A stretch of 64,000 nucleotides of DNA from Planctomycetes bacterium syqfu (GTDB lineage: Bacteria; Planctomycetota; Phycisphaerae; Phycisphaerales; Phycisphaeraceae), in contig CP087563.1 of assembly GCA_020974905.1 (NCBI GenBank), forward strand, positions 3,968,001 through 4,032,000, given 5' to 3'. The position numbers and the translations under genes were made by a program. Shown here one piece after another: positions 1 to 64,000 of this stretch. Under the pieces are notes generated by a model. It searched no databases. It was not told where the DNA came from and saw only the letters and a list, made by a program, of their open reading frames with translations. Position 1 is the stretch's first letter. The number at the start of each line of letters is the position of its first letter.

Positions 1-2
1 TC

Positions 3-236
3 AAGCGTGCCTGGCAGATGGGTGCCGTCCCAATGATCAACGACTTTTCCGTCAACACCGCGTTAATGCAGATGCAAAACCAGTACGTCAATCCTGACGG
101 CAGCAGCAAAGTCCGCAGTGACTGTCAGTCACCCAATGTGCAGGCCGTTACATCACCATTGAGTTTGCCCCAACAAAAAACGGGACCTGTCGATCAGACG
201 ACAAGTCCCGTGGACAGTTTGTTTCGCAAGGATTGA
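3..236 (+). CDS. C-terminal fragment of an unidentified protein (open at the window edge)
   Basis: An open frame enters from the left edge and runs 78 codons to a TGA that abuts the stop of the convergent chemotaxis gene. The visible residues contain Asn, Gln, Ser and Asp-rich stretches and no motif I recognise. The last third of the frame runs through the hairpin that terminates the neighbouring minus-strand gene, which is unusual for a real coding end and lowers confidence. It may be the true 3' end of a gene whose body lies outside the window, or a chance open frame. Confidence 0.35.
   Translation, partial: KRAWQMGAVPMINDFSVNTALMQMQNQYVNPDGSSKVRSDCQSPNVQAVTSPLSLPQQKTGPVDQTTSPVDSLFRKD
180..211 (-). 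terminator. Rho-independent terminator of the first chemotaxis receptor gene
   Basis: Read on the minus strand, ACGGGAC and a complementary GTCCCGT arm (with further inner pairs) form a stem followed by a run of six T. It lies about 25 bases past the stop codon at 237. Confidence 0.8.
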
Positions 237-1979
237 TCAGACGGTCATCTTGGATGAGTCGATCTTGAATTGCTTGACCAGATTTTGGAGTTGTTCAGCC
301 TTGCCGGAAAGCTGACCGGATGCCTGGGCGGCCTGCGAAGCACCTTCACTGGATTGGCGGGTGAAGGAACTGATGTGTTCGATGTTGTTGGCGACCTGCG
401 TGCTGGCAGTGGATTGCTGTTCGGCCGCAGCGGCGATGGATTGAATCATCTCCGCTGCCTTCTTGGATGACTCAACAATCTTCTTGAGACTTTCACCAGC
501 TTCTGAGGCTCGTTCCACACCATTGGCCACCTGGTCCGTCCCGCGTCCCATGCGTTCGACGGCGAGTTTGGTTTCGTCCTGAATGGCAGTGATGGATTTA
601 GCGACTTCGTCGGTTGCTTTGGTGGTGCGGTCTGCAAGCTTACGGACTTCATCAGCAACAACCGCAAACCCGCGACCATGTTCACCAGCACGAGCTGCTT
701 CGATGGCAGCATTGAGTGCCAACAGGTTGGTCTGGTCCGCAATATCGTTAATCACTTCGATGATCTGACCGATCTGCTCCCCGCGTTTACCGAGTTCTTC
801 AACAGAGGTTGCTGTGTCGGAGACGGTCTGCTTGATGGACTGCATCTGATCGACAGTTTCAAAGACGATCTTGCCCCCATCTTCAGCCGACGCGGCACCC
901 TCCTCGGCATGCTTGGAGACATCGGTGCTCTTGCGTGCCACTTCGACGATAGATGCATTCATTTCTTCGATCGCACTTGAGATCTGATGCACCTGGTTAG
1001 ACTGCTGTGATAAGCCGTTTGCCATCTCGTCGGAGACCGCTGCAATTTCCGTTGCAGCAGAGGCCACTTCGTTGGCTGAGTTTGCGACTTGCGCGATGGT
1101 GTCGTGAATCTTTTGTGCAAAAGTGTTAAAGCCTCGTGCGAGTTTGCCCAGTTCGTCATTGGATTTGATTTCAATGCGTTGGGTCAGATCGCCTTCGCCT
1201 TCAGCGATATCGGTCATCATGTCGGAGATCTGACGGATCGGGCCAATGATGGATTTACGGATGAGATACAGCACGAACGGCACGACGATCAGGAGACTGT
1301 AGCAACAGACAATGATCGCAGAGAAAGACATGCTCTTGAAAACGGACTGATCAATGCGCGTCTGTGCGTTTGCCATTTGTTCTTTGACATCGTCAATGTA
1401 AACACCGCAGCCGATGTACCAGGGTTTGCCCTGAATGGGCGCGACATAGGAAAGCTTGGGTGTGTGTTCGTCGGTGCCGGGCTTTTTGTTGTAGTACTCG
1501 ACAAAACCGCCGCCTTGCTTGGCCACCTTGGTGAAGTCATGGCGATAGAGTTTGCCTTTGCTATCAGGCTTGTCCCAGAAGTTCACGCCATTTTGCTCAG
1601 GGCGAATGGGATGAGCAATACACTCACCATCATAACCGTAGAGGAAGAAGTAGCCTGTGGGTTTCTGCTCCACTTCGGTGATGTGGAATTTGGCATTGAC
1701 CAGGGTTTTGCGAATAACTTTGAGTAACTCCGCTTCGTCTTGAATCTCGGAAGCAAGCAGAGAAAACTGATTGCTTTGTGATTCGACCAGGGCGCGGAGC
1801 TTGGTACGATGACCTGAGAGCATATTGTTTTGTACTGCATCCAGGCCGATGTCTTTGGCTTGCTTGGTGGTGTAAAGTCCCGTACCGATGGTCAAAAGGC
1901 TCAGACCCGCCAGGATGACGACCAGAAACCAGATTTTACGTGCAACTGATTTGTGTTTGTTCTTGGTGTTGCTTTTCAT
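237..1979 (-). CDS. Methyl-accepting chemotaxis protein, sCache type (first of three in tandem)
   Basis: Transmembrane chemoreceptor of 580 residues that should sense a periplasmic ligand and control CheA. An N-terminal membrane segment lies at about residues 15-37. It is followed by a single Cache domain with the typical GYFF.YGYDG and LSYV.P...WYIG.GVYIDD blocks, a second membrane segment near 220-240, HAMP, and a long signalling coiled coil. The conserved hairpin tip ([18 protein letters not shown]) is intact. There is no obvious CheR-binding pentapeptide at the C-terminus. An AAAGG sequence precedes the ATG. It shares length and nearly the same signalling half with the next two genes, but the Cache domain differs, so the trio probably arose by duplication with ligand divergence. 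Confidence 0.95.
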
Positions 1980-2272
1980 TTCTCAATGGCCTTTCGCAGG
2001 ATGTTGCTACGTGGCATTCAATTTACAGGACACGATGCCAATGAATGCGGCATCGATACATAGGCGATAATCGAACATACTTTCAAAGAACAAAACACGT
2101 TTAGGACCAGTCGGCATGTCCACCTTCGTCTGTTCGGAAACACCGTTAATCATTGCGTTGCTTCGACATGGTTGTATCGACGTAACCTGAGAGTGAGTTA
2201 AGCATACTTAGGATATGCAGGGGTATGTTTTCCACTTTTAGGTTCTGTCCATTTCACGATGTCGAAATAAAA

Positions 2273-2303
2273 AACAGGACTCACTGGTTTAGCAAGTCCT
2301 GTT
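2273..2303 (-). terminator. Rho-independent terminator of the second chemotaxis receptor gene
   Basis: AACAGGACT and AGTCCTGTT arms form a nine-base-pair stem with a 13-base loop, followed by a T-rich tract on the minus strand. The 1980-2327 gap between the first two receptor genes holds this terminator and otherwise nothing I recognise. Confidence 0.8.
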
Positions 2304-2327
2304 CAATGATTTTTCTTTTAGGATCGA

Positions 2328-4073
2328 TCAGGCTTTGATCAGCTTGGCATCAATCTTGAACTGCCTGACGAGTAATTGAAGTTGTTCAGCCTTGCTGGAA
2401 AGCTGGCCGGAGGCTTCAGCCGCCTGTGAAGCACCTTCACTGGATTGGCGGGTGAAGGAACTGATGCTTTCGATACTGTTTGCAACTTGACCGCTGGCGG
2501 TGGATTGCTGATCGGCAGCCGCAGCGATCGAACGAATCATGTCCACCGCAGCCTTGGAACTTTCGACAATGTTCTTGAGACTTTCACCTGCCTCTGAAGC
2601 ACGCTCGGCGCCGCCTGCAACCTGTTCGGTGCCTTTGCCCATGCGTTCGACAGCAGACTGCGTTTCGGACTGGATCGCCGTAATGGACTGGGCAATCTCA
2701 TCCGTTGCCTTGGTCGTGCGATCGGCAAGCTTACGGACTTCATCGGCAACAACGGCAAACCCACGACCATGTTCACCGGCGCGGGCCGCTTCGATGGCAG
2801 CGTTGAGTGCCAGCAGGTTGGTCTGATCGGCAATGTCGTTAATCACCGCAATGATCTGGCCGATCTGTTCGCCACGTTTGCCCAGTTCCTGAACGGAATT
2901 GGCGGTTTCGGTCACCGTCTGTTTGATCGACTGCATTTCATGGACGGTTTCAAAAACGATTCGTCCACCTTCTTCAGCGGCCTGGGCGTCATGCTCAGCA
3001 TGTTTGACGACGTCTTCACTCTTGCGCGCCACTTCGACGATCGAAACATTCATCTCTTCGATGGCACTGGAAATCTGGTGTACCTGCGTGGACTGCTGTG
3101 ACAAACCGTTTGCCATCTCGTCGGAGACGGCTGCGATCTGTGTTGCGGCGGACGCCACTTCGCTGGCCGAGGAAGCGACCTGTGCAATGGTGTCGTGAAT
3201 CTTCTGAGCAAAGGTGTTAAAGCCCTTGGCAAGCTTGCCCAGTTCGTCATCGGATTTGTGTTCGATGCGTTGGGTCAGATCGCCTTCGCCTTCAGCAATA
3301 TCAGTCATCATGTCCGAGAGTTTACGGATTGGTCCGACGATGCTGCGACGAATCAGCAGCAAGGTGAAGGGGGTGACGATTAACAGTGAGTAGGCCAAGG
3401 TGATGCCCACCGCGACGAACATAAAGCCGTTACGCGCGGATTCCATCTGCTGAGCAATCTCTGCTTTTTTGCTTTGAACGTCATCAACATAGACACCGAC
3501 GCCGACGAATACATCCAACCCATCGCCGACAGGACTGACATAGGAGAGCTTTTCAGAGGTTTGAGTTTCACCAGGCTTGGCGAAATAGTAGGAGTAGAAA
3601 CCACCACCCTTTTTGGCAAGGGCAACCATGTCTTTGATGATGAAGGTTTTATTGGAGTCCTGTAGATTCATTTGATTGGTGCCATGACGTTCAGGGGCCG
3701 GGGGCATGGCGACACAGTATCCATCGTAGCCATAGGCAAACAGATAGCCTGTCATCTTGGTTTCATCAGGCGTGGCGTGGAAGAAAGTATTCTTCAGTGA
3801 ATCACGAATGACACTGATTTTTTCTTCACGCGTTGTTGCTTTGGCCAATGCTTCACGCATCTGACCCTTGGTGGCTTCGGTGACGGATTGGAGTCTTGCC
3901 TTATGCGCGGACATCATGGCATCTTCAAGTTTTGCCTGGCTGATGGTTTCGAGTTTCTGCACCAGGAATAATCCCGACACAGCCACCACGACCGTCAAGC
4001 CGGCAAGGATGGCCACAAGAGTCCAGATTTTCTGGCTAATGGTGCGGACTTTAAACATTTTTAAAGAGACCAT
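2328..4073 (-). CDS. Methyl-accepting chemotaxis protein, sCache type (second of three)
   Basis: Receptor of 581 residues with the same architecture as its neighbours: N-terminal membrane helix (about 15-38), periplasmic Cache domain ([14 protein letters not shown]..., [10 protein letters not shown]...GVGVYVDDV), second membrane helix, HAMP, and signalling domain with the conserved [15 protein letters not shown] tip. In the Cache domain the usual W-Y-I-G block is replaced by a D-V-F-V-G sequence, so the ligand is probably different. AGGAG lies nine bases upstream of the ATG. The 4074-4400 gap upstream holds no recognisable gene; it should contain the promoter, but I could not fix -35 and -10 boxes. 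Confidence 0.95.
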
Positions 4074-4400
4074 GTGATGCTACTCCTGAATGTTGCTGTA
4101 TGCATCGGTTGATGTCGCATGGAATCTGTTACGCAATCTGTTCCTCGTTCTATGCTGATACATCACTGATACATACATTGTGCGGCCCAATATCGGGTCG
4201 AATTATTTAAAGCGGGTATTGACTTGATGAATATCGACCTAAACCAAAGGAGTGTTAAGTTGACTGAACAGATTTACAGGAAAAATAGCTTCTCTTTTTT
4301 CGGATAATCTCACGGACGTACTGCAAAACACGGCCATGCAATAACCCATATGAATGGACGAACCAATCAGATGAGGTCAAATGTCGTTATGGGAAGATTT

Positions 4401-6137
4401 TCAGTGGTTTTCGTCGTTGCTGATTTTGAATTGTCTGACGAGTTGTTGAAGCTGTTCAGCTTTATTTGAAAGTTGTCCGCAGGCTTCCGCTGCTTGCATG
4501 GCCCCTTGACTGGATTGGGACGTGACATTGCTGATCGCTTCGATGTTATTGGCAACTTGCGTGCTGGCGCTGGATTGCTCTTCGACGGCGGCAGCGATGG
4601 ACTCAATGCGTTCTGCCACCGTGTGAGCCGACTCGACAATCTGTTGCAGACTTTCGCCGGCACGTGATGCATTCTCGGCACCTTCACTGACTTGCTGGGT
4701 TCCGGCACTCATGCGTTCGACAGCTTGTTTGGTTTCCGCCTGGATCGCCTTGATGGACTGGGCGACCTCATCCGTTGCCTTGGTCGTGCGATCCGCCAGT
4801 TTGCGGACTTCATCGGCGACGACGGCAAACCCGCGACCGTGTTCACCTGCCCTGGCTGCTTCAATGGCAGCATTGAGGGCCAACAGGTTGGTCTGATCAG
4901 CAATGTCATTGATCACGCTGATGATCTGGCCGATCTGTTCACCACGCTTGCCCAGGTCGTTGACCGCCTGTGCGGATTGGGAAACGGTCCGTTCAATGTT
5001 CTGCATGCCTTCAACGGTTTGACGGACAATGATGCCACCTTCTTCAGCAATATCGCCGCTGGTCTTGGCTTGTGTCGCTGCTTCATCGCTCTTACGTGCC
5101 ACTTCGACAATCGAAGCATTCATCTGCTCAATGGCACTGGAAATCTGGTGGATTTGTGATGACTGCTGTTTTAAGCCACCGGCCATCTGGTCGGAAACCG
5201 CAGCAATCTCCGTTGATGCCGAAGCGACTTCCGTGGCCGAGTTGGCGACCATGGCGATGGTGTTGTTGATCTTGCGGGCAAAGGTGTTAAAGCCCCTGGC
5301 CAGTTGACCGACTTCGTCCTTTGCATCGTAGTCGATGCGCGCGGTCAGATCGCCTTGACCTTCAGCAATATCAAGCATGGCAGCGGAGACTTTACGAATC
5401 GGGCCGACGATGATTTTGTTGATCAACAGCAAGGTGAAGGGGATGACAATCAACAACAGATACAACCCAATCACGATACCGCCAAAGACCAGCAGGCGAT
5501 TCATGGCCGTATCCAATTGGTCATGCACGAGATCTTTTTGTGTCTGGATATCGTCAATGTATATCCCGGTGCCCAGATACCAGGATGTGCCGGGGATCGG
5601 AGCGACATATGAGAGCTTGGGGGATGTCTTGTCTTCTCCGGGTTTCTTGAACACATAGTGCACATACCCGCCACCATTTTCCATGGCCTTGGTGAATTCG
5701 CGGAACAGGTAAACCCCGTTTTCGTCCTTGTAATCCCAGTAGTTTTTGTCCTGTTTGGCAGCATTGCCCGGATACACGATGCAGTTGCCTTTCAGATCGT
5801 AGACGAAGAAATAACCACTCTTGTTCTGCTCCGTTTCAGTGGTATGAAACAGACCGTTATTCAGCATCTCTCGTATGACCGTGAGTTTGTCTTCTTCCGA
5901 TTGTTGCTTGGACATCATCAGGACCAACTGGTCATTCTCAGCTTCAACCAATGCTTTGAGCTTGGTTTTGTGATTGGAAAGCATCACTTCCTCAACGGAT
6001 GCAAGTCCGATGTTTTGCATCTGGTGTGTGATGTAAAGACCAATGGCTGTAGCCAGGATCGCCAGCCCCATGAGAACAGAAACAAGCAACCATATCTTGC
6101 GACTCAGAGATTGATTCTTTAATAGATGCAAATTCAT
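4401..6137 (-). CDS. Methyl-accepting chemotaxis protein, sCache type (third of three)
   Basis: Receptor of 578 residues from the ATG at 6137, chosen over an in-frame GTG six bases upstream because AAGGAC sits at good spacing before it. It has an N-terminal membrane helix, a Cache domain ([17 protein letters not shown]..., [22 protein letters not shown]), a second membrane helix near residues 210-235, HAMP and the conserved signalling tip. The signalling half is very close to those of the two downstream paralogues, while the sensor half is different. The ligand cannot be read from sequence. I saw no clear terminator between its stop and 4360. Confidence 0.95.
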
Positions 6138-6163
6138 GGCCACGGTCCTTCCAATAGTCGGAC

Positions 6164-6192
6164 GCCTTACAGTGAAGGCGTTTCTTGTTCAA
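6164..6192 (-). promoter_or_regulatory. Candidate sigma-70-type promoter of the third chemotaxis receptor
   Basis: On the minus strand TTGAAC and TAAGGC are separated by 17 bases and end about 27 bases before the ATG at 6137. The -10 box lies in a small CGCCTT/AAGGCG palindrome (6163-6180). Confidence 0.4.
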
Positions 6193-6195
6193 TTA

Positions 6196-6214
6196 ACGAA
6201 TACCAGGTATTCGT
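6196..6214. promoter_or_regulatory. Perfect 19-base palindrome, candidate operator
   Basis: ACGAATACC and GGTATTCGT flank a single central A. The site sits just upstream of the putative -35 box of the third receptor gene and in the shared upstream region of glutamate dehydrogenase. The size and one-base centre suit a dimeric regulator. The rest of the 6144-6459 gap shows nothing else I recognise. Confidence 0.5.
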
Positions 6215-6459
6215 TTGCGAAGTTAATTCCCGGAAGAACATCATTTTTTGTTCATCCATTTCGGCAAGTAAAAACGGACGTGCGGCAGCAAACGAAAAGA
6301 TGTCTGTATCAATATCGGAATAAATAGATGTCTGATTGATAAGGGTTATTACTGAGTTTTGCATATTTCTGATTTCCAGATTTCTGTCATAAATTATCAG
6401 CCCATGTCGCGATCTTGCCGATCCTTTATGTAGGGCTTATTACGAGGAGAACATTGAAG

Positions 6460-7785
6460 ATGTGTGCAGAGACCCCCGCCGATTTGCGTCATCCCAATCA
6501 TGTGCTTGATGAATTGGGCTTCCGTTACGATCCGAACAATCTTTTTCAGCAGACCGCCAATGCGCTACTTGAAGCTGCAGAAATATTGGACCTCCCGCAT
6601 CACCTGCGATTGATCCTCGCTCAGCCCAAAACCGAAGTGATGGTCCATTTCCCCGTGCGTCTGGATAACGGTGATTACCGCTTATTTAAAGGCTATCGCG
6701 TCCAACACAACAACATTCTCGGACCCTACAAGGGGGGAATGCGTTATCACCCATCGGTGTCCCTGGATGACATCAAGTCACTGGCGGTGTTGATGACACT
6801 CAAGTGTTCGCTGGCCCAACTGCCACTGGGCGGTGCCAAGGGCGGTGTGCAGGTTGACCCACGGAGTTTGTCGCGTGATGAACTGCGTCGACTGACCCGA
6901 CGCTTCACCGCAGCGCTGGATGGCAACATCGGTGTCGACCACGACATTCCCGCGCCGGACATGGGGACCAACGCCCAGATCATGGCATGGATGGCTGACA
7001 CCTATATGAACTTCAATGATCACATGGGTAAACACCAGGCCCGCGCCATCGTCACCGGCAAGCCCATCGAGTTCGGCGGTTCACACGGCCGTGAAAAAGC
7101 CACCGGTCAGGGTCTTGTCTACACACTCGAACGCTGCCTGCCTGATGTGGGCATTCCCATGGATCAGATGACCTACAGCCTCATCGGCTACGGCAACGTC
7201 GGATCGTGGGCCGCGCGACTGCTTGCTGAGCGTGGCAGCAAACTCATCACTGTTATGGATCACACCGGCGCGATTCTCAATACCAACGGCATCGACGCCG
7301 AAGATCTCGCGAAGCACGTCATCCAGCATGCCGGGGTCGCCGGTTATCCCAATGCCGAGGCGATTGACGAAAAGACCTTCTATCAAACCAATGTCGATGT
7401 ATTTATTCCTGCGGCCTTGGAGCAGATGGTTCACGAACACAACGCATCATGGCTCAACTGCAAGGTTCTGGCCGAAGCAGCCAACGCGCCATGTACACCC
7501 GCAGCCGAACGCATCCTGCTTGATCGTGGCGTATTGATCCTGCCCGCCATTTTGTGTAACTCCGGTGGCGTGACCGTGAGTTACTTTGAATGGAAGCAAA
7601 ACCGCCAGGCTGAGACGTGGGACCTTGAGAAAGTTGATCGCCAACTCAAAAAGCACATCTACACCGCTGCTGACAAAAGTCTTCAAGCCACACGACGGTT
7701 TAACGTCGATCTACGCACCGGTTCCTACATCGCTGCCCTGGAAAACATCGGCAAAGTGTACGACATGCGTGGTATCTTCCCGTAA
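6460..7785 (+). CDS. gdhA: Glu/Leu/Phe/Val-type dehydrogenase, probably glutamate dehydrogenase
   Basis: Catalyses reversible oxidative deamination of glutamate to 2-oxoglutarate and ammonia with NAD(P). The 441-residue length is typical of the hexameric small-subunit class. The N-terminal ELFV domain carries KGGMRYHP (substrate-binding Lys), PLGGAKGGV (catalytic Lys) and the D-I-P-A-P-D-M-G block. The Rossmann domain carries GYGNVGSW and NSGGVTVSYFEW. The ATG at 6460 is preferred over an in-frame ATG 45 bases upstream because GAGGAGAA lies nine bases before it. Cofactor preference (NAD or NADP) cannot be decided. The gene stands alone, with repeat elements downstream. Confidence 0.93.
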   Translation: MCAETPADLRHPNHVLDELGFRYDPNNLFQQTANALLEAAEILDLPHHLRLILAQPKTEVMVHFPVRLDNGDYRLFKGYRVQHNNILGPYKGGMRYHPSVSLDDIKSLAVLMTLKCSLAQLPLGGAKGGVQVDPRSLSRDELRRLTRRFTAALDGNIGVDHDIPAPDMGTNAQIMAWMADTYMNFNDHMGKHQARAIVTGKPIEFGGSHGREKATGQGLVYTLERCLPDVGIPMDQMTYSLIGYGNVGSWAARLLAERGSKLITVMDHTGAILNTNGIDAEDLAKHVIQHAGVAGYPNAEAIDEKTFYQTNVDVFIPAALEQMVHEHNASWLNCKVLAEAANAPCTPAAERILLDRGVLILPAILCNSGGVTVSYFEWKQNRQAETWDLEKVDRQLKKHIYTAADKSLQATRRFNVDLRTGSYIAALENIGKVYDMRGIFP

Positions 7786-7848
7786 GTTTTCGAGCTGGAG
7801 CATTGCTGCCTGTTCAGAGCAGTTCAAACGACACCTATGTTTTCAATC

Positions 7849-7878
7849 TTGAGCACCGGATGTTAATCCGATACCTGT
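7849..7878 (+). repeat. Hairpin repeat, GAGCACCGG family, copy 1
   Basis: TTGAGCACCGGATGTTAATC continues into an imperfect complementary arm. Other copies of this family are at 23912-23940 and, as an inverted pair, at 36525-36588. It lies in the tail-to-tail gap after glutamate dehydrogenase. Confidence 0.6.
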
Positions 7879-7969
7879 TGTGCATACGTCGATCACAGGG
7901 CATCGGGTTGACACCTGAAACTTAAGATCAGATACGTTGCCTTGCAACGCATCTTTTCCCAGAATTTTC

Positions 7970-8054
7970 CGTCACTCCCGCGCAGGCGGGAGACCAGTAA
8001 AATCTGCAAGCGTCAGCTGCATGCCACTGGATTCCCGCCTGCGCGGGTGTGACG
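7970..8054. repeat. 85-base inverted-repeat element (CTCCCGCGCAGGCGGGAG type), copy 1
   Basis: Two arms of about 28 bases, CGTCAC-tCCCGCGCAGGCGGGA... and its complement ending in GTGACG, flank a 27-base centre. Each arm also contains its own small palindrome. The reverse complement matches 37691-37782 over its whole length. The motif resembles ATTCCC...GGGAAT elements known from Neisseria and other bacteria, but homology is not shown. Confidence 0.8.
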
Positions 8055-8083
8055 AAGCATAAAGATTGGGTTGATGAAGTGCT

Positions 8084-8701
8084 TTAACGATAGAGTTGGT
8101 GTTGGTGGATGTACGACTGAACTTGCGGGGCAAGCAGGGTTTCATCGACGTGCTTGCCTGCTGCCAATTGGTTACGCAGATTGGTGGAACTGATATCGAT
8201 GCGGTCAACCTGGATCACACGCTTAAGCCATTGATCGCGATCAAAGCCATTGGGGACGGTGATAGGCATTTGCCCGTCACGGTGCATGATGACCGGCTGG
8301 GCAAGTTGTTCGATGGTCTGCCAATCGCGCCAGCGGTCAAACGCTGCGAGTTGGTCTGCGCCGATGAGAAAGCGCAGCGTGACCTGCTGCCCCCATCTGG
8401 CTTTAAGTTCACGGACGGTGTCCACGGTGTAGCTTGGGCCCTGGCGTTTGAGTTCCAGTTCCAGAACGTGACAGTCAACTGAACCTTCCAATGCAAGCTT
8501 GAGCATGGCAAGACGGTGATGGGCTGGCGTCTGCGATTCTTTGAGAGGCTGCTGAGCAGCAGGGATGAAAGCCAGGTGATCAGCATGAATCGCGTCTTTG
8601 GCTTGCTGAGGCAAACGGATGTGCGCTGCGTGCGGCGGATCGAAACTGCCACCGAAAAGCAGTACGGTATCACCGGGTTGTGGGATCAGTTCATCGCCCA
8701 T
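8084..8701 (-). CDS. nadD: Nicotinate-nucleotide adenylyltransferase
   Basis: Transfers AMP from ATP to nicotinate mononucleotide to give deamido-NAD in NAD synthesis. The 205-residue protein shows the nucleotidyltransferase signature FGGSFDPPHAAH near residue 17, the PSYTVDTVREL block, FLIGADQLAAFDRW, and the C-terminal ISSTNLR signature. The ATG at 8701 overlaps the end of the upstream phosphorylase-like gene by 16 bases, which implies co-transcription. Longer in-frame extensions lack any family similarity, so I rejected them. Confidence 0.92.
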   Translation of the reverse strand: MGDELIPQPGDTVLLFGGSFDPPHAAHIRLPQQAKDAIHADHLAFIPAAQQPLKESQTPAHHRLAMLKLALEGSVDCHVLELELKRQGPSYTVDTVRELKARWGQQVTLRFLIGADQLAAFDRWRDWQTIEQLAQPVIMHRDGQMPITVPNGFDRDQWLKRVIQVDRIDISSTNLRNQLAAGKHVDETLLAPQVQSYIHQHQLYR

Positions 8702-9390
8702 TGACCGATCTTCCCTTCGACAAAATAGGCTAACGACTGGTTGGCAATCTTGGCGCGTTTGCCCATCATCAACAACGTTGGCAATCGCCACGGGCCGCAG
8801 AGTAACACCTTGATCACACCAGCAATGGTGGTTCGACCGTCTTCGGTAATGCAGCCTGCTGACCACTTGGGTAGCGATTGGTGTGCCTGATCACTGATGC
8901 TGCGGATCACTGTCAGAGGAACGTTGACTTCCAATGCAGTGGTTGCAGCAGCAAAAGACTCCATGTCCACAGCAGCCGCATGGGTGTCGGATTCGAGTTG
9001 GGCTTTTTGCATCGGCGTGCTGATGATCCGATCGACACTCACCAGCGTGTAGGCCATTTGCCCATCGACCATGACGGTCTGCCCGGATTCATTGATGACG
9101 GTTGCAGGACAGATCACTTCGCCAAGTTCCAATGACGGACTGAGGCCACCGGCGAAGCCAGCAAAGACGATGCGACATTGCGGGAAAAGTTGAGCGGCTT
9201 CACGGACAGCTTGTGCAGCACGATCCGAACCCATGCCGGTGACCTGCGCGATGACGGGTAATCCTGCCACATCGCCTTCCCAACTCAGTGGCGACTTTTG
9301 GGCAAGGTGCATCTGCTTGGCTAACGGCTCCATCTCCACGGCAGTCGCGGTGAGAAGAATCACAGGTGTTGGCTGATCGGCGTTGCTCAT
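8686..9390 (-). CDS. Nucleoside phosphorylase-family protein, HpnG-like
   Basis: Member of the purine nucleoside phosphorylase/MTA-SAH nucleosidase fold, 234 residues. The GFAGGL-SPSLELGEV block and the VDMES motif (ribose-binding Met-Glu) are present. The C-terminal part (RSISDQA...LP..., then CGPWRLPTLL) resembles hopanoid-associated phosphorylases (HpnG), which release adenine from adenosylhopane. That assignment is from remembered family features; futalosine hydrolase or MTA nucleosidase are alternatives. No other hopanoid genes are in the window. The ATG at 9390 is preferred over an in-frame TTG seven codons upstream. The gene is followed immediately by nadD. Confidence 0.75.
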   Translation of the reverse strand: MSNADQPTPVILLTATAVEMEPLAKQMHLAQKSPLSWEGDVAGLPVIAQVTGMGSDRAAQAVREAAQLFPQCRIVFAGFAGGLSPSLELGEVICPATVINESGQTVMVDGQMAYTLVSVDRIISTPMQKAQLESDTHAAAVDMESFAAATTALEVNVPLTVIRSISDQAHQSLPKWSAGCITEDGRTTIAGVIKVLLCGPWRLPTLLMMGKRAKIANQSLAYFVEGKIGQWAMN

Positions 9391-9482
9391 GATTGGGTTG
9401 CAATGTAACAAGTCAGATTTGAACCGCCAATCTTGCGAGGAAATATAGCTGAAAACGCCTTGAACACGGCGATCAACGACAA

Positions 9483-10718
9483 TTACTTTTCATCTTCGTC
9501 ATCATCTAGATCGTCATCTTCATCATCTTCATCGTCGAAGTCACCGTCATCATCCTCGTCATCAAAGTCTTCGTCATCCTCATCGTCTTCATCAGGATCG
9601 AAGTCTTCATCATCGTCATCGTAATCTGCTTCGTCATCATCGTCCGAAACATCATCGGCATCCTGCGCCTCGGACGTTGCGTCTTCGATGCCATCCTCGT
9701 CTTCATCGTCCAGCAGGTCGTCTTCGTCGAGTTCAGCTTCCTCGGCATCTTTCTTTTTCTTGGCAAAGGTCGCACGGAGTTTGGCGCGGCGCTCGGCCCG
9801 TTTGCGATCCGCTTCGCTGGGCCAATCGTATTCCACTTCACCCGTCTCCGGATTTTTCCAATCACGTTGACCGGTATCGTCGGTGCCCTGCTTGGCATCT
9901 TCCTCGGGACGAAGCTCAAGTTTGATCTCGGATTTGACGGTGTCCTGAATAACACGCACGCGGTGTTCGCGGACGAGTTCGAGCGTAGCCATGAATAGGC
10001 CGATGAGTTCACTTTTGGATTTTCGGCCTTCGAACATTTTTTGCAAGGTCATTGTGCCATCACGTTGGAGACGATCGTAAATGTCCTCAGCATGGAGGGC
10101 GATGGGCGTGTCGTCGTAGGTGACATCGTGCGTGCCGGTGTTTCGGCCGATGGATTCGAGAATGCGGGCAAAGGCTTCGCAGAGGTCCAGCACGTTGGCG
10201 TCTTCAAGATCGATCTCAACGGGCTTGGCGTCTTCGGCTTCATCGCCAGCTTCAAGCTGTTTACGGTCGGCCTTGGATAAACGCGTGGGCATGGCAGCAA
10301 AGCGCTTCTCCCATTCCTCACGGCGTTCGTCGAGTTGCATCGCAGCGTCTTTGAATTTTTTGTAAGCCAAGAGCTGCTGCACCAACCCGTATCGCGGATC
10401 GGATTCGCTGAGTCCCTCGTCTTCGTTTTCCTCGCCTTGCTCGCCCTCTTCACCGGCGGGCATGATCATCAGACTTTTGACTTCCAGCAGCGTGGCAGCC
10501 ATCACCAGGAACTCGCCAGCATTGTCGACGTTAAATTGCTCAATGAGTTTCAGATGCTTGAGATACTGCTCGGTGAGTTCCTTCATGGGTAGATCGTAAA
10601 TGTCGATCTCATGCCGCTTGACCAGGTACAGCAACAAATCCAACGGGTCGCTGTAACAGTCGAGGTTCACCCGGTAGTCTTCCAGGGATTGCATCTGATT
10701 GGTTTGCTGTTCGTCCAT
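9483..10718 (-). CDS. scpA: Segregation and condensation protein A with a long acidic tail
   Basis: Kleisin partner of SMC and ScpB in the bacterial condensin complex. Residues about 12-300 match ScpA: the N-terminal VNLDCYSDPLDLLLYLVKR block, DIYDLPMKELTEQYL and FLVMAATLLEVKS, then a winged-helix-like C-domain with DRLQRDGTMTLQKMFEGRKSKSELIGLFMA-type sequence. Beyond it, the last ~95 residues are almost entirely Asp and Glu. Usual ScpA is about 240-280 residues; this is 411. The tail is encoded by a low-complexity run of GAT/GAC/GAA/GAG codons at about 9485-9760. AGGAT precedes the ATG closely. No scpB is adjacent. Confidence 0.92.
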   Translation of the reverse strand: MDEQQTNQMQSLEDYRVNLDCYSDPLDLLLYLVKRHEIDIYDLPMKELTEQYLKHLKLIEQFNVDNAGEFLVMAATLLEVKSLMIMPAGEEGEQGEENEDEGLSESDPRYGLVQQLLAYKKFKDAAMQLDERREEWEKRFAAMPTRLSKADRKQLEAGDEAEDAKPVEIDLEDANVLDLCEAFARILESIGRNTGTHDVTYDDTPIALHAEDIYDRLQRDGTMTLQKMFEGRKSKSELIGLFMATLELVREHRVRVIQDTVKSEIKLELRPEEDAKQGTDDTGQRDWKNPETGEVEYDWPSEADRKRAERRAKLRATFAKKKKDAEEAELDEDDLLDDEDEDGIEDATSEAQDADDVSDDDDEADYDDDDEDFDPDEDDEDDEDFDDEDDDGDFDDEDDEDDDLDDDEDEK

Positions 10719-10799
10719 GTATCCTGCTCTAACTTCCGGGACTCAAAAACAGGTGACCGCCACTGGCAAAATCGGCCACAATGGCGATACTGTACACCC

Positions 10800-11819
10800 A
10801 TGAGCAATCCGGATAAAGCGTCGATCCTCGATTTGGCCCGTAAGGTGCTTGAAGCTGAAGCCTCCGCGGTGAGTCAGATCCCTGTTGATGACAGTCTGAT
10901 CAAGGCGGTCGAGTTGGCAACAGACAACACCCATCCCCAGGCTGGCGGCTCAGTTGTCGTCACCGGGATGGGCAAATGTAACTTCATTGCCCAGAAAATC
11001 TCGGCCACCCTGGCGAGCACCGGCACCCCCTCCCAATTCCTGCACCCGGCAGAAGCCATGCACGGTGATCTGGGGCGGATTCGCCAGCGTGACGTGGTGG
11101 TCCTGCTGTCTCACAGTGGGAACACCGAGGAGATCATCACACTTGCAGCCCTGCTCAAACAGGACAACGTCCCCATGATCGCGATCACGGGTAACCGCGA
11201 CTCGCATCTATCGCGATTGGCAGACGTAACACTCTGGATCGGCCAGATCACCGAAGCCTGCCCGCATAATCTGGCTCCAACGGCATCGACGACTGCCATG
11301 CTCGGGATTGGTGACGCGCTGGCAATGTGCATCAGCCAGGCCAAGGACTTCCAGGCTGCTGACTTCCATAAATTCCATCCCGGCGGGTCACTGGGTAAAC
11401 AACTCATGCTCGTCACCGAAGCCATGCGGTTTAAGGTCGGTTCGACGCTGCTGCTGATCCCCACGGGGACCACGCTGGCGGACGCCTATGCAATGTCCAG
11501 CAGTGAGGCGAATCCTAGTCTCCGCCGTGCCGGGGCCATGCTCATCGTCGCAGAGGATGGGAAGCTGGCAGGCATCTTCACCGACGGTGACCTGCGTCGC
11601 CTGGTGATGAAAGATCCTGCCAACGCGATGAATCAGCAGGTCGAAAACGTGATGATCAAAAACCCCAAGCATCTGACCGACACCGCACTGGTCCGCGATG
11701 CTGTACAAATGGTCCGCGAAACGCGCATCGACGAAATCCCCGTGGTCGACAGTGACAACAAACCCGTGGGCCTGATTGACGTGCAGGACCTGGTGGCATT
11801 GAAAGTGATTGAATCGTGA
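10800..11819 (+). CDS. kdsD: Arabinose-5-phosphate isomerase (KpsF/GutQ type)
   Basis: Converts ribulose 5-phosphate to arabinose 5-phosphate, the first step to Kdo for lipopolysaccharide. The 339 residues contain an N-terminal SIS domain (VVVTGMGKCNFIAQKI, LSHSGNTEEI, PTASTTAMLGIGDALA, FHKFHPGGSLGK) and a C-terminal pair of CBS repeats (about 205-339, with GIFTDGDLRR and VGLIDVQDL). The ATG at 10800 gives the family's normal N-terminus; the frame is open further upstream into scpA antisense but without similarity. It is followed by kdsC 119 bases downstream, so the two probably form one unit. Confidence 0.93.
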   Translation: MSNPDKASILDLARKVLEAEASAVSQIPVDDSLIKAVELATDNTHPQAGGSVVVTGMGKCNFIAQKISATLASTGTPSQFLHPAEAMHGDLGRIRQRDVVVLLSHSGNTEEIITLAALLKQDNVPMIAITGNRDSHLSRLADVTLWIGQITEACPHNLAPTASTTAMLGIGDALAMCISQAKDFQAADFHKFHPGGSLGKQLMLVTEAMRFKVGSTLLLIPTGTTLADAYAMSSSEANPSLRRAGAMLIVAEDGKLAGIFTDGDLRRLVMKDPANAMNQQVENVMIKNPKHLTDTALVRDAVQMVRETRIDEIPVVDSDNKPVGLIDVQDLVALKVIES

Positions 11820-11825
11820 AGTAAT

Positions 11826-11931
11826 GGGGTTTAGGATTTGGGTTTTTGGGTGTAGGGTCAAGACATGTCAGCTACACGACATAAATCACCATAATCCGCC
11901 CCCCAACCCCCAAACCCTGAACCCCACCCCC
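11826..11931. repeat. Degenerate telomere-like G/T-rich and C/A-rich arms
   Basis: A GGGGTTTAGGATTTGGG-type tract (11826-11857) and a complementary CCCCCAAACCCTGAACCCC-type tract (about 11900-11931) form an imperfect inverted repeat in the kdsD-kdsC spacer. Similar heptamer tracts occur at 14093-14131 and 43912-43944. Confidence 0.6.
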
Positions 11932-11938
11932 TTAAAAA

Positions 11939-12457
11939 ATGCAAGACAAATTCCCTGATATCAAACTACTGGTCTTCGACGTCGATGGCGTGTTCTCCGA
12001 CGGGGGCATTATCCTTTCGGACGTGGGCATAGAAACCAAACGCTACAACGTCCGCGACGGCTTTGGTGTTGTCGCTGCCCGCAAGATGGGAATTGAAGTC
12101 GGCATTCTCACCGGCCGAGCCAATCGCAATGTGACGATGCGCATGCGCGAGTTGGGCATCCCTCATGTCGTGAGTAAATGCACGCACAAAGGCGAAGGCA
12201 TTGAGCGCATCGCCAAGCTGTATGACATCCCGCTGGAGAATATCGCCTACCTCGGGGACGACCTGATCGACTTACCCGCGATGACCCGCGTGGCCTATCC
12301 CATGGCCGTGGCAGATGCGGAGGAACCGGTCAAAGCCCACGCAAAATACATCACCACCCAACCCGGCGGCCACGGTGCCGTGCGCGATGCAATCAACCAC
12401 GTACTCGAAAAACTTGGGCGCTATGATGAGTTGGTGCAGAAGTATCTGGAGATGTGA
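11939..12457 (+). CDS. kdsC: 3-deoxy-D-manno-octulosonate 8-phosphate phosphatase
   Basis: HAD-superfamily phosphatase of 172 residues that removes phosphate from Kdo 8-phosphate. It lacks a cap domain, as is normal for KdsC. HAD motifs are visible: DVDGVFSDGG (nucleophile Asp), LTGRAN, the KCTHKGEG lysine block and GDDLIDLPAM. The C-terminal PGGHGAVRDAI segment, which closes the neighbouring active site in the tetramer, is present. It lies 119 bases after kdsD in the same direction. kdsA is 24 kb away in this window. Confidence 0.93.
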   Translation: MQDKFPDIKLLVFDVDGVFSDGGIILSDVGIETKRYNVRDGFGVVAARKMGIEVGILTGRANRNVTMRMRELGIPHVVSKCTHKGEGIERIAKLYDIPLENIAYLGDDLIDLPAMTRVAYPMAVADAEEPVKAHAKYITTQPGGHGAVRDAINHVLEKLGRYDELVQKYLEM

Positions 12458-12508
12458 TTGTTCACACGCGCGAATCGGGAGCGTGTTCAACGATTCATTT
12501 CAAGGCCT

Positions 12509-12539
12509 CCCCTGGGACTGAAGTCCCAGGGCTTTAATG
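12509..12539 (+). repeat. Palindromic repeat, GGGCTTTAAT family, copy 1
   Basis: CCCTGGGACT and AGTCCCAGGG arms are followed by the family's conserved CTTTAAT flank. The 12458-12749 gap between convergent kdsC and adk holds this copy, copy 2, and no credible gene. Confidence 0.85.
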
Positions 12540-12634
12540 CGCATGCGATGACGTTGGAGCGAGATTTGATTCTTGCAGTGGCGTTTGAGTTGGATCATCA
12601 GGATGCGAATCTTGCCTGTGATGACCGCATATTC

Positions 12635-12668
12635 AAATAAAGCCCCGGGGTTTTAACCCCAGGGCCGT
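12635..12668 (-). repeat. Palindromic repeat, GGGCTTTAAT family, copy 2
   Basis: ATAAAGCCCC then GGGGTTTTAACCCC. The stem sequence differs from copy 1 by paired changes (GGGACT/AGTCCC to GGGGTT/AACCCC), while the ATTAAAGC-type flank is conserved. Confidence 0.85.
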
Positions 12669-12749
12669 GTATCGCTTGATCCACATACACCGAGATGCAT
12701 GCGTTGATCTTCAATATTGCGTTGTCAACTTCCGCGCTTCCGGGGGGGG

Positions 12750-13367
12750 TTACCCCATGAACTTGGCGAAGTGGCTTTCCTGAATGGGGGTCACGACTTC
12801 GAGCACATCATGGAGCACGCGGGCGGGTGACTGCACCGCGTTGACTTCGTAGATGATCTCATCGTTATAGTGATCGAGCACCGGCTTGGTTTCGGCTTCG
12901 TACACTTTCCAGCGATTACGGATCACGTTTTCATCAGCATCATCCGTACGGTTTTCCTTGACCGCACGGCGACGCAGGCGATCGATCATCGCTTCTTCGT
13001 CTTCACAGACCAGGTGCACCACCGCGTAAATCTCAACGAGTTCGTCCATCATCTGGGCTTGCTCGAGTGTGCGGGGGATACCATCAAGAATCAGCAGGTC
13101 GCTGTTGGGTTTGTATTCATGCGTTGCACAGCGGCTTTGGATGGACTGATGCCACATGCGGACGGTCACATCATCGGGAACCAGTTCGCCACGGGAGGAG
13201 TATTCGTAAAAAATCTTGCCCAGTTCACTGTGGACATCAAGGTTGCGGAAGACGTCGCCACAGGCACAGTGGAAGTAGCCGGGAATCCGACCGAGAATTT
13301 TTCCTTGTGTTCCCTTACCTGACCCCGGTGCACCTAACAGTAAAGCAGTCTTGAATCGATTTGGCAT
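12750..13367 (-). CDS. adk: Adenylate kinase
   Basis: Interconverts ATP + AMP and two ADP. The 205-residue protein has P-loop GAPGSGKGTQ near residue 11, the CGDVFR AMP-binding block, ELVPDDVTVRMW, and DGIPRTLEQ (usual DGFPRT with Phe replaced by Ile). The LID is of the short kind, without zinc-binding Cys. The ATG at 13367 follows the sequence that fits the family's N-terminus; upstream in-frame codons show no similarity. It lies downstream of nuoA on the same strand with a 144-base gap. Confidence 0.88.
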   Translation of the reverse strand: MPNRFKTALLLGAPGSGKGTQGKILGRIPGYFHCACGDVFRNLDVHSELGKIFYEYSSRGELVPDDVTVRMWHQSIQSRCATHEYKPNSDLLILDGIPRTLEQAQMMDELVEIYAVVHLVCEDEEAMIDRLRRRAVKENRTDDADENVIRNRWKVYEAETKPVLDHYNDEIIYEVNAVQSPARVLHDVLEVVTPIQESHFAKFMG

Positions 13368-13511
13368 GGTAGTTTTGACCTGATGTTGATTAATTGAGAA
13401 AGACCCAGGCACCGCCCCGGCTCCATCGAGCGACGGCCCCACACTGATACGTCCCAGTTTATTTCTCACATGTCAACGGCATCGGACCTCCATGGCCGAG
13501 TCGTGCATGTG

Positions 13512-13985
13512 TTACGCATCAACCAAACTGGCGGGATTGGTGGCGGACTCTTCAAGCACTTCAGGATCACGGCGAGCCAGTGACTTCATGTCGACATGAG
13601 CGGTGCCACGAATCGAGGTGTTAACCGCGGATCGCACCCAGTCAAGACTGCCGGAATACCATTCGTATGCAAAACCGATGATGATGATCGCCAGAAACGG
13701 CAAGCCAACGATCAATGCTTCTTTGGGGAATTGGCGGAAGACGGCAGCCCAGGGATAGGTCAACGCCACTTCCACGTCAAAGACAAGATAAAACAGGGCA
13801 ACAATATAAAAACGCAGGTCAAACTGGACCCAGGAGGTGCCAATCGTCGGTTCACCGCATTCGTAAATCGCCTTCTTTTCACGGTTGGGCATGTTGGGGC
13901 GAAGAAACCAGCCGCCAACCAAGCCACCGATGACGAAAAGAATACCGAAGCCGGCAAAAAGCGTGATGGAAAGTAACTGCTGCAT
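13512..13985 (-). CDS. nuoA: NADH-quinone oxidoreductase subunit A
   Basis: Small membrane subunit of complex I with three predicted helices: about residues 5-27, 60-82 and 90-112. The hallmark loop YECGEPTIGTSWVQFDLRFY and the FDVEVALTYPW block are present. At 157 residues it is longer than the usual 115-145, with a hydrophilic C-terminal tail of about 35 residues. Unlike most genomes, no nuoB/C/D follows; adk is next. The other complex I genes must be elsewhere. A possible regulatory gap of 272 bases lies upstream. Confidence 0.93.
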   Translation of the reverse strand: MQQLLSITLFAGFGILFVIGGLVGGWFLRPNMPNREKKAIYECGEPTIGTSWVQFDLRFYIVALFYLVFDVEVALTYPWAAVFRQFPKEALIVGLPFLAIIIIGFAYEWYSGSLDWVRSAVNTSIRGTAHVDMKSLARRDPEVLEESATNPASLVDA

Positions 13986-14092
13986 GGCGAGAGTTAGTCC
14001 TGTCCATTAATTCCTGTTCAAGCTCCGGACAAACCGGTCGTCAGAGCGATGACATCTTACTCTGCATGCGGATACGGGACAACCGGGAAGCG

Positions 14093-14131
14093 GATTTGGG
14101 ATTTGGGATTTGGGATTTGGGATTTGGGATT
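14093..14131 (+). repeat. Short tandem repeat (GGGATTT)n
   Basis: Five and a half perfect copies of the heptamer GGGATTT. It lies in the space between the nuoA start and the short-chain dehydrogenase stop. Confidence 0.9.
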
Positions 14132-14146
14132 TCGTCCGAATCTTAA

Positions 14147-14230
14147 ACCGCTTGCGGTTTAGCGCGTCACGCGAGATGCAAATATTCTTTGGCGTCCGTT
14201 TAATTCATGGAGCGCTAAACCGCAAGCGGT
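14147..14230. repeat. Inverted repeat with 19-base perfect arms (ACCGCTTGCGGTTTAGCGC)
   Basis: The arm at 14147-14165 and its exact complement at 14212-14230 flank a 46-base centre. Each arm also contains the small palindrome ACCGCTTGCGGT. It looks like a REP-type element; no transposase is nearby. Confidence 0.8.
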
Positions 14231-14257
14231 TGCGTTTGGCAATGTCGCATCCGGTGA

Positions 14258-15076
14258 TCACTCACTGCGGCGTTTGTGCATCCGGCGCAGTGCCCAGGCA
14301 CTGACGCCGGGGAACACGGTGGTCAACCCCAACCCCAAACGCGTGGGCCAGTGCGGCCAGACTTCGGGTTTGGGTTTGGATCGGGCGATGTTCTTGAGAA
14401 TGCATTTGGCGACATGCTCGGGCTTCTGCATGAAAGCATCGGGGGTGTTCAGCCCCACGGAGTCTTTACCTGCCTTGTCAGCAACGCGGTTGAAAAACTC
14501 GGTGTACGTGCCGATGGGATGGACGGAACTCACGGCGATGTGCGTGCCGATGAGTTCAGCGCGGAGTGCGCCCGCCAGCGAATCCTGCGCCGCTTTGGTC
14601 GCTGCGTAGTACCCATACATCGGCAGGCTGATCTCTGAACAGGCGCTGGAACATATGATGATGTGTCCACCGCCCTGCTGCTTCATGATTGGGATCGACT
14701 GCTTGAGGCAGCGTACCGTGCCATAGAAATTGGTCTCGAACATGTCGCGTATTTGCTGATCGGTCGCCTCTTCAATGCTGGCATAGAGTCCGTAGCCGGC
14801 GTTGGCGAACATGACATCGAGCTTGCCGACTTGTTCGATGGCTTGCTCAAAGAGCGTGGTGACACTGTCATCATCGCAGACATCGCATGGGATGACTGTT
14901 GCTTCCCCGCCCTGCTGCTTGATCTGCTCTGCGGTTTGCTCCAGTGCATCAAGTCCACGGGCCGCCAGGACAACGCGCATGCCTGCTGCGGCACAGGCCA
15001 TGGCGGTGGCTTTACCGATGCCGGAACTGGCGCCGGTGATGAGGATGGTCTTACCCGCAAGGTGCTTGGTGTTCAT
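14258..15076 (-). CDS. Short-chain dehydrogenase/reductase
   Basis: Classical SDR of 272 residues, NAD(P)-dependent. The cofactor motif TGASSGIG is near residue 14, followed by FANAGYG, a catalytic Ser in CSSACSE and the YYAATK Tyr-Lys pair. The C-terminal ~40 residues contain KPKPEVWPHWPTRLGLG and a hydrophobic stretch, as in SDRs associated with membranes. The substrate cannot be inferred. The ATG at 15076 is chosen over one nine codons upstream because it places TILITGASSGIG at the normal distance. It follows the glycoside hydrolase gene on the same strand with a 57-base gap. Confidence 0.88.
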   Translation of the reverse strand: MNTKHLAGKTILITGASSGIGKATAMACAAAGMRVVLAARGLDALEQTAEQIKQQGGEATVIPCDVCDDDSVTTLFEQAIEQVGKLDVMFANAGYGLYASIEEATDQQIRDMFETNFYGTVRCLKQSIPIMKQQGGGHIIICSSACSEISLPMYGYYAATKAAQDSLAGALRAELIGTHIAVSSVHPIGTYTEFFNRVADKAGKDSVGLNTPDAFMQKPEHVAKCILKNIARSKPKPEVWPHWPTRLGLGLTTVFPGVSAWALRRMHKRRSE

Positions 15077-15133
15077 ATGTGCATGATAACGCCATGCAGA
15101 CATCCATTCAGGTCAAGATCATCGAATCAATGT

Positions 15134-17149
15134 TTATTGTTCGTCTGAAAGGATCGTGGTCTGAATGGCGTTGACTGTTACAGTCCCAGCAGGCGAAGCG
15201 CTCTTGCGTGTGACCATGACCCAGAGACTGCTCAGCGGGTAATGTAACTTGCGATCCTTGGCACCGCCCCAACTGGACTGCGGCTTGGCGTTGCTCAAAT
15301 TCAATGTCACCGGCTGGCCTGCCTTGGGCGTATTGAGTTTGTACTGAAACGTCTGTCCGGTCTGATCAACCACACGCAGGCTTAAATCCGCCGATGCGAT
15401 GTCTGCATCAATGCTGACTTTTTCAATGTTCAATTTCGGGTCGAGCAGTTTGAAAGCTGAGACATAATTGCCCCCACCGGTAAAGTCGTAATGAATCACC
15501 AACGGTTGCCCATTTTTCTCAGGCACGTCCATCGAGCCATTGGCACCCTTGAACTCCGGGCCGTTGGTGAATTTCCATCGACCACGTGCATGCGTTAAGG
15601 GCAACTGAAAATCGCGCCCCGCTACCGGCTGGGAGATGGGTTTGATCTGCCCCTTTGTGTCCCATGCAATGGCAATCGGATAGCCATGCAGTGGCAGGTG
15701 ATGGATCGCAACGTCATTGCCCGCACGTTGAACCAAGTGATTCAGGGACATGCCAGTGACCAGGTTGGTGATCTGAATAGTGGTATCCGAAGGCACCTCA
15801 AGTACAGGCAAGTAGGCTAAAGGTGGATTGTGTTCACCATTGATCCGACCATGCCGCCAGATAAACGTCACGTAGCCTTTGTCCGTTTTAAACCAGTAAG
15901 CCTGTGGTGAATGATCGGTGATGTAGGAATCGACTGGACGTTTTTTCCAGACATCATTTTCATCCAGCTGAGCGGACTTGGACTGAAGCTCGACAGGTGG
16001 CTGAGGCATGAACTGGTAATACCCGCCAAGCAACTGGGCCATGCGACGCAGTGCAAAGAATGCGTTCTTCGGAGCAAAACCTTCGGACTTATGGCGCACG
16101 AGTCCGAAGTTGTCTTCGTTGACAGCGGGGTTGCGCCCATCATTCATCAGGTCATAAAGGCAGTAGGTTTTCATGTTCGGCCAAGCCAATCCGGCTACCG
16201 TGCTGCGGACGAGATAGGCAGCCTGTACCTCTTGGGTATAGCCTGCATAAAGTCCTGCTTTGAGTGTGTGGTTAAATGTGGTGTAGCCCACCTCAGTCAC
16301 CCAGATACCCAGCTTGCGGCCAAGGTGCTGCTGCATGTGATTTTCAAGTGTCTGCCACAATGAACGCATCGAGTGATCATCACCTGCTGCGGAGATGCCA
16401 TCGCGCTTTGCAATACCATCACCACCGTAGGGCACCACTTCCGGGGGAAGTCGGAACGAATAAGGATGCAGCGTCAGACCATCAACCCGGGCAAAGGCAT
16501 GCGGGTATCGCTTGATCATGTGCATGGAACCTGGAGGCGTTCCCGCGCCGGTAATTACCGTGCGGTCGGGATCAACCTGCTTGATCGCAGCAGCAGACTT
16601 CTCAACGAGTTTTGCAAACTCAGTTAACCACGGCGCATCACCCTTGGCATTCCAGGCGCCGCCGTACTGCTTGGCAAAATGGAAGTTGCTCGGTTCGTTC
16701 CATAACTCAAAGGCAAGGATGTTGTGATTACCTTTGAAATGATTCGCCAACCATGCTGCAAAATTGGCGTAGCCTTCGGCATCAAGCGGGTTGTCATACA
16801 GCTTGTTGCCATAACCGAGCATGAGAATGATCTTGATATCAGCTTGTAATGCAGCATTGATCCAGACTTCGTCCTGGGGGTCCAACGCATATTGTCCTTT
16901 GACTTTTTCGGTTCTTCCCCACGACAAGCCATCACGGATCGTGGACACGCCCATCTGCTTGAGTATGGGGATAAGCTTCTGGACTTCCCAACCACGATCC
17001 TGCCAACGCATGTGCGTGCAGTTGCCAAACCGCGGGACTGCTGCAATCGGCTCAAAGTCCGGCGCCGCGTCCTGAGCGGATATCGGCATGCTGGCAAAAC
17101 AAAGGAAACAGCCCAGGAGCATAGACAGAAAAGACAGACGTACAAACAT
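15134..17149 (-). CDS. Secreted glycoside hydrolase, clan GH-A type (GH5/GH39-like)
   Basis: Predicted secreted enzyme of 671 residues acting on a polysaccharide or oligosaccharide. A signal peptide (FLSMLLGCFLCFASMPISAQD) ends near residue 27. The (beta/alpha)8 domain spans about 35-400, with the acid/base Glu152 in ELWNEPS and the nucleophile Glu286 in VTEVGY; the 134-residue spacing fits clan A. The last ~250 residues look like beta-sandwich modules, perhaps carbohydrate binding (GGNYVSAFKL..., VSIDADIASADLSLRVVD). The ATG at 17149 has AGGAA upstream. The gene follows a prepilin-like gene on the same strand after 148 bases. The exact family and substrate are unresolved. Confidence 0.82.
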   Translation of the reverse strand: MFVRLSFLSMLLGCFLCFASMPISAQDAAPDFEPIAAVPRFGNCTHMRWQDRGWEVQKLIPILKQMGVSTIRDGLSWGRTEKVKGQYALDPQDEVWINAALQADIKIILMLGYGNKLYDNPLDAEGYANFAAWLANHFKGNHNILAFELWNEPSNFHFAKQYGGAWNAKGDAPWLTEFAKLVEKSAAAIKQVDPDRTVITGAGTPPGSMHMIKRYPHAFARVDGLTLHPYSFRLPPEVVPYGGDGIAKRDGISAAGDDHSMRSLWQTLENHMQQHLGRKLGIWVTEVGYTTFNHTLKAGLYAGYTQEVQAAYLVRSTVAGLAWPNMKTYCLYDLMNDGRNPAVNEDNFGLVRHKSEGFAPKNAFFALRRMAQLLGGYYQFMPQPPVELQSKSAQLDENDVWKKRPVDSYITDHSPQAYWFKTDKGYVTFIWRHGRINGEHNPPLAYLPVLEVPSDTTIQITNLVTGMSLNHLVQRAGNDVAIHHLPLHGYPIAIAWDTKGQIKPISQPVAGRDFQLPLTHARGRWKFTNGPEFKGANGSMDVPEKNGQPLVIHYDFTGGGNYVSAFKLLDPKLNIEKVSIDADIASADLSLRVVDQTGQTFQYKLNTPKAGQPVTLNLSNAKPQSSWGGAKDRKLHYPLSSLWVMVTRKSASPAGTVTVNAIQTTILSDEQ

Positions 17150-17297
17150 GATCAACGGTTCCTGATAGTGATATTGCATGACGGGATAATGGGCATACCG
17201 CAAGACTGGCTCTTACCCCTGTCAACGACACACAGATGTGTGCTTGTTATTGGCGTAGGTACTGACGAATGCAAACTTGTAAGCAAACATGGGCGCG

Positions 17298-18059
17298 TTA
17301 CTGTTCCCAACGCCATTGAATGTTATAGACCTCTTGCTGAACGGTGGCTGATGCGTGACCGTCCTGGAAGAGAATATTGCTGTACTTATTCATGTGTCGA
17401 GCGTACAGCGGGTCGACTTTCACTGAATTGGTTTCAGCCCACTTGCTGGGATACTTGGCCAATGCAACGCGGCTGATGGATGAACTGCCGGGATTGTCAG
17501 CAGACAGCAGATAAGTCCCGTCACCGAGCAAGAATGCCTTGCCCGGTGACTTCCACAGATCCATGCGGTTCTGACGGTAGACACCGTTGGTTGAGGAAGA
17601 GTTGGCGTGGACGGTGTGTTCGGAAAACGAATAGCTGAAGCGCACCTTATCCGTGTTTGCGAGGTTGTAAATCGATGTGATATACAAAGCGAAACTACCA
17701 CCACCGGCATAATAAAGACGGGTCTCCTCTTGATCCTCACGGCAACTGAGCACGTTCAAGGACATCTTGGTCGTCCGCAGCAATGCCGCAAAGGGTCTAA
17801 AGAAGTAGCGGTTGTCCCCGGAGTAAGCATAGGTGTTGGTCGGGAAGCGTTCCTGATTTTCTGCGGCATAGGTGTAGTAACTGATGCCGATCTGACGCTG
17901 ATTGCTCAGACAAGCTGAAGCGTTTGCCGCCTTGCGAGCTTGCCCCAAAGCTGGCAGGAGAATGGCAATAAGCAGCGAGATAATCGAGATGACCACCAAT
18001 AACTCAATCAATGTAAACGCCTGTAAATGACGACGATAGCCCATGAGGTAATTTGGCAT
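17298..18059 (-). CDS. Secreted prepilin-like protein (type II pseudopilin N-terminus)
   Basis: Protein of 253 residues with a class III signal: a short basic leader, then [25 protein letters not shown] near residues 14-38, typical of prepilin peptidase substrates. The body is a globular domain of the kind abundant in Planctomycetes, ending with an [16 protein letters not shown] block that resembles the H-X9-DG motif of such proteins (here with ten residues between His and Asp-Gly). AAAGGAAT lies upstream of the ATG. It precedes a glycoside hydrolase and follows another on the same strand. Function is unknown; I infer surface or periplasmic assembly linked to polysaccharide use. Confidence 0.85.
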
Positions 18060-18150
18060 GGCTATTCCTTTCAGGTTTAAACAGAACGATATACGAATCA
18101 GGAATACAAAAAGTATTTACGAAACGGCAGATGCAACTTACACCCATGTA

Positions 18151-18178
18151 ATGTTATACCGGTGTAAATAACAGTCAA
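18151..18178 (-). promoter_or_regulatory. Promoter with an embedded LacI-type operator, prepilin-like gene
   Basis: On the minus strand TTGACT and TAACAT are 16 bases apart. The spacer and edges contain TTACACCGGTATAA (18154-18167), a 14-base palindrome with one mismatch and a central CG, as in LacI/GalR operators. A further half-site TTACACC lies at 18138-18144 on the plus strand. Confidence 0.55.
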
Positions 18179-18245
18179 TCAGATTGATCAAAAATATTTG
18201 ATCGACATCCGCCGAAACGGCCAATGGATGACGGGGACTGGAATA

Positions 18246-18281
18246 AAAAAAGCCACCCGCCCAATGGACAGGTGGCTTTCA
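18246..18281 (-). terminator. Rho-independent terminator of the large glycoside hydrolase gene
   Basis: AAGCCACC and GGTGGCTT arms form a strong stem, followed on the minus strand by seven T. Confidence 0.85.
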
Positions 18282-18318
18282 TTTCACAATGCAACGCCCT
18301 GTATGCTATCTCACCAAC

Positions 18319-21300
18319 TCACTCAATCTCCACCAGCCTCACGTAATTAAGCATCACCCAGTTGCGGGTCTGAACCGTGATGGGTTGATTGCCCACAACC
18401 ACATCCGCACTCGCCTCGGGGGTCTTGCGGCTGACCTTTAACGTGAGATCACCACCTTCAAGACCGCTGATCACCACATCGGCATCGGCGCCACCGCGGG
18501 GAACGCAACGCAGGTCCAACCGATACTTGCCCGGCTGCGCTTTGAACTTGAACGCCGGCGGGTCACTCTCAAGCATCACACCATCACGCGAGGCCTTGTT
18601 GGCAATCCAATGCACATCACCGTTCTTGACACCAGGCGACGTAAACCCGTAACCCTTTTGATCCGAATACACCGCATCAAATCCGACCGGCGTGTAGGGA
18701 CGCGGAGCCCCCAGGTCATAACTCTCAATATACTTGTCATCACCCATGTCAAACAGGTACGTCTTCATGGTGGACTTGCTATGACGTTCCCTGGTCCAAT
18801 CGGTATACCACTGCTTGCTCTTGTCGATCGCCTTAAGCAGCACGTCGGCATGCTCGACATCGCTGAAATACATCGGCAACTCGGTGAGTTTCATGCCACG
18901 GGTTTTGGAGACCGATTCGTCATAGCCAAAGGCATCGGTCATCTTCGCTGTTCCCAATTCCCAATCGAGTGTGCCTTGATCGGTGACCGACCAGATCACC
19001 ATGGCAGGCTTACCGTCCTTAACCCAGGCGTAAGCCCAGATGTCGGGATTGTCGAATTGGAGTTTATGAAGTGGACCTGAGCCGGAGATTTGCCGCGCCA
19101 GGGTTGCCAGGGTGAAGTAGGCAGCGCGCGGTTGGACCTGGCTGGTGAGCATCCCCGAAGCGGCATAGAGACTGTTGCCGTCACCGGCTTCGCGGTAGAT
19201 CATCACGTTATCAATCCCTGCACCGAGCATCATGAGAATGTTTCGCACGGTGTAGGCCGCATGTTTGCGCATGGGTACGGCGCGCGTGCCCCCGGTGTCA
19301 TAGCCGGTTTCGGTCATCCACAGGGGTTTGCCTTTCATGTGCGTGTCGCGCCAATCGACCAAGCGCATGAGATTTTCCAAATGTGGCGTGCCGGAGACTG
19401 CATTGGAACCGCGATGCAGATTGGTATCCACGCGCGAGAGTTCGGGCGCGATGGCACCGGTGTAGGTGTGCACACTCAAGCCGTCGACGACATCGCAGGG
19501 ATGTTTGCCATCGGCATAGGTGTAGGTTGCCATGGTGTTGATGAGTCCCAGTTCGATGCCTGCAAAACCGCCGTTAAACATCAGGGCACTGGGGTCGGCC
19601 TGGTGACCGGCTTCAACCGCCGGACGCATGAATTCGTAATACTCAGGCAGCGTGCCGATCCAGTGTCCCCAGTCCGGCGCATTGAGATTCGGTTCGTTCC
19701 AGATTTCGTAGGCTTGAACGAGATCCATGCCTGATTTTTTATCCTTACTGACCAATCCTGAGGGCGAATGCGTTTGCTTGCCATAACGCGAGACGACCTG
19801 GTTGACATAGAAGTAGTAATCCTCAGGTGCCTTGGGCGGATAGGCTGCATCATGCTTGAAATTCAGTTCCGGCGGACAACTGCTGGTGTAGCGTGGGGAC
19901 ATGAACAGATACCCAAGCCCATTGAGACCCAGCGATTTGGCGGTGGAGAAGTATTCATCGTGATTGACATTCCACGGGTCCAGTCCGTCGAAGATCACCT
20001 GCTTGGGAGCCTTGGACATGAGTCGCCATTTGAGATTTTCAAAGCGGACCCACTTCACGCCCATGCGTCGGTTCAATTCCAAGTACGCGATGTTGGCGGT
20101 GTTGATCCCCAGGCGGTCTTCAAGTTGGTCATCAGCAATTCGGTGCGGCATGACAAAGAACTGCTGCTGTGTCATGGACGTCTTGCCATCAAGTGTCAAC
20201 CGGGCGAAAAACTGATATGAGCCTGGTTTCAAGGCCTTTTTCGCATCACAGGACAAGGCGGAGAAGCTATGGGCAGCAACCGATTCAGAGAACTGACCGC
20301 TTGCAACTTCATTGCCGACATTGGGGAACTGCCACGATTCATCCTCGGTCCCGTTAAACAATGCCACGGAGTTGGGCATGGAAATTTTCTGGACACCTTC
20401 ACCGTTTTTATGATGACGGATTCGGAAATAACGCAGCTTCTGCGGGGTCGGGACAGCCACATCGTGTATGCCCCATTTACGGTACATGTCCACCGGATTC
20501 ATGTCTGCAAAGTCGGTCCATGTTTTACCATCCATTGAGCCTGAAAAGCTCATATGCCAGGTCCACTTGGCGTCGGAGTTGGTGATGCGGATGTGCGTGA
20601 TGTTTTGTGTTTGCCCCAGGTCGATGATCTGAAACGCTTCGGTGATCTTGCCTGCTTTGTCATACTCCGTCGAGGCATGACTATTCATGGCGGTGTCGGT
20701 GAGTGTGTTTTCCTTGATGCGTTTGCCATCGAACAAGGTCCAACTCGCACAGCCTTGAGCAATATCACTGCCGTGCTTGCTGTCGGGTAAAACCGGTTGC
20801 TGGTAATCCCCGTTGCGTTGGATGGTCCATTGGACATCGACTTTGCCATCGGACGGTGTGGGATTGGTGACGATGAGTTGGCTTGTCGCGTTGTCATCGG
20901 GCTCGATGTTGGCGGGCATGGTGGCTTGGACGGAGAGCATGCCACCGTCTTGGGGTTTGTCCAGACTGATCAGCGCATCGGTGATCAATTGGGTTTGTCC
21001 CTCGGCTTTTGTAAACCAGAAGATGTTGATGGACTTGACGGGATAGTCGAACTTGCCGTTCTTGTCCTTCTGTTTCCAGGCGGGTCGATAGTTGTTGCCG
21101 TTAAGTTCAGCTTCGATGAATTTCCAACCCCCGGCAAAGCCTTCGAGTTCGGTCTTGTACATGAGGGCTTCGCCTTCACCGTCGTAGATCTGGAATCCGA
21201 CGCTGCCGACGTTGGCGGACTGATCGACATAGACCCAGACACCCAGATGCGTGGGCTCACCGGCCAAGCCGCCAGCAACATGGACATCGCCCTTGGCGCC

Positions 21301-21603
21301 GGACGACCAGGCACGAGCCGACATTTTCACAACCGCGCCCCCGAGTTTGGCTTGAGGTTTCACGTCCGTGGACAGGCCGACCTTGGACATTTTCCATGAT
21401 CCGCCGTACATGCCATTGGTCGAATCCATGGCATTGACCAGGTGCATCTGACTTTCCGCCAGGGCAGGGTGCATCTGAGCCTGCTGCGGGATCAACGACT
21501 GGGCGCTGAGATGCCCCACAAAACAAAATAGAACCCCCAAGGCCAGCATCAACCTGGTCATGGGCAGGGCAAGACGATTTACACAACTGTTTCGTAATCT
21601 CAT
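18319..21603 (-). CDS. Large multimodular secreted glycoside hydrolase, clan GH-A type
   Basis: Secreted 1094-residue enzyme. A signal peptide ends near residue 35 (FVGHLSAQ). Order of parts: N-terminal beta-sandwich resembling a carbohydrate-binding module (about 45-215), a linker/Ig-like segment, an F5/8 type C (discoidin)-like module (about 305-418), a catalytic barrel from about 490 with Glu637 in EIWNEPN (acid/base) and Glu765 in MTETGY (nucleophile), and a C-terminal beta-sandwich (about 955-1094). The motif pattern is nearest to GH39/GH5; the substrate is unknown. The ATG at 21603 has AGGAG eight bases upstream. It is divergent from a LacI-family gene and carries a candidate operator inside its promoter. 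Confidence 0.85.
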   Translation of the reverse strand: MRLRNSCVNRLALPMTRLMLALGVLFCFVGHLSAQSLIPQQAQMHPALAESQMHLVNAMDSTNGMYGGSWKMSKVGLSTDVKPQAKLGGAVVKMSARAWSSGAKGDVHVAGGLAGEPTHLGVWVYVDQSANVGSVGFQIYDGEGEALMYKTELEGFAGGWKFIEAELNGNNYRPAWKQKDKNGKFDYPVKSINIFWFTKAEGQTQLITDALISLDKPQDGGMLSVQATMPANIEPDDNATSQLIVTNPTPSDGKVDVQWTIQRNGDYQQPVLPDSKHGSDIAQGCASWTLFDGKRIKENTLTDTAMNSHASTEYDKAGKITEAFQIIDLGQTQNITHIRITNSDAKWTWHMSFSGSMDGKTWTDFADMNPVDMYRKWGIHDVAVPTPQKLRYFRIRHHKNGEGVQKISMPNSVALFNGTEDESWQFPNVGNEVASGQFSESVAAHSFSALSCDAKKALKPGSYQFFARLTLDGKTSMTQQQFFVMPHRIADDQLEDRLGINTANIAYLELNRRMGVKWVRFENLKWRLMSKAPKQVIFDGLDPWNVNHDEYFSTAKSLGLNGLGYLFMSPRYTSSCPPELNFKHDAAYPPKAPEDYYFYVNQVVSRYGKQTHSPSGLVSKDKKSGMDLVQAYEIWNEPNLNAPDWGHWIGTLPEYYEFMRPAVEAGHQADPSALMFNGGFAGIELGLINTMATYTYADGKHPCDVVDGLSVHTYTGAIAPELSRVDTNLHRGSNAVSGTPHLENLMRLVDWRDTHMKGKPLWMTETGYDTGGTRAVPMRKHAAYTVRNILMMLGAGIDNVMIYREAGDGNSLYAASGMLTSQVQPRAAYFTLATLARQISGSGPLHKLQFDNPDIWAYAWVKDGKPAMVIWSVTDQGTLDWELGTAKMTDAFGYDESVSKTRGMKLTELPMYFSDVEHADVLLKAIDKSKQWYTDWTRERHSKSTMKTYLFDMGDDKYIESYDLGAPRPYTPVGFDAVYSDQKGYGFTSPGVKNGDVHWIANKASRDGVMLESDPPAFKFKAQPGKYRLDLRCVPRGGADADVVISGLEGGDLTLKVSRKTPEASADVVVGNQPITVQTRNWVMLNYVRLVEIE

Positions 21604-21664
21604 TTTTATCACTCCTGGCTATCAATATTACAGGCAATTTGAGCCGTCATAAAAGGCTTGTTTA

Positions 21665-21692
21665 ATCTTACGAGCAACTGTTGCCCAATCAA
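21665..21692 (-). promoter_or_regulatory. Promoter of the large glycoside hydrolase, operator in the spacer
   Basis: On the minus strand TTGATT and TAAGAT are separated by 16 bases, and the spacer is GGGCAACAGTTGCTCG. Its core GCAACTGTTGC (21674-21684, plus strand) is an 11-base perfect odd palindrome. A bound repressor would block RNA polymerase directly. Confidence 0.6.
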
Positions 21693-21767
21693 GCGCCAAT
21701 CAATAATAAAAATAACTATTTCATTAGACTATAAAAATAAAAGACTTACAATATACAATAAATATTT

Positions 21768-21783
21768 TGAGCAATTGTTGCCT
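21768..21783. promoter_or_regulatory. Second candidate operator of the LacI regulator at 21849
   Basis: TGAGCAATTGTTGCCT matches the first site (CGAGCAACTGTTGCCC) at 13 of 16 positions. It lies about ten bases upstream of the regulator's own -35 box, so autoregulation or looping between the two sites, about 97 bases apart, is plausible. Confidence 0.55.
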
Positions 21784-21792
21784 TTCAAAAGA

Positions 21793-21820
21793 TTGACTCC
21801 ATACATGCCAGAACTAAAAT
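21793..21820 (+). promoter_or_regulatory. Candidate sigma-70 promoter of the LacI-family regulator
   Basis: TTGACT and TAAAAT are separated by 16 bases, and the predicted start lies about 22 bases before the ATG at 21849. Confidence 0.55.
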
Positions 21821-21848
21821 GTTGTGTAAGCGGAGCCAATAAAGCCAT

Positions 21849-22823
21849 ATGACACAATCACCGCCCATCTCGATTTACCAACTCGCCCAACAGTTGGGGG
21901 TCTCCACGACAACGATCAGTCGCGTGCTCAACGGACGTGAAGGGATCGGTCAAGCGACCCGTCAGCGTGTTTGGGAGGCGGCTCGGGCTTCAGGATTCAG
22001 GCCGCGCATGGCTGTCCGCCAGCGAACGGTCGGTGTGGTTCAGGACTTTGTGCCAGAACACTTTATGGGTATGCAACTGAGCAGTCTCAACATTGGTGTG
22101 GATCGTGCACTGACGGAAAAAAACTTCTCCATCGAAACGTTCGGCACACACAATATCGACTCCATCACCGACCGCTATCTTGATGCCGTCCTGGCCATTG
22201 CCTGGGAACCCAAGACCATTCAGACCCTCAAACAGTTATCGCAAACCATCCCCGTGGTGATCTTCAATCGCCCGGAAATCATTGAGTTCTCATCGGTCAA
22301 CATGGACTGCAAACAAGGCGGCAAACTCGCGGCCCAACACTTCTGGTCCAAAGGTCATCGACGCATCGGCATGATGGCAACCAAACCCACTGACGAAACG
22401 CTGGCCTATGCTGCGGGGATGAAACAATACATCGAATCGCAAGGCGGCAGCTTCCATGAAGACCATGTCGCCTACAACTTCTTCCGTTCATCACTGGCAC
22501 CTTTGAAGCGACTGCTGGCACAGGACATCACCGGGATTTTCCTGCCCAACAGTGAACTGACGTATGAAGTGCCTTACCTGAGTATGGAAGGTTTGAATCT
22601 GTCGATCCCCGAGGATCTGTCGTTGATCGGGATGGATGCCAACCCGGCCTTGCAGTTCTATCGCCCGCCGATGACCGTGCTTTCCGAGCCACTCAATGAC
22701 ATGGCCATGAAGGGGATCGATTTGTTACAGGAGTCAATTGATCAACCTGATCGTCGACCGACCCACACGACGCTCGATTACCAATTGATTGTCCGAGAAT
22801 CTGTTGCCAACCCGCATAGCTGA
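21849..22823 (+). CDS. LacI-family transcriptional regulator
   Basis: DNA-binding regulator of 324 residues. The N-terminal helix-turn-helix (SIYQLAQQLGVSTTTISRVLNG, from residue 6) with its hinge helix (VWEAARASGFRPRMA) is followed by a periplasmic-binding-protein-like sugar domain (VVIFNRPEI, HFWSKGHRRIGMMA, DLSLIGMDANP). It is divergent from the large glycoside hydrolase gene and most likely represses it in the absence of a breakdown product. Two near-identical palindromic sites lie in the intergenic region. No clear ribosome-binding site precedes the ATG. The effector sugar is unknown. Confidence 0.92.
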   Translation: MTQSPPISIYQLAQQLGVSTTTISRVLNGREGIGQATRQRVWEAARASGFRPRMAVRQRTVGVVQDFVPEHFMGMQLSSLNIGVDRALTEKNFSIETFGTHNIDSITDRYLDAVLAIAWEPKTIQTLKQLSQTIPVVIFNRPEIIEFSSVNMDCKQGGKLAAQHFWSKGHRRIGMMATKPTDETLAYAAGMKQYIESQGGSFHEDHVAYNFFRSSLAPLKRLLAQDITGIFLPNSELTYEVPYLSMEGLNLSIPEDLSLIGMDANPALQFYRPPMTVLSEPLNDMAMKGIDLLQESIDQPDRRPTHTTLDYQLIVRESVANPHS

Positions 22824-22830
22824 TTTCAGA

Positions 22831-22861
22831 ATGTCGATGTTCGTTCAAAAAACATCGACAT
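22831..22861 (+). terminator. Hairpin after the LacI gene
   Basis: ATGTCGATGTT and AACATCGACAT form an 11-base perfect stem just after the stop codon. No T run follows, so it may be a weak terminator or an inverted repeat of another kind. Confidence 0.45.
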
Positions 22862-22946
22862 GAGCTTGTGCGGAAATATATGTTTAACTTTGTTCATGAC
22901 GCCTTGGTCGACGTAATCCCCGTCGTCCATTCAAGGAGATTGCATC

Positions 22947-23819
22947 ATGCGACGCACATTTGCACCTACCCAACGCGACGGTTTTACGCTCATCGAACTG
23001 CTGGTGGTCATCAGCATCGTGGCACTGCTGATTTCCATTCTCCTGCCTGCCCTGGCCAAAGCCCGTGAGACAACCGTGATGGTTAAGTGCCTCAACAATC
23101 TCAAGAGTCAGGGCGTTGGGTTTTACGCTTACACCACAGAGCATAACGGTGGTTTCCCCTTCCGCATTGACCCCAACAAAGTCAACGGCAGACATGGCGG
23201 TACTTATGAATGGCTCCTGGCCCCCTACCTCGGTGGACAACGCGGCAAGGTCTACAAAGACGGTCATTTCTCAGGCAACAACAAACTCATTCATGCCCTG
23301 ATCTGCCCCGCCTCAGGCATCACCCACCCACGTACCAATCAAACCTACGGCTTGTATATCCATGGTGGCCCGGACTACGTGGCTCAAAACGGCTACGAAA
23401 GCCCCCTGGGGCTACATTACTACTCCGGTGGCACCCAATCTCAACTTTATAATGGACTACCTGCCGCCTCCCAATTGCCCGTCGATTACTACACCCATCC
23501 CAACGCCTTCCCGCTGCAATTCTGCAGCCAATACAAATGGAACTCAAATTACTCTGATGCAGCCAATGGGGGCGACGCAGGCAACGGCAGCAAACACCAC
23601 ACTTCCTGGCATTACCGTAAATCCTCACACACACGCCCGACCCTCTTCCTCGACGGCCACGCCAAAGCGCTCGGTGGTGAACGTTACGTCTCAGGGATTG
23701 AAGACCCAACCACCAACTATCATGACAGAGCCCTGTCACATGGCGCTTTCTCAGATTACCAGGTCCGCTCGGGAACCGGTGGCAATAAACCCTTTGACTT
23801 CTGGATCGAAGAGTATTGA
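22947..23819 (+). CDS. Secreted prepilin-like protein (type II pseudopilin N-terminus)
   Basis: Protein of 290 residues with a short basic leader and the [25 protein letters not shown] helix at about residues 12-36, so a prepilin peptidase substrate. The remainder is globular and hydrophilic, ending with SSHTRPTLFLDGHAKAL, which contains the F-x-DGH block seen in the other three prepilin-like proteins of this locus. AAGGAG lies ten bases before the ATG. It sits directly downstream of the LacI-family gene in the same direction. No enzymatic function is indicated. Confidence 0.85.
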   Translation: MRRTFAPTQRDGFTLIELLVVISIVALLISILLPALAKARETTVMVKCLNNLKSQGVGFYAYTTEHNGGFPFRIDPNKVNGRHGGTYEWLLAPYLGGQRGKVYKDGHFSGNNKLIHALICPASGITHPRTNQTYGLYIHGGPDYVAQNGYESPLGLHYYSGGTQSQLYNGLPAASQLPVDYYTHPNAFPLQFCSQYKWNSNYSDAANGGDAGNGSKHHTSWHYRKSSHTRPTLFLDGHAKALGGERYVSGIEDPTTNYHDRALSHGAFSDYQVRSGTGGNKPFDFWIEEY

Positions 23820-23843
23820 TTTCATCCCAACCACAAACACATG

Positions 23844-23878
23844 AAAAAAAGCCACACCAATTGCGTGTGGCTTTTTTT
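23844..23878. terminator. Bidirectional terminator between convergent units
   Basis: A-run, GCCACAC, four to six base loop, GTGTGGC, then seven T. It serves both the prepilin-like gene ending at 23819 and the minus-strand operon ending at 24001. Confidence 0.88.
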
Positions 23879-23911
23879 GATTCGTACTTGCTCGATACAG
23901 ATCATCAGAAA

Positions 23912-23940
23912 TTGAGCACCGGGTGTGTTAATCCGGTGCA
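23912..23940 (+). repeat. Hairpin repeat, GAGCACCGG family, copy 2
   Basis: TTGAGCACCGGGTGTGTTAA is followed by the complementary arm TCCGGTGC. Same family as 7849-7878 and 36525-36588. Confidence 0.7.
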
Positions 23941-24000
23941 GGCTGTGAATGGTGCTATTGGGAACCTGCACGCGTTATGAATGGGATTGGTATAAAAGAC

Positions 24001-26091
24001 TCAATGCGATTGCATCTGGGGCACGGTGACCACAAACCGAATTTGATCGTCCGTCTGCTGATGCGTAAACGTCATCCCAATCCGGTCCCCCATTTTCCTG
24101 GCAGCATCGACCAACGCATCGCCACTCAAATCCTTAGACGGTTTACGCAACTTGCCCGAGGTGATCACAAATTCAAACCCGCCCTTGCCATCAACGGTCA
24201 CCGGTTTGGCGGTGATGGTGTTATCCGATTGATGCTGCTGATAAATCGCGCACATCAAGGCATAGAGCGTGTGTCGGACGAACGACTGGTCGGTGTAGAG
24301 CGTCGCCTTGTCATCGGTGATGGTATAGGTGTAGAGCTTGGTCTTCATCATCTGCAGTGACAGTTTGGTGAGATAACCGAGCATGTCGTTGACGTTGAAG
24401 GTTTCCGGGTAAAACCACGTGGGCGAGGTCGGATCATTGCGGTCGTAGAACTTCACCAGCGGCATAGCTTCCAACTGCTTTTGCTCAGCCTGCACATCGC
24501 TGACCCACTGCGGGAGTTTGCCCAGACGCAAAGCCAACTGTGCTTCGTAAAGAGACTCGGGGATGACCTTCTTGCCTTGTGATTCAACGAGCGACACGTG
24601 ATCTTTGTTGAAGGTCACGTCACTGCCATGCATGCCAACGATCTTGGGCATGACAAAGACATTGTTACTCTTGGGCTGCCAGAAGTCGTAATGCTGTGGC
24701 TTGTCGTCGATCATGTTCACATTCCAGAGCATCAGGCCACGCAGGTGTTGTGGGTAACTGCGGCGTCCGCCGGAGGAATTGATATGCGTTGCATCGACAC
24801 AGTCATACAAGCTGCAGAACGGGCGACCGGCATGCGAGTCAATCGAACCATCAACGCCCTTCCACCGCCAGAACACCGTGCCAACAGTTCCGGCATTCAG
24901 TGACGGGCCATGGGTTGAACCCGCCTGGTCATCAATCAGACCCGCAAGAATCCCGTACGTGTAAAACGAGATACGCGGTGAGTGATGCGAGGTGTTGCCC
25001 GCCTGCGTGATGTTCATCGCAGTGACATAGGAACTCAGCGAAATATAGAGCGCCTGAGAGACATTTAAGAAACTGCATCGACGGACATAGCTGTCAGCTA
25101 CGCCTTTGATTTTGATCATCGCCCAACCGCTATCATCCATCCCACTACGATGATGCTTGTAGTGATGCCAGTGATTGCCCATGAAGCTGATGTCTTCCAC
25201 GCCGACGTTGGTGATGGGTGTGTGTTCTCGCAGGTCCCACTCATCGCTTGCAAAGATGTCATAACGGATGGGCTCAGCAAAGGTGACCTTGTTGCCCGAG
25301 ATCGAAGCGATCTGGTGAATCTCCACGATATAGGCTTTGTTCTGCGTGGTCGTCGTCCACTCCGGCTCAATGCTAAACGGCTTGACCTCACGTTCAATGA
25401 TCTTGTTGTTCATTGCGTAGAGATACACACGCTGACCGACCTTTAAGTCCGACGCGTTGTCAACCGTCACATGGTATGCCTGGGCAGGTGTATCACCCGT
25501 CACCTTGCAGATCACCGGCATGCTCGAAAGCCGACGCTCCTCAGACCGTGCATGAATCAGCAGAATGTTATCCCCAAGATGCATGCGCGTCAGCTGGTAC
25601 GGATCACCTTTGCCAAACGGCTGAATCTGGTGAATGATCGTCCCACCTTCACGCGAACCCGCCCCTTTGAGCACGATGTTGGAAGACTCAATGCGAATCA
25701 TCCCGCGATCATTAAAGTCGGTGTTCACCAAATAACGACCCGCTGGCAGGTACACCACGCCCCCGCCATTGGCAGCAGCAGCATCAATCGCTTTTTGAAT
25801 CGCATCGCGGTCATCAAGCAAATCGTCAGGCTTGGCACCGTAGTCCGTAACATCAAACCGCTTGCCCGCAGCCTCGGGAATCGTCTGCTCACCGCGTGCA
25901 TAACCCGCCCATGAGTAATCGGGGATGTCCGTTGCAACACCCTGTTTGGTTTGCTGGACAAACGTCTGCCAGGCCGGTGTTACCGTCTGGGCATTCACGC
26001 AAGCCGTTAAACTCAAAGCGGTCACGCATGCGCCCATGAGCATCATGGAACACCGTGATTTTAAAGCAGTTTTTGCAAGGAAAGTCAACAT
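24001..26091 (-). CDS. Secreted right-handed beta-helix protein, pectate-lyase-3-like
   Basis: Predicted exported lipoprotein of 696 residues; the signal ends in a lipobox-like LTAC with Cys31. Near residues 79-125 it has FDVTDYGAKPDD...DAIQKAIDAAAANGGGVVYLPAGRY, the signature of the pectate lyase superfamily 3/glycoside hydrolase 28-type beta-helix. The following repeats (VRRCSFLNVSQALYISLSS and similar) fit a beta-helix. The C-terminal ~200 residues form a separate domain I cannot identify. The ATG at 26091 avoids overlap with the upstream gene (20-base gap) and gives a good signal peptide. It is the last gene of the five-gene operon. Substrate is not predictable; uronic-acid polymers are a guess from context. 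Confidence 0.78.
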   Translation of the reverse strand: MLTFLAKTALKSRCSMMLMGACVTALSLTACVNAQTVTPAWQTFVQQTKQGVATDIPDYSWAGYARGEQTIPEAAGKRFDVTDYGAKPDDLLDDRDAIQKAIDAAAANGGGVVYLPAGRYLVNTDFNDRGMIRIESSNIVLKGAGSREGGTIIHQIQPFGKGDPYQLTRMHLGDNILLIHARSEERRLSSMPVICKVTGDTPAQAYHVTVDNASDLKVGQRVYLYAMNNKIIEREVKPFSIEPEWTTTTQNKAYIVEIHQIASISGNKVTFAEPIRYDIFASDEWDLREHTPITNVGVEDISFMGNHWHHYKHHRSGMDDSGWAMIKIKGVADSYVRRCSFLNVSQALYISLSSYVTAMNITQAGNTSHHSPRISFYTYGILAGLIDDQAGSTHGPSLNAGTVGTVFWRWKGVDGSIDSHAGRPFCSLYDCVDATHINSSGGRRSYPQHLRGLMLWNVNMIDDKPQHYDFWQPKSNNVFVMPKIVGMHGSDVTFNKDHVSLVESQGKKVIPESLYEAQLALRLGKLPQWVSDVQAEQKQLEAMPLVKFYDRNDPTSPTWFYPETFNVNDMLGYLTKLSLQMMKTKLYTYTITDDKATLYTDQSFVRHTLYALMCAIYQQHQSDNTITAKPVTVDGKGGFEFVITSGKLRKPSKDLSGDALVDAARKMGDRIGMTFTHQQTDDQIRFVVTVPQMQSH

Positions 26092-26111
26092 CTTCAATCC
26101 TGTCTTGGCAA

Positions 26112-27119
26112 TCAATGGTTGAGTAAAAAATGATACCGCGCCTGCCAACTGACCTGTTTACCAGGGGCCAGTGAGACGCGCGTGAAACGTTCGGGGGAAT
26201 AACTGTTGGCAGTGAAAAAATGGGCGAAGCGATAAGCAGGCATATCACCAGTGAGTTCAAGACCAAGCTTGCCATCTGCGGTCATCATCGCCAGATCCGC
26301 CTGTGTTGCAGTGAACGGTTCATTGACCTGCACGAACCCCACCGCGCCCGGATCACCTTCAATCACCAACCGGTTACCTGCCATATGCATCCAACTGTGT
26401 GGCAGACTTTGGATGGGTTGGCCAAGGGTGATGTGATACTGCTGACCAAAGGGTTTGTTATCCAAAGTCAGAAAGTTGTGGTTGTAGTGTTCCAGTTCAA
26501 ATGCACGCTTGCCGACATTGCTTAACTGATACGTAATCGAGAGTGTGTTGGTCTGAGTATTTACTTCATAGGTCTTGGTTAAATCATACGCATAACCACG
26601 AACATCGGGCGACACCTGCTTGACCACCAGTTGATCCGCCGACTTCTCAACGGTCACTTCAAGCGGCAACACAAAGTCATACCGATTGAACGAGCGATAC
26701 GCATCAGTATCCGGCTTAACCATCACACCAACACCCGGCTTGATGAACTTCTCGCCAACGGCGGCATCATCAAAGCCGATCACCCCGACCCCCAACTGCC
26801 CAAACTCGTCAGGCAACCCCAGTTGGTTAACCATCTGATGTCCAGCAAAATGAATCGCGGTCACAGCAGCGCTGCGGTCAAATCGCTGACCCCATTTTTC
26901 AAAACACGCATCCGTCGGATCAATTTCCGTGACCACCTGCACGTTGAATCGCGCATCACCCAACTGATATTCCGTCATGGAAGACGAAACCATCGCCGAC
27001 GTTTGACCCTTGTTTTCAAGGGGTTTTTGTGAGCATGCAGACATGAATAACCATCCCGTCAGACTCAGGGCAGTCAACAAGAACCGGTGAGATGAAAATT
27101 GGCGAGTCAGGTTGATCAT
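26112..27119 (-). CDS. Lipoprotein with an aldose 1-epimerase-like fold
   Basis: Exported protein of 335 residues with a lipobox (FMSAC) near residue 29. The middle of the protein (RSFNRYDFVLPLEVTV..., LSITYQLSNVGKRAFELEHYNHNFLTLD) resembles galactose mutarotase-like beta-supersandwich proteins. The H-Y-N-H-N-F block could hold the epimerase His, but I cannot confirm the catalytic Glu. The ATG overlaps the preceding stop as ATGA, favouring translational coupling; a GTG three codons upstream is the alternative. Context suggests handling of sugars released by the lyases of the operon. Substrate unknown. Confidence 0.7.
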   Translation of the reverse strand: MINLTRQFSSHRFLLTALSLTGWLFMSACSQKPLENKGQTSAMVSSSMTEYQLGDARFNVQVVTEIDPTDACFEKWGQRFDRSAAVTAIHFAGHQMVNQLGLPDEFGQLGVGVIGFDDAAVGEKFIKPGVGVMVKPDTDAYRSFNRYDFVLPLEVTVEKSADQLVVKQVSPDVRGYAYDLTKTYEVNTQTNTLSITYQLSNVGKRAFELEHYNHNFLTLDNKPFGQQYHITLGQPIQSLPHSWMHMAGNRLVIEGDPGAVGFVQVNEPFTATQADLAMMTADGKLGLELTGDMPAYRFAHFFTANSYSPERFTRVSLAPGKQVSWQARYHFLLNH

Positions 27120-27826
27120 GGTTGCCACGGCGGACGTCTGTGATCGTTGGTAGACGAATCGGTGGGCAGTTCCTTGATGGCTATGGTGGTCACATGACCA
27201 TCAAACCAGGCGACGTTGATCAGGTTATTGGGATTCTCCGGTGCAAGGTTGCCCTTGTGTCGCCCCCAGAGATTGAAGGTACTGGGAATCCCGTCGGGCG
27301 CGCCGTTGGTGAAGGTCAATTCGCGATTGTCCGAATCAGCCAAAGCCAGCAGCTTGCCCGGTGTGATCATGTCTGCATTGCGGATCTCCACGTCTGTGCC
27401 GGTGTTGTCGTAAATGCGACTGATCCAGTTGCTGCGTCCCCAATCGGATTTATCGCCGCCGTCCATGGTGTGCGATGTGCCGGGACAGGAGAAAATACCG
27501 GGCGGGCGAATATCATTGGTTGAAAAATCATTGACCTGCATGTTAAGCACCTCAATGCCAAGTCCGACCGGCCAAAAGCGGTTATTCCCATCGACTTTCA
27601 TGACGATCGGTGCGATCCAGTCATTGTGATTCTGCGAATAGGCAGTCATGGCAACGAACACCTGGCGTTGATTGCCCGCACACTGAATCGACTGCGCACT
27701 CTTTCGTGCAGCAGCCAACGCAGGCAGTAAAACCGCAATGAGCAAGCTGACGATGGAGATCACCACCAATAACTCAATGAGCGTAAAAGCACGCGGCACA
27801 CACAGGCGTCTTGTTGAAGGATTCAT
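27116..27826 (-). CDS. Secreted prepilin-like protein, paralogue of the one at 29922
   Basis: Protein of 236 residues with the leader and [24 protein letters not shown] helix at about residues 14-37. Its body is clearly paralogous to the protein at 29922-30674: both have CAGNQRQVFVAM.AYSQNHNDWI-type sequence and both end with WGRH(K/R)G(N/S)LAP, then N....(W/Y)FDGHV, then IKEL. AGGAGAA precedes the ATG. It starts 14 bases after the heparinase-like gene and its stop overlaps the next start, so all are co-translated from one mRNA. Function unknown; possibly a surface pseudopilin that binds the polymer. Confidence 0.86.
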   Translation of the reverse strand: MNPSTRRLCVPRAFTLIELLVVISIVSLLIAVLLPALAAARKSAQSIQCAGNQRQVFVAMTAYSQNHNDWIAPIVMKVDGNNRFWPVGLGIEVLNMQVNDFSTNDIRPPGIFSCPGTSHTMDGGDKSDWGRSNWISRIYDNTGTDVEIRNADMITPGKLLALADSDNRELTFTNGAPDGIPSTFNLWGRHKGNLAPENPNNLINVAWFDGHVTTIAIKELPTDSSTNDHRRPPWQP

Positions 27827-27840
27827 CCAAGGTTCTCCTG

Positions 27841-29868
27841 TTATTTCTGATCCGTATTGGGCGTGACCACCAGATGCATCCGGACATCCATCTGACTCAC
27901 AGGCTCATTGCTCTGGATCAACAACGCCTTGCAGGGCATCTCCTGAAAACGAAAACGCATGGTGTGATTCACATGATCAATGGCTTTGACCGTGATTGGA
28001 TTCGGTGAAGCAATTTCAAAAACCATCGCTGGTGTCAGCAGAATATCCTTCTTGGGAATATCCCAATAAGTCTTGCCTTTGCCCGGCCAACCGGTAAATT
28101 CCCGGCGACCTTTGGGGACGGTGACGCGGTAAACATCATGCCCTTGCTCCGAAACGGTTTTGCTGATCGTGACATCCTGCTGTGATCCAAGCAGGTATCG
28201 CAACGTCAATTGATGCGGTTTGCTGTCCCGCGTTTGAATGGTGTCATGCACCGTCAAGGTATCCAACGACCATTTCACATGACGCTGCCAACTTTGAATG
28301 TCGGGATAGGCGGAGGCAGGATTAATCGACACTTCACCGCCATGATCATCGATTCGCGATACGGCGATGGGAATATCAGTGTGCTGCACGGTTTCCAATT
28401 GCTCATCAACCTGAAGCACATTGTGACCGCGTACGGATTTAAAATCAGGTCCCAAACGCGGGTTGCGATAGCCTGATGTTCCTGACTCAATGAGGGCTGC
28501 CTGACCGTTGACGATGAAGTTCACATGACCTGCATCATGGTGAGTATGAAAGTCATTGGGGTGACTGCCACGCACCCACAAGCCGCTGGCATCATCGTCC
28601 CAACTGCTTCGCCAGATCATCGCGCGGGCAATGTCCCACTGGTAATGCGTCGGCTGCGGGGCAAGTTCGCCCGCATCCTTGAACATCGCAGAAACCAGCA
28701 TCCCAAAGAGATCATGAGGCAACTGCTTGTGTTGATTGGCCAGCGCCCAAAGCAACGTGCGGTCGCCTGACTGCACTGCTAGTTGGGCGATCTTGGCATT
28801 GATCCCGCGGTCATACATCCCGCGACAGGCACCGTAACCATCGAAGTCATTCACGAGATACCGACCGGGTTGGTAATGCGAAATCAACCACTTGCCATAG
28901 CGGGTCAGAAACGGATCGTTGAGCGCTTCAAAGTCCCCCGTCTGTGCCATCGCCATGGCAGAGGATTGGACGCCGAGTAATGTGAGTCCTAACGCATAGG
29001 TAAAGCCTTCAGAGATGGCGCCTTCATTGCCGAAGGTTTGCATGGTTTTGAATAAGTTCTCACGCGCCAATGCATACTGCTTGGGATATTTGTCTTTGCC
29101 CAGCGCACAAGCTGCAAGCATCAAACCTTCATTGGGAATGACCCATTGGTTGGACTGCACTTTCTGGTCTTTGACGTACCAGGGCTTGGCCATCATCCAG
29201 TCGTCATAGGTGCGCATCATCTCGGTTTGAAGCAGTGTATCCAGTGCTTTTTCGAGTTCAGCAGGTAATGCACCTTTGCCAAGCAACTGTCGGGTATGCA
29301 CCACCGCGCGGATACCGATGCCGGTGGCAAGCCAAACACCATCGCCACCTTCAATCATGGTGGTCCGACCACTATGCGGCATGGACCAGCCCGGACGCTG
29401 CAAGGGAATCCATGTTGCCACTTCCGTAAGTTGTTTGACCAGGTAATCCAGAAATGCATCATCACCCGTGAGTCGGTAACACGCTGCAAGGTAAGGCAAT
29501 TCATGAGCAATGATGTTCGCCGATTCCTGATCGGAAGTTGCCAACGCAAAGTGTTCACGCACCACCGGATGCTTGATCGCATCAGGGCGTTTGTGATCGA
29601 GTTGACGTTGAACGGTTGGGTCGATCTTCACCAGTTCGTCATAGGAATCAATGCGCTTGATGATCGGTTGATCCAGTATCTCGCGCGCGGTCTTGACCAT
29701 CGCCTGCACTTGCGTGTCGGAGGCATAGCCGGGTTTGAGTTGATCGACCAGTTGGCCAAGATCAATCGCTTTTTCAGAAGCTTTGGCTTTTACATTCGAC
29801 TGCGAAACACAGGCACTGATGCCAAGCATTAGCAGAACAAAAAACATGATGGATTGACGATGGATCAA
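27841..29868 (-). CDS. Heparinase II/III-family polysaccharide lyase, lipoprotein
   Basis: Exported lyase-like protein of 675 residues. The lipobox GISAC places Cys20 as the lipidated residue if the TTG at 29868 is the start. I prefer TTG because the ATG seven codons later would leave a signal with no positive charge. An alpha-alpha toroid domain (about 60-380, with NQWVIPNEGL and the SEGFTYALG block) is followed by a beta-sandwich with the family's HTHHDAGHVNFIVNG metal/catalytic block near 440 and SVRGHNVLQVD. The family cleaves uronic-acid polymers such as heparin or alginate by beta-elimination. It is gene 2 of the operon, 53 bases after a prepilin-like gene. Confidence 0.85.
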   Translation of the reverse strand: MIHRQSIMFFVLLMLGISACVSQSNVKAKASEKAIDLGQLVDQLKPGYASDTQVQAMVKTAREILDQPIIKRIDSYDELVKIDPTVQRQLDHKRPDAIKHPVVREHFALATSDQESANIIAHELPYLAACYRLTGDDAFLDYLVKQLTEVATWIPLQRPGWSMPHSGRTTMIEGGDGVWLATGIGIRAVVHTRQLLGKGALPAELEKALDTLLQTEMMRTYDDWMMAKPWYVKDQKVQSNQWVIPNEGLMLAACALGKDKYPKQYALARENLFKTMQTFGNEGAISEGFTYALGLTLLGVQSSAMAMAQTGDFEALNDPFLTRYGKWLISHYQPGRYLVNDFDGYGACRGMYDRGINAKIAQLAVQSGDRTLLWALANQHKQLPHDLFGMLVSAMFKDAGELAPQPTHYQWDIARAMIWRSSWDDDASGLWVRGSHPNDFHTHHDAGHVNFIVNGQAALIESGTSGYRNPRLGPDFKSVRGHNVLQVDEQLETVQHTDIPIAVSRIDDHGGEVSINPASAYPDIQSWQRHVKWSLDTLTVHDTIQTRDSKPHQLTLRYLLGSQQDVTISKTVSEQGHDVYRVTVPKGRREFTGWPGKGKTYWDIPKKDILLTPAMVFEIASPNPITVKAIDHVNHTMRFRFQEMPCKALLIQSNEPVSQMDVRMHLVVTPNTDQK

Positions 29869-29921
29869 CAGTCTGACTTTCTATTGAAGTGATCAATTGC
29901 TTGCGAGCATATTGATGAGAA

Positions 29922-30674
29922 TCAAGGTTGCCAGGGAGCAAGATTTTTATCGACGTATTGCAATTCCTTGATTTGTTGAGCACGAACATGACCATCAAAG
30001 TAAGAGATGTTCACGACATTGCTCGGATCATCCGGAGCCAGTGAACCGCGATGACGTCCCCATATATTGAACGTCGAATTGATCGCATCGGCTCCCGAAG
30101 AGTTGGACGTGAGTGTCACCATGCGCGAATCAGTTGTTGCCAGAATCTTGCTCGGTTCATCAATGTCTGCATGACGCAGTTCCTGATGCCACTGGTAATC
30201 CTGGTGATAGATGCGGCTGATCCAGGTGCTGCGCCCCCAGTCCGAGTAGTGACTGGTCGTGGTGAGGTAATCCGAAGAAGGGCAGGCAAAGATCCCCGGC
30301 GGACGCTGACCAGTCGGCCAGAAGTCGCTGGAACTCATATTCAAGGTTTCAATGGCAAGTCCGACGGACCAGAGTCGGTTGTTGTTGCCGTTCTGCATGT
30401 AGGTTGGAACGATCCAGTCATTGTGATTCTGGGCATAGGTGACCATGGCCACGAACACCTGACGCTGATTGGTTCCACACTGTAAAGTCTGCGCACTCTT
30501 ACGAGCTGCAGACAACGCAGGCAGAAGAATCGAGATCAGCAGTGAGATAATGGAGATGACCACCAGTAGCTCAATGAGTGTAAAACCCAACCGCGATTGA
30601 CGACGCCAATCACCTCCCGAATTGGAAACAGGATGACCCAAAATAAACGTGGTAAAAAAATACGGTCGAGACAT
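29922..30674 (-). CDS. Secreted prepilin-like protein, first gene of the lyase operon
   Basis: Protein of 250 residues from the ATG at 30674, chosen over an upstream in-frame codon because AGGAG lies eight bases before it. A long basic leader is followed by [25 protein letters not shown] near residues 29-53, then a globular domain ending with NISYFDGHVRAQQIKEL. It is paralogous to 27116-27826, and the pair brackets the heparinase-like gene. The gene is divergent from a LacI-family regulator whose candidate operator overlaps its -35 box. Confidence 0.86.
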   Translation of the reverse strand: MSRPYFFTTFILGHPVSNSGGDWRRQSRLGFTLIELLVVISIISLLISILLPALSAARKSAQTLQCGTNQRQVFVAMVTYAQNHNDWIVPTYMQNGNNNRLWSVGLAIETLNMSSSDFWPTGQRPPGIFACPSSDYLTTTSHYSDWGRSTWISRIYHQDYQWHQELRHADIDEPSKILATTDSRMVTLTSNSSGADAINSTFNIWGRHRGSLAPDDPSNVVNISYFDGHVRAQQIKELQYVDKNLAPWQP

Positions 30675-30728
30675 TTCAGACTCCTGGCAAGTGGAAGCAA
30701 GGGTCGATTTCAAACGATTAGACACCTG

Positions 30729-30757
30729 ATCTTAGCCACGCAAAATTTGCATTGCAA
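30729..30757 (-). promoter_or_regulatory. Promoter of the lyase operon with LacI operator over the -35 box
   Basis: On the minus strand TTGCAA and TAAGAT are separated by 17 bases. The perfect odd palindrome TTGCATTGCAA (30747-30757) overlaps the -35 box. The same TTGCA-N-TGCAA core occurs downstream of the regulator at 31917-31935. Confidence 0.65.
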
Positions 30758-30793
30758 TTTTCTATGCAAAAATTTTTAATTTTTCATTCAGAA

Positions 30794-30822
30794 TTGAGAC
30801 TTTCCCCACCTTCTGACATAAT
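30794..30822 (+). promoter_or_regulatory. Candidate promoter of the LacI regulator, nearly leaderless
   Basis: TTGAGA and CATAAT are separated by 17 bases. The expected start site is only about six bases before the ATG at 30834, and no ribosome-binding site is visible, so translation may be leaderless. Confidence 0.5.
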
Positions 30823-30833
30823 ATCATTCAACC

Positions 30834-31907
30834 ATGAGCCAAGACCAGTCCAATTCGCAGGCCACGATGTCCGCCATTGCAGATGCAGCGGATGTGTCGA
30901 TTTCAACGGTCTCACGTGTGTTGGCAGGTGGCCAGGGGATCAGCAGTAAGACGATTGATAAAGTCCGTAAAACCGCTCAACAACTGGGTTACCGACCGAA
31001 ATCATCGAACATCGGACGCCCGCAGTCCAAGACACGGCAGAAGATGCTCAAACTCGGGCTGCTCCACACGTTCACCGGCGAATACACCCCCGAACATTCC
31101 ATTCAAGTCTATCTTCACCAGAAGTTTATGATCGAGTCCTGGCGATCCGCCCACCAACTGGGACATCAACTGGTTATCGACTATCTTGATCTGGAACACC
31201 CCGATCAATCACCGTTACTGAGTCCGCAAGCCGGGATTGATGGCCTGATTCTCAAGGGGGCGGTCACGCAAAAGGCATTAAACCTGCTGCCCGCGAACCT
31301 GCCTGCGGTGATCCTGCGGCTGCCGATGGGGATGCCTTGTCCCTACACTTCGGTGAATTGCAATTACCACACCGGTATCTCACGCTGTGTACAATACTTA
31401 CATAAACTTGGCCACCAGCACATCGCCTTTTTCTGCTTCGCCAATCAGCGTTTTGACAACCTGGACAAAATCTCGTCTTATCAGCAAACCCTGATGTCAC
31501 TGGGACTTGAGGACGACAGGTACATTGCCATGCCCGAGCTCAAGGATCACCCCGACGCCGAGTCGGGTTGCCGATGGGCCCTGGAGAAGTGGCTGAGTAT
31601 GGACAAGGCCCCCACCGCGATCATCTCCAGCGAAGGGTTCTGTTTCGAGTTCGACAAACTATTGAAAAAACGCGGCTTATGCATCCCAAAGGACATCAGC
31701 CTCCTCGATGCCGTCACCGGCGCTTCTCGTCATGATTCACTGCGGGAACATTACACCCGCCTGCAAATGCCTGCACAGCAAATGTCGCAAACCGCGGTCG
31801 AACACCTGATCCGACATATCCGCCATCCCCAGGCACCGCCCCAGACGGTGCTTATGGAAATGGATTTCATCGAAGGCGACACCACGGCCCCACCCCCGAC
31901 CATCTGA
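30834..31907 (+). CDS. LacI-family transcriptional regulator of the lyase operon
   Basis: Regulator of 357 residues. The helix-turn-helix (MSAIADAADVSISTVSRVLAGG, from residue 10) and hinge (VRKTAQQLGYRPKSS) are followed by an effector domain with DGLILKGAV, HKLGHQHIAFFCFANQ and PTAIISSEGFCFEFDKLL blocks. The intergenic regions on both sides carry palindromes sharing TTGCA-N-TGCAA, each over a promoter, which points to this protein as their ligand. It probably represses both the five-gene lyase operon and the pyruvyltransferase-family gene and may repress itself. The effector is unknown. Confidence 0.92.
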   Translation: MSQDQSNSQATMSAIADAADVSISTVSRVLAGGQGISSKTIDKVRKTAQQLGYRPKSSNIGRPQSKTRQKMLKLGLLHTFTGEYTPEHSIQVYLHQKFMIESWRSAHQLGHQLVIDYLDLEHPDQSPLLSPQAGIDGLILKGAVTQKALNLLPANLPAVILRLPMGMPCPYTSVNCNYHTGISRCVQYLHKLGHQHIAFFCFANQRFDNLDKISSYQQTLMSLGLEDDRYIAMPELKDHPDAESGCRWALEKWLSMDKAPTAIISSEGFCFEFDKLLKKRGLCIPKDISLLDAVTGASRHDSLREHYTRLQMPAQQMSQTAVEHLIRHIRHPQAPPQTVLMEMDFIEGDTTAPPPTI

Positions 31908-31916
31908 CATCTCAAT

Positions 31917-31935
31917 ATTTTTGCAATGCAAAAAT
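31917..31935. promoter_or_regulatory. LacI-type operator, perfect 19-base palindrome
   Basis: ATTTTTGCAATGCAAAAAT is fully symmetric about a central A. It lies directly after the regulator's stop codon and upstream of the pyruvyltransferase-family gene. Confidence 0.65.
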
Positions 31936-31936
31936 T

Positions 31937-31978
31937 ATGCAAATTTGCATTGACTCCCCCCGTCAACCTGACTATGCT
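31937..31978 (+). promoter_or_regulatory. Operator plus promoter of the pyruvyltransferase-family gene
   Basis: The perfect palindrome ATGCAAATTTGCAT (31937-31950) touches the -35 box TTGACT (31950-31955). TATGCT follows after a 17-base spacer at 31973-31978. The 5' leader to the ATG at 32056 is about 70 bases. Confidence 0.65.
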
Positions 31979-32055
31979 TACCTGACCATCGCGCGGTTAC
32001 GCGCTATTTTCAACCTGATTGACTCCTGTTTCTTTTACATGTGTAGGTACAAAGC

Positions 32056-33297
32056 ATGTCACAATCTCCAACCATTCTTCTGCGTGCCTCCTGGGCATTT
32101 GGCAACATCGGCGATATCGCCATCACCCCCGGCATGCTCCGACTCATTGAGCAGCACATTCCCGGCGCGCGGATCATCCTGCATCCTGCCAACTCGCATG
32201 AACAGATCCAGACCTACATCGCCGAACGCTTCCCCGATGTCGAACTGGTCGCTGGCAATGTCGGTCACCTCGACCAACCCATCACGCCGGACCTCAAGCG
32301 CGCGTTTGAAGAAGCGGACCTGTACCTGCATGCCTCGGGACCGAACATTGCTTATGGTCACCGCATGTATGACGGGCCGGTGATTCACGAGGGTTGGCGT
32401 GGGTATGACTGGGCTTCGGCGATCCGCCCGATTCTGCATTACTACGTGGCTCGCGAGATGGGTGTGCCCTTCGGCGGGTACGGTCTTGGCATCAACTTCA
32501 TGGCACCGCCTTCGGAGTTGATCTTCAAGTCGATTCTCAATGATGCTGCGTTTTTCTACACCCGTGAAACCGACTCATTGCAGTATGCCAAGTCCTGTGG
32601 CATTGAGCCTGCGATCATGGACTTCGTCCCCGACTGCACGTTTGCTTTTGACATGCGTGATGAAGCCGGTGCCGACCAACTCATGGAGCAATACCAACTC
32701 GAGGAAGGCAAGTTCCTGGTTGTGATCCTGCGTTCAAGTGCCTTGCGATTCACCACCGAAGAGCGCGAAGCCAAGCACTGCTATCAACTCCGCGCACTGA
32801 TCAAGCATTGGATTGATCGGACTGGCCTGCCGGTGTTTTTGTGTCCTGAAACGCGCAAGGATGTCGAGCCGACCGGTCGTCTGTTGCATGAACCGTTGCC
32901 CGCCAAGTACAAGCAACTCACGCGGTATTACGACAAGTTCTGGATGCCGTGCCTTGCAACGAGTATCTACCAGCGTGCACACAGCATGCTCACCATGGAT
33001 CATCACTCGGCCATCATGTCCTTAAGCGTCGGCACGCCTACGCTTCACCCCCGCGATCCGATGGCAGGCCGCAAGGGTCAAATCTACAACGACCTTGATC
33101 TGGGCGACTGGCTCTTTGACATCAACCACACTGTCACCTCGGACATTGAGCCTGCATTGGATGATTTGATTGATGAACCTGATCATGCACGCAGTCGCGT
33201 GAGTCAAGCGATGACGAAGGTCAACCAGCTTCAGGCTGATGCAATGAAGGTCGTCCGTCATGTGGCAATGGGTAAAAGTGTCAGCGTCAACGTGTGA
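32056..33297 (+). CDS. Polysaccharide pyruvyl transferase family protein
   Basis: Protein of 413 residues resembling the pyruvyltransferase family that adds ketal-linked pyruvate to sugars (CsaB/WcaK-type). Features are the N-terminal ASWAFGNIGDIAITPGML with the G-N-x-G-D block, a central HASGPNIAYG and GYGLGINF, and a C-terminal DHHSAIMSLSVGTPTL block with His and Ser at the usual donor-site position. It has no signal peptide and should act in the cytoplasm. Its promoter carries the same operator type as the lyase operon. The acceptor is unknown. Its role in degradation rather than synthesis is unclear, as family members are usually biosynthetic. Confidence 0.8.
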   Translation: MSQSPTILLRASWAFGNIGDIAITPGMLRLIEQHIPGARIILHPANSHEQIQTYIAERFPDVELVAGNVGHLDQPITPDLKRAFEEADLYLHASGPNIAYGHRMYDGPVIHEGWRGYDWASAIRPILHYYVAREMGVPFGGYGLGINFMAPPSELIFKSILNDAAFFYTRETDSLQYAKSCGIEPAIMDFVPDCTFAFDMRDEAGADQLMEQYQLEEGKFLVVILRSSALRFTTEEREAKHCYQLRALIKHWIDRTGLPVFLCPETRKDVEPTGRLLHEPLPAKYKQLTRYYDKFWMPCLATSIYQRAHSMLTMDHHSAIMSLSVGTPTLHPRDPMAGRKGQIYNDLDLGDWLFDINHTVTSDIEPALDDLIDEPDHARSRVSQAMTKVNQLQADAMKVVRHVAMGKSVSVNV

Positions 33298-33320
33298 TTG
33301 ATCAATGTGCCATACGGTGA

Positions 33321-33359
33321 CACAACGTCCCGGGGACTAAAGTCCCCGGGCTTTAATGT
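33321..33359 (-). repeat. Palindromic repeat, GGGCTTTAAT family, copy 3
   Basis: Conserved CACAACG flank, then CCCGGGGACT, AGTCCCCGGG, and the CTTTAATGT flank. It is in the convergent gap 33298-33639, which otherwise holds nothing I recognise. Confidence 0.88.
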
Positions 33360-33639
33360 CGCTTCAAGCATGGTTGGCGCGATGCGCGTGATCTGCGTGT
33401 TGTTGAATCATGGTGAATATCATTGCTGGCGCAGTGTGCGCGATTTGTGTTTTGTTGATTCAAACCCAATATCAATTTGATTGATGTTGACGTGTTGAAT
33501 GATGTGCAAATTTCAGGTTCACTGTGATTGAATCTGTCATATCAATAGCCGCACACAGACTTGTGTGCGCGTCTGCCGAACGACTTGAATGTTTGATATG
33601 CATAAAGCGAAAACGTTCGTTCGCAACGTTGCTTGTGTG

Positions 33640-34584
33640 TTACGCGTTGAGATTTTCGCGTTCGAGTTGATCGCCGATTTGTGCTGCGTATAAGGCGTCC
33701 AATGGGCCTGGGGAGAAGTCGTATTGCTCCGACTCCAGGCAATCCAAAAAATACGCGAACTCAGCAATCGCGCCGTCCTTCTCTGCCTGCGTCATACCAT
33801 CGGCATACGGCTCATCGATCACCAACTCGTTGGCATCGTACACCTGCAAGCCATTGTTCACATCGACGATGATCTGGTAATCCTCACCAAAGAGTTCATA
33901 GGTTTCCGTCACCCGGCCGCAATGTGAATGGATCAGCAGGTCCACGGTGACATCGTCCTGATAGACAATCTGTGCGTGAATTGCTGCATGATCCTTGACG
34001 GTCTTACACATCGGCAAGGTGTGCACCTGCTTGAACACCGAGCCTGCAAACATGTTTACGGCATCAATCAAATGCACGCCGGTCCCGGTGAGGAAGACGG
34101 GTTCGTGACGGGACTTTCGGAGCATGGTCCCACGGATGTGTTGGACGGGACGATCTGCAAAACGTTCTGCCAGAAGCTGCATCGCACGTGAACATGCTGG
34201 CGAAAACCGGCGGTTAAACGAGAGCATGATTTTCGCATTGACCGCTTTGACTTCGTCACATAAAGCACGTGAAAGTTCAATGGTGTCCCCAAAGGGTTTC
34301 TCTGCAAGAATCGGCAAGCCATAAGGCAAAAGCTGGCGGATCACTTTGGCGGTCACCGTCGTGGGTGTGATGGCGATCATCGCATCAGGCTTGAAATACT
34401 GGACCATGTCATCAATGTCAGCAAAGGCATAATCAAGCTCGTAGTCCGCCGCATATTGCTCGGCTTTTATCAGATCCAGGTCCACAATGGCCGACGCTGC
34501 AAGCCGGTCTTTGAGTGCCTTGGCAGCAGGCCCATGATGCGCACAACTATGTCCCCCTGCCCCGATGATTGCGATCCGTTTCAC
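33640..34584 (-). CDS. Gfo/Idh/MocA-family oxidoreductase
   Basis: NAD(P)-dependent sugar-type oxidoreductase of 314 residues. The N-terminal Rossmann fold begins IAIIGAGGHSCAHHGPAA. The AITPTT.TAKVI and ILAEKPFG blocks (catalytic Lys of the EKP motif) and the FNRRFSPA segment follow. The C-terminal alpha/beta domain includes TGTGVHLIDAVNMFAG with the usual Asp and His. Substrate unknown; family members oxidise or reduce inositols, hexoses and modified sugars. Neighbouring genes do not define a pathway. Start is by homology-like position; no strong ribosome-binding site. Confidence 0.88.
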   Translation of the reverse strand: MKRIAIIGAGGHSCAHHGPAAKALKDRLAASAIVDLDLIKAEQYAADYELDYAFADIDDMVQYFKPDAMIAITPTTVTAKVIRQLLPYGLPILAEKPFGDTIELSRALCDEVKAVNAKIMLSFNRRFSPACSRAMQLLAERFADRPVQHIRGTMLRKSRHEPVFLTGTGVHLIDAVNMFAGSVFKQVHTLPMCKTVKDHAAIHAQIVYQDDVTVDLLIHSHCGRVTETYELFGEDYQIIVDVNNGLQVYDANELVIDEPYADGMTQAEKDGAIAEFAYFLDCLESEQYDFSPGPLDALYAAQIGDQLERENLNA

Positions 34585-34719
34585 TTGATTGGCCTTTACT
34601 TTTCAAAGTGGTCCATGGAAAAATGTCGTGGTCTCATAGGACTATGCCGATTCAGCGACAATGGTGTCGCAGCTATTTTCCACATCATACGACTGATGAC
34701 GGTACGAACATGCAAATGA

Positions 34720-36468
34720 TTATTTCACCACTTGAATCTGTTCAAGACGGTAGAAGTTCCATGAGTTGGGATATAGATACTTGACCTTGGCGGGGTCGAA
34801 GACGTCGAGCGTGACGTAGTGGAAGATCGGGGCGATGGGCTGATCGGTCATCATGAGTGACTCAGCTTGACGCAGCAGTTGCAGACGCTGGTAGCTGTCA
34901 GTTTCATGGCTGGCGTCTTTGAGCAGTTGGTCGAAGGGCTTGCTGAGCCACTTGGCATCGTTGTTGCCACTGTCGGATTGAAACTTGTTTAAGAACGTGG
35001 TCGGGTCGCGGTAGTCAGCGATCCACGATGCGCGGGCGATGGTGTAATGCTGCTTCTTGAGACGTTCGCGGAACGATCGGACTTCCATGCTCTCGATGGG
35101 GACACTGATGCCAAGATGCGTTTTGTACATGTGACTCACTGCCTGGGCGATGGGTTCGTGACCGCCGTCGGTGTTCATGAGAATGGACAGGCCACGCAGC
35201 GTTGACGGATCGCTGTAACCCGCTTGCTTGAGCAATTCGCGCGCACCATCGGGATCAAACTCGGCACCGTCAGATTCGGGAGGCAGGTAACCGGGGATCA
35301 TGTCGGGCGGGATGAAGGTCTTGGCGATGGGCTGATTCATGCGCGTGATTTTTGAGACGATGGTCTTGCGGTCAATGCACATGGCAAGCGCTTTACGCAC
35401 ACGTGGGTCCGCCAACGGATTGGGCGTGCCATCGGCGAGTTTGGGATTGCAGTTGAAGCTGTAAAAGTAAGTCCCGGCCCAGGGCGTGGTGTGCACATCG
35501 TCACGACCGGTGGCAACGAGATCCGCAGCGAAACTCGACGCACTGGGCACCTCGGGCACCCAATTGGCATCACCGTTTTCGTACGCAAGCATCGCAGCCT
35601 GGGCAGATTCAATGATCTTCTGTCGGATGCTGGTGTTTCGCATGGTGGATTTGTTCCACCAGTTGGGATTCTGCGTCAGCACCATGTCCTGCTTGAAGCG
35701 ATACGAGGCTAACTGGTAGGGACCGTTGGTGATGAGATTTTCAGGGTCCGACCAGAACCCCGCGGGCATCTGGAGCATGCCGGAGTTGGCGTCGAAGGTG
35801 AGGACTTTTTCGATGCTCTTGGCATGATTGGGCATGAAGGTGGCAAAGGCGCAGAGTTCCAGGAAGTAAGGCGTCGGGCGCTGAAGCTTGACCACCAGTG
35901 TATGGGCATCAGGTGCGTTAATGCCCACGGTGTGACTGAAACGTTCACGGGCAAGGCCCCAGGCGACTTCGGCACTGGAACCGGGCTTGAACTTGGCAAG
36001 CTGGTTACTCCGCCATTGGAAGAACTCTTCAGCACCTTCGATGCAAAAGAGCAACTGCACATAGTCGGCCGTGAAGTCCGGGAGCATGGCACGTCGCCAG
36101 GCATAAACAAAGTCGCTGGCAGTGACGGGATCGCCGTTGCTCCATTTGGCTTCGGGTCGGAGTTTGAAGGTGTAGGTTTTCTTGTCATCACTGATTTGCC
36201 AACTCTCAGCAACGCCGCCTTCAAGGGTGACTTCGGGCAGGTGGTATCGGATCAGGGGTTCGTAAAGCGCGTTGGCAATGCGGATGTCATGAAGCCAGGA
36301 CATTTTCTGCGGGTCGAGTGTGTTGGGCGCGACATTGCAGATGAAAGTCAGGTCGGCCTGAGCAGTGGGATCGGCCTGCGTGGCAGATGACTTCTCAGAT
36401 TCCTTGCCACAGGCGGTGAGCAAAAGCAACAGGGTACATCCGAGTGTCATCAACCATCGTTTGAACAT
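34720..36468 (-). CDS. Oligopeptide-type ABC transporter substrate-binding lipoprotein
   Basis: Extracytoplasmic solute-binding protein of family 5 (OppA/DppA-like), 582 residues. The signal has a lipobox LLLLTACGKES, giving lipidated Cys20. The family block PNTLDPQ...I..ALYEPL...PEVTLEGGVAESW, followed by YTFKLRPEAKWSNGDPVTASDFVYAWRR, is clear. The ATG at 36468 has AAAGGAT before it. No permease or ATPase genes are adjacent, so it is an orphan component or works with a transporter elsewhere. Ligand is probably a peptide but could be another oligomer. Confidence 0.9.
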   Translation of the reverse strand: MFKRWLMTLGCTLLLLLTACGKESEKSSATQADPTAQADLTFICNVAPNTLDPQKMSWLHDIRIANALYEPLIRYHLPEVTLEGGVAESWQISDDKKTYTFKLRPEAKWSNGDPVTASDFVYAWRRAMLPDFTADYVQLLFCIEGAEEFFQWRSNQLAKFKPGSSAEVAWGLARERFSHTVGINAPDAHTLVVKLQRPTPYFLELCAFATFMPNHAKSIEKVLTFDANSGMLQMPAGFWSDPENLITNGPYQLASYRFKQDMVLTQNPNWWNKSTMRNTSIRQKIIESAQAAMLAYENGDANWVPEVPSASSFAADLVATGRDDVHTTPWAGTYFYSFNCNPKLADGTPNPLADPRVRKALAMCIDRKTIVSKITRMNQPIAKTFIPPDMIPGYLPPESDGAEFDPDGARELLKQAGYSDPSTLRGLSILMNTDGGHEPIAQAVSHMYKTHLGISVPIESMEVRSFRERLKKQHYTIARASWIADYRDPTTFLNKFQSDSGNNDAKWLSKPFDQLLKDASHETDSYQRLQLLRQAESLMMTDQPIAPIFHYVTLDVFDPAKVKYLYPNSWNFYRLEQIQVVK

Positions 36469-36524
36469 TGGGAATCCTTTCAGGCGCAAGTCAGTTTGAT
36501 ACCCATCCCGTTTATCACATTGAC

Positions 36525-36588
36525 TTGAGCACCGCATGTCAATGCGGTGCAGGTCTGCCGGATTGACATCCGGTGCTCACTCAATTGC
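36525..36588. repeat. Inverted pair of GAGCACCG-family hairpins
   Basis: Left half GCACCGCATGTCAATGCGGTGC and right half CCGGATTGACATCCGG are each self-complementary. The outer TTGAGCACCG and CGGTGCTCACTCAA arms pair with each other. The left and right stems differ by paired changes (CGCAT/ATGCG and CGGAT/ATCCG). It lies between divergent genes upstream of kdsA. Confidence 0.75.
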
Positions 36589-36693
36589 AGCGTCTGTGCT
36601 TTAAACAGGATTGTGATGACAGTTTACCGTGATGCGGGGTGATTCGCTTGAGTGTTTCAGACTGGAAATGGATTTGCAGCTACAATGCTTACC

Positions 36694-37530
36694 ATGAACA
36701 CGATCCAGATTGCAGATGTGAAGATTGGACCTGACGCGCCGTTGGCGATTATTGCTGGCCCCTGTGTCGCTGAATCGCTTGAGCTGTGTATGAAAGTCGG
36801 TGATGCGCTGCGGGCACGCTGTCGCGAGCTTGGCTTTGGGTACATCTTCAAAGCCAGTTTCGATAAAGCCAATCGTTCGAGTATCCACAGTTATCGTGGG
36901 CCGGGGTTGGAACAGGCGATGCAGTGGTTTGAGATTGTCAAAAGCGAACTTGGCGTGCCGGTGACGACGGATGTGCATGATGCATCGCAGACCAAGCCGG
37001 TGGGCGGTGTGTGTGACATTCTGCAGATTCCCGCGTTTCTCTGTCGTCAGACGGACTTGCTTCAGGCTGCTGCGGCAACGGGTAAGGCGGTGAGTGTGAA
37101 GAAGGGCCAATTCCTGTCGCCCGATGAGATGTCCAGCGTGGTGGAGAAGCTTGAGGAAAGTGGCGCGGACAAGGCAGGCATCATGCTCATGGAGCGTGGC
37201 ACGTTTTTCGGTTACCAGCGGTTGGTCAACGACTTCATCGGTGTGAATGACATGATGCAACACGGTTGGCCGGTGTGTTTTGATGTCACGCATTCGACAC
37301 AACTTCCCGGTGCCGGGGGCAGTGGCAGTGGTGGTGGACGGATCACCGGCGGACGCCCGGATTGTGCACCGATGCTTGCCAGGTGCGCGGTGGTGGCGGG
37401 TGTGCAGTGTTTGTTCATGGAAGTGCATCCCAACCCCAGCAAGGGTAAGAGTGATTCAGCAACGATGCTTTCCATCGAGCAGGCATGTGCGTTACTCGGC
37501 CAACTCAAGAAGCTGCGCGACGCGATGTGA
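36694..37530 (+). CDS. kdsA: 3-deoxy-8-phosphooctulonate (Kdo-8-P) synthase
   Basis: Condenses arabinose 5-phosphate with phosphoenolpyruvate to give Kdo 8-phosphate. The 278 residues contain IIAGPCVAES, YIFKASFDKANRSS, TDVHDASQ, IPAFLCRQTDLL, VKKGQFLSP and FDVTHSTQLPG. Cys in the AGPC block replaces the Asn of the metal-independent E. coli enzyme, so this should be the metal-dependent class, in which His and Glu/Asp residues also bind the metal. I use the ATG at 36694; ATGs at 36685 and 36652 are in frame and cannot be excluded. It works with kdsD and kdsC at 10.8-12.5 kb. Confidence 0.93.
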   Translation: MNTIQIADVKIGPDAPLAIIAGPCVAESLELCMKVGDALRARCRELGFGYIFKASFDKANRSSIHSYRGPGLEQAMQWFEIVKSELGVPVTTDVHDASQTKPVGGVCDILQIPAFLCRQTDLLQAAAATGKAVSVKKGQFLSPDEMSSVVEKLEESGADKAGIMLMERGTFFGYQRLVNDFIGVNDMMQHGWPVCFDVTHSTQLPGAGGSGSGGGRITGGRPDCAPMLARCAVVAGVQCLFMEVHPNPSKGKSDSATMLSIEQACALLGQLKKLRDAM

Positions 37531-37593
37531 GATTGGCGTTGGTATGCGTGTTCAAGGCATTTTTGCCACAGATACTCACAGATAAAGACAGGT

Positions 37594-37613
37594 ATCTCAA
37601 AGTGGTTTGAGAT
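37594..37613. repeat. Small perfect inverted repeat after kdsA
   Basis: ATCTCAAA and TTTGAGAT with a four-base loop form a hairpin 64 bases past the stop. No T run follows, so terminator function is doubtful. Confidence 0.45.
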
Positions 37614-37690
37614 GGCATACGCGTTTGTTCGTGATGTGTGGTGTTATCGCTGTTTTTTTCGACTCAAGCTTTTTCAGGGACGCTGTCATA

Positions 37691-37782
37691 TGTCATTCCC
37701 GCGCAGGCGGGAATCCAGTGGCATTCAGTTGACGCTTGCAAGTTCCACTGGACTCCCGTCTTCCGGGGGCGCGGGAGTGACG
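37691..37782. repeat. Inverted-repeat element (ATTCCCGCGCAGGCGGGAAT type), copy 2
   Basis: It matches the reverse complement of 7970-8054 over the full element, including the non-palindromic centre (CAGTGGCAT.CAG.TGACGCTTGCA), apart from a short insertion in one arm. It lies in the 37531-38002 convergent gap, which holds only repeats and terminators. Confidence 0.85.
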
Positions 37783-37869
37783 GTGAGTCTTTGGGAGAGT
37801 GTTAAGCGTATTGCGAGGAAGTGTCGTAGCTGTTTTTCGCAGAGAAGACGATTGATTTTTTTAAGATGC

Positions 37870-37900
37870 GACCCGTACCTCAGGAGAGGTACGGCTTTTG
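37870..37900 (-). repeat. Hairpin repeat, AAAGCCGT...ACGGGT family, copy 1
   Basis: On the minus strand AAAGCCGTACCTCTCCTGAG continues into GTACGGGTC. On the plus strand the stem is followed by CTTTTGTCTT, so it could also end kdsA transcription. Confidence 0.65.
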
Positions 37901-37928
37901 TCTTGTGATGCATTGAATCGGCGCAATG

Positions 37929-37965
37929 AAAAAACCGCGGTGCCCAAGTGTGACACCGCGGTTTT
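37929..37965. terminator. Bidirectional terminator beside the Fur-family gene
   Basis: A-run, ACCGCGGTG, loop, CACCGCGGT, then TTTTG. On the minus strand it lies about 40 bases past the fur-like stop and is followed by six T. Confidence 0.85.
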
Positions 37966-38002
37966 GTTGATTCGTTACATGTCAAGGCATGAGGTCGGTC
38001 AG

Positions 38003-38473
38003 TTAATTGACTTCGACGGCTTCACGGGTGTACTCGCCGATGAGTTCGATCTGCATGCGGCTGATGCGAAAGCCCAGTGTGTCTTCGATTTCCTTGAGTA
38101 CGTCCTGTGGGAGGTTGTCCAGGAGCTTCTGTCCCAGGGCTTCAGGAACGTCCGAGAGACTGCCTGTTGCACAGTCACGGATATGCAGGTGGTCATCGAC
38201 TGCTGCGTCGTAGCGGGCGGATGTGCCCCCGTCAGCAAGCTTTTGTGCCAAGCCGGACTTCACCAGGGCTTCGAGGGTGTTGTACACCGTTGCCAAACTG
38301 ATGCCAGACTCGGATCGCGAGAGCTTTTGGAAAAGCTGGTCGGCAGTGGGGTGGACTTTTTCACTGGCCAGCGCGGTGTAGACCGCAAAACGCTGGCGCG
38401 TGAACCGAAGGCTGTGAGCACAAAACAGTGAATGTACAGCAGCCTCGTCTAAATTGTGATTGTTTTGATGCAT
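38003..38473 (-). CDS. Fur-family transcriptional regulator
   Basis: Metal-responsive repressor of 156 residues. The N-terminal winged helix (RFTRQRFAVYTAL..., HPTADQLFQKL, ISLATVYNTLEALVKSGLA) is typical, followed by the DDHLHIRDCATGSLSDVP metal-site region. The C-terminal CxxC pairs of many Fur proteins are absent, and only one Cys remains in the central block. This is more like PerR/Irr-type or manganese-type members, but the subclass cannot be fixed. The ATG at 38473 is preferred to an in-frame TTG four codons upstream. A PerR-box-like palindrome overlaps its likely -10 region, suggesting autoregulation. Confidence 0.88.
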   Translation of the reverse strand: MHQNNHNLDEAAVHSLFCAHSLRFTRQRFAVYTALASEKVHPTADQLFQKLSRSESGISLATVYNTLEALVKSGLAQKLADGGTSARYDAAVDDHLHIRDCATGSLSDVPEALGQKLLDNLPQDVLKEIEDTLGFRISRMQIELIGEYTREAVEVN

Positions 38474-38538
38474 GGCGGGTTCCAAGGCTCGAAAACTATC
38501 GGTATGTCTGTCGCTCTAAAGGGATTGGTGTTTTAGAA

Positions 38539-38553
38539 CTATTATAATTATAG
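38539..38553. promoter_or_regulatory. Fur/PerR-box-like palindrome upstream of the Fur-family gene
   Basis: CTATTATAATTATAG is a 15-base palindrome with one mismatch, close to the PerR box. On the minus strand it includes TATAAT, a good -10 box, about 70 bases before the ATG. Apart from this site and the terminator at 38854, the 38474-38955 gap holds nothing I recognise. Confidence 0.5.
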
Positions 38554-38853
38554 ACACTCAAAGTAGCTGGGAAAAGTATTTTTTAGCAAATACCTGGTTT
38601 CGGTGATACAAAGCGTACCGGGTGATTCGGTGATTAACGGTGCTAATGCCGTGTTCGTAACAGCTTGGATGCCATCGACACACCGCGTTTGATTGCGTTG
38701 TGTGTTCATTTGCAGTTGAGTTTCACAGCTTCAAGTCACCCGCAGGAATCGACTGCGTTACTTCCACCGGCTTTGTTGCAATGGTGTGCTGTGGGTGTCT
38801 TGTTGATGTCAATGAGGGTTTCAAGCGACGTTATTGATCGTGTGCCAACGAAA

Positions 38854-38890
38854 AATCAGGATGAACCGTGCGAAGACGATTCATCCTGAT
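38854..38890 (-). terminator. Rho-independent terminator of the EF-hand gene
   Basis: ATCAGGATGAA and TTCATCCTGAT form an 11-base perfect stem, followed by five T on the minus strand. Confidence 0.82.
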
Positions 38891-38955
38891 GGTTGTGTCG
38901 ATGAGCTGTGAGAAAGTTGGGGTGATGCAGTTAGCTGTGCATCATGGTTTGGGTG

Positions 38956-39546
38956 TTACTCTTCGGTGGTCTGCTTTTTGTCTTTGCGAGCCTCAAGTGC
39001 AGCCTTGCGTTCTTCGGGGCTGATTTTGCCATCACCGTCGGTGTCTGCAGCCTTCTTGCGTTCTTCCATTTTGGCTTTGTGGGCATCGCGAGCGGCTTTG
39101 CGTTCTTCATCACTGATCTTGCCATCGCCATTGGTGTCGAACTTTTCGAGCAGCTTGGCTTTGTGCTGGGCGATCTTGGCTTCCATGGCTTTGCGTTCAT
39201 CATCGCTGAGCACGCCGTCACCGTTGGTGTCCGCCTGTTTTTCCATGCGCTTGCGCATGATCTCTTCGCGTTTGGCTTTGGCAGCGGCTTTTTCTTCGTC
39301 GCTGATGACGCCATCACCATTGGTGTCGATTTCCTTGAGTTTGTTTTCGCGCTTTTCCTTCATCTTGGCTTTGGCGGCTTCGCGTTCTTCCTTGCTGATC
39401 CTGCCATCACCATTGGTGTCGGCCATTTCCATCAGGCGTGCTTTACGGTCACCCTTGGCCGGCTTGTCCTCTGCCATGGCGTTGGCGGTGACGATCATGC
39501 CCATGGACAGGACGGTGAGTAACGAAATCTTGGTCAGGCGAGTCAT
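38956..39546 (-). CDS. Secreted EF-hand calcium-binding repeat protein
   Basis: Exported protein of 196 residues. A signal peptide (LLTVLSMGMIVTANAMA) ends near residue 25. Five canonical EF-hand loops follow at roughly 32-residue spacing: DTNGDGRISKEE, DTNGDGVISDEE, DTNGDGVLSDDE, DTNGDGKISDEE and DTDGDGKISPEE, each with the required Asp/Glu positions. The intervening helices are rich in Lys, Ala and Glu. It should bind up to five Ca ions. AAGGAA precedes the ATG. Such secreted EF-hand proteins are common in Planctomycetes; the role is unknown. Confidence 0.88.
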   Translation of the reverse strand: MTRLTKISLLTVLSMGMIVTANAMAEDKPAKGDRKARLMEMADTNGDGRISKEEREAAKAKMKEKRENKLKEIDTNGDGVISDEEKAAAKAKREEIMRKRMEKQADTNGDGVLSDDERKAMEAKIAQHKAKLLEKFDTNGDGKISDEERKAARDAHKAKMEERKKAADTDGDGKISPEERKAALEARKDKKQTTEE

Positions 39547-39663
39547 GTTTTATTTCCTTGTGTTGGAGGTGTGTTCGGTTTCCTGAAACTGAAAGCCAAA
39601 CGCACGGTGATAAGGCGTATTGCAATGGGTGCTGAAAAATTGTTGGCTGAGCATGGTGGGATA

Positions 39664-39692
39664 AAAAAAGGCGTCCCCGTTGTTGGGGACGC
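39664..39692 (-). terminator. Rho-independent terminator of the histone H1-like gene
   Basis: GGCGTCCCC and GGGGACGCC form a nine-base stem with a six-base loop, followed by seven T on the minus strand. Confidence 0.88.
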
Positions 39693-39825
39693 CTGGTGTG
39701 TTCTGAGGTGGCTCTCTGGGTTTCTTTGAGTTTATCTACCCTTTAAGATTCGGAGCGAGTAGGTAAACCCCTTGGAATTCCTGGGGCCGAGCGTTCATGC
39801 CATGCCCCACACTTACGTTGTGTTG

Positions 39826-40101
39826 TTATTTCTTCTTGGTAGCTTTTTTCGTTGCTTTTTTCTTGGCAACTTTCTTGGTGGCCTTCTTGGCCGGAGCCTT
39901 CTTGGCTACCTTCTTCTTGGCGACCTTCTTCTTCGCTACTTTCTTCTTAGCGACTTTCTTGGCCGGTGCCTTCTTGGCAACCTTCTTCACGACCTTCTTC
40001 TTGGCGACCTTCTTGGCTGGTGCCTTCTTGGCAACTTTCTTCACAGCCTTCTTCTTGGTGGCCTTCTTAGCGACCTTTTTCGATGCTTTTTTCTTAGCCA
40101 T
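39826..40101 (-). CDS. Lys/Ala-rich histone H1-like protein
   Basis: Basic protein of 91 residues made almost only of Lys, Ala, Val, Thr and Pro, in repeats of AKKVAKK and KKAPAKK. This composition matches the C-terminal domain of eukaryotic H1 and bacterial H1-like proteins (HC2, AlgP/AlgR3-type tails), which bind DNA non-specifically. There is no acidic residue in the whole protein. AAAGGAT lies upstream of the ATG, and a strong terminator follows, so it is a real single-gene unit. Repeat number probably varies between strains. A nucleoid-structuring role is inferred. Confidence 0.85.
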   Translation of the reverse strand: MAKKKASKKVAKKATKKKAVKKVAKKAPAKKVAKKKVVKKVAKKAPAKKVAKKKVAKKKVAKKKVAKKAPAKKATKKVAKKKATKKATKKK

Positions 40102-40301
40102 GGGCTTATCCTTTCAAGAACGCCCTCAGAACATTTAACCAATTAAACGCGGTATGCATTTTTAAGTCAATAAAAATTACCTACCTTAACGCGAATTCTT
40201 ATCGGCAATGAACGGTACTCAGCTTGAGGATTCGTTTAAATGTTCATCAAAGATGTTATCCGGCCATGCCTTTTTCTTTGATCAACAACAACACAAGAAC
40301 T

Positions 40302-42347
40302 TCAATCTTCCTCTTCCTGAGGCTTGTACTGGCCAACAATCTGTTGTTGAACGTGCGCGGGAACCGGTTCGTAATGGCTTAACTCCATCGTGTATGACCC
40401 CACACCACCGGTCATCGCTTTAACCGCGGATTGATAGTTGGTCAGTTCAGCTAACGGTGCTTGTGCGCGAATGCAAAGCATGTCACCTGGCAGCGTATCC
40501 GTACCGGTGATGCGCCCACGTTTACCCGATAAATCGCCTGCAATATCGCCCATGTTCACTTCGGGCACCGTGATTTCCAAGTCGACCAACGGCTCTAACA
40601 CAGCAGGTCCGGCCTTACTCACCGCATCAATGAATGCACGCTTGCCTGCAGTGACAAAGGCCACTTCCTTACTGTCAACGGGATGATGTTTGCCATCGTA
40701 AACACTGACCTTGATGTCCTGCATCGGATAGCCTGCGATGCAGCCCTGTTCCATCACCATGCGCACACCCTTTTCAATCGCAGGGATAAATGCAGCAGGA
40801 ATGGACCCGCCGAACGTTTCGTTGGCAAATTCAAAACCTTCACCACGTTCTTTGGGTTCGATGCGCAGATAAACTTCACCAAACTGACCTGCACCACCGG
40901 ATTGTTTCTTGTGTCGGTGATGACCTTCGGCTTTGCCTTGGATGGTTTCCTTGTAAGCGATCTTCGGGGGTTCGGTGTCCACTTCGACGTTAAAGCGTTC
41001 TTTCATCTTCTCCAGAACGATGCGCAGATGCAGTTGGCCAAGACCATACATGACGGTTTGACCGGTGGTGTTGCTGCGTTCAATGACCAGACACGGGTCT
41101 TCAGCGGTCATGGAGGAGATCGCTTTGGCCATCTTGGTTTCATCACCACGACTCTTGGCTTCGATGGCAAGACCGTCCATCGGTTTGGGGAAGCTCAAAG
41201 GTAAAAGATGAATGACTTCGTCTGCTGGATCGTCATGCAGCACACAGTCAAAGTCCAGATCATCGAGCTTGGCTAACGCGCAGATATCACCGGGGATGCC
41301 CGAGTCGACTTCTGCATGTTCCTTGCCATCAAGTTTATGTAAGTGTGCAACACGAATCGGCTTCTTGCTGTGACCGATAAGCAGTTGCGTGTCGTGATTG
41401 ATCGTGCCTTGATGAATTCGGAAGATGCCCATGCGTCCGACGAAGGGGTCGACGGTGACTTTAAAGACATGTGCGATGACATGCTTGGATGGATCAGGCT
41501 CAGCATGAAACTCCACTGCGTTTTCGTCTTCACCCTTGATAAACGGGCGGGGGTTGCCTTCCATGGGATTGGGGGCAAGCGAAACCAGAAAGTGCAGCAG
41601 GTCATCAATGCCCGCGCCGGTGGTGGCGGAGGTGAAGAGAATCGGGACCAGGTGTCCTTCGCGGAGTGCTTCTTCAAATGCGCCATGCATCTCTTCAGGT
41701 TTGACGTCGCCTTCTTCGAGATATTTTTCCATCAGCGATTCGTCGACTTCAACGATTTGATCGATGATGGCAGTGTGCGCTTCGTGGACATCGGAAAAAT
41801 CAGCCTTGCCATCGGCTTTGAGCAGCACGTCGATAACACCTTTACCGCCATCACAGGGCAGGTTGAATGGCAGACATTCGTTACCAAACGTCTCACGTAT
41901 CTGTTCAACGAGCATGGGCAGGTCGACATTGTCCTGATCGATCTTGTTGATGATGATGGCGCGACAGAGATTGCGTTCCTTGCCGAACTGCATCATGCGC
42001 CGGGTCATCATTTCAATGCCGTTGTGCGCGTTGATGACGACCGCCATGGTTTCGACTGCGGGCAGGACGCTCAAGGCATGCCCCATGAAGTCGGGGAAGC
42101 CGGGTGTGTCGATGAGATTGATGTGCTTGTCTTTGTAATCACAACTGACCACTGAGGACGAAAGGCTGTGCTGGTGGTGTTTTTCCAGCGGATCAAAGTC
42201 GCAAACCGTGTCGCCGCGTTCGATCGAACCCATGTTGCCGATCTTCCCGGTGTGCTTGAGGATGGCCTCGGTGAGCATGGTCTTGCCAGCCGAACCGTGG
42301 CCAACAAGCGCAACGTTGCGAATGTCCTCAGTGGTGTACTTAGGCAT
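40302..42347 (-). CDS. Elongation factor G-like translational GTPase
   Basis: GTPase of 681 residues with EF-G domain order. G1 is GHGSAGKT (16-23), G3 is DTPGFPDF (usual DTPGHVDF) and G4 is NKID; domain II, domain III and an EF-G domain IV/V (SGGAGQFGEVYLRIEP, YPMQDIKVSVYDG, RGRITGTD) follow. Replacement of the catalytic His in G3 by Phe and the short switch I (ERGDTVCDFDPLEKHHQHSL) point to the EF-G-2/FusA2-like branch rather than the main translocase. Function of that branch is poorly known. GGAGGT lies upstream of the ATG. The gene stands alone. Confidence 0.88.
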   Translation of the reverse strand: MPKYTTEDIRNVALVGHGSAGKTMLTEAILKHTGKIGNMGSIERGDTVCDFDPLEKHHQHSLSSSVVSCDYKDKHINLIDTPGFPDFMGHALSVLPAVETMAVVINAHNGIEMMTRRMMQFGKERNLCRAIIINKIDQDNVDLPMLVEQIRETFGNECLPFNLPCDGGKGVIDVLLKADGKADFSDVHEAHTAIIDQIVEVDESLMEKYLEEGDVKPEEMHGAFEEALREGHLVPILFTSATTGAGIDDLLHFLVSLAPNPMEGNPRPFIKGEDENAVEFHAEPDPSKHVIAHVFKVTVDPFVGRMGIFRIHQGTINHDTQLLIGHSKKPIRVAHLHKLDGKEHAEVDSGIPGDICALAKLDDLDFDCVLHDDPADEVIHLLPLSFPKPMDGLAIEAKSRGDETKMAKAISSMTAEDPCLVIERSNTTGQTVMYGLGQLHLRIVLEKMKERFNVEVDTEPPKIAYKETIQGKAEGHHRHKKQSGGAGQFGEVYLRIEPKERGEGFEFANETFGGSIPAAFIPAIEKGVRMVMEQGCIAGYPMQDIKVSVYDGKHHPVDSKEVAFVTAGKRAFIDAVSKAGPAVLEPLVDLEITVPEVNMGDIAGDLSGKRGRITGTDTLPGDMLCIRAQAPLAELTNYQSAVKAMTGGVGSYTMELSHYEPVPAHVQQQIVGQYKPQEEED

Positions 42348-42625
42348 GATGACGTGTACCTCCGTATGGATGTGGAAAAGATTTGAATGTAGTGCGTAAA
42401 AAGACTTGTGTGTCAGTAGTATAAGCTTGCGCAAATTCAACTGCACGTAAATCGGCGAATCGGAGAAGGGAAAAGGCCGTTTTTGTCACTTTGATCATGT
42501 GCGTCCCGGCATGATATTTCAAACACTTGCGTCAAGTTAATACGTGATGTTAGGCACAAGAGTTCTTGCGGTCTTGTGATTTGTGAAGCAATCTTTGTTG
42601 TTGTGAAAATCGGTTTGTGTTTTAC

Positions 42626-42706
42626 AAAGCCGTGACCCTCCCGGGTCACGGGTGTCGGGGTGAGATGACGGTTAATCGACCCGTGCCGCAGGAGCGACAC
42701 GGCTTT
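42626..42706. repeat. Inverted pair of AAAGCCGT...ACGGGT hairpins
   Basis: The first unit (42626-42654) reads AAAGCCGTGACCCTCCCGGG then TCACGGGT on the plus strand. The second (42678-42706) is the same element on the minus strand with stem changes. With 37870-37900 they give three copies whose stems vary in a paired way. The 42348-42902 gap contains this pair and otherwise nothing I recognise. Confidence 0.7.
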
Positions 42707-42902
42707 GAGCACACCCCCGACTGCCAGATCGACACCCATTTGGTGTTTGCAGGCCCCAACGTGGCAGGTGCGGCGGTGTCGCGACCATTTTGAGATTGCC
42801 GGCGATAATTTTTAACTGTCTGTTTTTACTTATCTTGCGTGTTGCAATGAAAAATATCTGAAACTGGCACTCTGGCGCCTGCCTTGCAACAAGACTGATG
42901 CC

Positions 42903-43394
42903 ATGCAAAACGTGCGTCTGGACAGGTCGACTCGTTTGAACGTGCTGCTGACAGAAGACCGGCCGCGCGGCGATGGGCATTGGTCACACCATTTGCCCCG
43001 CCTGCTTGAGCCGTTTGGCGTGTACACCCACGTCGCCCACAGCGGACGCCAAGCCATCGACTTTGCCGAACGCAACCCGATTCACGCGGCGGTGGTCGAC
43101 CTGAGCACCCCGATCGACACACCGGGTGTGCCTTCGACGGACGGGACCGACGGCATGTGGCTCATTGAGCTCTTGCGTCGCCTGCCCAACAAGCCGCCGT
43201 TTGTGGTGGTGACCAGCCCGATGGTGGATGACGCCCAGGTGTCCCGCGTTTTGCATCAGGCACTCAAAGCCGGCGCGTTCAGCGTGCTTAACCGACCGGC
43301 AAGCCTCAATGACGTGTTGACCGTCTTCCAGAGACTCGTCGACACCTGCTACGCCGGATCATGGCCTTCGCCATCGGCAGGCAACCACAGCTAA
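42903..43394 (+). CDS. Receiver-domain-like protein with a degenerate active site
   Basis: Protein of 163 residues with a CheY-like fold: VLLTED (acidic pair Glu18-Asp19), phospho-acceptor Asp66 in AAVVDLSTP, Thr104 in VVVTSP. The invariant Lys is replaced by Asn130 (VLNRP). An insert of about 12 residues follows Asp66. There is no output domain. With the Lys missing, phosphorylation signalling is doubtful, so it may act as a protein-interaction module. It lies 124 bases upstream of groES in the same direction, so co-transcription is possible but not shown. Confidence 0.75.
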   Translation: MQNVRLDRSTRLNVLLTEDRPRGDGHWSHHLPRLLEPFGVYTHVAHSGRQAIDFAERNPIHAAVVDLSTPIDTPGVPSTDGTDGMWLIELLRRLPNKPPFVVVTSPMVDDAQVSRVLHQALKAGAFSVLNRPASLNDVLTVFQRLVDTCYAGSWPSPSAGNHS

Positions 43395-43518
43395 CGACTG
43401 AGTCGGTTCGCGTGAATCGACTTTGAAATTTGGATAAGAACCCGACCACAACGGTCAGTTGAATTTTGGAAACTGTAAAGAACTTAAAAGCGTTCAACGT
43501 ATCAAAGGAGATTGAAGC

Positions 43519-43806
43519 ATGAACGTGCGTCCACTCGGCGACAAAATCATCGTCAAACGTGTCGAAGCCCAGGAAAAAACCGCATCCGGTATCTACCTGC
43601 CCGAATCTGCCAAGGAAAAGCCCCAGGAAGCCAAGATCATCGCCCTCGGTGATGGCAAAGTCCTCGACTCCGGCGAGCGTGCATCCTTCCAGGTCAAGAA
43701 GGGCGACACCGTCCTGCTGAGCAAATGGGGTGGCACCGAACTGAAGATCGACGGTGAAGAATATCTCATCCTCACCGAAGACGACATTCTCGCCGTCGTT
43801 GGCTAA
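43519..43806 (+). CDS. groS: Co-chaperonin GroES
   Basis: Ten-kilodalton lid subunit of the GroEL chaperonin, 95 residues. The N-terminal VRPLGDKIIVKRVEAQEKTASGIYLP contains the mobile loop, and the rest (GDTVLLSKWGGTELKIDGEEYLILTEDDILAVV) is typical. AAGGAG lies upstream of the ATG. The operon with groEL has an unusually long spacer of 155 bases with simple repeats. No CIRCE (HrcA) element is present upstream. Confidence 0.97.
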   Translation: MNVRPLGDKIIVKRVEAQEKTASGIYLPESAKEKPQEAKIIALGDGKVLDSGERASFQVKKGDTVLLSKWGGTELKIDGEEYLILTEDDILAVVG

Positions 43807-43841
43807 CCCCCGGAACCCCGGAACCCCCGGAACCCCCGGAA
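43807..43841 (+). repeat. Short tandem repeat (CCCCCGGAA)n in the groES-groEL spacer
   Basis: About four copies of a nine-base unit begin at the groES stop codon. A related CCCCCGGAAG doublet occurs at 51513-51530. Confidence 0.8.
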
Positions 43842-43911
43842 GTTTCCCCCGTGTGAAATGACCGTATTTGAAAGTGATAGGGAAGGGATGTTGCATCGCT
43901 TTTTGCCTTGC

Positions 43912-43944
43912 ACCCTAAACCCTAAAACCCAAACCCTAAACCCC
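43912..43944 (+). repeat. Telomere-like (CCCTAAA)n tract in the groES-groEL spacer
   Basis: ACCCTAAACCCTAAAACCCA continues with another CCCTAAACCCC. It ends 17 bases before the groEL start. Confidence 0.85.
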
Positions 43945-43961
43945 AATGTTGGAGTCCCAAA

Positions 43962-45587
<1,626 letters not shown>

Positions 45588-45621
45588 TCCCACCGTCCGC
45601 AATGTGAATATCACAAAATCA

Positions 45622-45657
45622 AACAACCCTCGTTCATTGAGCGAGGGTTGTTTTTTT
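45622..45657 (+). terminator. Rho-independent terminator of groES-groEL
   Basis: AACAACCCTCG and CGAGGGTTGTT form a perfect stem, with seven T following. Confidence 0.92.
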
Positions 45658-45678
45658 GCGCGCTTGGAAAATACGTAT

Positions 45679-45715
45679 GCACAACACCCCTGGGGTTAAA
45701 ACCCCAGGGCTTTAG
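45679..45715 (-). repeat. Palindromic repeat, GGGCTTTAAT family, copy 4
   Basis: GCACAACACCCCTGGGGTTA then AACCCCAGGGCTTTAG. Stem GGGGTT/AACCCC with the family's GTTGTGC and CTTTA flanks. It is in the convergent groEL-trpB gap 45588-45918. Confidence 0.88.
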
Positions 45716-45831
45716 TTCCAGTTCGAGCTTCAAAAAGAATGTCGCATCACACAATGACGCGGTGTCGTTCTTGGAAAAATGTGACACATACACATGAATG
45801 TTCACATGTGTTGCCAACAGCGATACGCATG

Positions 45832-45872
45832 CACATTAAAGCCCCGGGGTTTTAACCCCGGGGACGTTGTGC
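45832..45872 (+). repeat. Palindromic repeat, GGGCTTTAAT family, copy 5
   Basis: CACATTAAAGCCCCGGGG, TTTTAA, CCCCGGGG, then ACGTTGTGC. Opposite orientation to copy 4 in the same gap. Confidence 0.88.
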
Positions 45873-45918
45873 GTTCGATCTGTCATTGTGCGTTCGACAT
45901 GTCATTTACCGTACAAGA

Positions 45919-47280
45919 TCACTCCACATGCGCAACGGGCAATTCCTCCAGCGCCTTGTCGATGTTCTCCTGCGGGAGATCGTAATCTTCCAACTCACCG
46001 GCCAGGTACTTGTCATAACTGTAAAGATCAAAGTGACCGTGGCCTGAGAAGTTGAAGACGATACATTTTTCTTCGCCGGTCTCTTTGCAGCGGAGTGCTT
46101 CATCGATGGCTGCACGGATCGCGTGATTGGTTTCCGGTGCAGGGCAGATGCCTTCGGTGCGAGCGAACATGACGCCAGCTTCGAAGGCCGCATTCTGGTG
46201 ATAGGAACGCGCTTCCATCGCGCCGAGTTTGTGCAATAGGGATAACGTCGGAGCCATGCCATGGTAGCGGAGTCCGCCTGCGTGGATACCTGATGGGACG
46301 AAGGAGTGGCCGAGCGTGAACATGCATGCCATGGGCGCCATGCCGACGCTGTCACCGAAGTCGTATGCGTATTTGCCACGCGTGAGTGTCGGGCATGCGG
46401 TGGGTTCGGAAGCGATGAGCTTGGGGCCGCGCCCGTCGAGGACATCTTTGACATACGGGAAAATCAGGCCTGCGAGGTTCGAGCCCCCGCCTGCACAGCC
46501 GATGAGCACATCGACATTTTCTTCCGCCAAAGCCAGTTGCTTTTTGAGTTCCAGGCCGATGATGGTCTGATGCAGACACACGTGGTTGAGCACGCTGCCC
46601 AGCGCGTAGTTGGTGTCATCATGCGATGCAGCATCTTCCACGGCTTCGCTGATGGCAATGCCCAACGAGCCGGTGGTCTCCGGATCTTTTGCGAGAATCT
46701 CGCGTCCAACCTTGGTGTCTTGCGACGGTGATGCGACACAGCTTGCGTTCCAAAGCTGCATGAGGCTGCGACGGTAAGGCTTCTGGTGATAGCTGACCTT
46801 GACCATATACACCTTGCACTCAATGCCGAACAGGTCACAGGCAAAGGCCAGGGACGAACCCCATTGACCAGCACCGGTTTCGGTAGCAATGCGACGAATC
46901 CCCGCCTGCTTGTTGTAGTACGCCTGGGCGACCGCCGTGTTGGGCTTATGCGATCCCGCAGGACTCACGCCTTCGTTCTTGTAATAGATTCGGGCGGGTG
47001 TCTTGAGATGTTTTTCAAGATTCACCGCACGGACCAACGGCGAGGGACGCCAGATCGCCAACTTCTCGCGGACTTCGTCGGGAATCTCCACCCAACGTTC
47101 CGTGCTGACTTCCTGGGCGATGAGCGTGTCCGGGAAAATCGGCTTCATATCATCGGGCGTTAACGGCTTACCCGTTGCCGGATGACAGTGCGGCGGTACC
47201 AGTTCCGGTAAGTCGGCAGCAATGTTGTACCAGGCGTGCGGGATGTCATTGGATGACAGAATAAAACGGTGATCGTGCAT
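45919..47280 (-). CDS. trpB: Tryptophan synthase beta-like protein, TrpB2 class
   Basis: PLP enzyme of 453 residues that condenses indole with serine (or phosphoserine) to tryptophan. The length and the long N-terminal extension ([20 protein letters not shown]) define the TrpB2 branch. The PLP Lys lies in GSHKPNTA, the phosphate-binding loop is GCAGGGSN, and ETGAGQWG is present. No trpA is nearby, and TrpB2 proteins often act without the alpha subunit. AGGATC lies upstream of the ATG. It is divergent from the channel gene, 92 bases apart. Confidence 0.93.
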
Positions 47281-47372
47281 GACGTTGATCCTGAAAAAAA
47301 TAACTGTGGACCTATCAATCTTACGACAAAATTGTCCCTACTGCATTGGTCATTGCATGGTATGATATCCGC

Positions 47373-48401
47373 GTGTCCGGTATCGCTGCATCCAATACGC
47401 GTAATAAAATCATCTTCAGCATCATGTTGCTGATCGCGATGTTTGTCATCGGTGTCTTCGGTTTTACCATGCTTTCTGATACGCGAACCTACGGCGAGGC
47501 GATCTGGATCACCGTCAACATTCTCTCCACCGTCGGTTCGATCAATCTGGAACTCGAACCCAACGAGCAAATCTGGGCCTCCATTCTCATGGGGCTGGGC
47601 GTGCTGACCGTGTTCTATGTCGGCGGTAACCTCGTGGCCTTTATCGTTGACGGTGAATTGCGACATATGTTCGGGAGGCGTCACTTGGAAAAACAAATCA
47701 ATCATCTGAAAAATCATGTCATCGTCTGCGGTTTTGGTCGCATGGGTGAAGCGCTCTGCGATCGACTTCACGAACAGGGCCATCACTTCGTTGTCATCGA
47801 TCCCGATGGTGATACCAAGCAGCGTGTCGATGCCAAGGGATACCTGATCATCCAGGGCGATGCCATGGTCGAACAGACGTTAAACGAAGCGCAGGTCCAT
47901 CGTGCGGTCGGCTTGGCCACCTGTCTGCACAGTGATGCGGATAACGTGTTCGTCACCTTGACTGCCCGTGAACTCAACGATGATCTGATCATCATCTCCC
48001 GCTCGGAAAACAAGGAAACCGAAACCAAACTCAAACGTGCAGGCGTCAGCCGTGTGATCTGTACGCCGGAACACTCGGCCAACAAGGCCATGCAGATGCT
48101 CTTACATCCTGCTGTCGAAGAACTCGTGGAACTTGCAGTCAGTGGCGATGACCTGGAAGTCACCAAAGTCCAACTCGTGCAATTACCCAAGGCCTGTGGC
48201 AAGACACTGCGTCAACTGGCGCTACCCAATGTCTCGGGCCATATTGTCGTGGCCATGGTCAAACCCGATGGTTCACGCACGTTCAATCCACCACCGGATA
48301 CCGCACTGAATGCCGGTGATGAGTTGATCGTCATCGGGCCGATCGGTGGGACGACCAAACTCTTTGACGCCTTTGGTGCTGAGGGCGTGCATCTGGTGTA
48401 A
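47373..48401 (+). CDS. Two-TM potassium-channel-like protein with RCK/TrkA domains
   Basis: Membrane protein of about 343 residues: helix 1 (KIIFSIMLLIAMFVIGVFGF), pore helix and filter, helix 2 (WASILMGLGVLTVFYVGGNLVAFI), then a cytosolic TrkA-N domain with nucleotide-binding GFGRMG and VVIDPDGD, and a TrkA-C domain (about 265-343). It resembles MthK-type ligand-gated channels. The filter reads STVGSINLE, so the Tyr-Gly of canonical TVGYG is replaced by Ser-Ile, and selectivity may differ. Start is uncertain: the GTG at 47373 leaves a short N-terminus; a TTG at 47346 is in frame. No clear ribosome-binding site. Confidence 0.85.
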   Translation: MSGIAASNTRNKIIFSIMLLIAMFVIGVFGFTMLSDTRTYGEAIWITVNILSTVGSINLELEPNEQIWASILMGLGVLTVFYVGGNLVAFIVDGELRHMFGRRHLEKQINHLKNHVIVCGFGRMGEALCDRLHEQGHHFVVIDPDGDTKQRVDAKGYLIIQGDAMVEQTLNEAQVHRAVGLATCLHSDADNVFVTLTARELNDDLIIISRSENKETETKLKRAGVSRVICTPEHSANKAMQMLLHPAVEELVELAVSGDDLEVTKVQLVQLPKACGKTLRQLALPNVSGHIVVAMVKPDGSRTFNPPPDTALNAGDELIVIGPIGGTTKLFDAFGAEGVHLV

Positions 48402-48493
48402 GATACAGATGGCCGGTGAGATGGGATACGGCTGATAGCAAATTCCATATCACATAATTTCGACGCGAGTCTCTATACGGAGAGCGCCTCAAT

Positions 48494-49021
48494 ATGTCAT
48501 CACTAGCAACCTGGTCACTGCTTTGCTTTCTCATCGCGCTGGTGCTCTTTGCCATCGAGGTTTTCGTCCCCTCAGGCGGACTCCTGGGCGTGCTGGCGAT
48601 TATTGCGGCCATTGCCGGGATCATCTTTCTCTTTCAGATCAACACCACACTAGGACTCGTTGGTTCAATTGTCTGTGTCGCAGCCATTCCAGTCTTGATC
48701 ATGTCCGCGATGAAGTTCTGGCCCAATACGCCATTCGGACGCATGCTCATTATCAAAGATCCCAAAGACAGTGATGATATGGGTGATGCAGGTGAACAGG
48801 AAGAGGTCGAAGAAAATCTCGAACCCGACCCCCAGCCCAAGCCACAGTATCTGAACATGACCGGCATCGCTCAAACGGACTTGCGCCCCGTGGGTGTGTG
48901 TCGTTTGGGGGATCGCAAAGAACCCTGCATCTCCGTCGGTGGCATGATCGACGCAGGCACCCCCATCAAAGTCATCGCCATCACCGGCGGCAACATCAAA
49001 GTCCAGGCGATCGACGAATAA
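48494..49021 (+). CDS. NfeD-like membrane protein
   Basis: Protein of 175 residues with three hydrophobic segments: about 5-25 (LLCFLIALVLFAIEVFVPSGG), 28-47 and 53-72. A Glu-rich linker (about 95-115) precedes a small C-terminal OB-fold-like domain (MTGIAQTDLRPVGVCRLGDRKEPCISVGGMIDAGTPIKVIAITGGNIKVQ). This is the NfeD architecture, usually linked to stomatin/flotillin or membrane Ser proteases and membrane microdomains. No stomatin gene is adjacent here. It follows the channel gene by 92 bases. Confidence 0.85.
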   Translation: MSSLATWSLLCFLIALVLFAIEVFVPSGGLLGVLAIIAAIAGIIFLFQINTTLGLVGSIVCVAAIPVLIMSAMKFWPNTPFGRMLIIKDPKDSDDMGDAGEQEEVEENLEPDPQPKPQYLNMTGIAQTDLRPVGVCRLGDRKEPCISVGGMIDAGTPIKVIAITGGNIKVQAIDE

Positions 49022-49063
49022 ACAATCCGGTTCACGCTGTGAAGTGATCTCGCAATAACGCAA

Positions 49064-49284
49064 GACACAAATACCTGCCCAGTTCCATCCATGCCCACCA
49101 AGCTCGCAGAACATTAAAGCCCGCGGAACTTTAGTCCCCGAGGCGTTGTGCCACCGCATCACACCGTTGTTATTCGATATCCCCCATCACGTAACGCACA
49201 AACACCTGCGCGGTTCCATCCACGCCAACCAACGCGCAAAGGACATTAAAGCCCGCGGGACTTTAGTCCCCGGGGCCATGTGCG
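49064..49284 (+). repeat. Tandem duplication carrying two GGGCTTTAAT-family repeats (copies 6 and 7)
   Basis: Units at about 49064-49152 and 49195-49284 match through TTCCATCCA.GCC.ACC, ACATTAAAGCCCGCGG, ACTTTAGTCCCCG and GTGC, about 131 bases apart. The palindrome cores are 49111-49151 and 49243-49283. The second overlaps the 3' end of the following minus-strand gene. Confidence 0.85.
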
Positions 49285-50252
49285 ATTGTCAACACCACGC
49301 TGCCGACTTTATGCCCGCCGTCCACATACCGATGCGCTTCTGCGGTCTCTTCCAGCGGGTAACACCGATCAATCACCGCGCAGTATGTCCCCGCTTCGAT
49401 CATCGCTTTGACTTCCTGCAAATGATCACGACTGTCCGCGGACACCGTACACACCATCCGACGTTGGGTCAGCAGATTCACGAGTCCCATCTGAAATAAA
49501 TGTCGGATCGCAAACGCGGTGAGCAGATAGCGCCCGTTGTGAGCAAGGACGCGTTTGGACTTGCTGAATGTGGTCTTACCCACCGTGTCGAACACGATGT
49601 CATACATCTGCGAGCTTTGCGTGAAGTCCGCCTGGGTGTAGTCGATGACGTGGTCCGCGCCCAGGGATTGGACGAGTTGCATGTTCTTCGTGCTGCACAC
49701 GCCGGTCACCGTTGCGCCAAGGTTTTTTGCAATCTGGATCGCCGCAACACCCACCGCGCCGGACGCCCCGTAAACCAACACGTGATCGCCTTGGGTGATC
49801 TTGCCTGTCTTGAGAAAATGCATGGCAGTCAGGGAACCAAACGGGATCGCTGCTGCATCGTTAAACGACAGATTCTCGGGCATCGTGGTGATCGTGCTCG
49901 TTGCAGGCACGCAGATGAATTGGGCATTGGTCCCCATTTTCATGCCGGTGATCCCAAAGACGCGCTGGCCGATGGTGAAGCTGTCCACGTCTTTGCCCAA
50001 CGCATCAATCTCACCTGCAAACGCCACGCCGAGGATGGGCTGTTTGGGTTTGAAGAATCCGAACATGGGACGGGCCAGCAAGGCCATGGTCCACGGGATA
50101 TTTTCAAAACTCCGCATTTTTACATCACCGGAGGTGACCGTCGATGCATGAATCTTCACCCGGACCTGGTTGGGCGTTGGATCAGGTGTGGGAATATCTT
50201 CCAGATGCAAAACATCCGGGCTGCCGAAGCGCGTATGGGTGATGGCTTTCAT
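49263..50252 (-). CDS. Quinone oxidoreductase-like MDR-family dehydrogenase
   Basis: NAD(P)-dependent reductase of the medium-chain superfamily, 329 residues. The N-terminal GroES-like domain (PDVLHLEDIPTPDPTPNQVRVKIHAS, GVAFAGEIDALG) lacks the zinc ligands of alcohol dehydrogenases. The Rossmann motif is VYGASGAVGVAAIQIAKNLGA, followed by GADHVIDYT and FDTVGK. Substrate unknown, possibly an enone or quinone. The last residues (IAHGPGD) and the stop codon are encoded inside a palindromic repeat, so the native C-terminus may have been changed by repeat insertion. Confidence 0.88.
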   Translation of the reverse strand: MKAITHTRFGSPDVLHLEDIPTPDPTPNQVRVKIHASTVTSGDVKMRSFENIPWTMALLARPMFGFFKPKQPILGVAFAGEIDALGKDVDSFTIGQRVFGITGMKMGTNAQFICVPATSTITTMPENLSFNDAAAIPFGSLTAMHFLKTGKITQGDHVLVYGASGAVGVAAIQIAKNLGATVTGVCSTKNMQLVQSLGADHVIDYTQADFTQSSQMYDIVFDTVGKTTFSKSKRVLAHNGRYLLTAFAIRHLFQMGLVNLLTQRRMVCTVSADSRDHLQEVKAMIEAGTYCAVIDRCYPLEETAEAHRYVDGGHKVGSVVLTIAHGPGD

Positions 50253-50339
50253 GAGGGTTCCGCCATGTGATTGGTAATCTCAACAAGCATCATACCAATT
50301 CCCGTTGGCGTAACGCATTCAAAGACTCGGCAATCTGAA

Positions 50340-50771
50340 TCACAATCTGTTCACACCAATGCCAAAGAGTCGGCGGACTTGATGGGATGTCAGCACGCGG
50401 TATTCCCACAATGCGACTGCAAAGAGTATCACACCCAGGATTGAAAGCGTCCATGCAGGTGCGTGTCCCATTTCCTGTCCAAAAATTTTCAGTGTTGCAG
50501 GTTGCGTCAAGAATAATGCCACCACGGAGACGATCAGCAGGGTGATCATCGCAAACCAGATCAACACCAGGGCGCATGTCCGCCAACCGCGTTTGAGCTT
50601 GAGTAACCCGGGTCCGACAAAGACACCCAACGCGCCGAAATTGATGTTGATATGACCTGAGATCAGGTGCCCGATCATCTCAAGAATTGAGAGTATGCCA
50701 CAGATGATAAACAGCAATGCGACGACTTTCAGTGAAATGGGCAAGGTGGATGGTGGTTCGTATTCCTGCAT
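50340..50771 (-). CDS. Hypothetical membrane protein
   Basis: Protein of 143 residues with three to four predicted helices: about 12-35 (ISLKVVALLFIICGILSILEMI), 45-57, 68-90 (LVLIWFAMITLLIVSVVALFL) and 107-125. It has no conserved motif I recognise. Start is at an ATG without a strong ribosome-binding site. It could be co-transcribed with the membrane protein that starts at 51251 upstream (82-base gap). Confidence 0.6.
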   Translation of the reverse strand: MQEYEPPSTLPISLKVVALLFIICGILSILEMIGHLISGHININFGALGVFVGPGLLKLKRGWRTCALVLIWFAMITLLIVSVVALFLTQPATLKIFGQEMGHAPAWTLSILGVILFAVALWEYRVLTSHQVRRLFGIGVNRL

Positions 50772-50852
50772 CGGTTATCCCTCCGGCAAATTGGATCAGA
50801 TCATACTCGCAGCAGCCGCGAGATACCATTGCCATGGTTTGATATTCTCCAA

Positions 50853-51251
50853 TCACAATCCCAACCATTCGATGAGCAGGGGCGAATACATCTCGCGTCC
50901 CCATACGTTGTACCATGCTGCCCAACTGTACATCATGATCGTTGCAAAAAACACATAGGCTGCAATCCGTCGTGCATAGAGTGTCACCAGTCCGATGGCA
51001 GCAAGCTGTGCGAGTTTGCCAAGGTTCGGCCCGACGAAGGGACCGGTGAGATGTGCAACAATACGGATGGCCGGATGAACTTCCATTTCCACGCCTTCAG
51101 TATGCATGAATCGCATGGTGGTGATCATATCCGCGGTAGCTGCGAGGAATAGGATCGTCAACCACCAACGATACCGCAGGTAATAGCCCCGGTAATTCTC
51201 GGTCAAGCGGTCGGTGATCGGTTTGCAGAAATCTATGAACGCTGTCGTCAT
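50853..51251 (-). CDS. Hypothetical membrane protein
   Basis: Protein of 132 residues with helices near 28-43 (WWLTILFLAATADMITTMRFM), 77-95 and 97-115. The D-M-I-T-T-M segment followed by E-x-HP and a G-P-x-x-G-x-x-L-x-K-L-A-Q block resembles small DUF5658-like membrane proteins, but I cannot confirm the family. It lies just left of the large inverted repeat region. Confidence 0.6.
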   Translation of the reverse strand: MTTAFIDFCKPITDRLTENYRGYYLRYRWWLTILFLAATADMITTMRFMHTEGVEMEVHPAIRIVAHLTGPFVGPNLGKLAQLAAIGLVTLYARRIAAYVFFATIMMYSWAAWYNVWGREMYSPLLIEWLGL

Positions 51252-51355
51252 CGTGTTAAGTCTCTGGATGTATTTTACAGCATTACAAATGAATCACGAT
51301 ATTTCTTTAGCATTTGGTCGTCATTGGGGGGGTGAAATCCAATGATTTTGTTTCA

Positions 51356-51505
51356 TGGCCAGGGAGCTTCGCCCTCCGGACCCCCTTACGAGATCGGCGT
51401 GTTATGGCAAGTGATGTTGCTGTGTTGCATCTGAATGATTGAAGACCAACTTGCATTGGGGTTCCACCCCAAACCCCGCCAACGGGCAGCCGTTGGATCG
51501 CTGCC
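51356..51505 (+). repeat. Structured repeat element, left copy of an inverted pair
   Basis: The first 71 bases (51356-51426) are an exact reverse complement of 51748-51818. A diverged 30-base section follows, then a conserved distal part with hairpins GGGG-TTCCA-CCCC (51458-51470) and CCAACGG-GCAG-CCGTTGG (51479-51496), joined by CCCCAAACCCCGCC. The 51252-51883 gap contains no gene I can support. Confidence 0.8.
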
Positions 51506-51667
51506 CCCGGAAGCCCCCGGAATTGGGGTCGATCAAGAGTCTCAGAACATCAGTTCACAACACGTTAATCGGACGATGAACATACCAAGCGTGCAGATGA
51601 TCAGACAGATATCCGATTAACCAGTTCAATTCACGAACACCAGTATCCAAGGCCCAGCCCTTCCTGG

Positions 51668-51818
51668 GGGACGTGATCCAGCGGCGGAACGCTGGCGGGG
51701 TTTGGGGCAGAGCCCCATCTCATTTCTGTCTTCATTCATTTGAATGTAACACAGCAACATCACTTGCCATAACACGCCGATCTCGTAAGGGGGTCCGGAG
51801 GGCGAAGCTCCCTGGCCA
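51668..51818 (-). repeat. Structured repeat element, right copy of the inverted pair
   Basis: Same element on the minus strand: 71 identical bases (51748-51818), then hairpins GGGG-CTCTG-CCCC (51704-51716) and CCAGCG-TTCCGC-CGCTGG (51678-51695). Compared with the left copy, the second stem changes by complementary pairs, suggesting selection for RNA or DNA structure. Confidence 0.8.
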
Positions 51819-51883
51819 CGAAAAAACACCGGACAGATAAACCATCCGGTGTTACTCATTGCGATTCGTGATGTCGTGCAAGC

Positions 51884-53095
51884 TTACGCGTAGCTGGAGC
51901 TTTGAACTTCGCCACGGTCTTTGCGGGCTTGGGTGCGCGCCTTGGACAGTTCTTCAACCACGCCACTTTTGCGTAACTCCGTCAGAGGGCAGGCTGGCAA
52001 CTTGTGACTCTTACGCCAATCGGCAAGCATCGGGCGGACATCGGTTTCGTAAGCATCCTTGAGAAGGCGCTCTGCACCGGTAATGTCGCCGGACTTCTGC
52101 GCGATGGCTAATGCCTTGCGGTCCACGAGATGGGCTTTGGCAAATAGCTTCTGTGCTTCATCTACAGTCTGCACCATCGCTTCGAGTTTGGGTTTTAAGT
52201 TGTGACTTTGATCGACCATGTAGGCAAGCTTGGGGTCCTTGCCGGTGTCGAAGGTGTATTGAGCGATCTGATCAAAAATGCGAAACGCTGCATAGGGATC
52301 AATCGAACCGAGTGTCAGATCGTCATCTGCATATTTGCGGTCATTAAAGTGGAATCCGCCGAGCATGCCTTCGGAGAGCAGCAGCGCAACGATGTGTTCG
52401 ATGTTGCAGCCGGGCAGATGGTGACCGGTATCCACCAACACCTTGGCACGTTTGCCTGCCTTTTGACAGAACAGGTAACTCATGCCCCAGTCTGCGATGT
52501 CGGTGTGATAGAAGGAGGGTTCGAAGGGCTTGTACTCAATGAGCAACGTCGAGCCACGCCAGGACTTTTCCATTTCGTCATTGATTTTTTTGAAGGCTTT
52601 TTCGAGGTCTTTCTTGCGACGGTAGATGCTGTCCTGCCCCGGGTAGTTCGTGCCGTCCGCCAGCCACATGGACAGATGCTTGGAACCGACCGCTTTACCG
52701 ATGGCAATGGAGTCCATGGTGTGCTTAAGGGCTGCACGACGTGCCTTGGGATCGGGTGAGCAAAAGGAGCCGAGTTTGTAATCCTGATCCTGAAACACAT
52801 TGGGATTGATCGAACCAATCTTCACGCCATGTTTCTTGGCAAGCTTGGCGGTGTTGCGCGGATCCTCACCTGCAACAAAGTCCCAAAGCACATGCACCGC
52901 AACCGTCGGGCAGGCACCAGTGAGTTGATTCACCAAACCGGCATCGTGGAGTTTCTCATCGAGTGTCGAAGCAGCAGCGCCCTGGAAGAACTTACCAAAA
53001 CGCGTGCCAGTGTCGGCAAAGCCCCAACTGGGCAGTTCGATGGCAAATCCGTCGAGTGCCTTAAACAGATTTCGCATGGTTTGGTCTTTTGCCAT
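51884..53095 (-). CDS. L-rhamnose isomerase-type sugar isomerase (RhaI-like)
   Basis: TIM-barrel, metal-dependent sugar isomerase of 403 residues. Visible blocks are ELPSWGFADTGTRFGKF, SMWLADGTNYPGQDS, LIEYKPFEPSFYHTDIADWG (metal Glu), VDTGHHLPGCNIEHI (metal Asp/His) and GGFHFNDRKYADDDLTLGSIDPY. These match the RhaI group (L-rhamnose isomerase, Pseudomonas stutzeri-type), which also accepts other aldoses. AGGAG lies 13 bases before the ATG. No rhamnose kinase or aldolase is adjacent, so pathway context is lacking. Confidence 0.87.
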   Translation of the reverse strand: MAKDQTMRNLFKALDGFAIELPSWGFADTGTRFGKFFQGAAASTLDEKLHDAGLVNQLTGACPTVAVHVLWDFVAGEDPRNTAKLAKKHGVKIGSINPNVFQDQDYKLGSFCSPDPKARRAALKHTMDSIAIGKAVGSKHLSMWLADGTNYPGQDSIYRRKKDLEKAFKKINDEMEKSWRGSTLLIEYKPFEPSFYHTDIADWGMSYLFCQKAGKRAKVLVDTGHHLPGCNIEHIVALLLSEGMLGGFHFNDRKYADDDLTLGSIDPYAAFRIFDQIAQYTFDTGKDPKLAYMVDQSHNLKPKLEAMVQTVDEAQKLFAKAHLVDRKALAIAQKSGDITGAERLLKDAYETDVRPMLADWRKSHKLPACPLTELRKSGVVEELSKARTQARKDRGEVQSSSYA

Positions 53096-53283
53096 GATCG
53101 GGTGTCTCCTGTTAGGATCAATAACATCAGGTTATTCCTGATGGGGCTGTGAACAAAAACGTCTAATCAGTTTAGCGGTCTTGGCTGCGTATTCCACTGC
53201 AAAACAAGACCAAAACAGGACTATTTCACACCCAACCGCAAAATCGTCCAAGTCAAACAAACAAAGACAAAGGAGCACACCTC

Positions 53284-53814
53284 ATGACCGATACCACCAG
53301 CAAAGGCAAGATTCTGATTTTCGTTGGCAATGACTACGAAGACATGGAACTGCAGTACCCCAAGTACCGACTCATCGAAGCTGGCTACGACGTCATCGTC
53401 GCAGGACTCGAAAAAGCAGGCACGGTCTACCATGGCAAGCACGGTTACCCCCAGGTCTCCGACGCGTGTGTCGATGATCTGAAGTCCGAAGACTTTGTCG
53501 GCCTGGTCGTCCCCGGCGGCTGGATGCCCGACAAGCTGCGTCGCGATGCACAGGTCCTCAAACTCACCAAGGAAATCAACGATGCCGGCAAGATGGTTGC
53601 TTCCATCTGTCACGGTCCGTGGATTGATATCTCCGCGGGCATCGTCAAAGGCATCACCTATACCTGCACGCCGGGGATTAAGGACGATGTGAACAACGCA
53701 GGCGGGACATGGGTGGATAAGCCGTTGGTCGTTGATGGCAATCACGTGACCAGCCGCAAGCCCGACGACCTGCCGGAGTTTGCCAAGGGGATGTTACAGG
53801 TGTTGGATGGTTGA
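53284..53814 (+). CDS. DJ-1/PfpI-family protein
   Basis: Class I glutamine amidotransferase-like protein of 176 residues, similar to PfpI/YhbO deglycase-protease proteins. The catalytic Cys lies in the nucleophile elbow ASICHGP (about residue 109) with the following His. The E-D-M-E-L-Q-Y-P block near residue 20 supplies the conserved Glu. The proteins are implicated in repair of glyoxal-damaged proteins or in stress response. AAGGAG precedes the ATG by nine bases. Single gene, divergent from the isomerase gene. Confidence 0.9.
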   Translation: MTDTTSKGKILIFVGNDYEDMELQYPKYRLIEAGYDVIVAGLEKAGTVYHGKHGYPQVSDACVDDLKSEDFVGLVVPGGWMPDKLRRDAQVLKLTKEINDAGKMVASICHGPWIDISAGIVKGITYTCTPGIKDDVNNAGGTWVDKPLVVDGNHVTSRKPDDLPEFAKGMLQVLDG

Positions 53815-53867
53815 TGAAAAAAGCATCAGCAAGATGCCGTGTAGCAGCTATTTCAAAACACAAAATA

Positions 53868-53898
53868 AAACGACGTGACAGGTTTCGTCACGTCGTTT
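53868..53898. terminator. Bidirectional terminator between convergent genes
   Basis: AAACGACGTGAC and GTCACGTCGTTT are perfectly paired, with a T run on the plus strand and an A-rich left side. It serves the PfpI gene and the gspF-end operon. Confidence 0.88.
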
Positions 53899-53929
53899 TT
53901 TATGTCTTGTCGATGTGTCAATCGATGGC

Positions 53930-55156
53930 TTATCCGCCGGCAACAACTTTGCCCACCGAGAAAATCGGCAGCAGCAAGCTGATGGCAACGAAACCGATGA
54001 TGCTGCCCATCACGGCAACCATGATCGGTTCGATCATGCTCGTGACCGTCTTGACCGTCTGATCAAACTCGGCTTCGGTGAAGTCAGCAATGCGATTCAT
54101 GACCTTACCCAACTGACCGGAACGTTCGCCGGAGTAGACCATCTGGCCAATGGAACGTGGGATCAGCGGACTGTTAAACAGGGAATCGGAAAGCTGGGAA
54201 CCTTGGCGAAGTTTGTCGTCGACATCTTCCCAGAGATCGTGAAAGTAGGCGTTGTCCGTCACATGCTTGATGATCGCTACCATGTCGAGCATGGAAACAC
54301 CGGCATTGATCATGGTCCCCATCGTGCGACAGGATCGCGTGATGTAAAGCTGTTGATACAGTCGGCCCATCAGGGGCATGTTGAGTTTGACCCAGTCCCA
54401 ACCGCGACGCCCCTGCTTGGTGAGCATGGCGCCCCAGATGCCTGCGATGACGGTGATCAAACCGCCAACCCAGAAGTACCAGTAGTTGCATATCACCGCT
54501 GACATGTTCATCAGAATCTGCGTTGGGATTGGCAAGGCGGCGTTGCGCGAAGCATAAATGCCAGCAAAACGGGGCAAAACAAATGTCAAAAGGAAAATCG
54601 TCACGCCGACCGCCATCACCACCATGAACATCGGGTACATCATCGCACCCTTGGCTTGTTTGATAGTCTGCTGTTCTTTGGTCAGATACTGGCTGATGCG
54701 TTCGAGCATGCCCGACATCGTGCCGGACATTTCTGAAGCGCGAAGCAAGGACGTCATCACCGGCGGGAAGACCTTGGGGAACTTGCGTAATGCCGTGGAG
54801 AATTGACCGCCGGACTGCACGGTTTGTGTGATGTCTTCAAGCACGGCGCGGAAGTGCGGGTCCATCGTCTGATCCGTGCAGCATTGCAATGCATCCGTCA
54901 ACGGGACACCGGTTTCGATCATCACCGCCATCTGATGGGCAAAGAAAATCACCTGCTTACGCTGACATCGCTTGGCATGAGCCTTGAGCGTGCTGGCGCG
55001 CATCTCCGGTGTGTCTTCAGCAACGGGCGAAATCTTGACAATGAACTTGCCTTCACTGCGCAGTTGATGCGATGCTTCATCCATGTTGGCAGCATTGACC
55101 ATACCGGTGGCAAGCTGGCCTTGAGCATCACGAGCCTGATAGAGAAAACGTGCCAT
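53930..55156 (-). CDS. gspF: Type II secretion/type IV pilus inner-membrane protein GspF/PilC
   Basis: Polytopic platform protein of 408 residues. Two T2SSF domains are visible: FFAHQMAVMIETGVPLTDAL (about 70-190) and ITRSCRTMGTMINAGVSMLDMV (about 273-395). Membrane helices lie near 170-190, 220-245 and 375-400. The N-terminal YQARDAQGQLATGMV...EASHQLRSEGKFIV block is typical. It is the last gene of the operon and should partner the ATPase encoded just upstream. The sequence cannot tell a secretion system from a pilus. Confidence 0.94.
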   Translation of the reverse strand: MARFLYQARDAQGQLATGMVNAANMDEASHQLRSEGKFIVKISPVAEDTPEMRASTLKAHAKRCQRKQVIFFAHQMAVMIETGVPLTDALQCCTDQTMDPHFRAVLEDITQTVQSGGQFSTALRKFPKVFPPVMTSLLRASEMSGTMSGMLERISQYLTKEQQTIKQAKGAMMYPMFMVVMAVGVTIFLLTFVLPRFAGIYASRNAALPIPTQILMNMSAVICNYWYFWVGGLITVIAGIWGAMLTKQGRRGWDWVKLNMPLMGRLYQQLYITRSCRTMGTMINAGVSMLDMVAIIKHVTDNAYFHDLWEDVDDKLRQGSQLSDSLFNSPLIPRSIGQMVYSGERSGQLGKVMNRIADFTEAEFDQTVKTVTSMIEPIMVAVMGSIIGFVAISLLLPIFSVGKVVAGG

Positions 55157-55170
55157 GAGGTTACTCCATC

Positions 55171-55216
55171 CGAGTCAAGATGACTCGGCTATATAGCCCG
55201 GCCATCTTGGCCGGGA
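55171..55216. repeat. Two adjacent small hairpins between gspE and gspF
   Basis: CCGAGTCAAGATGACTCGG and CCCGGCCATCTTGGCCGGG are separated by eight bases. They sit just before the gspF start, with no T run, so they may affect mRNA stability or gspF translation. Confidence 0.6.
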
Positions 55217-55226
55217 GTTCAACAAT

Positions 55227-56987
55227 TTAATGCATGGCCGCGGCATGGAAGAGTTCTTCCACGGTGGTCACGCCTGCTTTGACTTTATCCAAACCGTCAT
55301 CAGCCAATGTGCGGTAACCGCTGGCCTTGGCGATCTTCTTGAGTTCCTGTAAACCGGCGCCCTTGGCAATGGCTTCCATGGCATCATCGTCGGGGATGTA
55401 GAGTTCGAAAATACCCACACGACCGCTGTAGCCGGTGTTGCGACAGGCCTTGCATCCCGCGCCCTGGTAAATGGTGTCGATCTGATAGTCCTCACCCGCA
55501 ATGAGCTTGATGGTGCGCATGGTGTGCTCGTCAATACTCATCGGTTCTTTACAACGCGTGCAGATTTTCCGCAGCAGTCGCTGAGCCAGAACACCACGGA
55601 TCGCAGCAGCAACCAGATACGGTTCAACACCGATATTAAACAATCGCGTCACCGCACTGGGAGCGTCATTGGTATGCAACGTCGAGAGCACCACGTGACC
55701 GGTGAGTGCAGCCTGCACTGCAATCTTGGCGGTCTCCGGGTCACGAATTTCGCCGACCATCACCACGTCTGGGTCCTGACGCAGCAGCGCACGCAATGCC
55801 GAGGCAAAGGTAAAACCTGCTTTGTCATTGGTCTGGAATTGATTGACGCCGGGGATGGAGTTTTCAACTGGATCTTCCACGGTGGAGATGTTGACGGTGG
55901 GATCGTTAAGCTCGTTAAGCGAACCGTAGAGCGTGGTGGATTTACCACTACCTGTCGGGCCGGTAACGAGAATAATGCCGTTGGGCCGGTGGAGTGTTTC
56001 CTTCCAACTCTTAAGCAGGTCATGACTCATGCCACATTTTTCGATCGAAGCAACCTTGTTCCGGTTGTCGACGATACGCATGACGACCTTCTCGCCGAAC
56101 TTGCCGGGCATGGTTGAAACACGCAGATCAATCGGATGCTTGTTGAGCATGACGGTGATACCACCGTCCTGTGGGACACGCCGTTCAGAGATGTCCATGC
56201 CTGCCATGATCTTGATACGACTGACCACGGCTGGAAGCATGTTGAAAGGTGGCTTCATTTTCTCGAACAACTTGCCATCGATTCGAATTCGCACGCGGAA
56301 GGTTTTGTCATCCGGTTCAATGTGAATATCCGAAGCGCGTTCTTCGACCGCTGAGAAAATGATGTAGTTCACCAACTTTATAATCGGTGAATCGTCAGCA
56401 GCGGCTTCCAGGGAATGCATGTCGACCATCTGGGTGTCGACGATCTCCATGGCATTGTTTTCATTGTCATCAACGATGTCATCAATGACGAAAATATTGG
56501 TATTAGGTAGATGCGCTTCAAGCGTCATCTGAATGTCTTTAAGTGTTGCAGCAACGATCTGAATCGGACAATCACAGATACGCCCGATCTCTTCGATCAG
56601 GAACACGTTGGTTGGTTCATTGATGGCAACCGTAAGTTTGCCCTGAACATAAAACAGCGGCAGAACAAGGTGTTTTTCGAGAAACTCGCGTGGGAGCATC
56701 TCGATGACTTTCGGGTCGGTCACCTTCGGGCTGATGCGAGCAAAGGGCACATCGTAGGCTTCTGCCAACGTCTCACAGACCTGTTCCTCGGTCACGAGAT
56801 CAAGCTCGATGAGGATCTCACCCAGGAGTTTTTTGTGACCGCGATTACGCTGATAGTCCAGCGCCTGAGCGATCTGCTCCTGTGTGATCAACCCCTTGTC
56901 GAGCAGCAGGTCACCGATGCGCACAGGTTTGCCGACCTGTGGCCTGGACTCGGTGTTGCTTTCGGGTTGGTCGGTTTTTGAAAACAT
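55227..56987 (-). CDS. gspE: Type II secretion/type IV pilus assembly ATPase GspE/PilB
   Basis: Cytoplasmic hexameric ATPase of 586 residues that powers pseudopilus or pilus assembly. The N-terminal GspE-N/MshEN domains (about 22-165, GDLLLDKGLITQEQIAQAL and the I-S-P...MLPREFLEKH block) are followed by the Asp box, Walker A GPTGSGKST (343-351), Walker B and the STLHTNDAPSAVTRL His box. The tetra-Cys zinc motif is present (CTRC ... CKAC). A short acidic linker (DDIVDDNENN) lies near 169-178. The stop of the STAS gene precedes it by 25 bases, consistent with a single operon. Confidence 0.95.
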   Translation of the reverse strand: MFSKTDQPESNTESRPQVGKPVRIGDLLLDKGLITQEQIAQALDYQRNRGHKKLLGEILIELDLVTEEQVCETLAEAYDVPFARISPKVTDPKVIEMLPREFLEKHLVLPLFYVQGKLTVAINEPTNVFLIEEIGRICDCPIQIVAATLKDIQMTLEAHLPNTNIFVIDDIVDDNENNAMEIVDTQMVDMHSLEAAADDSPIIKLVNYIIFSAVEERASDIHIEPDDKTFRVRIRIDGKLFEKMKPPFNMLPAVVSRIKIMAGMDISERRVPQDGGITVMLNKHPIDLRVSTMPGKFGEKVVMRIVDNRNKVASIEKCGMSHDLLKSWKETLHRPNGIILVTGPTGSGKSTTLYGSLNELNDPTVNISTVEDPVENSIPGVNQFQTNDKAGFTFASALRALLRQDPDVVMVGEIRDPETAKIAVQAALTGHVVLSTLHTNDAPSAVTRLFNIGVEPYLVAAAIRGVLAQRLLRKICTRCKEPMSIDEHTMRTIKLIAGEDYQIDTIYQGAGCKACRNTGYSGRVGIFELYIPDDDAMEAIAKGAGLQELKKIAKASGYRTLADDGLDKVKAGVTTVEELFHAAAMH

Positions 56988-57012
56988 TCCTGGTCAATCC
57001 CCCCACTTGGGT

Positions 57013-57351
57013 TTACATCAAACTGGCCATCGCGCCGCGGACATTGTCGTGTGCAGGCAATTGGCTATTGAGTCGTGTCATGTTCAACACCGTCTTGATG
57101 TGGTCAGGCAGACTTACCAATCGCACCTGGCCAAGACGTTCAGCAGCAAGTTCAGTAAGCCAGAGCAGACTCTCAAGGCCCTGTGAATCCACGTACTCAA
57201 GCTCGCTGCAATCGACGATGAAATCCGCCACCTTGTTCTCATCAAGATGCGAAAGCACACCACGGCGGAAGTTGTCCACGTGATCCGAGGTGAATTCACC
57301 TTTGAGCATCATCAAGCATGCCTGGTCAATTTCGTCAAAAAAACACTTCAT
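57013..57351 (-). CDS. STAS-domain protein (anti-sigma factor antagonist-like)
   Basis: Single-domain protein of 112 residues. The SpoIIAA-like core FIVDCSELEYVDSQGLESLLWL carries Ser56, the position phosphorylated in antagonist proteins, preceded by Asp55. It may take part in a partner-switching circuit, but no anti-sigma kinase is in the window. It lies 11 bases after the HD-GYP gene and before gspE, so it is co-transcribed with the secretion genes. Confidence 0.85.
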   Translation of the reverse strand: MKCFFDEIDQACLMMLKGEFTSDHVDNFRRGVLSHLDENKVADFIVDCSELEYVDSQGLESLLWLTELAAERLGQVRLVSLPDHIKTVLNMTRLNSQLPAHDNVRGAMASLM

Positions 57352-57362
57352 CCATCCGTCCT

Positions 57363-59021
57363 TTAATCTTTATCCTCAGTCGTCACACCTTCCTCAAACG
57401 CGGCCTGATGTTTCTGAACCATGGCAAAGAACGGATCGAAATCCAAGCTGGTGAAAACCTTGGCCAGTTCAGGATCAAACTGCGTCCCGGCACAGCGTTC
57501 GATCTCGGCCATGACGTCTTCATGCTTCAAAGCGCGGCGGTAGGTGCGGTTGGTACTCATCGCATCAAAGGCGTCGGCCAATCCAATCACGCGGCCGAAC
57601 AACGGAATGTCGTTGCCTGCGATGCCGTGCGGGTAACCGTTGCCATCCCAGCGCTCGTGGTGATAGAGCACACCGGGAATCAAATCGTGCATCTGACGGA
57701 TATCCTGCAGAATCTTGGCGCCGATTTCCGGATGCTGCTTGATGAGTTCAAATTCTTCAAACGTCAAACGGCCGGGTTTACACAGCACCGACTCGGGCAC
57801 ACCAATCTTGCCTACATCATGCACCAGGCCGGCAACGTAAATGCGTTCGCATGTAAATTCATCCAATCCCGCAGCCTTGGCCAGGTTCCGCGACATCAAA
57901 GCAACACGTTCGGAGTGACCATGCGTGTAGCTGTCCTTGGCATCGATACTGCTTGTCAATGCATGCAGTGTGCCCAGGAACATGCTCTGCATGTCTTCGT
58001 AGAGCATCGCGTTCTGCAGGAAGATCGACATCGTGCTTGCAAGCGAACTGCAAAGCTTGGAGTCAATACTGCTGATGTGCGAATCATCGAGTTTGTCGGC
58101 ACCGAAGATCAAGCCAAACGGCACACCTTCGCGAACCAGAGGCACCACCAACAGGTGATGGGCCAACTCTTCAAGGCCGGGAATATTCAGGCGAGTTAAA
58201 TCATCCAGGACCACCGGCTCAGTGATCTGGCCGAGTTCTTCAATGAGCTGCAAACCAATCTGTTTTAATGCACGCTTGCCGGTGGGCATCTGACCTGCAT
58301 TAAACACCTGACCTGAAAGCAGGCAGAGATTGTCCTGTTGATCAGCAATCTGCAAGACCATCCAACGCAGACCCACGACCTGCTGCAATTCGTAACAGGC
58401 GTTACCCAGGAAACTGTCGGGCGTCTGGTTGACCATCATGTTCGAACTGAGCTTGTACATGAGGCTCAGTTCTTCGTAGCTCTCTGCCAGATGCTGACTC
58501 ATGGCCTGGAGTTCAGACACGCGGCGATCCAACTCCACGGAGTCCTGCTTCATCCAGCCAAGACTCAAGGCCAACCGGTTGATCTCCGTCGGAGACAGCA
58601 AGGCGGTGCGATCGATTTGCTGCAAGGCGGCCGTCATGTCCATCTTCTGTTGATCACAAAGCAGGTGCATGTGTTCAGAATCAAGCAGATCCTGACCGCA
58701 GAGAATGGCAACGGGAATTTGTGTTTCGGCAGCGGACTGTGAACGGCGACGACGCTGCGATGGTAGCGGCACGAAATACACACCCGGCCAAACCTTGACC
58801 GCTTGTCCTGATCGTTCGGCAAGCTGTTCAAAGAGTCGGGCGACGGTCGCGCGAAATGCCGGTGCACCAAGGATCATCCGTTCGATGGGACGCAGATCAC
58901 AAACAGGCGAACAAACGCCGTTGGAACTGACAAGGCATGCAGAAATCTGCAGCGCAGTCAGGCGCTCTATCAATCGATCATTGAAGATCGGAACCTGGAT
59001 GGGTCGCATGGTACGGGTCAC
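57363..59021 (-). CDS. HD-GYP phosphodiesterase-type protein with a GAF-like domain
   Basis: Cytoplasmic protein of 552 residues. A GAF-like region (about 200-335) follows a poorly conserved N-terminus. From about 345 there is a complete HD-GYP domain: HGHSERV, HDVGKIGVPESVL, HPEIGAKIL, YHHERWDGNGYP and DAFDAMSTNRTYR. This set predicts an active cyclic-di-GMP phosphodiesterase. The GTG start overlaps the response regulator stop as GTGA; an ATG four codons later is the alternative. It probably receives input from the adjacent two-component pair or through its GAF domain. Confidence 0.9.
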   Translation of the reverse strand: MTRTMRPIQVPIFNDRLIERLTALQISACLVSSNGVCSPVCDLRPIERMILGAPAFRATVARLFEQLAERSGQAVKVWPGVYFVPLPSQRRRRSQSAAETQIPVAILCGQDLLDSEHMHLLCDQQKMDMTAALQQIDRTALLSPTEINRLALSLGWMKQDSVELDRRVSELQAMSQHLAESYEELSLMYKLSSNMMVNQTPDSFLGNACYELQQVVGLRWMVLQIADQQDNLCLLSGQVFNAGQMPTGKRALKQIGLQLIEELGQITEPVVLDDLTRLNIPGLEELAHHLLVVPLVREGVPFGLIFGADKLDDSHISSIDSKLCSSLASTMSIFLQNAMLYEDMQSMFLGTLHALTSSIDAKDSYTHGHSERVALMSRNLAKAAGLDEFTCERIYVAGLVHDVGKIGVPESVLCKPGRLTFEEFELIKQHPEIGAKILQDIRQMHDLIPGVLYHHERWDGNGYPHGIAGNDIPLFGRVIGLADAFDAMSTNRTYRRALKHEDVMAEIERCAGTQFDPELAKVFTSLDFDPFFAMVQKHQAAFEEGVTTEDKD

Positions 59022-59419
59022 GGCGTTGTAGTCACTCCGGAATCAATATCCAATAACTTCTCTACACGACTTAAAACTTCGCGTGGACTAAACGGCTTGC
59101 TGAGCACGTCCACGATATTCGTCTGACGAATCTGGTCATCATCCAGACCAAATCCTCGGGCGGTGAGCATCAAGGCAGGTGTATGTGCGGTGTCCTCATG
59201 CTGCTTCATCTGAATGCACAGATCCAAGCCTGTCATGATCGGCATCTGAAAATCGGTGATCAGCACGTCAGGCAATTCTTCCAATGCCAACTCCAGTGCT
59301 TCCTCACCATCTTCAGCAGTGATGACGTCGTAGCCTGCACGCGTGAGCTTCAAACTCACCACGTGAAGGATGTGCGTCTCGTCATCAACAACCAGAATGA
59401 GCGGTTTTTCTCGCTTCAT
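59018..59419 (-). CDS. Single-domain response regulator
   Basis: CheY-like receiver of 133 residues with acidic pair Asp12-Asp13, phospho-acceptor Asp56 in ITDFQMP, Thr in MLTARG and Lys in LSKPF, all intact. No output domain. Start at the ATG preceded by GAGGTGAG; the in-frame extension upstream is not needed. It is translationally coupled to the HD-GYP gene and follows the histidine kinase gene by 53 bases, so it is likely its partner. Confidence 0.92.
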   Translation of the reverse strand: MKREKPLILVVDDETHILHVVSLKLTRAGYDVITAEDGEEALELALEELPDVLITDFQMPIMTGLDLCIQMKQHEDTAHTPALMLTARGFGLDDDQIRQTNIVDVLSKPFSPREVLSRVEKLLDIDSGVTTTP

Positions 59420-59472
59420 CGACTTTCTCACCTCGCCTATCGGACGCGAATCGCGCAAAGCGCACGCCCGTC

Positions 59473-60948
59473 CTACAGTATGTTGTCGGCCATGGGAAGG
59501 CTGTACATAAACGTACTTCCAACATTGACCTCACTTTGTACTTGTATTTGTCCGTTGTGTACCGTTTCTATGATGTGTTTGACCAGATTCAGGCCCAGGC
59601 CGGTCCCCTTGGCAATCTTTTTGTGACCGATAACCCGGTAGAATTTGTTAAACACATGAGCCAGCGCTTCCTCGGGAATACCAATGCCTGAGTCCTTGAC
59701 GTAGACATTAATGTTGCGCTTGGATTCATCCACCTTGACACCCACTTCGACGGTCCCGCCGTTGAGTGTGTACTTGATCGCATTACCCACCAGGTTCAAC
59801 GTCGCCTGCCAGATCATGTCGCGGTCGGCAAAAATCTGGTACACCGGCGCGATGTTCTCAAACATCAACTTGATGTCCTTGGCACGGGCCTGGGGCTGCA
59901 TCACATCCATCACCTCGGAGATCAACGGGCCGATGGCAACGTACTCACGCTGCACCTTCACCACGCCGGACTCGATGCGACTGATGTTCAGAATGTTGTC
60001 AATCAAACGCTGAAGGCGATTGGTTTCACCCTGGATGATGTTGTAAAACTCGGCACGGGTTTCCTCGTCACCGGCTTCACCGTCAATGAGCATCTCCATG
60101 TAGGCCTTGATGCTCGACAGCGGCGTTTTGAGTTCATGGGAAACGTTGGAAACGAAATCGCTTTTCATCTCAGCGATCTGTTTTTCCTTGGTCACATCAC
60201 GCAGCACCGTCACCACACCTTCTGCGTTAGCATGATGTTCGTCGGACTCGTGGTGCTTGTTCATGTTGGTGAGCGTGACATCGTAAATCGCCTTGCCACC
60301 CCCATTGTCAAAGTAATACTCCGAATGCCGGGGATGTCGCTGCATGGATGCTTCGCGCGTGTCCTTGATCATGTCGACCAGATGCTTCTCACGAACCACC
60401 CGATCAATCGGGCGATGCAAAGCTTCATCCAGTTCAAAACCAAGCACACGGGCAGCTGTCGCGTTGGCCAAAGCGACTTCGTTAAACGAGTCGGTGACGA
60501 CCACGGCATCTTCAATCGAATCGAGAATGGCCAAAGCATGCTGACGTTCGGCTTCTGCCATCCGCAGATGCAGTTCCAGTTCACGACGCTTGGCGGTGAG
60601 GACTTCGATGCGATCGTGATACTTCATACCCAGACGGTTGACGGCCTGGACGACTTCATCAAGACCCATGGCCAAACCGGGTAGCGCGGGCACGGCATCG
60701 GATGATGCCATCGAATCAATGTGTGCCGTCAGGCGTTTGACTTCGGTTTGGTAGCGACTCATCCAAATGGCGTGAGACAGACCAATGACCACCCCCACCG
60801 AAGCGGCGACGGCAAAGAGCTCGGCACTGCTGCCACGAGCGAGAATCAGACCGGACCCCTGGGCGTACAACAGAAAAACGCCTACGAAGGTGCCGCTGAA
60901 AAGCATCACCCCCAAGCTGGCCCATTTTCCTGTCAGTAAACGTTCCAT
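59473..60948 (-). CDS. Membrane histidine kinase with a PAS domain (PhoR-like)
   Basis: Sensor kinase of 491 residues. Two N-terminal membrane helices (about 10-35 and 43-65) have almost no periplasmic loop. A coiled coil/HAMP-like section, a PAS domain (about 138-255), HisKA with His271 in VSHELKTPLSS, and HATPase with NLVGNAIKY, DSGIGIP and GTGLGLNL follow. With so short an external part, it probably senses through the membrane or PAS. It precedes its likely response regulator and is followed by the HD-GYP gene, inside the secretion operon. Confidence 0.93.
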   Translation of the reverse strand: MERLLTGKWASLGVMLFSGTFVGVFLLYAQGSGLILARGSSAELFAVAASVGVVIGLSHAIWMSRYQTEVKRLTAHIDSMASSDAVPALPGLAMGLDEVVQAVNRLGMKYHDRIEVLTAKRRELELHLRMAEAERQHALAILDSIEDAVVVTDSFNEVALANATAARVLGFELDEALHRPIDRVVREKHLVDMIKDTREASMQRHPRHSEYYFDNGGGKAIYDVTLTNMNKHHESDEHHANAEGVVTVLRDVTKEKQIAEMKSDFVSNVSHELKTPLSSIKAYMEMLIDGEAGDEETRAEFYNIIQGETNRLQRLIDNILNISRIESGVVKVQREYVAIGPLISEVMDVMQPQARAKDIKLMFENIAPVYQIFADRDMIWQATLNLVGNAIKYTLNGGTVEVGVKVDESKRNINVYVKDSGIGIPEEALAHVFNKFYRVIGHKKIAKGTGLGLNLVKHIIETVHNGQIQVQSEVNVGSTFMYSLPMADNIL

Positions 60949-60991
60949 CGTGAATCCTCTGTTCTCTTGAAAACTCCAAAAAAGCCTTGTT

Positions 60992-62218
60992 TTACGGTGT
61001 CACCTGTGCCAAGCGTTCAAGCAACTGACGGGCACGTTGGTCCTGGGGTTGACGACGAATGGCTTCGGCGTAGGCCTGTGCAGCGGCTTCGAGTTTGCCG
61101 CTTTGCTGCAAAGATAAACCCAGCAGAATCGCCGGTTCACAGGACTGAGGCATCAATGCCATCGCGCGATTGAACATCGCAGCAGCACGGGCGTGATCTT
61201 GACGTTGGTGATAGCACAGACCAGCAAGCAGAAATCCTTCATGCTGATCCGGCGCCAGATTCTGCAACCGGTTGGCAACACGCATCGCGGTCACCAAATC
61301 CTGCTGCTTCATGGCAACATCACCCAATCCCACCCACGCGGACACGTCATGTGCATTGGCCTGACGCATCGCTTCGTAAAGCTTACGGGCCTTGGCCAAT
61401 TGACCGCTACGGACATAGCAGGTTGCCAACGTTTGTTTGAGATCATCTCGGGAAGCAAACTTGTCGTTGACCAATAGCTGCTCATACACACCAATCGCCT
61501 CGCCGAATCGCTCAGCAAGCATTAACGTGTTGGCGAGCTGCTCAATCGTGGTAAACGATTCAGGATCAAGCAGCACGGCCTGACGGTAGTAGCTGATCGC
61601 TTTGTCATAATCCTGAAGCATGCGATAGATGTCAGCCACGGCAACGCGAATGCCAGCGTTCTGATCAAAGTAATCCACACGGGCAAGCAGGCGATCCAGT
61701 GCAGCCTGATTCTGCTTTAACGCCAGATCCATCTCAGCTGCGGCCATCAGGTAAGCCACGTTATCCGCTTCGAGTTCACCGGCCTTGATGTAGTAATCTC
61801 GTGCCAGGTCATAGTTCTGCCAACGCTGCTGGATGACGCCCTGGTAATAGGGAATCTCGCTGAGTTTTTCGCTTAAACTCCATGCCAATTCCAACTGGCG
61901 GAAGGAGCGTTCGAGTAAACCCTTCTCCATGCTGATACGTGCAGAAAGCAGATGCAGCTTGGCGTTGGATGGATCGTAGTTGATCGCATCATCAAGCGTC
62001 TTGGTTGACTGCTGCAAATCACCTGCATCAAACTGACGCTGAGCAGCCTGAAGCAGCAGGCCACCGCGGGCATCCTTCCAACGCTGTTCGGCGCTGGCGA
62101 CATTCTTCTCGTGATTCGTCGGCCCGGAGGCACAACCGATCACCACCAGACTCGCGCCCGCAAGCAGCGTGGTGGTCAAACACCGTGTTGCCCAACTGTG
62201 ATTGTTCCTGCTGTTCAT
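60992..62218 (-). CDS. TPR-repeat lipoprotein of the secretion operon
   Basis: Exported protein of 408 residues. Signal with lipobox VVIGC gives lipidated Cys29 from the ATG at 62218, the start that leaves a normal signal peptide. The body is about nine tetratricopeptide repeats (DAGDLQQSTKTLDDAINYDPSNAKLHL, YDKAISYYRQAVLLDPES, FGEAIGVYEQLL and others). Such lipoproteins act as pilotins or scaffolds in pilus and secretion systems (PilF-like); that role is inferred from position directly after the secretin gene. Confidence 0.85.
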   Translation of the reverse strand: MNSRNNHSWATRCLTTTLLAGASLVVIGCASGPTNHEKNVASAEQRWKDARGGLLLQAAQRQFDAGDLQQSTKTLDDAINYDPSNAKLHLLSARISMEKGLLERSFRQLELAWSLSEKLSEIPYYQGVIQQRWQNYDLARDYYIKAGELEADNVAYLMAAAEMDLALKQNQAALDRLLARVDYFDQNAGIRVAVADIYRMLQDYDKAISYYRQAVLLDPESFTTIEQLANTLMLAERFGEAIGVYEQLLVNDKFASRDDLKQTLATCYVRSGQLAKARKLYEAMRQANAHDVSAWVGLGDVAMKQQDLVTAMRVANRLQNLAPDQHEGFLLAGLCYHQRQDHARAAAMFNRAMALMPQSCEPAILLGLSLQQSGKLEAAAQAYAEAIRRQPQDQRARQLLERLAQVTP

Positions 62219-62289
62219 GGAAGCTTCTCTTTTCATTTCCAATGTCGCGTCTTTTTCCATCACGTTTGATCTGACTGGCGTCAATCGAC

Positions 62290-64000
62290 TTAATCAACGG
62301 GAACCGAAGCGGTCTGGTTAACCGTCTTTTTCATAGGCTGTTCTTCAGCTTCTTCGGCCGCGTTGACATCAAACACCTTGGCTGGCTGTCCCAGTTCCTT
62401 TTCAATGATCTGCTTGGAGAAATCATCGAGATAGAACTGCTCAGCCGGTGCATCGAGTTTTTCGAGGATCTTGGCCTTGAGCGAACGAGCCTGGTGATAG
62501 GTGGGGTCCAGACGCAAAGCCATTTCGATATTCATCAAAGCGCGGCGATGATCACCAGCCTTGTAGCAGGTCATCGCATTACGCATGTGATCCGAAACCA
62601 TCTTGGTGCGTGAGAACGGCAGTAAACCTTGACGTGATCCGAACTGTGCGGTGCGGACATTGTCCTGCATCTTTTCGCCTTCGGCGTAGAGTGAATCATC
62701 ACGCACAATCGTCGGCGTCACCAGGAAAATCGTCTCCGTGCGACTGACACTGTCAGCCTGATCGCGGAACGCCGCACCGAGTACCGGCACATCACCCAGG
62801 AAAGGTGTCTGCTGACGGGTGACGGAATTTTCTTCACGGATCAGACCACCCAGGACAACCGTATTGCCATTGCGGACGATCACGTTGGTGATCATGCTTT
62901 GTTCGTCTTTGTCGATACCTTGTGTTTCACCCAGGTCCACACGCTGACCGCTGGAGATTTCAGGTTTGAGTTCCATGCGGATGAAGTTGTCGGAACTGAT
63001 GAACGGGCGGATACGCAGCTTGGTACCTGAGTCCACCGTTTCGACACTGGTGCTGGTGGTGGTGTCCACCGTCTTGGTGATGAGCACGGCCTGGGCGAGT
63101 GTGTCACGGACTTCAGCACGCTGACGGTTAAGCACGAGCAACTTGGGGTTGGCAACCACCGTGGTGTCCACGACTTTATCCAGGGCATGGATGAAAGCTG
63201 CAACACCATCACGGACGAAACCGACTTGCGTACCACCGGAGGAGGCAATATTGCCCGAGTTACCAAAACTCGTCTGCACCGCGGTTGCTGAACCGGTGAT
63301 GGTCTGGGTGACCATGTCATTGATCACGCTGATGGGGTTGGTGGCTTCGGCCAGGGTCATGTCTGCCACCGCAGTGATGTCCACGCCAAAGGCATTGTCT
63401 TCGTTGAGTGTCGCACGCAGGATGGTTGATTCGATGAGCACCTGTTCGGGGCGACGATCGAGTTCCTCGATCACCTTGCAGACTTCGTCAACATTCTTCT
63501 TGCTGTCACGGACGACAATGGTTTCGTAGTGAGCAAAGCTGTTGGCACCCCCGTCGGACTCCTCAGCTTCAAAGCCCTCTTCGGCCTTGGTGTTGTAGGA
63601 GATCTTACCCGCAGCCGAGAGAAGCGGTTCGACAAAGGTCTTGGCTTCTTCTGCGGTGATGTAGTTCAAACGGACGATGCGCGAGATGAGTTTGCTCTTG
63701 GCCTCGTCGGAGGCTTTGAGTTCATCGTTGGTGTACACATGAATGAAGTTGCCATCTTCGCGATAGGCAAGTCCGTAGGGTTTGAGCAGACCGTCGAGCA
63801 CTTCATACAAGTCCGCGCCGTAGACGCGGCCGGAGACCGTGCCGGTGACACCGGGGCTTGGGATGATATTGCGTTGGGACTGCAGGCTCAACAGGTTGAG
63901 GACCTGCGTGATATCCTGATCGCGCAGATCAAGATCGATGAGCCCCTGCTGGGAGACAGCGACATTGTCCGTGGTGACGGGTGCTGCCTCGGGGGTCAGT
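62290..64000 (-). CDS. gspD: Secretin (GspD/PilQ-type), N-terminus beyond the window
   Basis: At least 570 residues, with the N-terminus beyond the right edge. The visible part begins with the N0/STN domain (LIDLDLRDQDITQVLNLLS), followed by N1-type repeats, N-domain (VLIESTILRATLNEDNAFGVD) and the secretin barrel: VANPKLLVLNRQRAEVRDT, LRIRPFISSDNFIRMELKPEIS and VVLGGLIREENSV. After the barrel (about position 62700 leftward) a tail has one TPR-like unit (ALMNIEMALRLDPTYHQARSLKAKIL) and a unique end. The outer-membrane ring it forms serves the GspE-GspF machine encoded downstream. A C-terminal TPR on a secretin is uncommon. Confidence 0.93.
   Translation of the reverse strand, partial: LTPEAAPVTTDNVAVSQQGLIDLDLRDQDITQVLNLLSLQSQRNIIPSPGVTGTVSGRVYGADLYEVLDGLLKPYGLAYREDGNFIHVYTNDELKASDEAKSKLISRIVRLNYITAEEAKTFVEPLLSAAGKISYNTKAEEGFEAEESDGGANSFAHYETIVVRDSKKNVDEVCKVIEELDRRPEQVLIESTILRATLNEDNAFGVDITAVADMTLAEATNPISVINDMVTQTITGSATAVQTSFGNSGNIASSGGTQVGFVRDGVAAFIHALDKVVDTTVVANPKLLVLNRQRAEVRDTLAQAVLITKTVDTTTSTSVETVDSGTKLRIRPFISSDNFIRMELKPEISSGQRVDLGETQGIDKDEQSMITNVIVRNGNTVVLGGLIREENSVTRQQTPFLGDVPVLGAAFRDQADSVSRTETIFLVTPTIVRDDSLYAEGEKMQDNVRTAQFGSRQGLLPFSRTKMVSDHMRNAMTCYKAGDHRRALMNIEMALRLDPTYHQARSLKAKILEKLDAPAEQFYLDDFSKQIIEKELGQPAKVFDVNAAEEAEEQPMKKTVNQTASVPVD

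Follow-up and report, generated by a model that had tools for sequence, protein, structure and literature searches.

The inverted repeat at positions 51356-51818 of the window (the whole 64,000-nucleotide stretch of DNA analysed) belongs to a family of gene-less elements that lie between genes and are seen in one genus only. The explanation we favour, and consider reasonably likely, is a non-autonomous, MITE-like inverted-dimer mobile element made of two related but distinct arms of ~158 bp and a centre of ~140 bp, a one-genus family that was moved in trans and whose copies are now mostly static and exchange sequence with each other. In what follows G000 is the source genome, a single contig of 7,376,598 bases (7.38 Mb), G001 its sister species, and G003 and G002 a third and a fourth species. 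L numbers denote individual copies or loci, the window copy being L059.

Structure of the window copy

The window copy is an imperfect palindrome. An inverted-repeat search placed its arms at 51348-51508 and 51666-51826, 161 nt each, 84% complementary and 157 nt apart. The first-pass annotation had described an inverted pair with 71 identical bases and covarying hairpins, and both were recovered: positions 51356-51426 match 51748-51818 exactly in inverted orientation with no outward extension, a match for which arithmetic rules out a chance origin at such a distance, and each arm carries two hairpins around CCCCAAACCCCGCC, the one that follows it being CCAACGG/CCGTTGG on the left (A arm) and CCAGCG/CGCTGG on the right (B arm). 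The features are as follows, with the basis for each in brackets.

51351-51358, plus strand: T-rich end of the left tip, TTTCATGG (base counts by column, 46 ends of 23 copies)
51356-51513, plus strand: left or A arm, tip-to-centre reading; the initial 71 bases are the exact inverse of the B arm (nhmmer, 164.2 bits)
51457-51471, plus strand: hairpin 1 of the A arm, TGGGGT-TCC-ACCCCA (model R1 match, pair counts)
51479-51496, plus strand: hairpin 2 of the A arm, CCAACG-GGCAGC-CGTTGG (model R1 match, pair counts)
51485-51505, plus strand: alternative helix, A arm only, GGCAGC (51485-51490) with GCTGCC (51500-51505) (pair counts, 21 A arms)
51504-51522, plus strand: CCCCCGGAAGCCCCCGGAA at the inner end of the A arm; in other copies the unit stands alone or is followed by an altered second one (sequence comparison of copies)
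51514-51660, no strand assigned: centre, with the inverted pair AACACGTTAATCGGA / TCCGATTAACCAGTT at 51559-51573 and 51612-51626 (inverted-repeat search)
51661-51818, minus strand: right or B arm, tip-to-centre reading (nhmmer, 167.1 bits)
51678-51695, minus strand: hairpin 2 of the B arm, CCAGCG-TTCCGC-CGCTGG (pair counts, model R1 match)
51703-51717, minus strand: hairpin 1 of the B arm, TGGGGC-TCT-GCCCCA (pair counts, model R1 match)
51821-51853, minus strand: likely intrinsic terminator of the minus-strand frame 51884-53095, its T-run abutting the element from outside (sequence, flank folds by eye)

The inverted pair within the centre means that the palindrome continues weakly toward the middle. 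Ahead of CCAGGG, base counts over 46 ends (23 copies) show T as the most frequent base from -8 to -5, with C leading at -4 and G at -1. The long exact identity between arms is peculiar to this copy, with the outer variable part at 0.85 as against 0.58-0.72 in the other 11 testable G000 copies.

The window copy sits between two minus-strand frames, one of 132 aa at 50853-51251 and one of 403 aa at 51884-53095, and no frame of at least 90 aa overlaps it. When folds of the flanks were judged by eye, a terminator-like hairpin was also found before the copies at the same site in G001 (L126) and G003 (L133). Such hairpins of neighbouring genes were seen to the right of the window copy, L126, L133, L058 and L065 and to the left of L057 and L123, and are absent near most of the 46 ends, so insertion beside terminators is not general. 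The element itself was rejected as a terminator, since at both ends the T-run precedes the hairpins on the inward strand, which is the wrong way round.

Copy number and anatomy of the family

Searching the G000 contig with the A arm gave 29 DNA matches, of which 28 are both arms of 14 inverted pairs and the last is a match of 21 bases. The 13 copies beyond the one in the window bear on the first-pass annotation, which had named the lack of further copies as evidence against its reading. The tip CCAGGGAGCTTCGCC occurs 25 times in G000 with up to one mismatch, every time at the ends of the 14 copies; with two mismatches there are 12 more occurrences, 2 of them in copies, and the reversed control pattern occurs 7 times in all. 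Neither the arm search nor the tip search found single dispersed arms in G000, where arm matches come paired.

Every complete pair that was read consists of one A and one B arm (22/22; 12 in G000, 8 in G001 and 2 in G003). Hairpin 2 is CCAACG/CGTTGG in the A arm, or CCAACA/TGTTGG in most G003 copies, and CCAGCG/CGCTGG in the B arm. Measured tip to tip over 23 copies, the element is 440-461 bp long in G000 and G001; G003 copies are longer, at 495-500 bp, and the deletion-bearing G000 copies L053 and L063 measure 418 bp and 320 bp. By simple frame calling, in which frames sharing more than 60 bases with the element were set aside and tabulated separately, all 14 G000 copies lie between genes, in tandem, convergent and divergent settings with no common orientation. 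The longest frame overlapping any of them encodes 187 aa, and the longest frames vary in strand and place among copies.

Within an arm type, mean identity in G000 is 0.91-0.95 for the tip and the inner part and 0.72-0.76 for the outer variable part. The two arms of one element are no more alike than arms taken across elements (permutation p 0.40 for 12 G000 copies and 0.14 for 8 G001 copies), and on this test we rejected arm-to-arm copying inside each element as a general rule, with the window copy and the G001 copies L128 and L123 as exceptions. No direct repeat of at least 5 bp at a common offset, as a target-site duplication would leave, was found around 23 copies, though old copies could have lost theirs. 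Nor did the single-contig G000 hold an autonomous element with matching tips, as all 25 tips with up to one mismatch belong to the 14 short copies; in G001 and G003 such an element could lie past the ends of contigs.

Conserved hairpins

In an alignment of 41 distinct inner arms, standard pairing holds in 99.2% of cells across the 12 pairs that make up the two hairpins, and 7 of these pairs are doubly changed. None of 500 shuffles reached the observed pairing percentage, number of doubly changed pairs or covariation score, figures to be read with the caveat that related sequences can exceed shuffles without any structure. When partner columns were slid by 1-3 positions, pairing fell to 25-51%. 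The number of further pair types (9, against a mean of 10.7 in shuffles) was equalled or exceeded by all 500 shuffles and gives no support for structure. Three of the 7 doubly changed pairs come from the L144 row of G002 alone, and without it 4 of the 12 pairs remain so. The difference between A and B arms is probably one event seen repeatedly, and hairpin 1 types may have been swapped as blocks, so the number of independent events is small. The stems are nonetheless kept with compensatory changes in congeners, and the loss of stems in relatives that the first-pass annotation had named as counter-evidence was not observed.

The alignment used for these counts (A1) omits the L143 arm, which is cut by a contig end, and the L053 A arm, in which hairpin 2 is deleted, and identical rows were collapsed. 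Its letter pattern for hairpin 2 left two variable pairs free to vary independently and would drop other letters; 59 arms picked by profile and length without that pattern show the same hairpins on alignment. The B arms were also aligned separately (A3), and that alignment was left out of the pair counts.

The A arm can also form an alternative helix, GGCAGC with GCTGCC, which is paired in 96% of cells over 21 A arms and includes one compensatory pair, found in 4 G003 rows. Over all 41 arms it is paired in 67% of cells and is absent from B arms as a conserved feature, and its covariation score over all arms (0.212) is below that of one slid control (0.226). Its doubly changed pairs in A arms number 1 against 0.6 in shuffles, with 304 of 500 shuffles as high; for the whole structure in the A-only set of 21 arms the values are 3 and 2.2, with 183 of 500 as high. 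The computed fold of the window A arm uses this helix. Because there is no linker between them, we think it more likely that the helix competes with hairpin 2 than that the two form a full, tight pseudoknot. In folding energy the window A arm does not surpass its shuffles (z of 0.01 and -1.08 for RNA on the two strands and -0.86 for DNA), and so it is covariation, not stability, that argues for structure.

These hairpins could belong to a host structured non-coding RNA family, duplicated to many loci and held there by selection. The compensatory changes in both hairpins, the helix confined to A arms with its one compensatory pair, the conservation of the hairpins relative to linkers and the element sites common to G000 and G001 are all as such a family would have them. 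Against it stand the lack of a common orientation of neighbouring frames, the folding energy just given, the organisation as an inverted dimer and the empty sites in congeners described below, and we regard this origin as unlikely. The first-pass annotation had proposed either a structured RNA or a mobile non-autonomous element. The mobile half of that proposal is supported by the inverted pairs, the tips, the intergenic positions and the empty sites; the conserved pairing does not decide for the RNA half, as it fits RNA and single-stranded or cruciform DNA equally well.

The same annotation had noted a resemblance to HEARO, a GC-rich, multi-stem RNA present in several copies. Unlike HEARO, the element is an inverted dimer with no internal gene, and at the gathering score no Rfam family matched anywhere in the window, the element included; across 17 element loci the sole match was a tRNA, away from the element. 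A permissive Rfam scan of the element region (E<=10) gave only one unrelated match of 15.8 bits. We therefore rejected HEARO or any other Rfam family.

Distribution outside the source genome

A DNA search of 61 genomes gave matches in 7, three of which (G018, G032 and G036) show only unrelated matches of 24-30 bases. These were rejected as relatives, being a CCCCCGGAAG repeat or, at L146, apparent coding DNA. Under stricter filters the covariance model of the inner arm (R1) found 26 matches in G000, 24 in G001, 13 in G003, 1 in G002 and 1 marginal match in G070 among 51 genomes of the taxonomic family. The G002 arm (L144) had been found by DNA similarity and then entered the training of R1, so its match is by construction. 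In G070 the match scores 28.9 bits, with E 0.0086 per genome and 51 genomes searched; much of hairpin 1 is missing from it, and we took it as chance. The G002 locus (L144:1900-2509) holds a lone diverged arm whose hairpin reads CAAGG/CCTTG in place of TGGGG/CCCCA. This arm lies in GC-rich sequence close to the end of a contig and may be a distant offshoot of the family.

In the GTDB contig collection, which may omit the source genome, the exact tip pattern occurs in 31 stretches, all of them in Phycisphaeraceae bacterium NAT22 and Phycisphaerales bacterium UBA7800. Two exact patterns had no match in viral contigs, and plasmid and phage records gave no match at 1e-5. A literature search covering titles and the openings of abstracts found no published description of the family, which is no proof of absence.

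Two other repeats were met along the way. Tandem decamers of the CCCCCGGAAG type stand directly after stop codons at L228, L230, L232, L234 and L236 in G000 and at L145 (G018), L147 (G032) and L148 (G036). The CCCCCGGAAG-type pattern has 19 matches in G000, 7 of them inside elements, and the reversed control has none. Of six places read outside elements, four begin 3-12 nt past the stop of a frame of at least 80 codons, L236 abuts a TAA and L233 misfits; in other genera all three places read begin 8-9 nt past such a stop. A further dispersed repeat of ~100-130 bp, at L060:3885-4015, is present in several G001 element loci, and its frames include TPAQAGVQ, which we take to be typical of a widespread intergenic repeat.

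Element sites across species

At all 14 G000 sites at least one orthologous flank adjoins an element in G001, at 78-93% identity. Two of the 14 sites, those of the window copy and L065, were seen occupied in G003; the site of L058 is empty there, with 83 bases between the flanking matches as opposed to 661 in G000, and the other 11 sites had no match among the G003 element flanks. The L058 site is empty in G002 as well (405 bases against 873), as is the site of the G003 copy L134 (121 bases against 673). Some G003 elements have flanks that match no G000 copy. The empty sites are too diverged for the exact insertion junction to be read. No fresh insertion was seen among the genomes compared, and all cases of presence and absence are between fairly distant congeners, which points to mobility as historical; on these comparisons the element probably moved in the past and its sites are old.

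Some copies coincide with rearranged chromosome segments. In G001 (L126) and G003 (L133), the sequence adjoining the element on its left side maps to 34724-36783 of the window on the minus strand, which implies that ~16.6 kb (window 34724-51356) is inverted in G000 relative to both. One breakpoint of this inversion is at the element and the other is without one. At 2 of the 7 sites that could be compared (L060/L125 and L063/L130), the order of A and B arms between the flanks in G001 is the opposite of that in G000. The G001 copy L122 has the left flank of L055 on one side and the right flank of L066 on the other.

The G000 copies lie at 0.70-2.02 and 4.02-5.45 Mb, with one at 6.66 Mb, which raises the question of whether the element is a DNA site for chromosome organisation (segregation or supercoiling) and not a selfish element. 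The 14 copies are gathered in two clusters that face each other across the chromosome (second-order resultant 0.61, simulation p 0.0043; first-order p 0.92), by a test picked after the positions were seen. The cluster axis is at 1.22 and 4.91 Mb, and one cluster holds the minimum of cumulative GC skew (~4.3-4.6 Mb, computed from 40 samples of 20 kb) and two dnaA-like genes. These genes, at C1:4622784 and C1:4874763 of G000, are both over the Bac_DnaA_C cut-off, with frames of 502 and 507 aa that are 0.25 Mb apart. However, replication-linked inversions could give the same clustering, and both the element-free L058 site in G003 and the G003 elements in surroundings of their own speak against a chromosomal role, which we judge very unlikely.

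Exchange of sequence between copies

We compared elements at seven G000/G001 site pairs; in two of them the G000 copy carries a deletion, and in one the G001 copy is truncated by a contig edge. In a multiple alignment, orthologous elements had a mean identity of 0.807 against 0.787 for wrong pairings (permutation p 0.076), and without the deleted copy L063 the means were 0.8052 and 0.8050 (p 0.52). Pairwise alignment gave 0.837 against 0.822 for the seven pairs (p 0.065) and 0.834 against 0.833 without L063 (p 0.45). The G000 copies among themselves have a mean identity of 0.82 and a maximum of 0.90 (0.85 and 0.91 by pairwise alignment). Identity of the 250-base flanks at four site pairs was 0.80-0.88 for 7 of 8 flanks, the eighth, left of the window copy, being rearranged and unaligned.

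In a tree most copies cluster by species, with the exception of the G000 copy L061, which falls among G001 copies. The deleted copy L063 joins its ortholog L130 (support 0.94), and the G003 copy at the window-copy site (L133) pairs with the other complete G003 copy. No near-fixed difference between G000 and G001 copies was found, which counts against exchange. Since orthologs other than L063 are no more alike than wrong pairings, the comparison suggests that copies swap patches of sequence with each other and track species, not site. G001 and G003 are fragmented draft assemblies in which many copies sit at contig ends, so chimeric assembly could mimic exchange, and this is a serious caveat.

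A bolder reading is a self-homogenising element, in which a folded copy, of single-stranded DNA or derived from RNA, would leave one locus and overwrite the resident copies at fixed sites without entering new ones; the family would then evolve as a single population at sites that stay occupied. The A arm, bistable between hairpin 2 and the alternative helix, and the B arm, not bistable, would do different jobs, and the A/B asymmetry would keep the palindrome imperfect enough to survive. We consider this quite unlikely.

Comparison with known systems

The element is like bacterial MITEs in being short, gene-less, intergenic and multicopy, with terminal inverted repeats and with presence or absence at orthologous sites. 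It is unlike them in that no target-site duplication and no autonomous partner with the same ends were seen, and in that it consists mostly of arms with several conserved hairpins and a constant A/B asymmetry.

REPINs, inverted doublets of REP sequences described by Bertels and Rainey (PMC3116915), are likewise intergenic and predicted to form hairpins in single-stranded DNA. Compared with that account, the element has an arm of ~158 bp where a REP is short, only 14 copies, no dispersed single units and no arm at any of 18 Y1 loci. The terminal inverted repeat (TIR) families of TIRtrons and TIRYTs, described in PMC3733652, resemble it in having long terminal inverted repeats that are also found as dimers at a distance from transposase genes; unlike in those families, no Y1 gene with element arms is found in G000 or at 12 Y1 loci of three congeners. 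Since two MITE features (target duplication and autonomous partner) and two of three REPIN features were not found, we treat the element as a variant that is a member of neither group.

These likenesses lead to a version of the favoured reading with a named class of enzyme, in which a host Y1 transposase (HUH, RAYT/TIRYT) would move a REPIN- or TIR-type element and recognise its hairpin arms as single-stranded DNA. The inverted pairs of hairpins between genes correspond to the REPIN description in PMC3116915. Tyrosine transposases flanked by long TIRs that form repeat families, many of them dimers or clusters, are on record in PMC3733652. Candidate enzymes exist, with 6 Y1_Tnp matches in G000, 5 of them over the cut-off, and 12 in three congeners. 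However, an arm profile matched none of these 18 loci at E<=1 (~1.5 kb on each side where the contig allows), the 6 own loci carry palindromes unlike the element, and arms of 158 bp in place of 20-40 bp, with no dispersed single arms in G000, are foreign to such systems. Overall we see a transposase of this class as an unlikely mover. Shared 14-mers at the Y1 loci are isolated, with one or two each in L280, L281 and L283, that of L283 being the CCCCCGGAAG repeat. The six G000 matches (L186-L191) each have palindromes of their own, and these loci are likely to be separate REP/TIR systems within one genome.

Proposed history and implications

Returning to the non-autonomous inverted dimer as the favoured reading, we propose that an ancestor spread when moved in trans by an enzyme that would have recognised the folded arms as single-stranded or cruciform DNA. 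Recognition of folded arms would account for the preservation of tips and hairpins alongside drifting linkers. Present copies would mostly stay put and swap patches by recombination between copies, and such recombination may homogenise the copies within a species, flip some of them and join chromosome segments.

Many small bacterial repeats can be traced to a transposase or an RNA class, and here this was not so despite a single-contig genome. With its fixed sites, A/B heterodimers, hairpins and copies that track species, the family offers a compact system for looking at the persistence and homogenisation of non-autonomous repeats in bacteria, and its copies serve as markers of chromosome rearrangement in a genus of planctomycetes that has been little studied.
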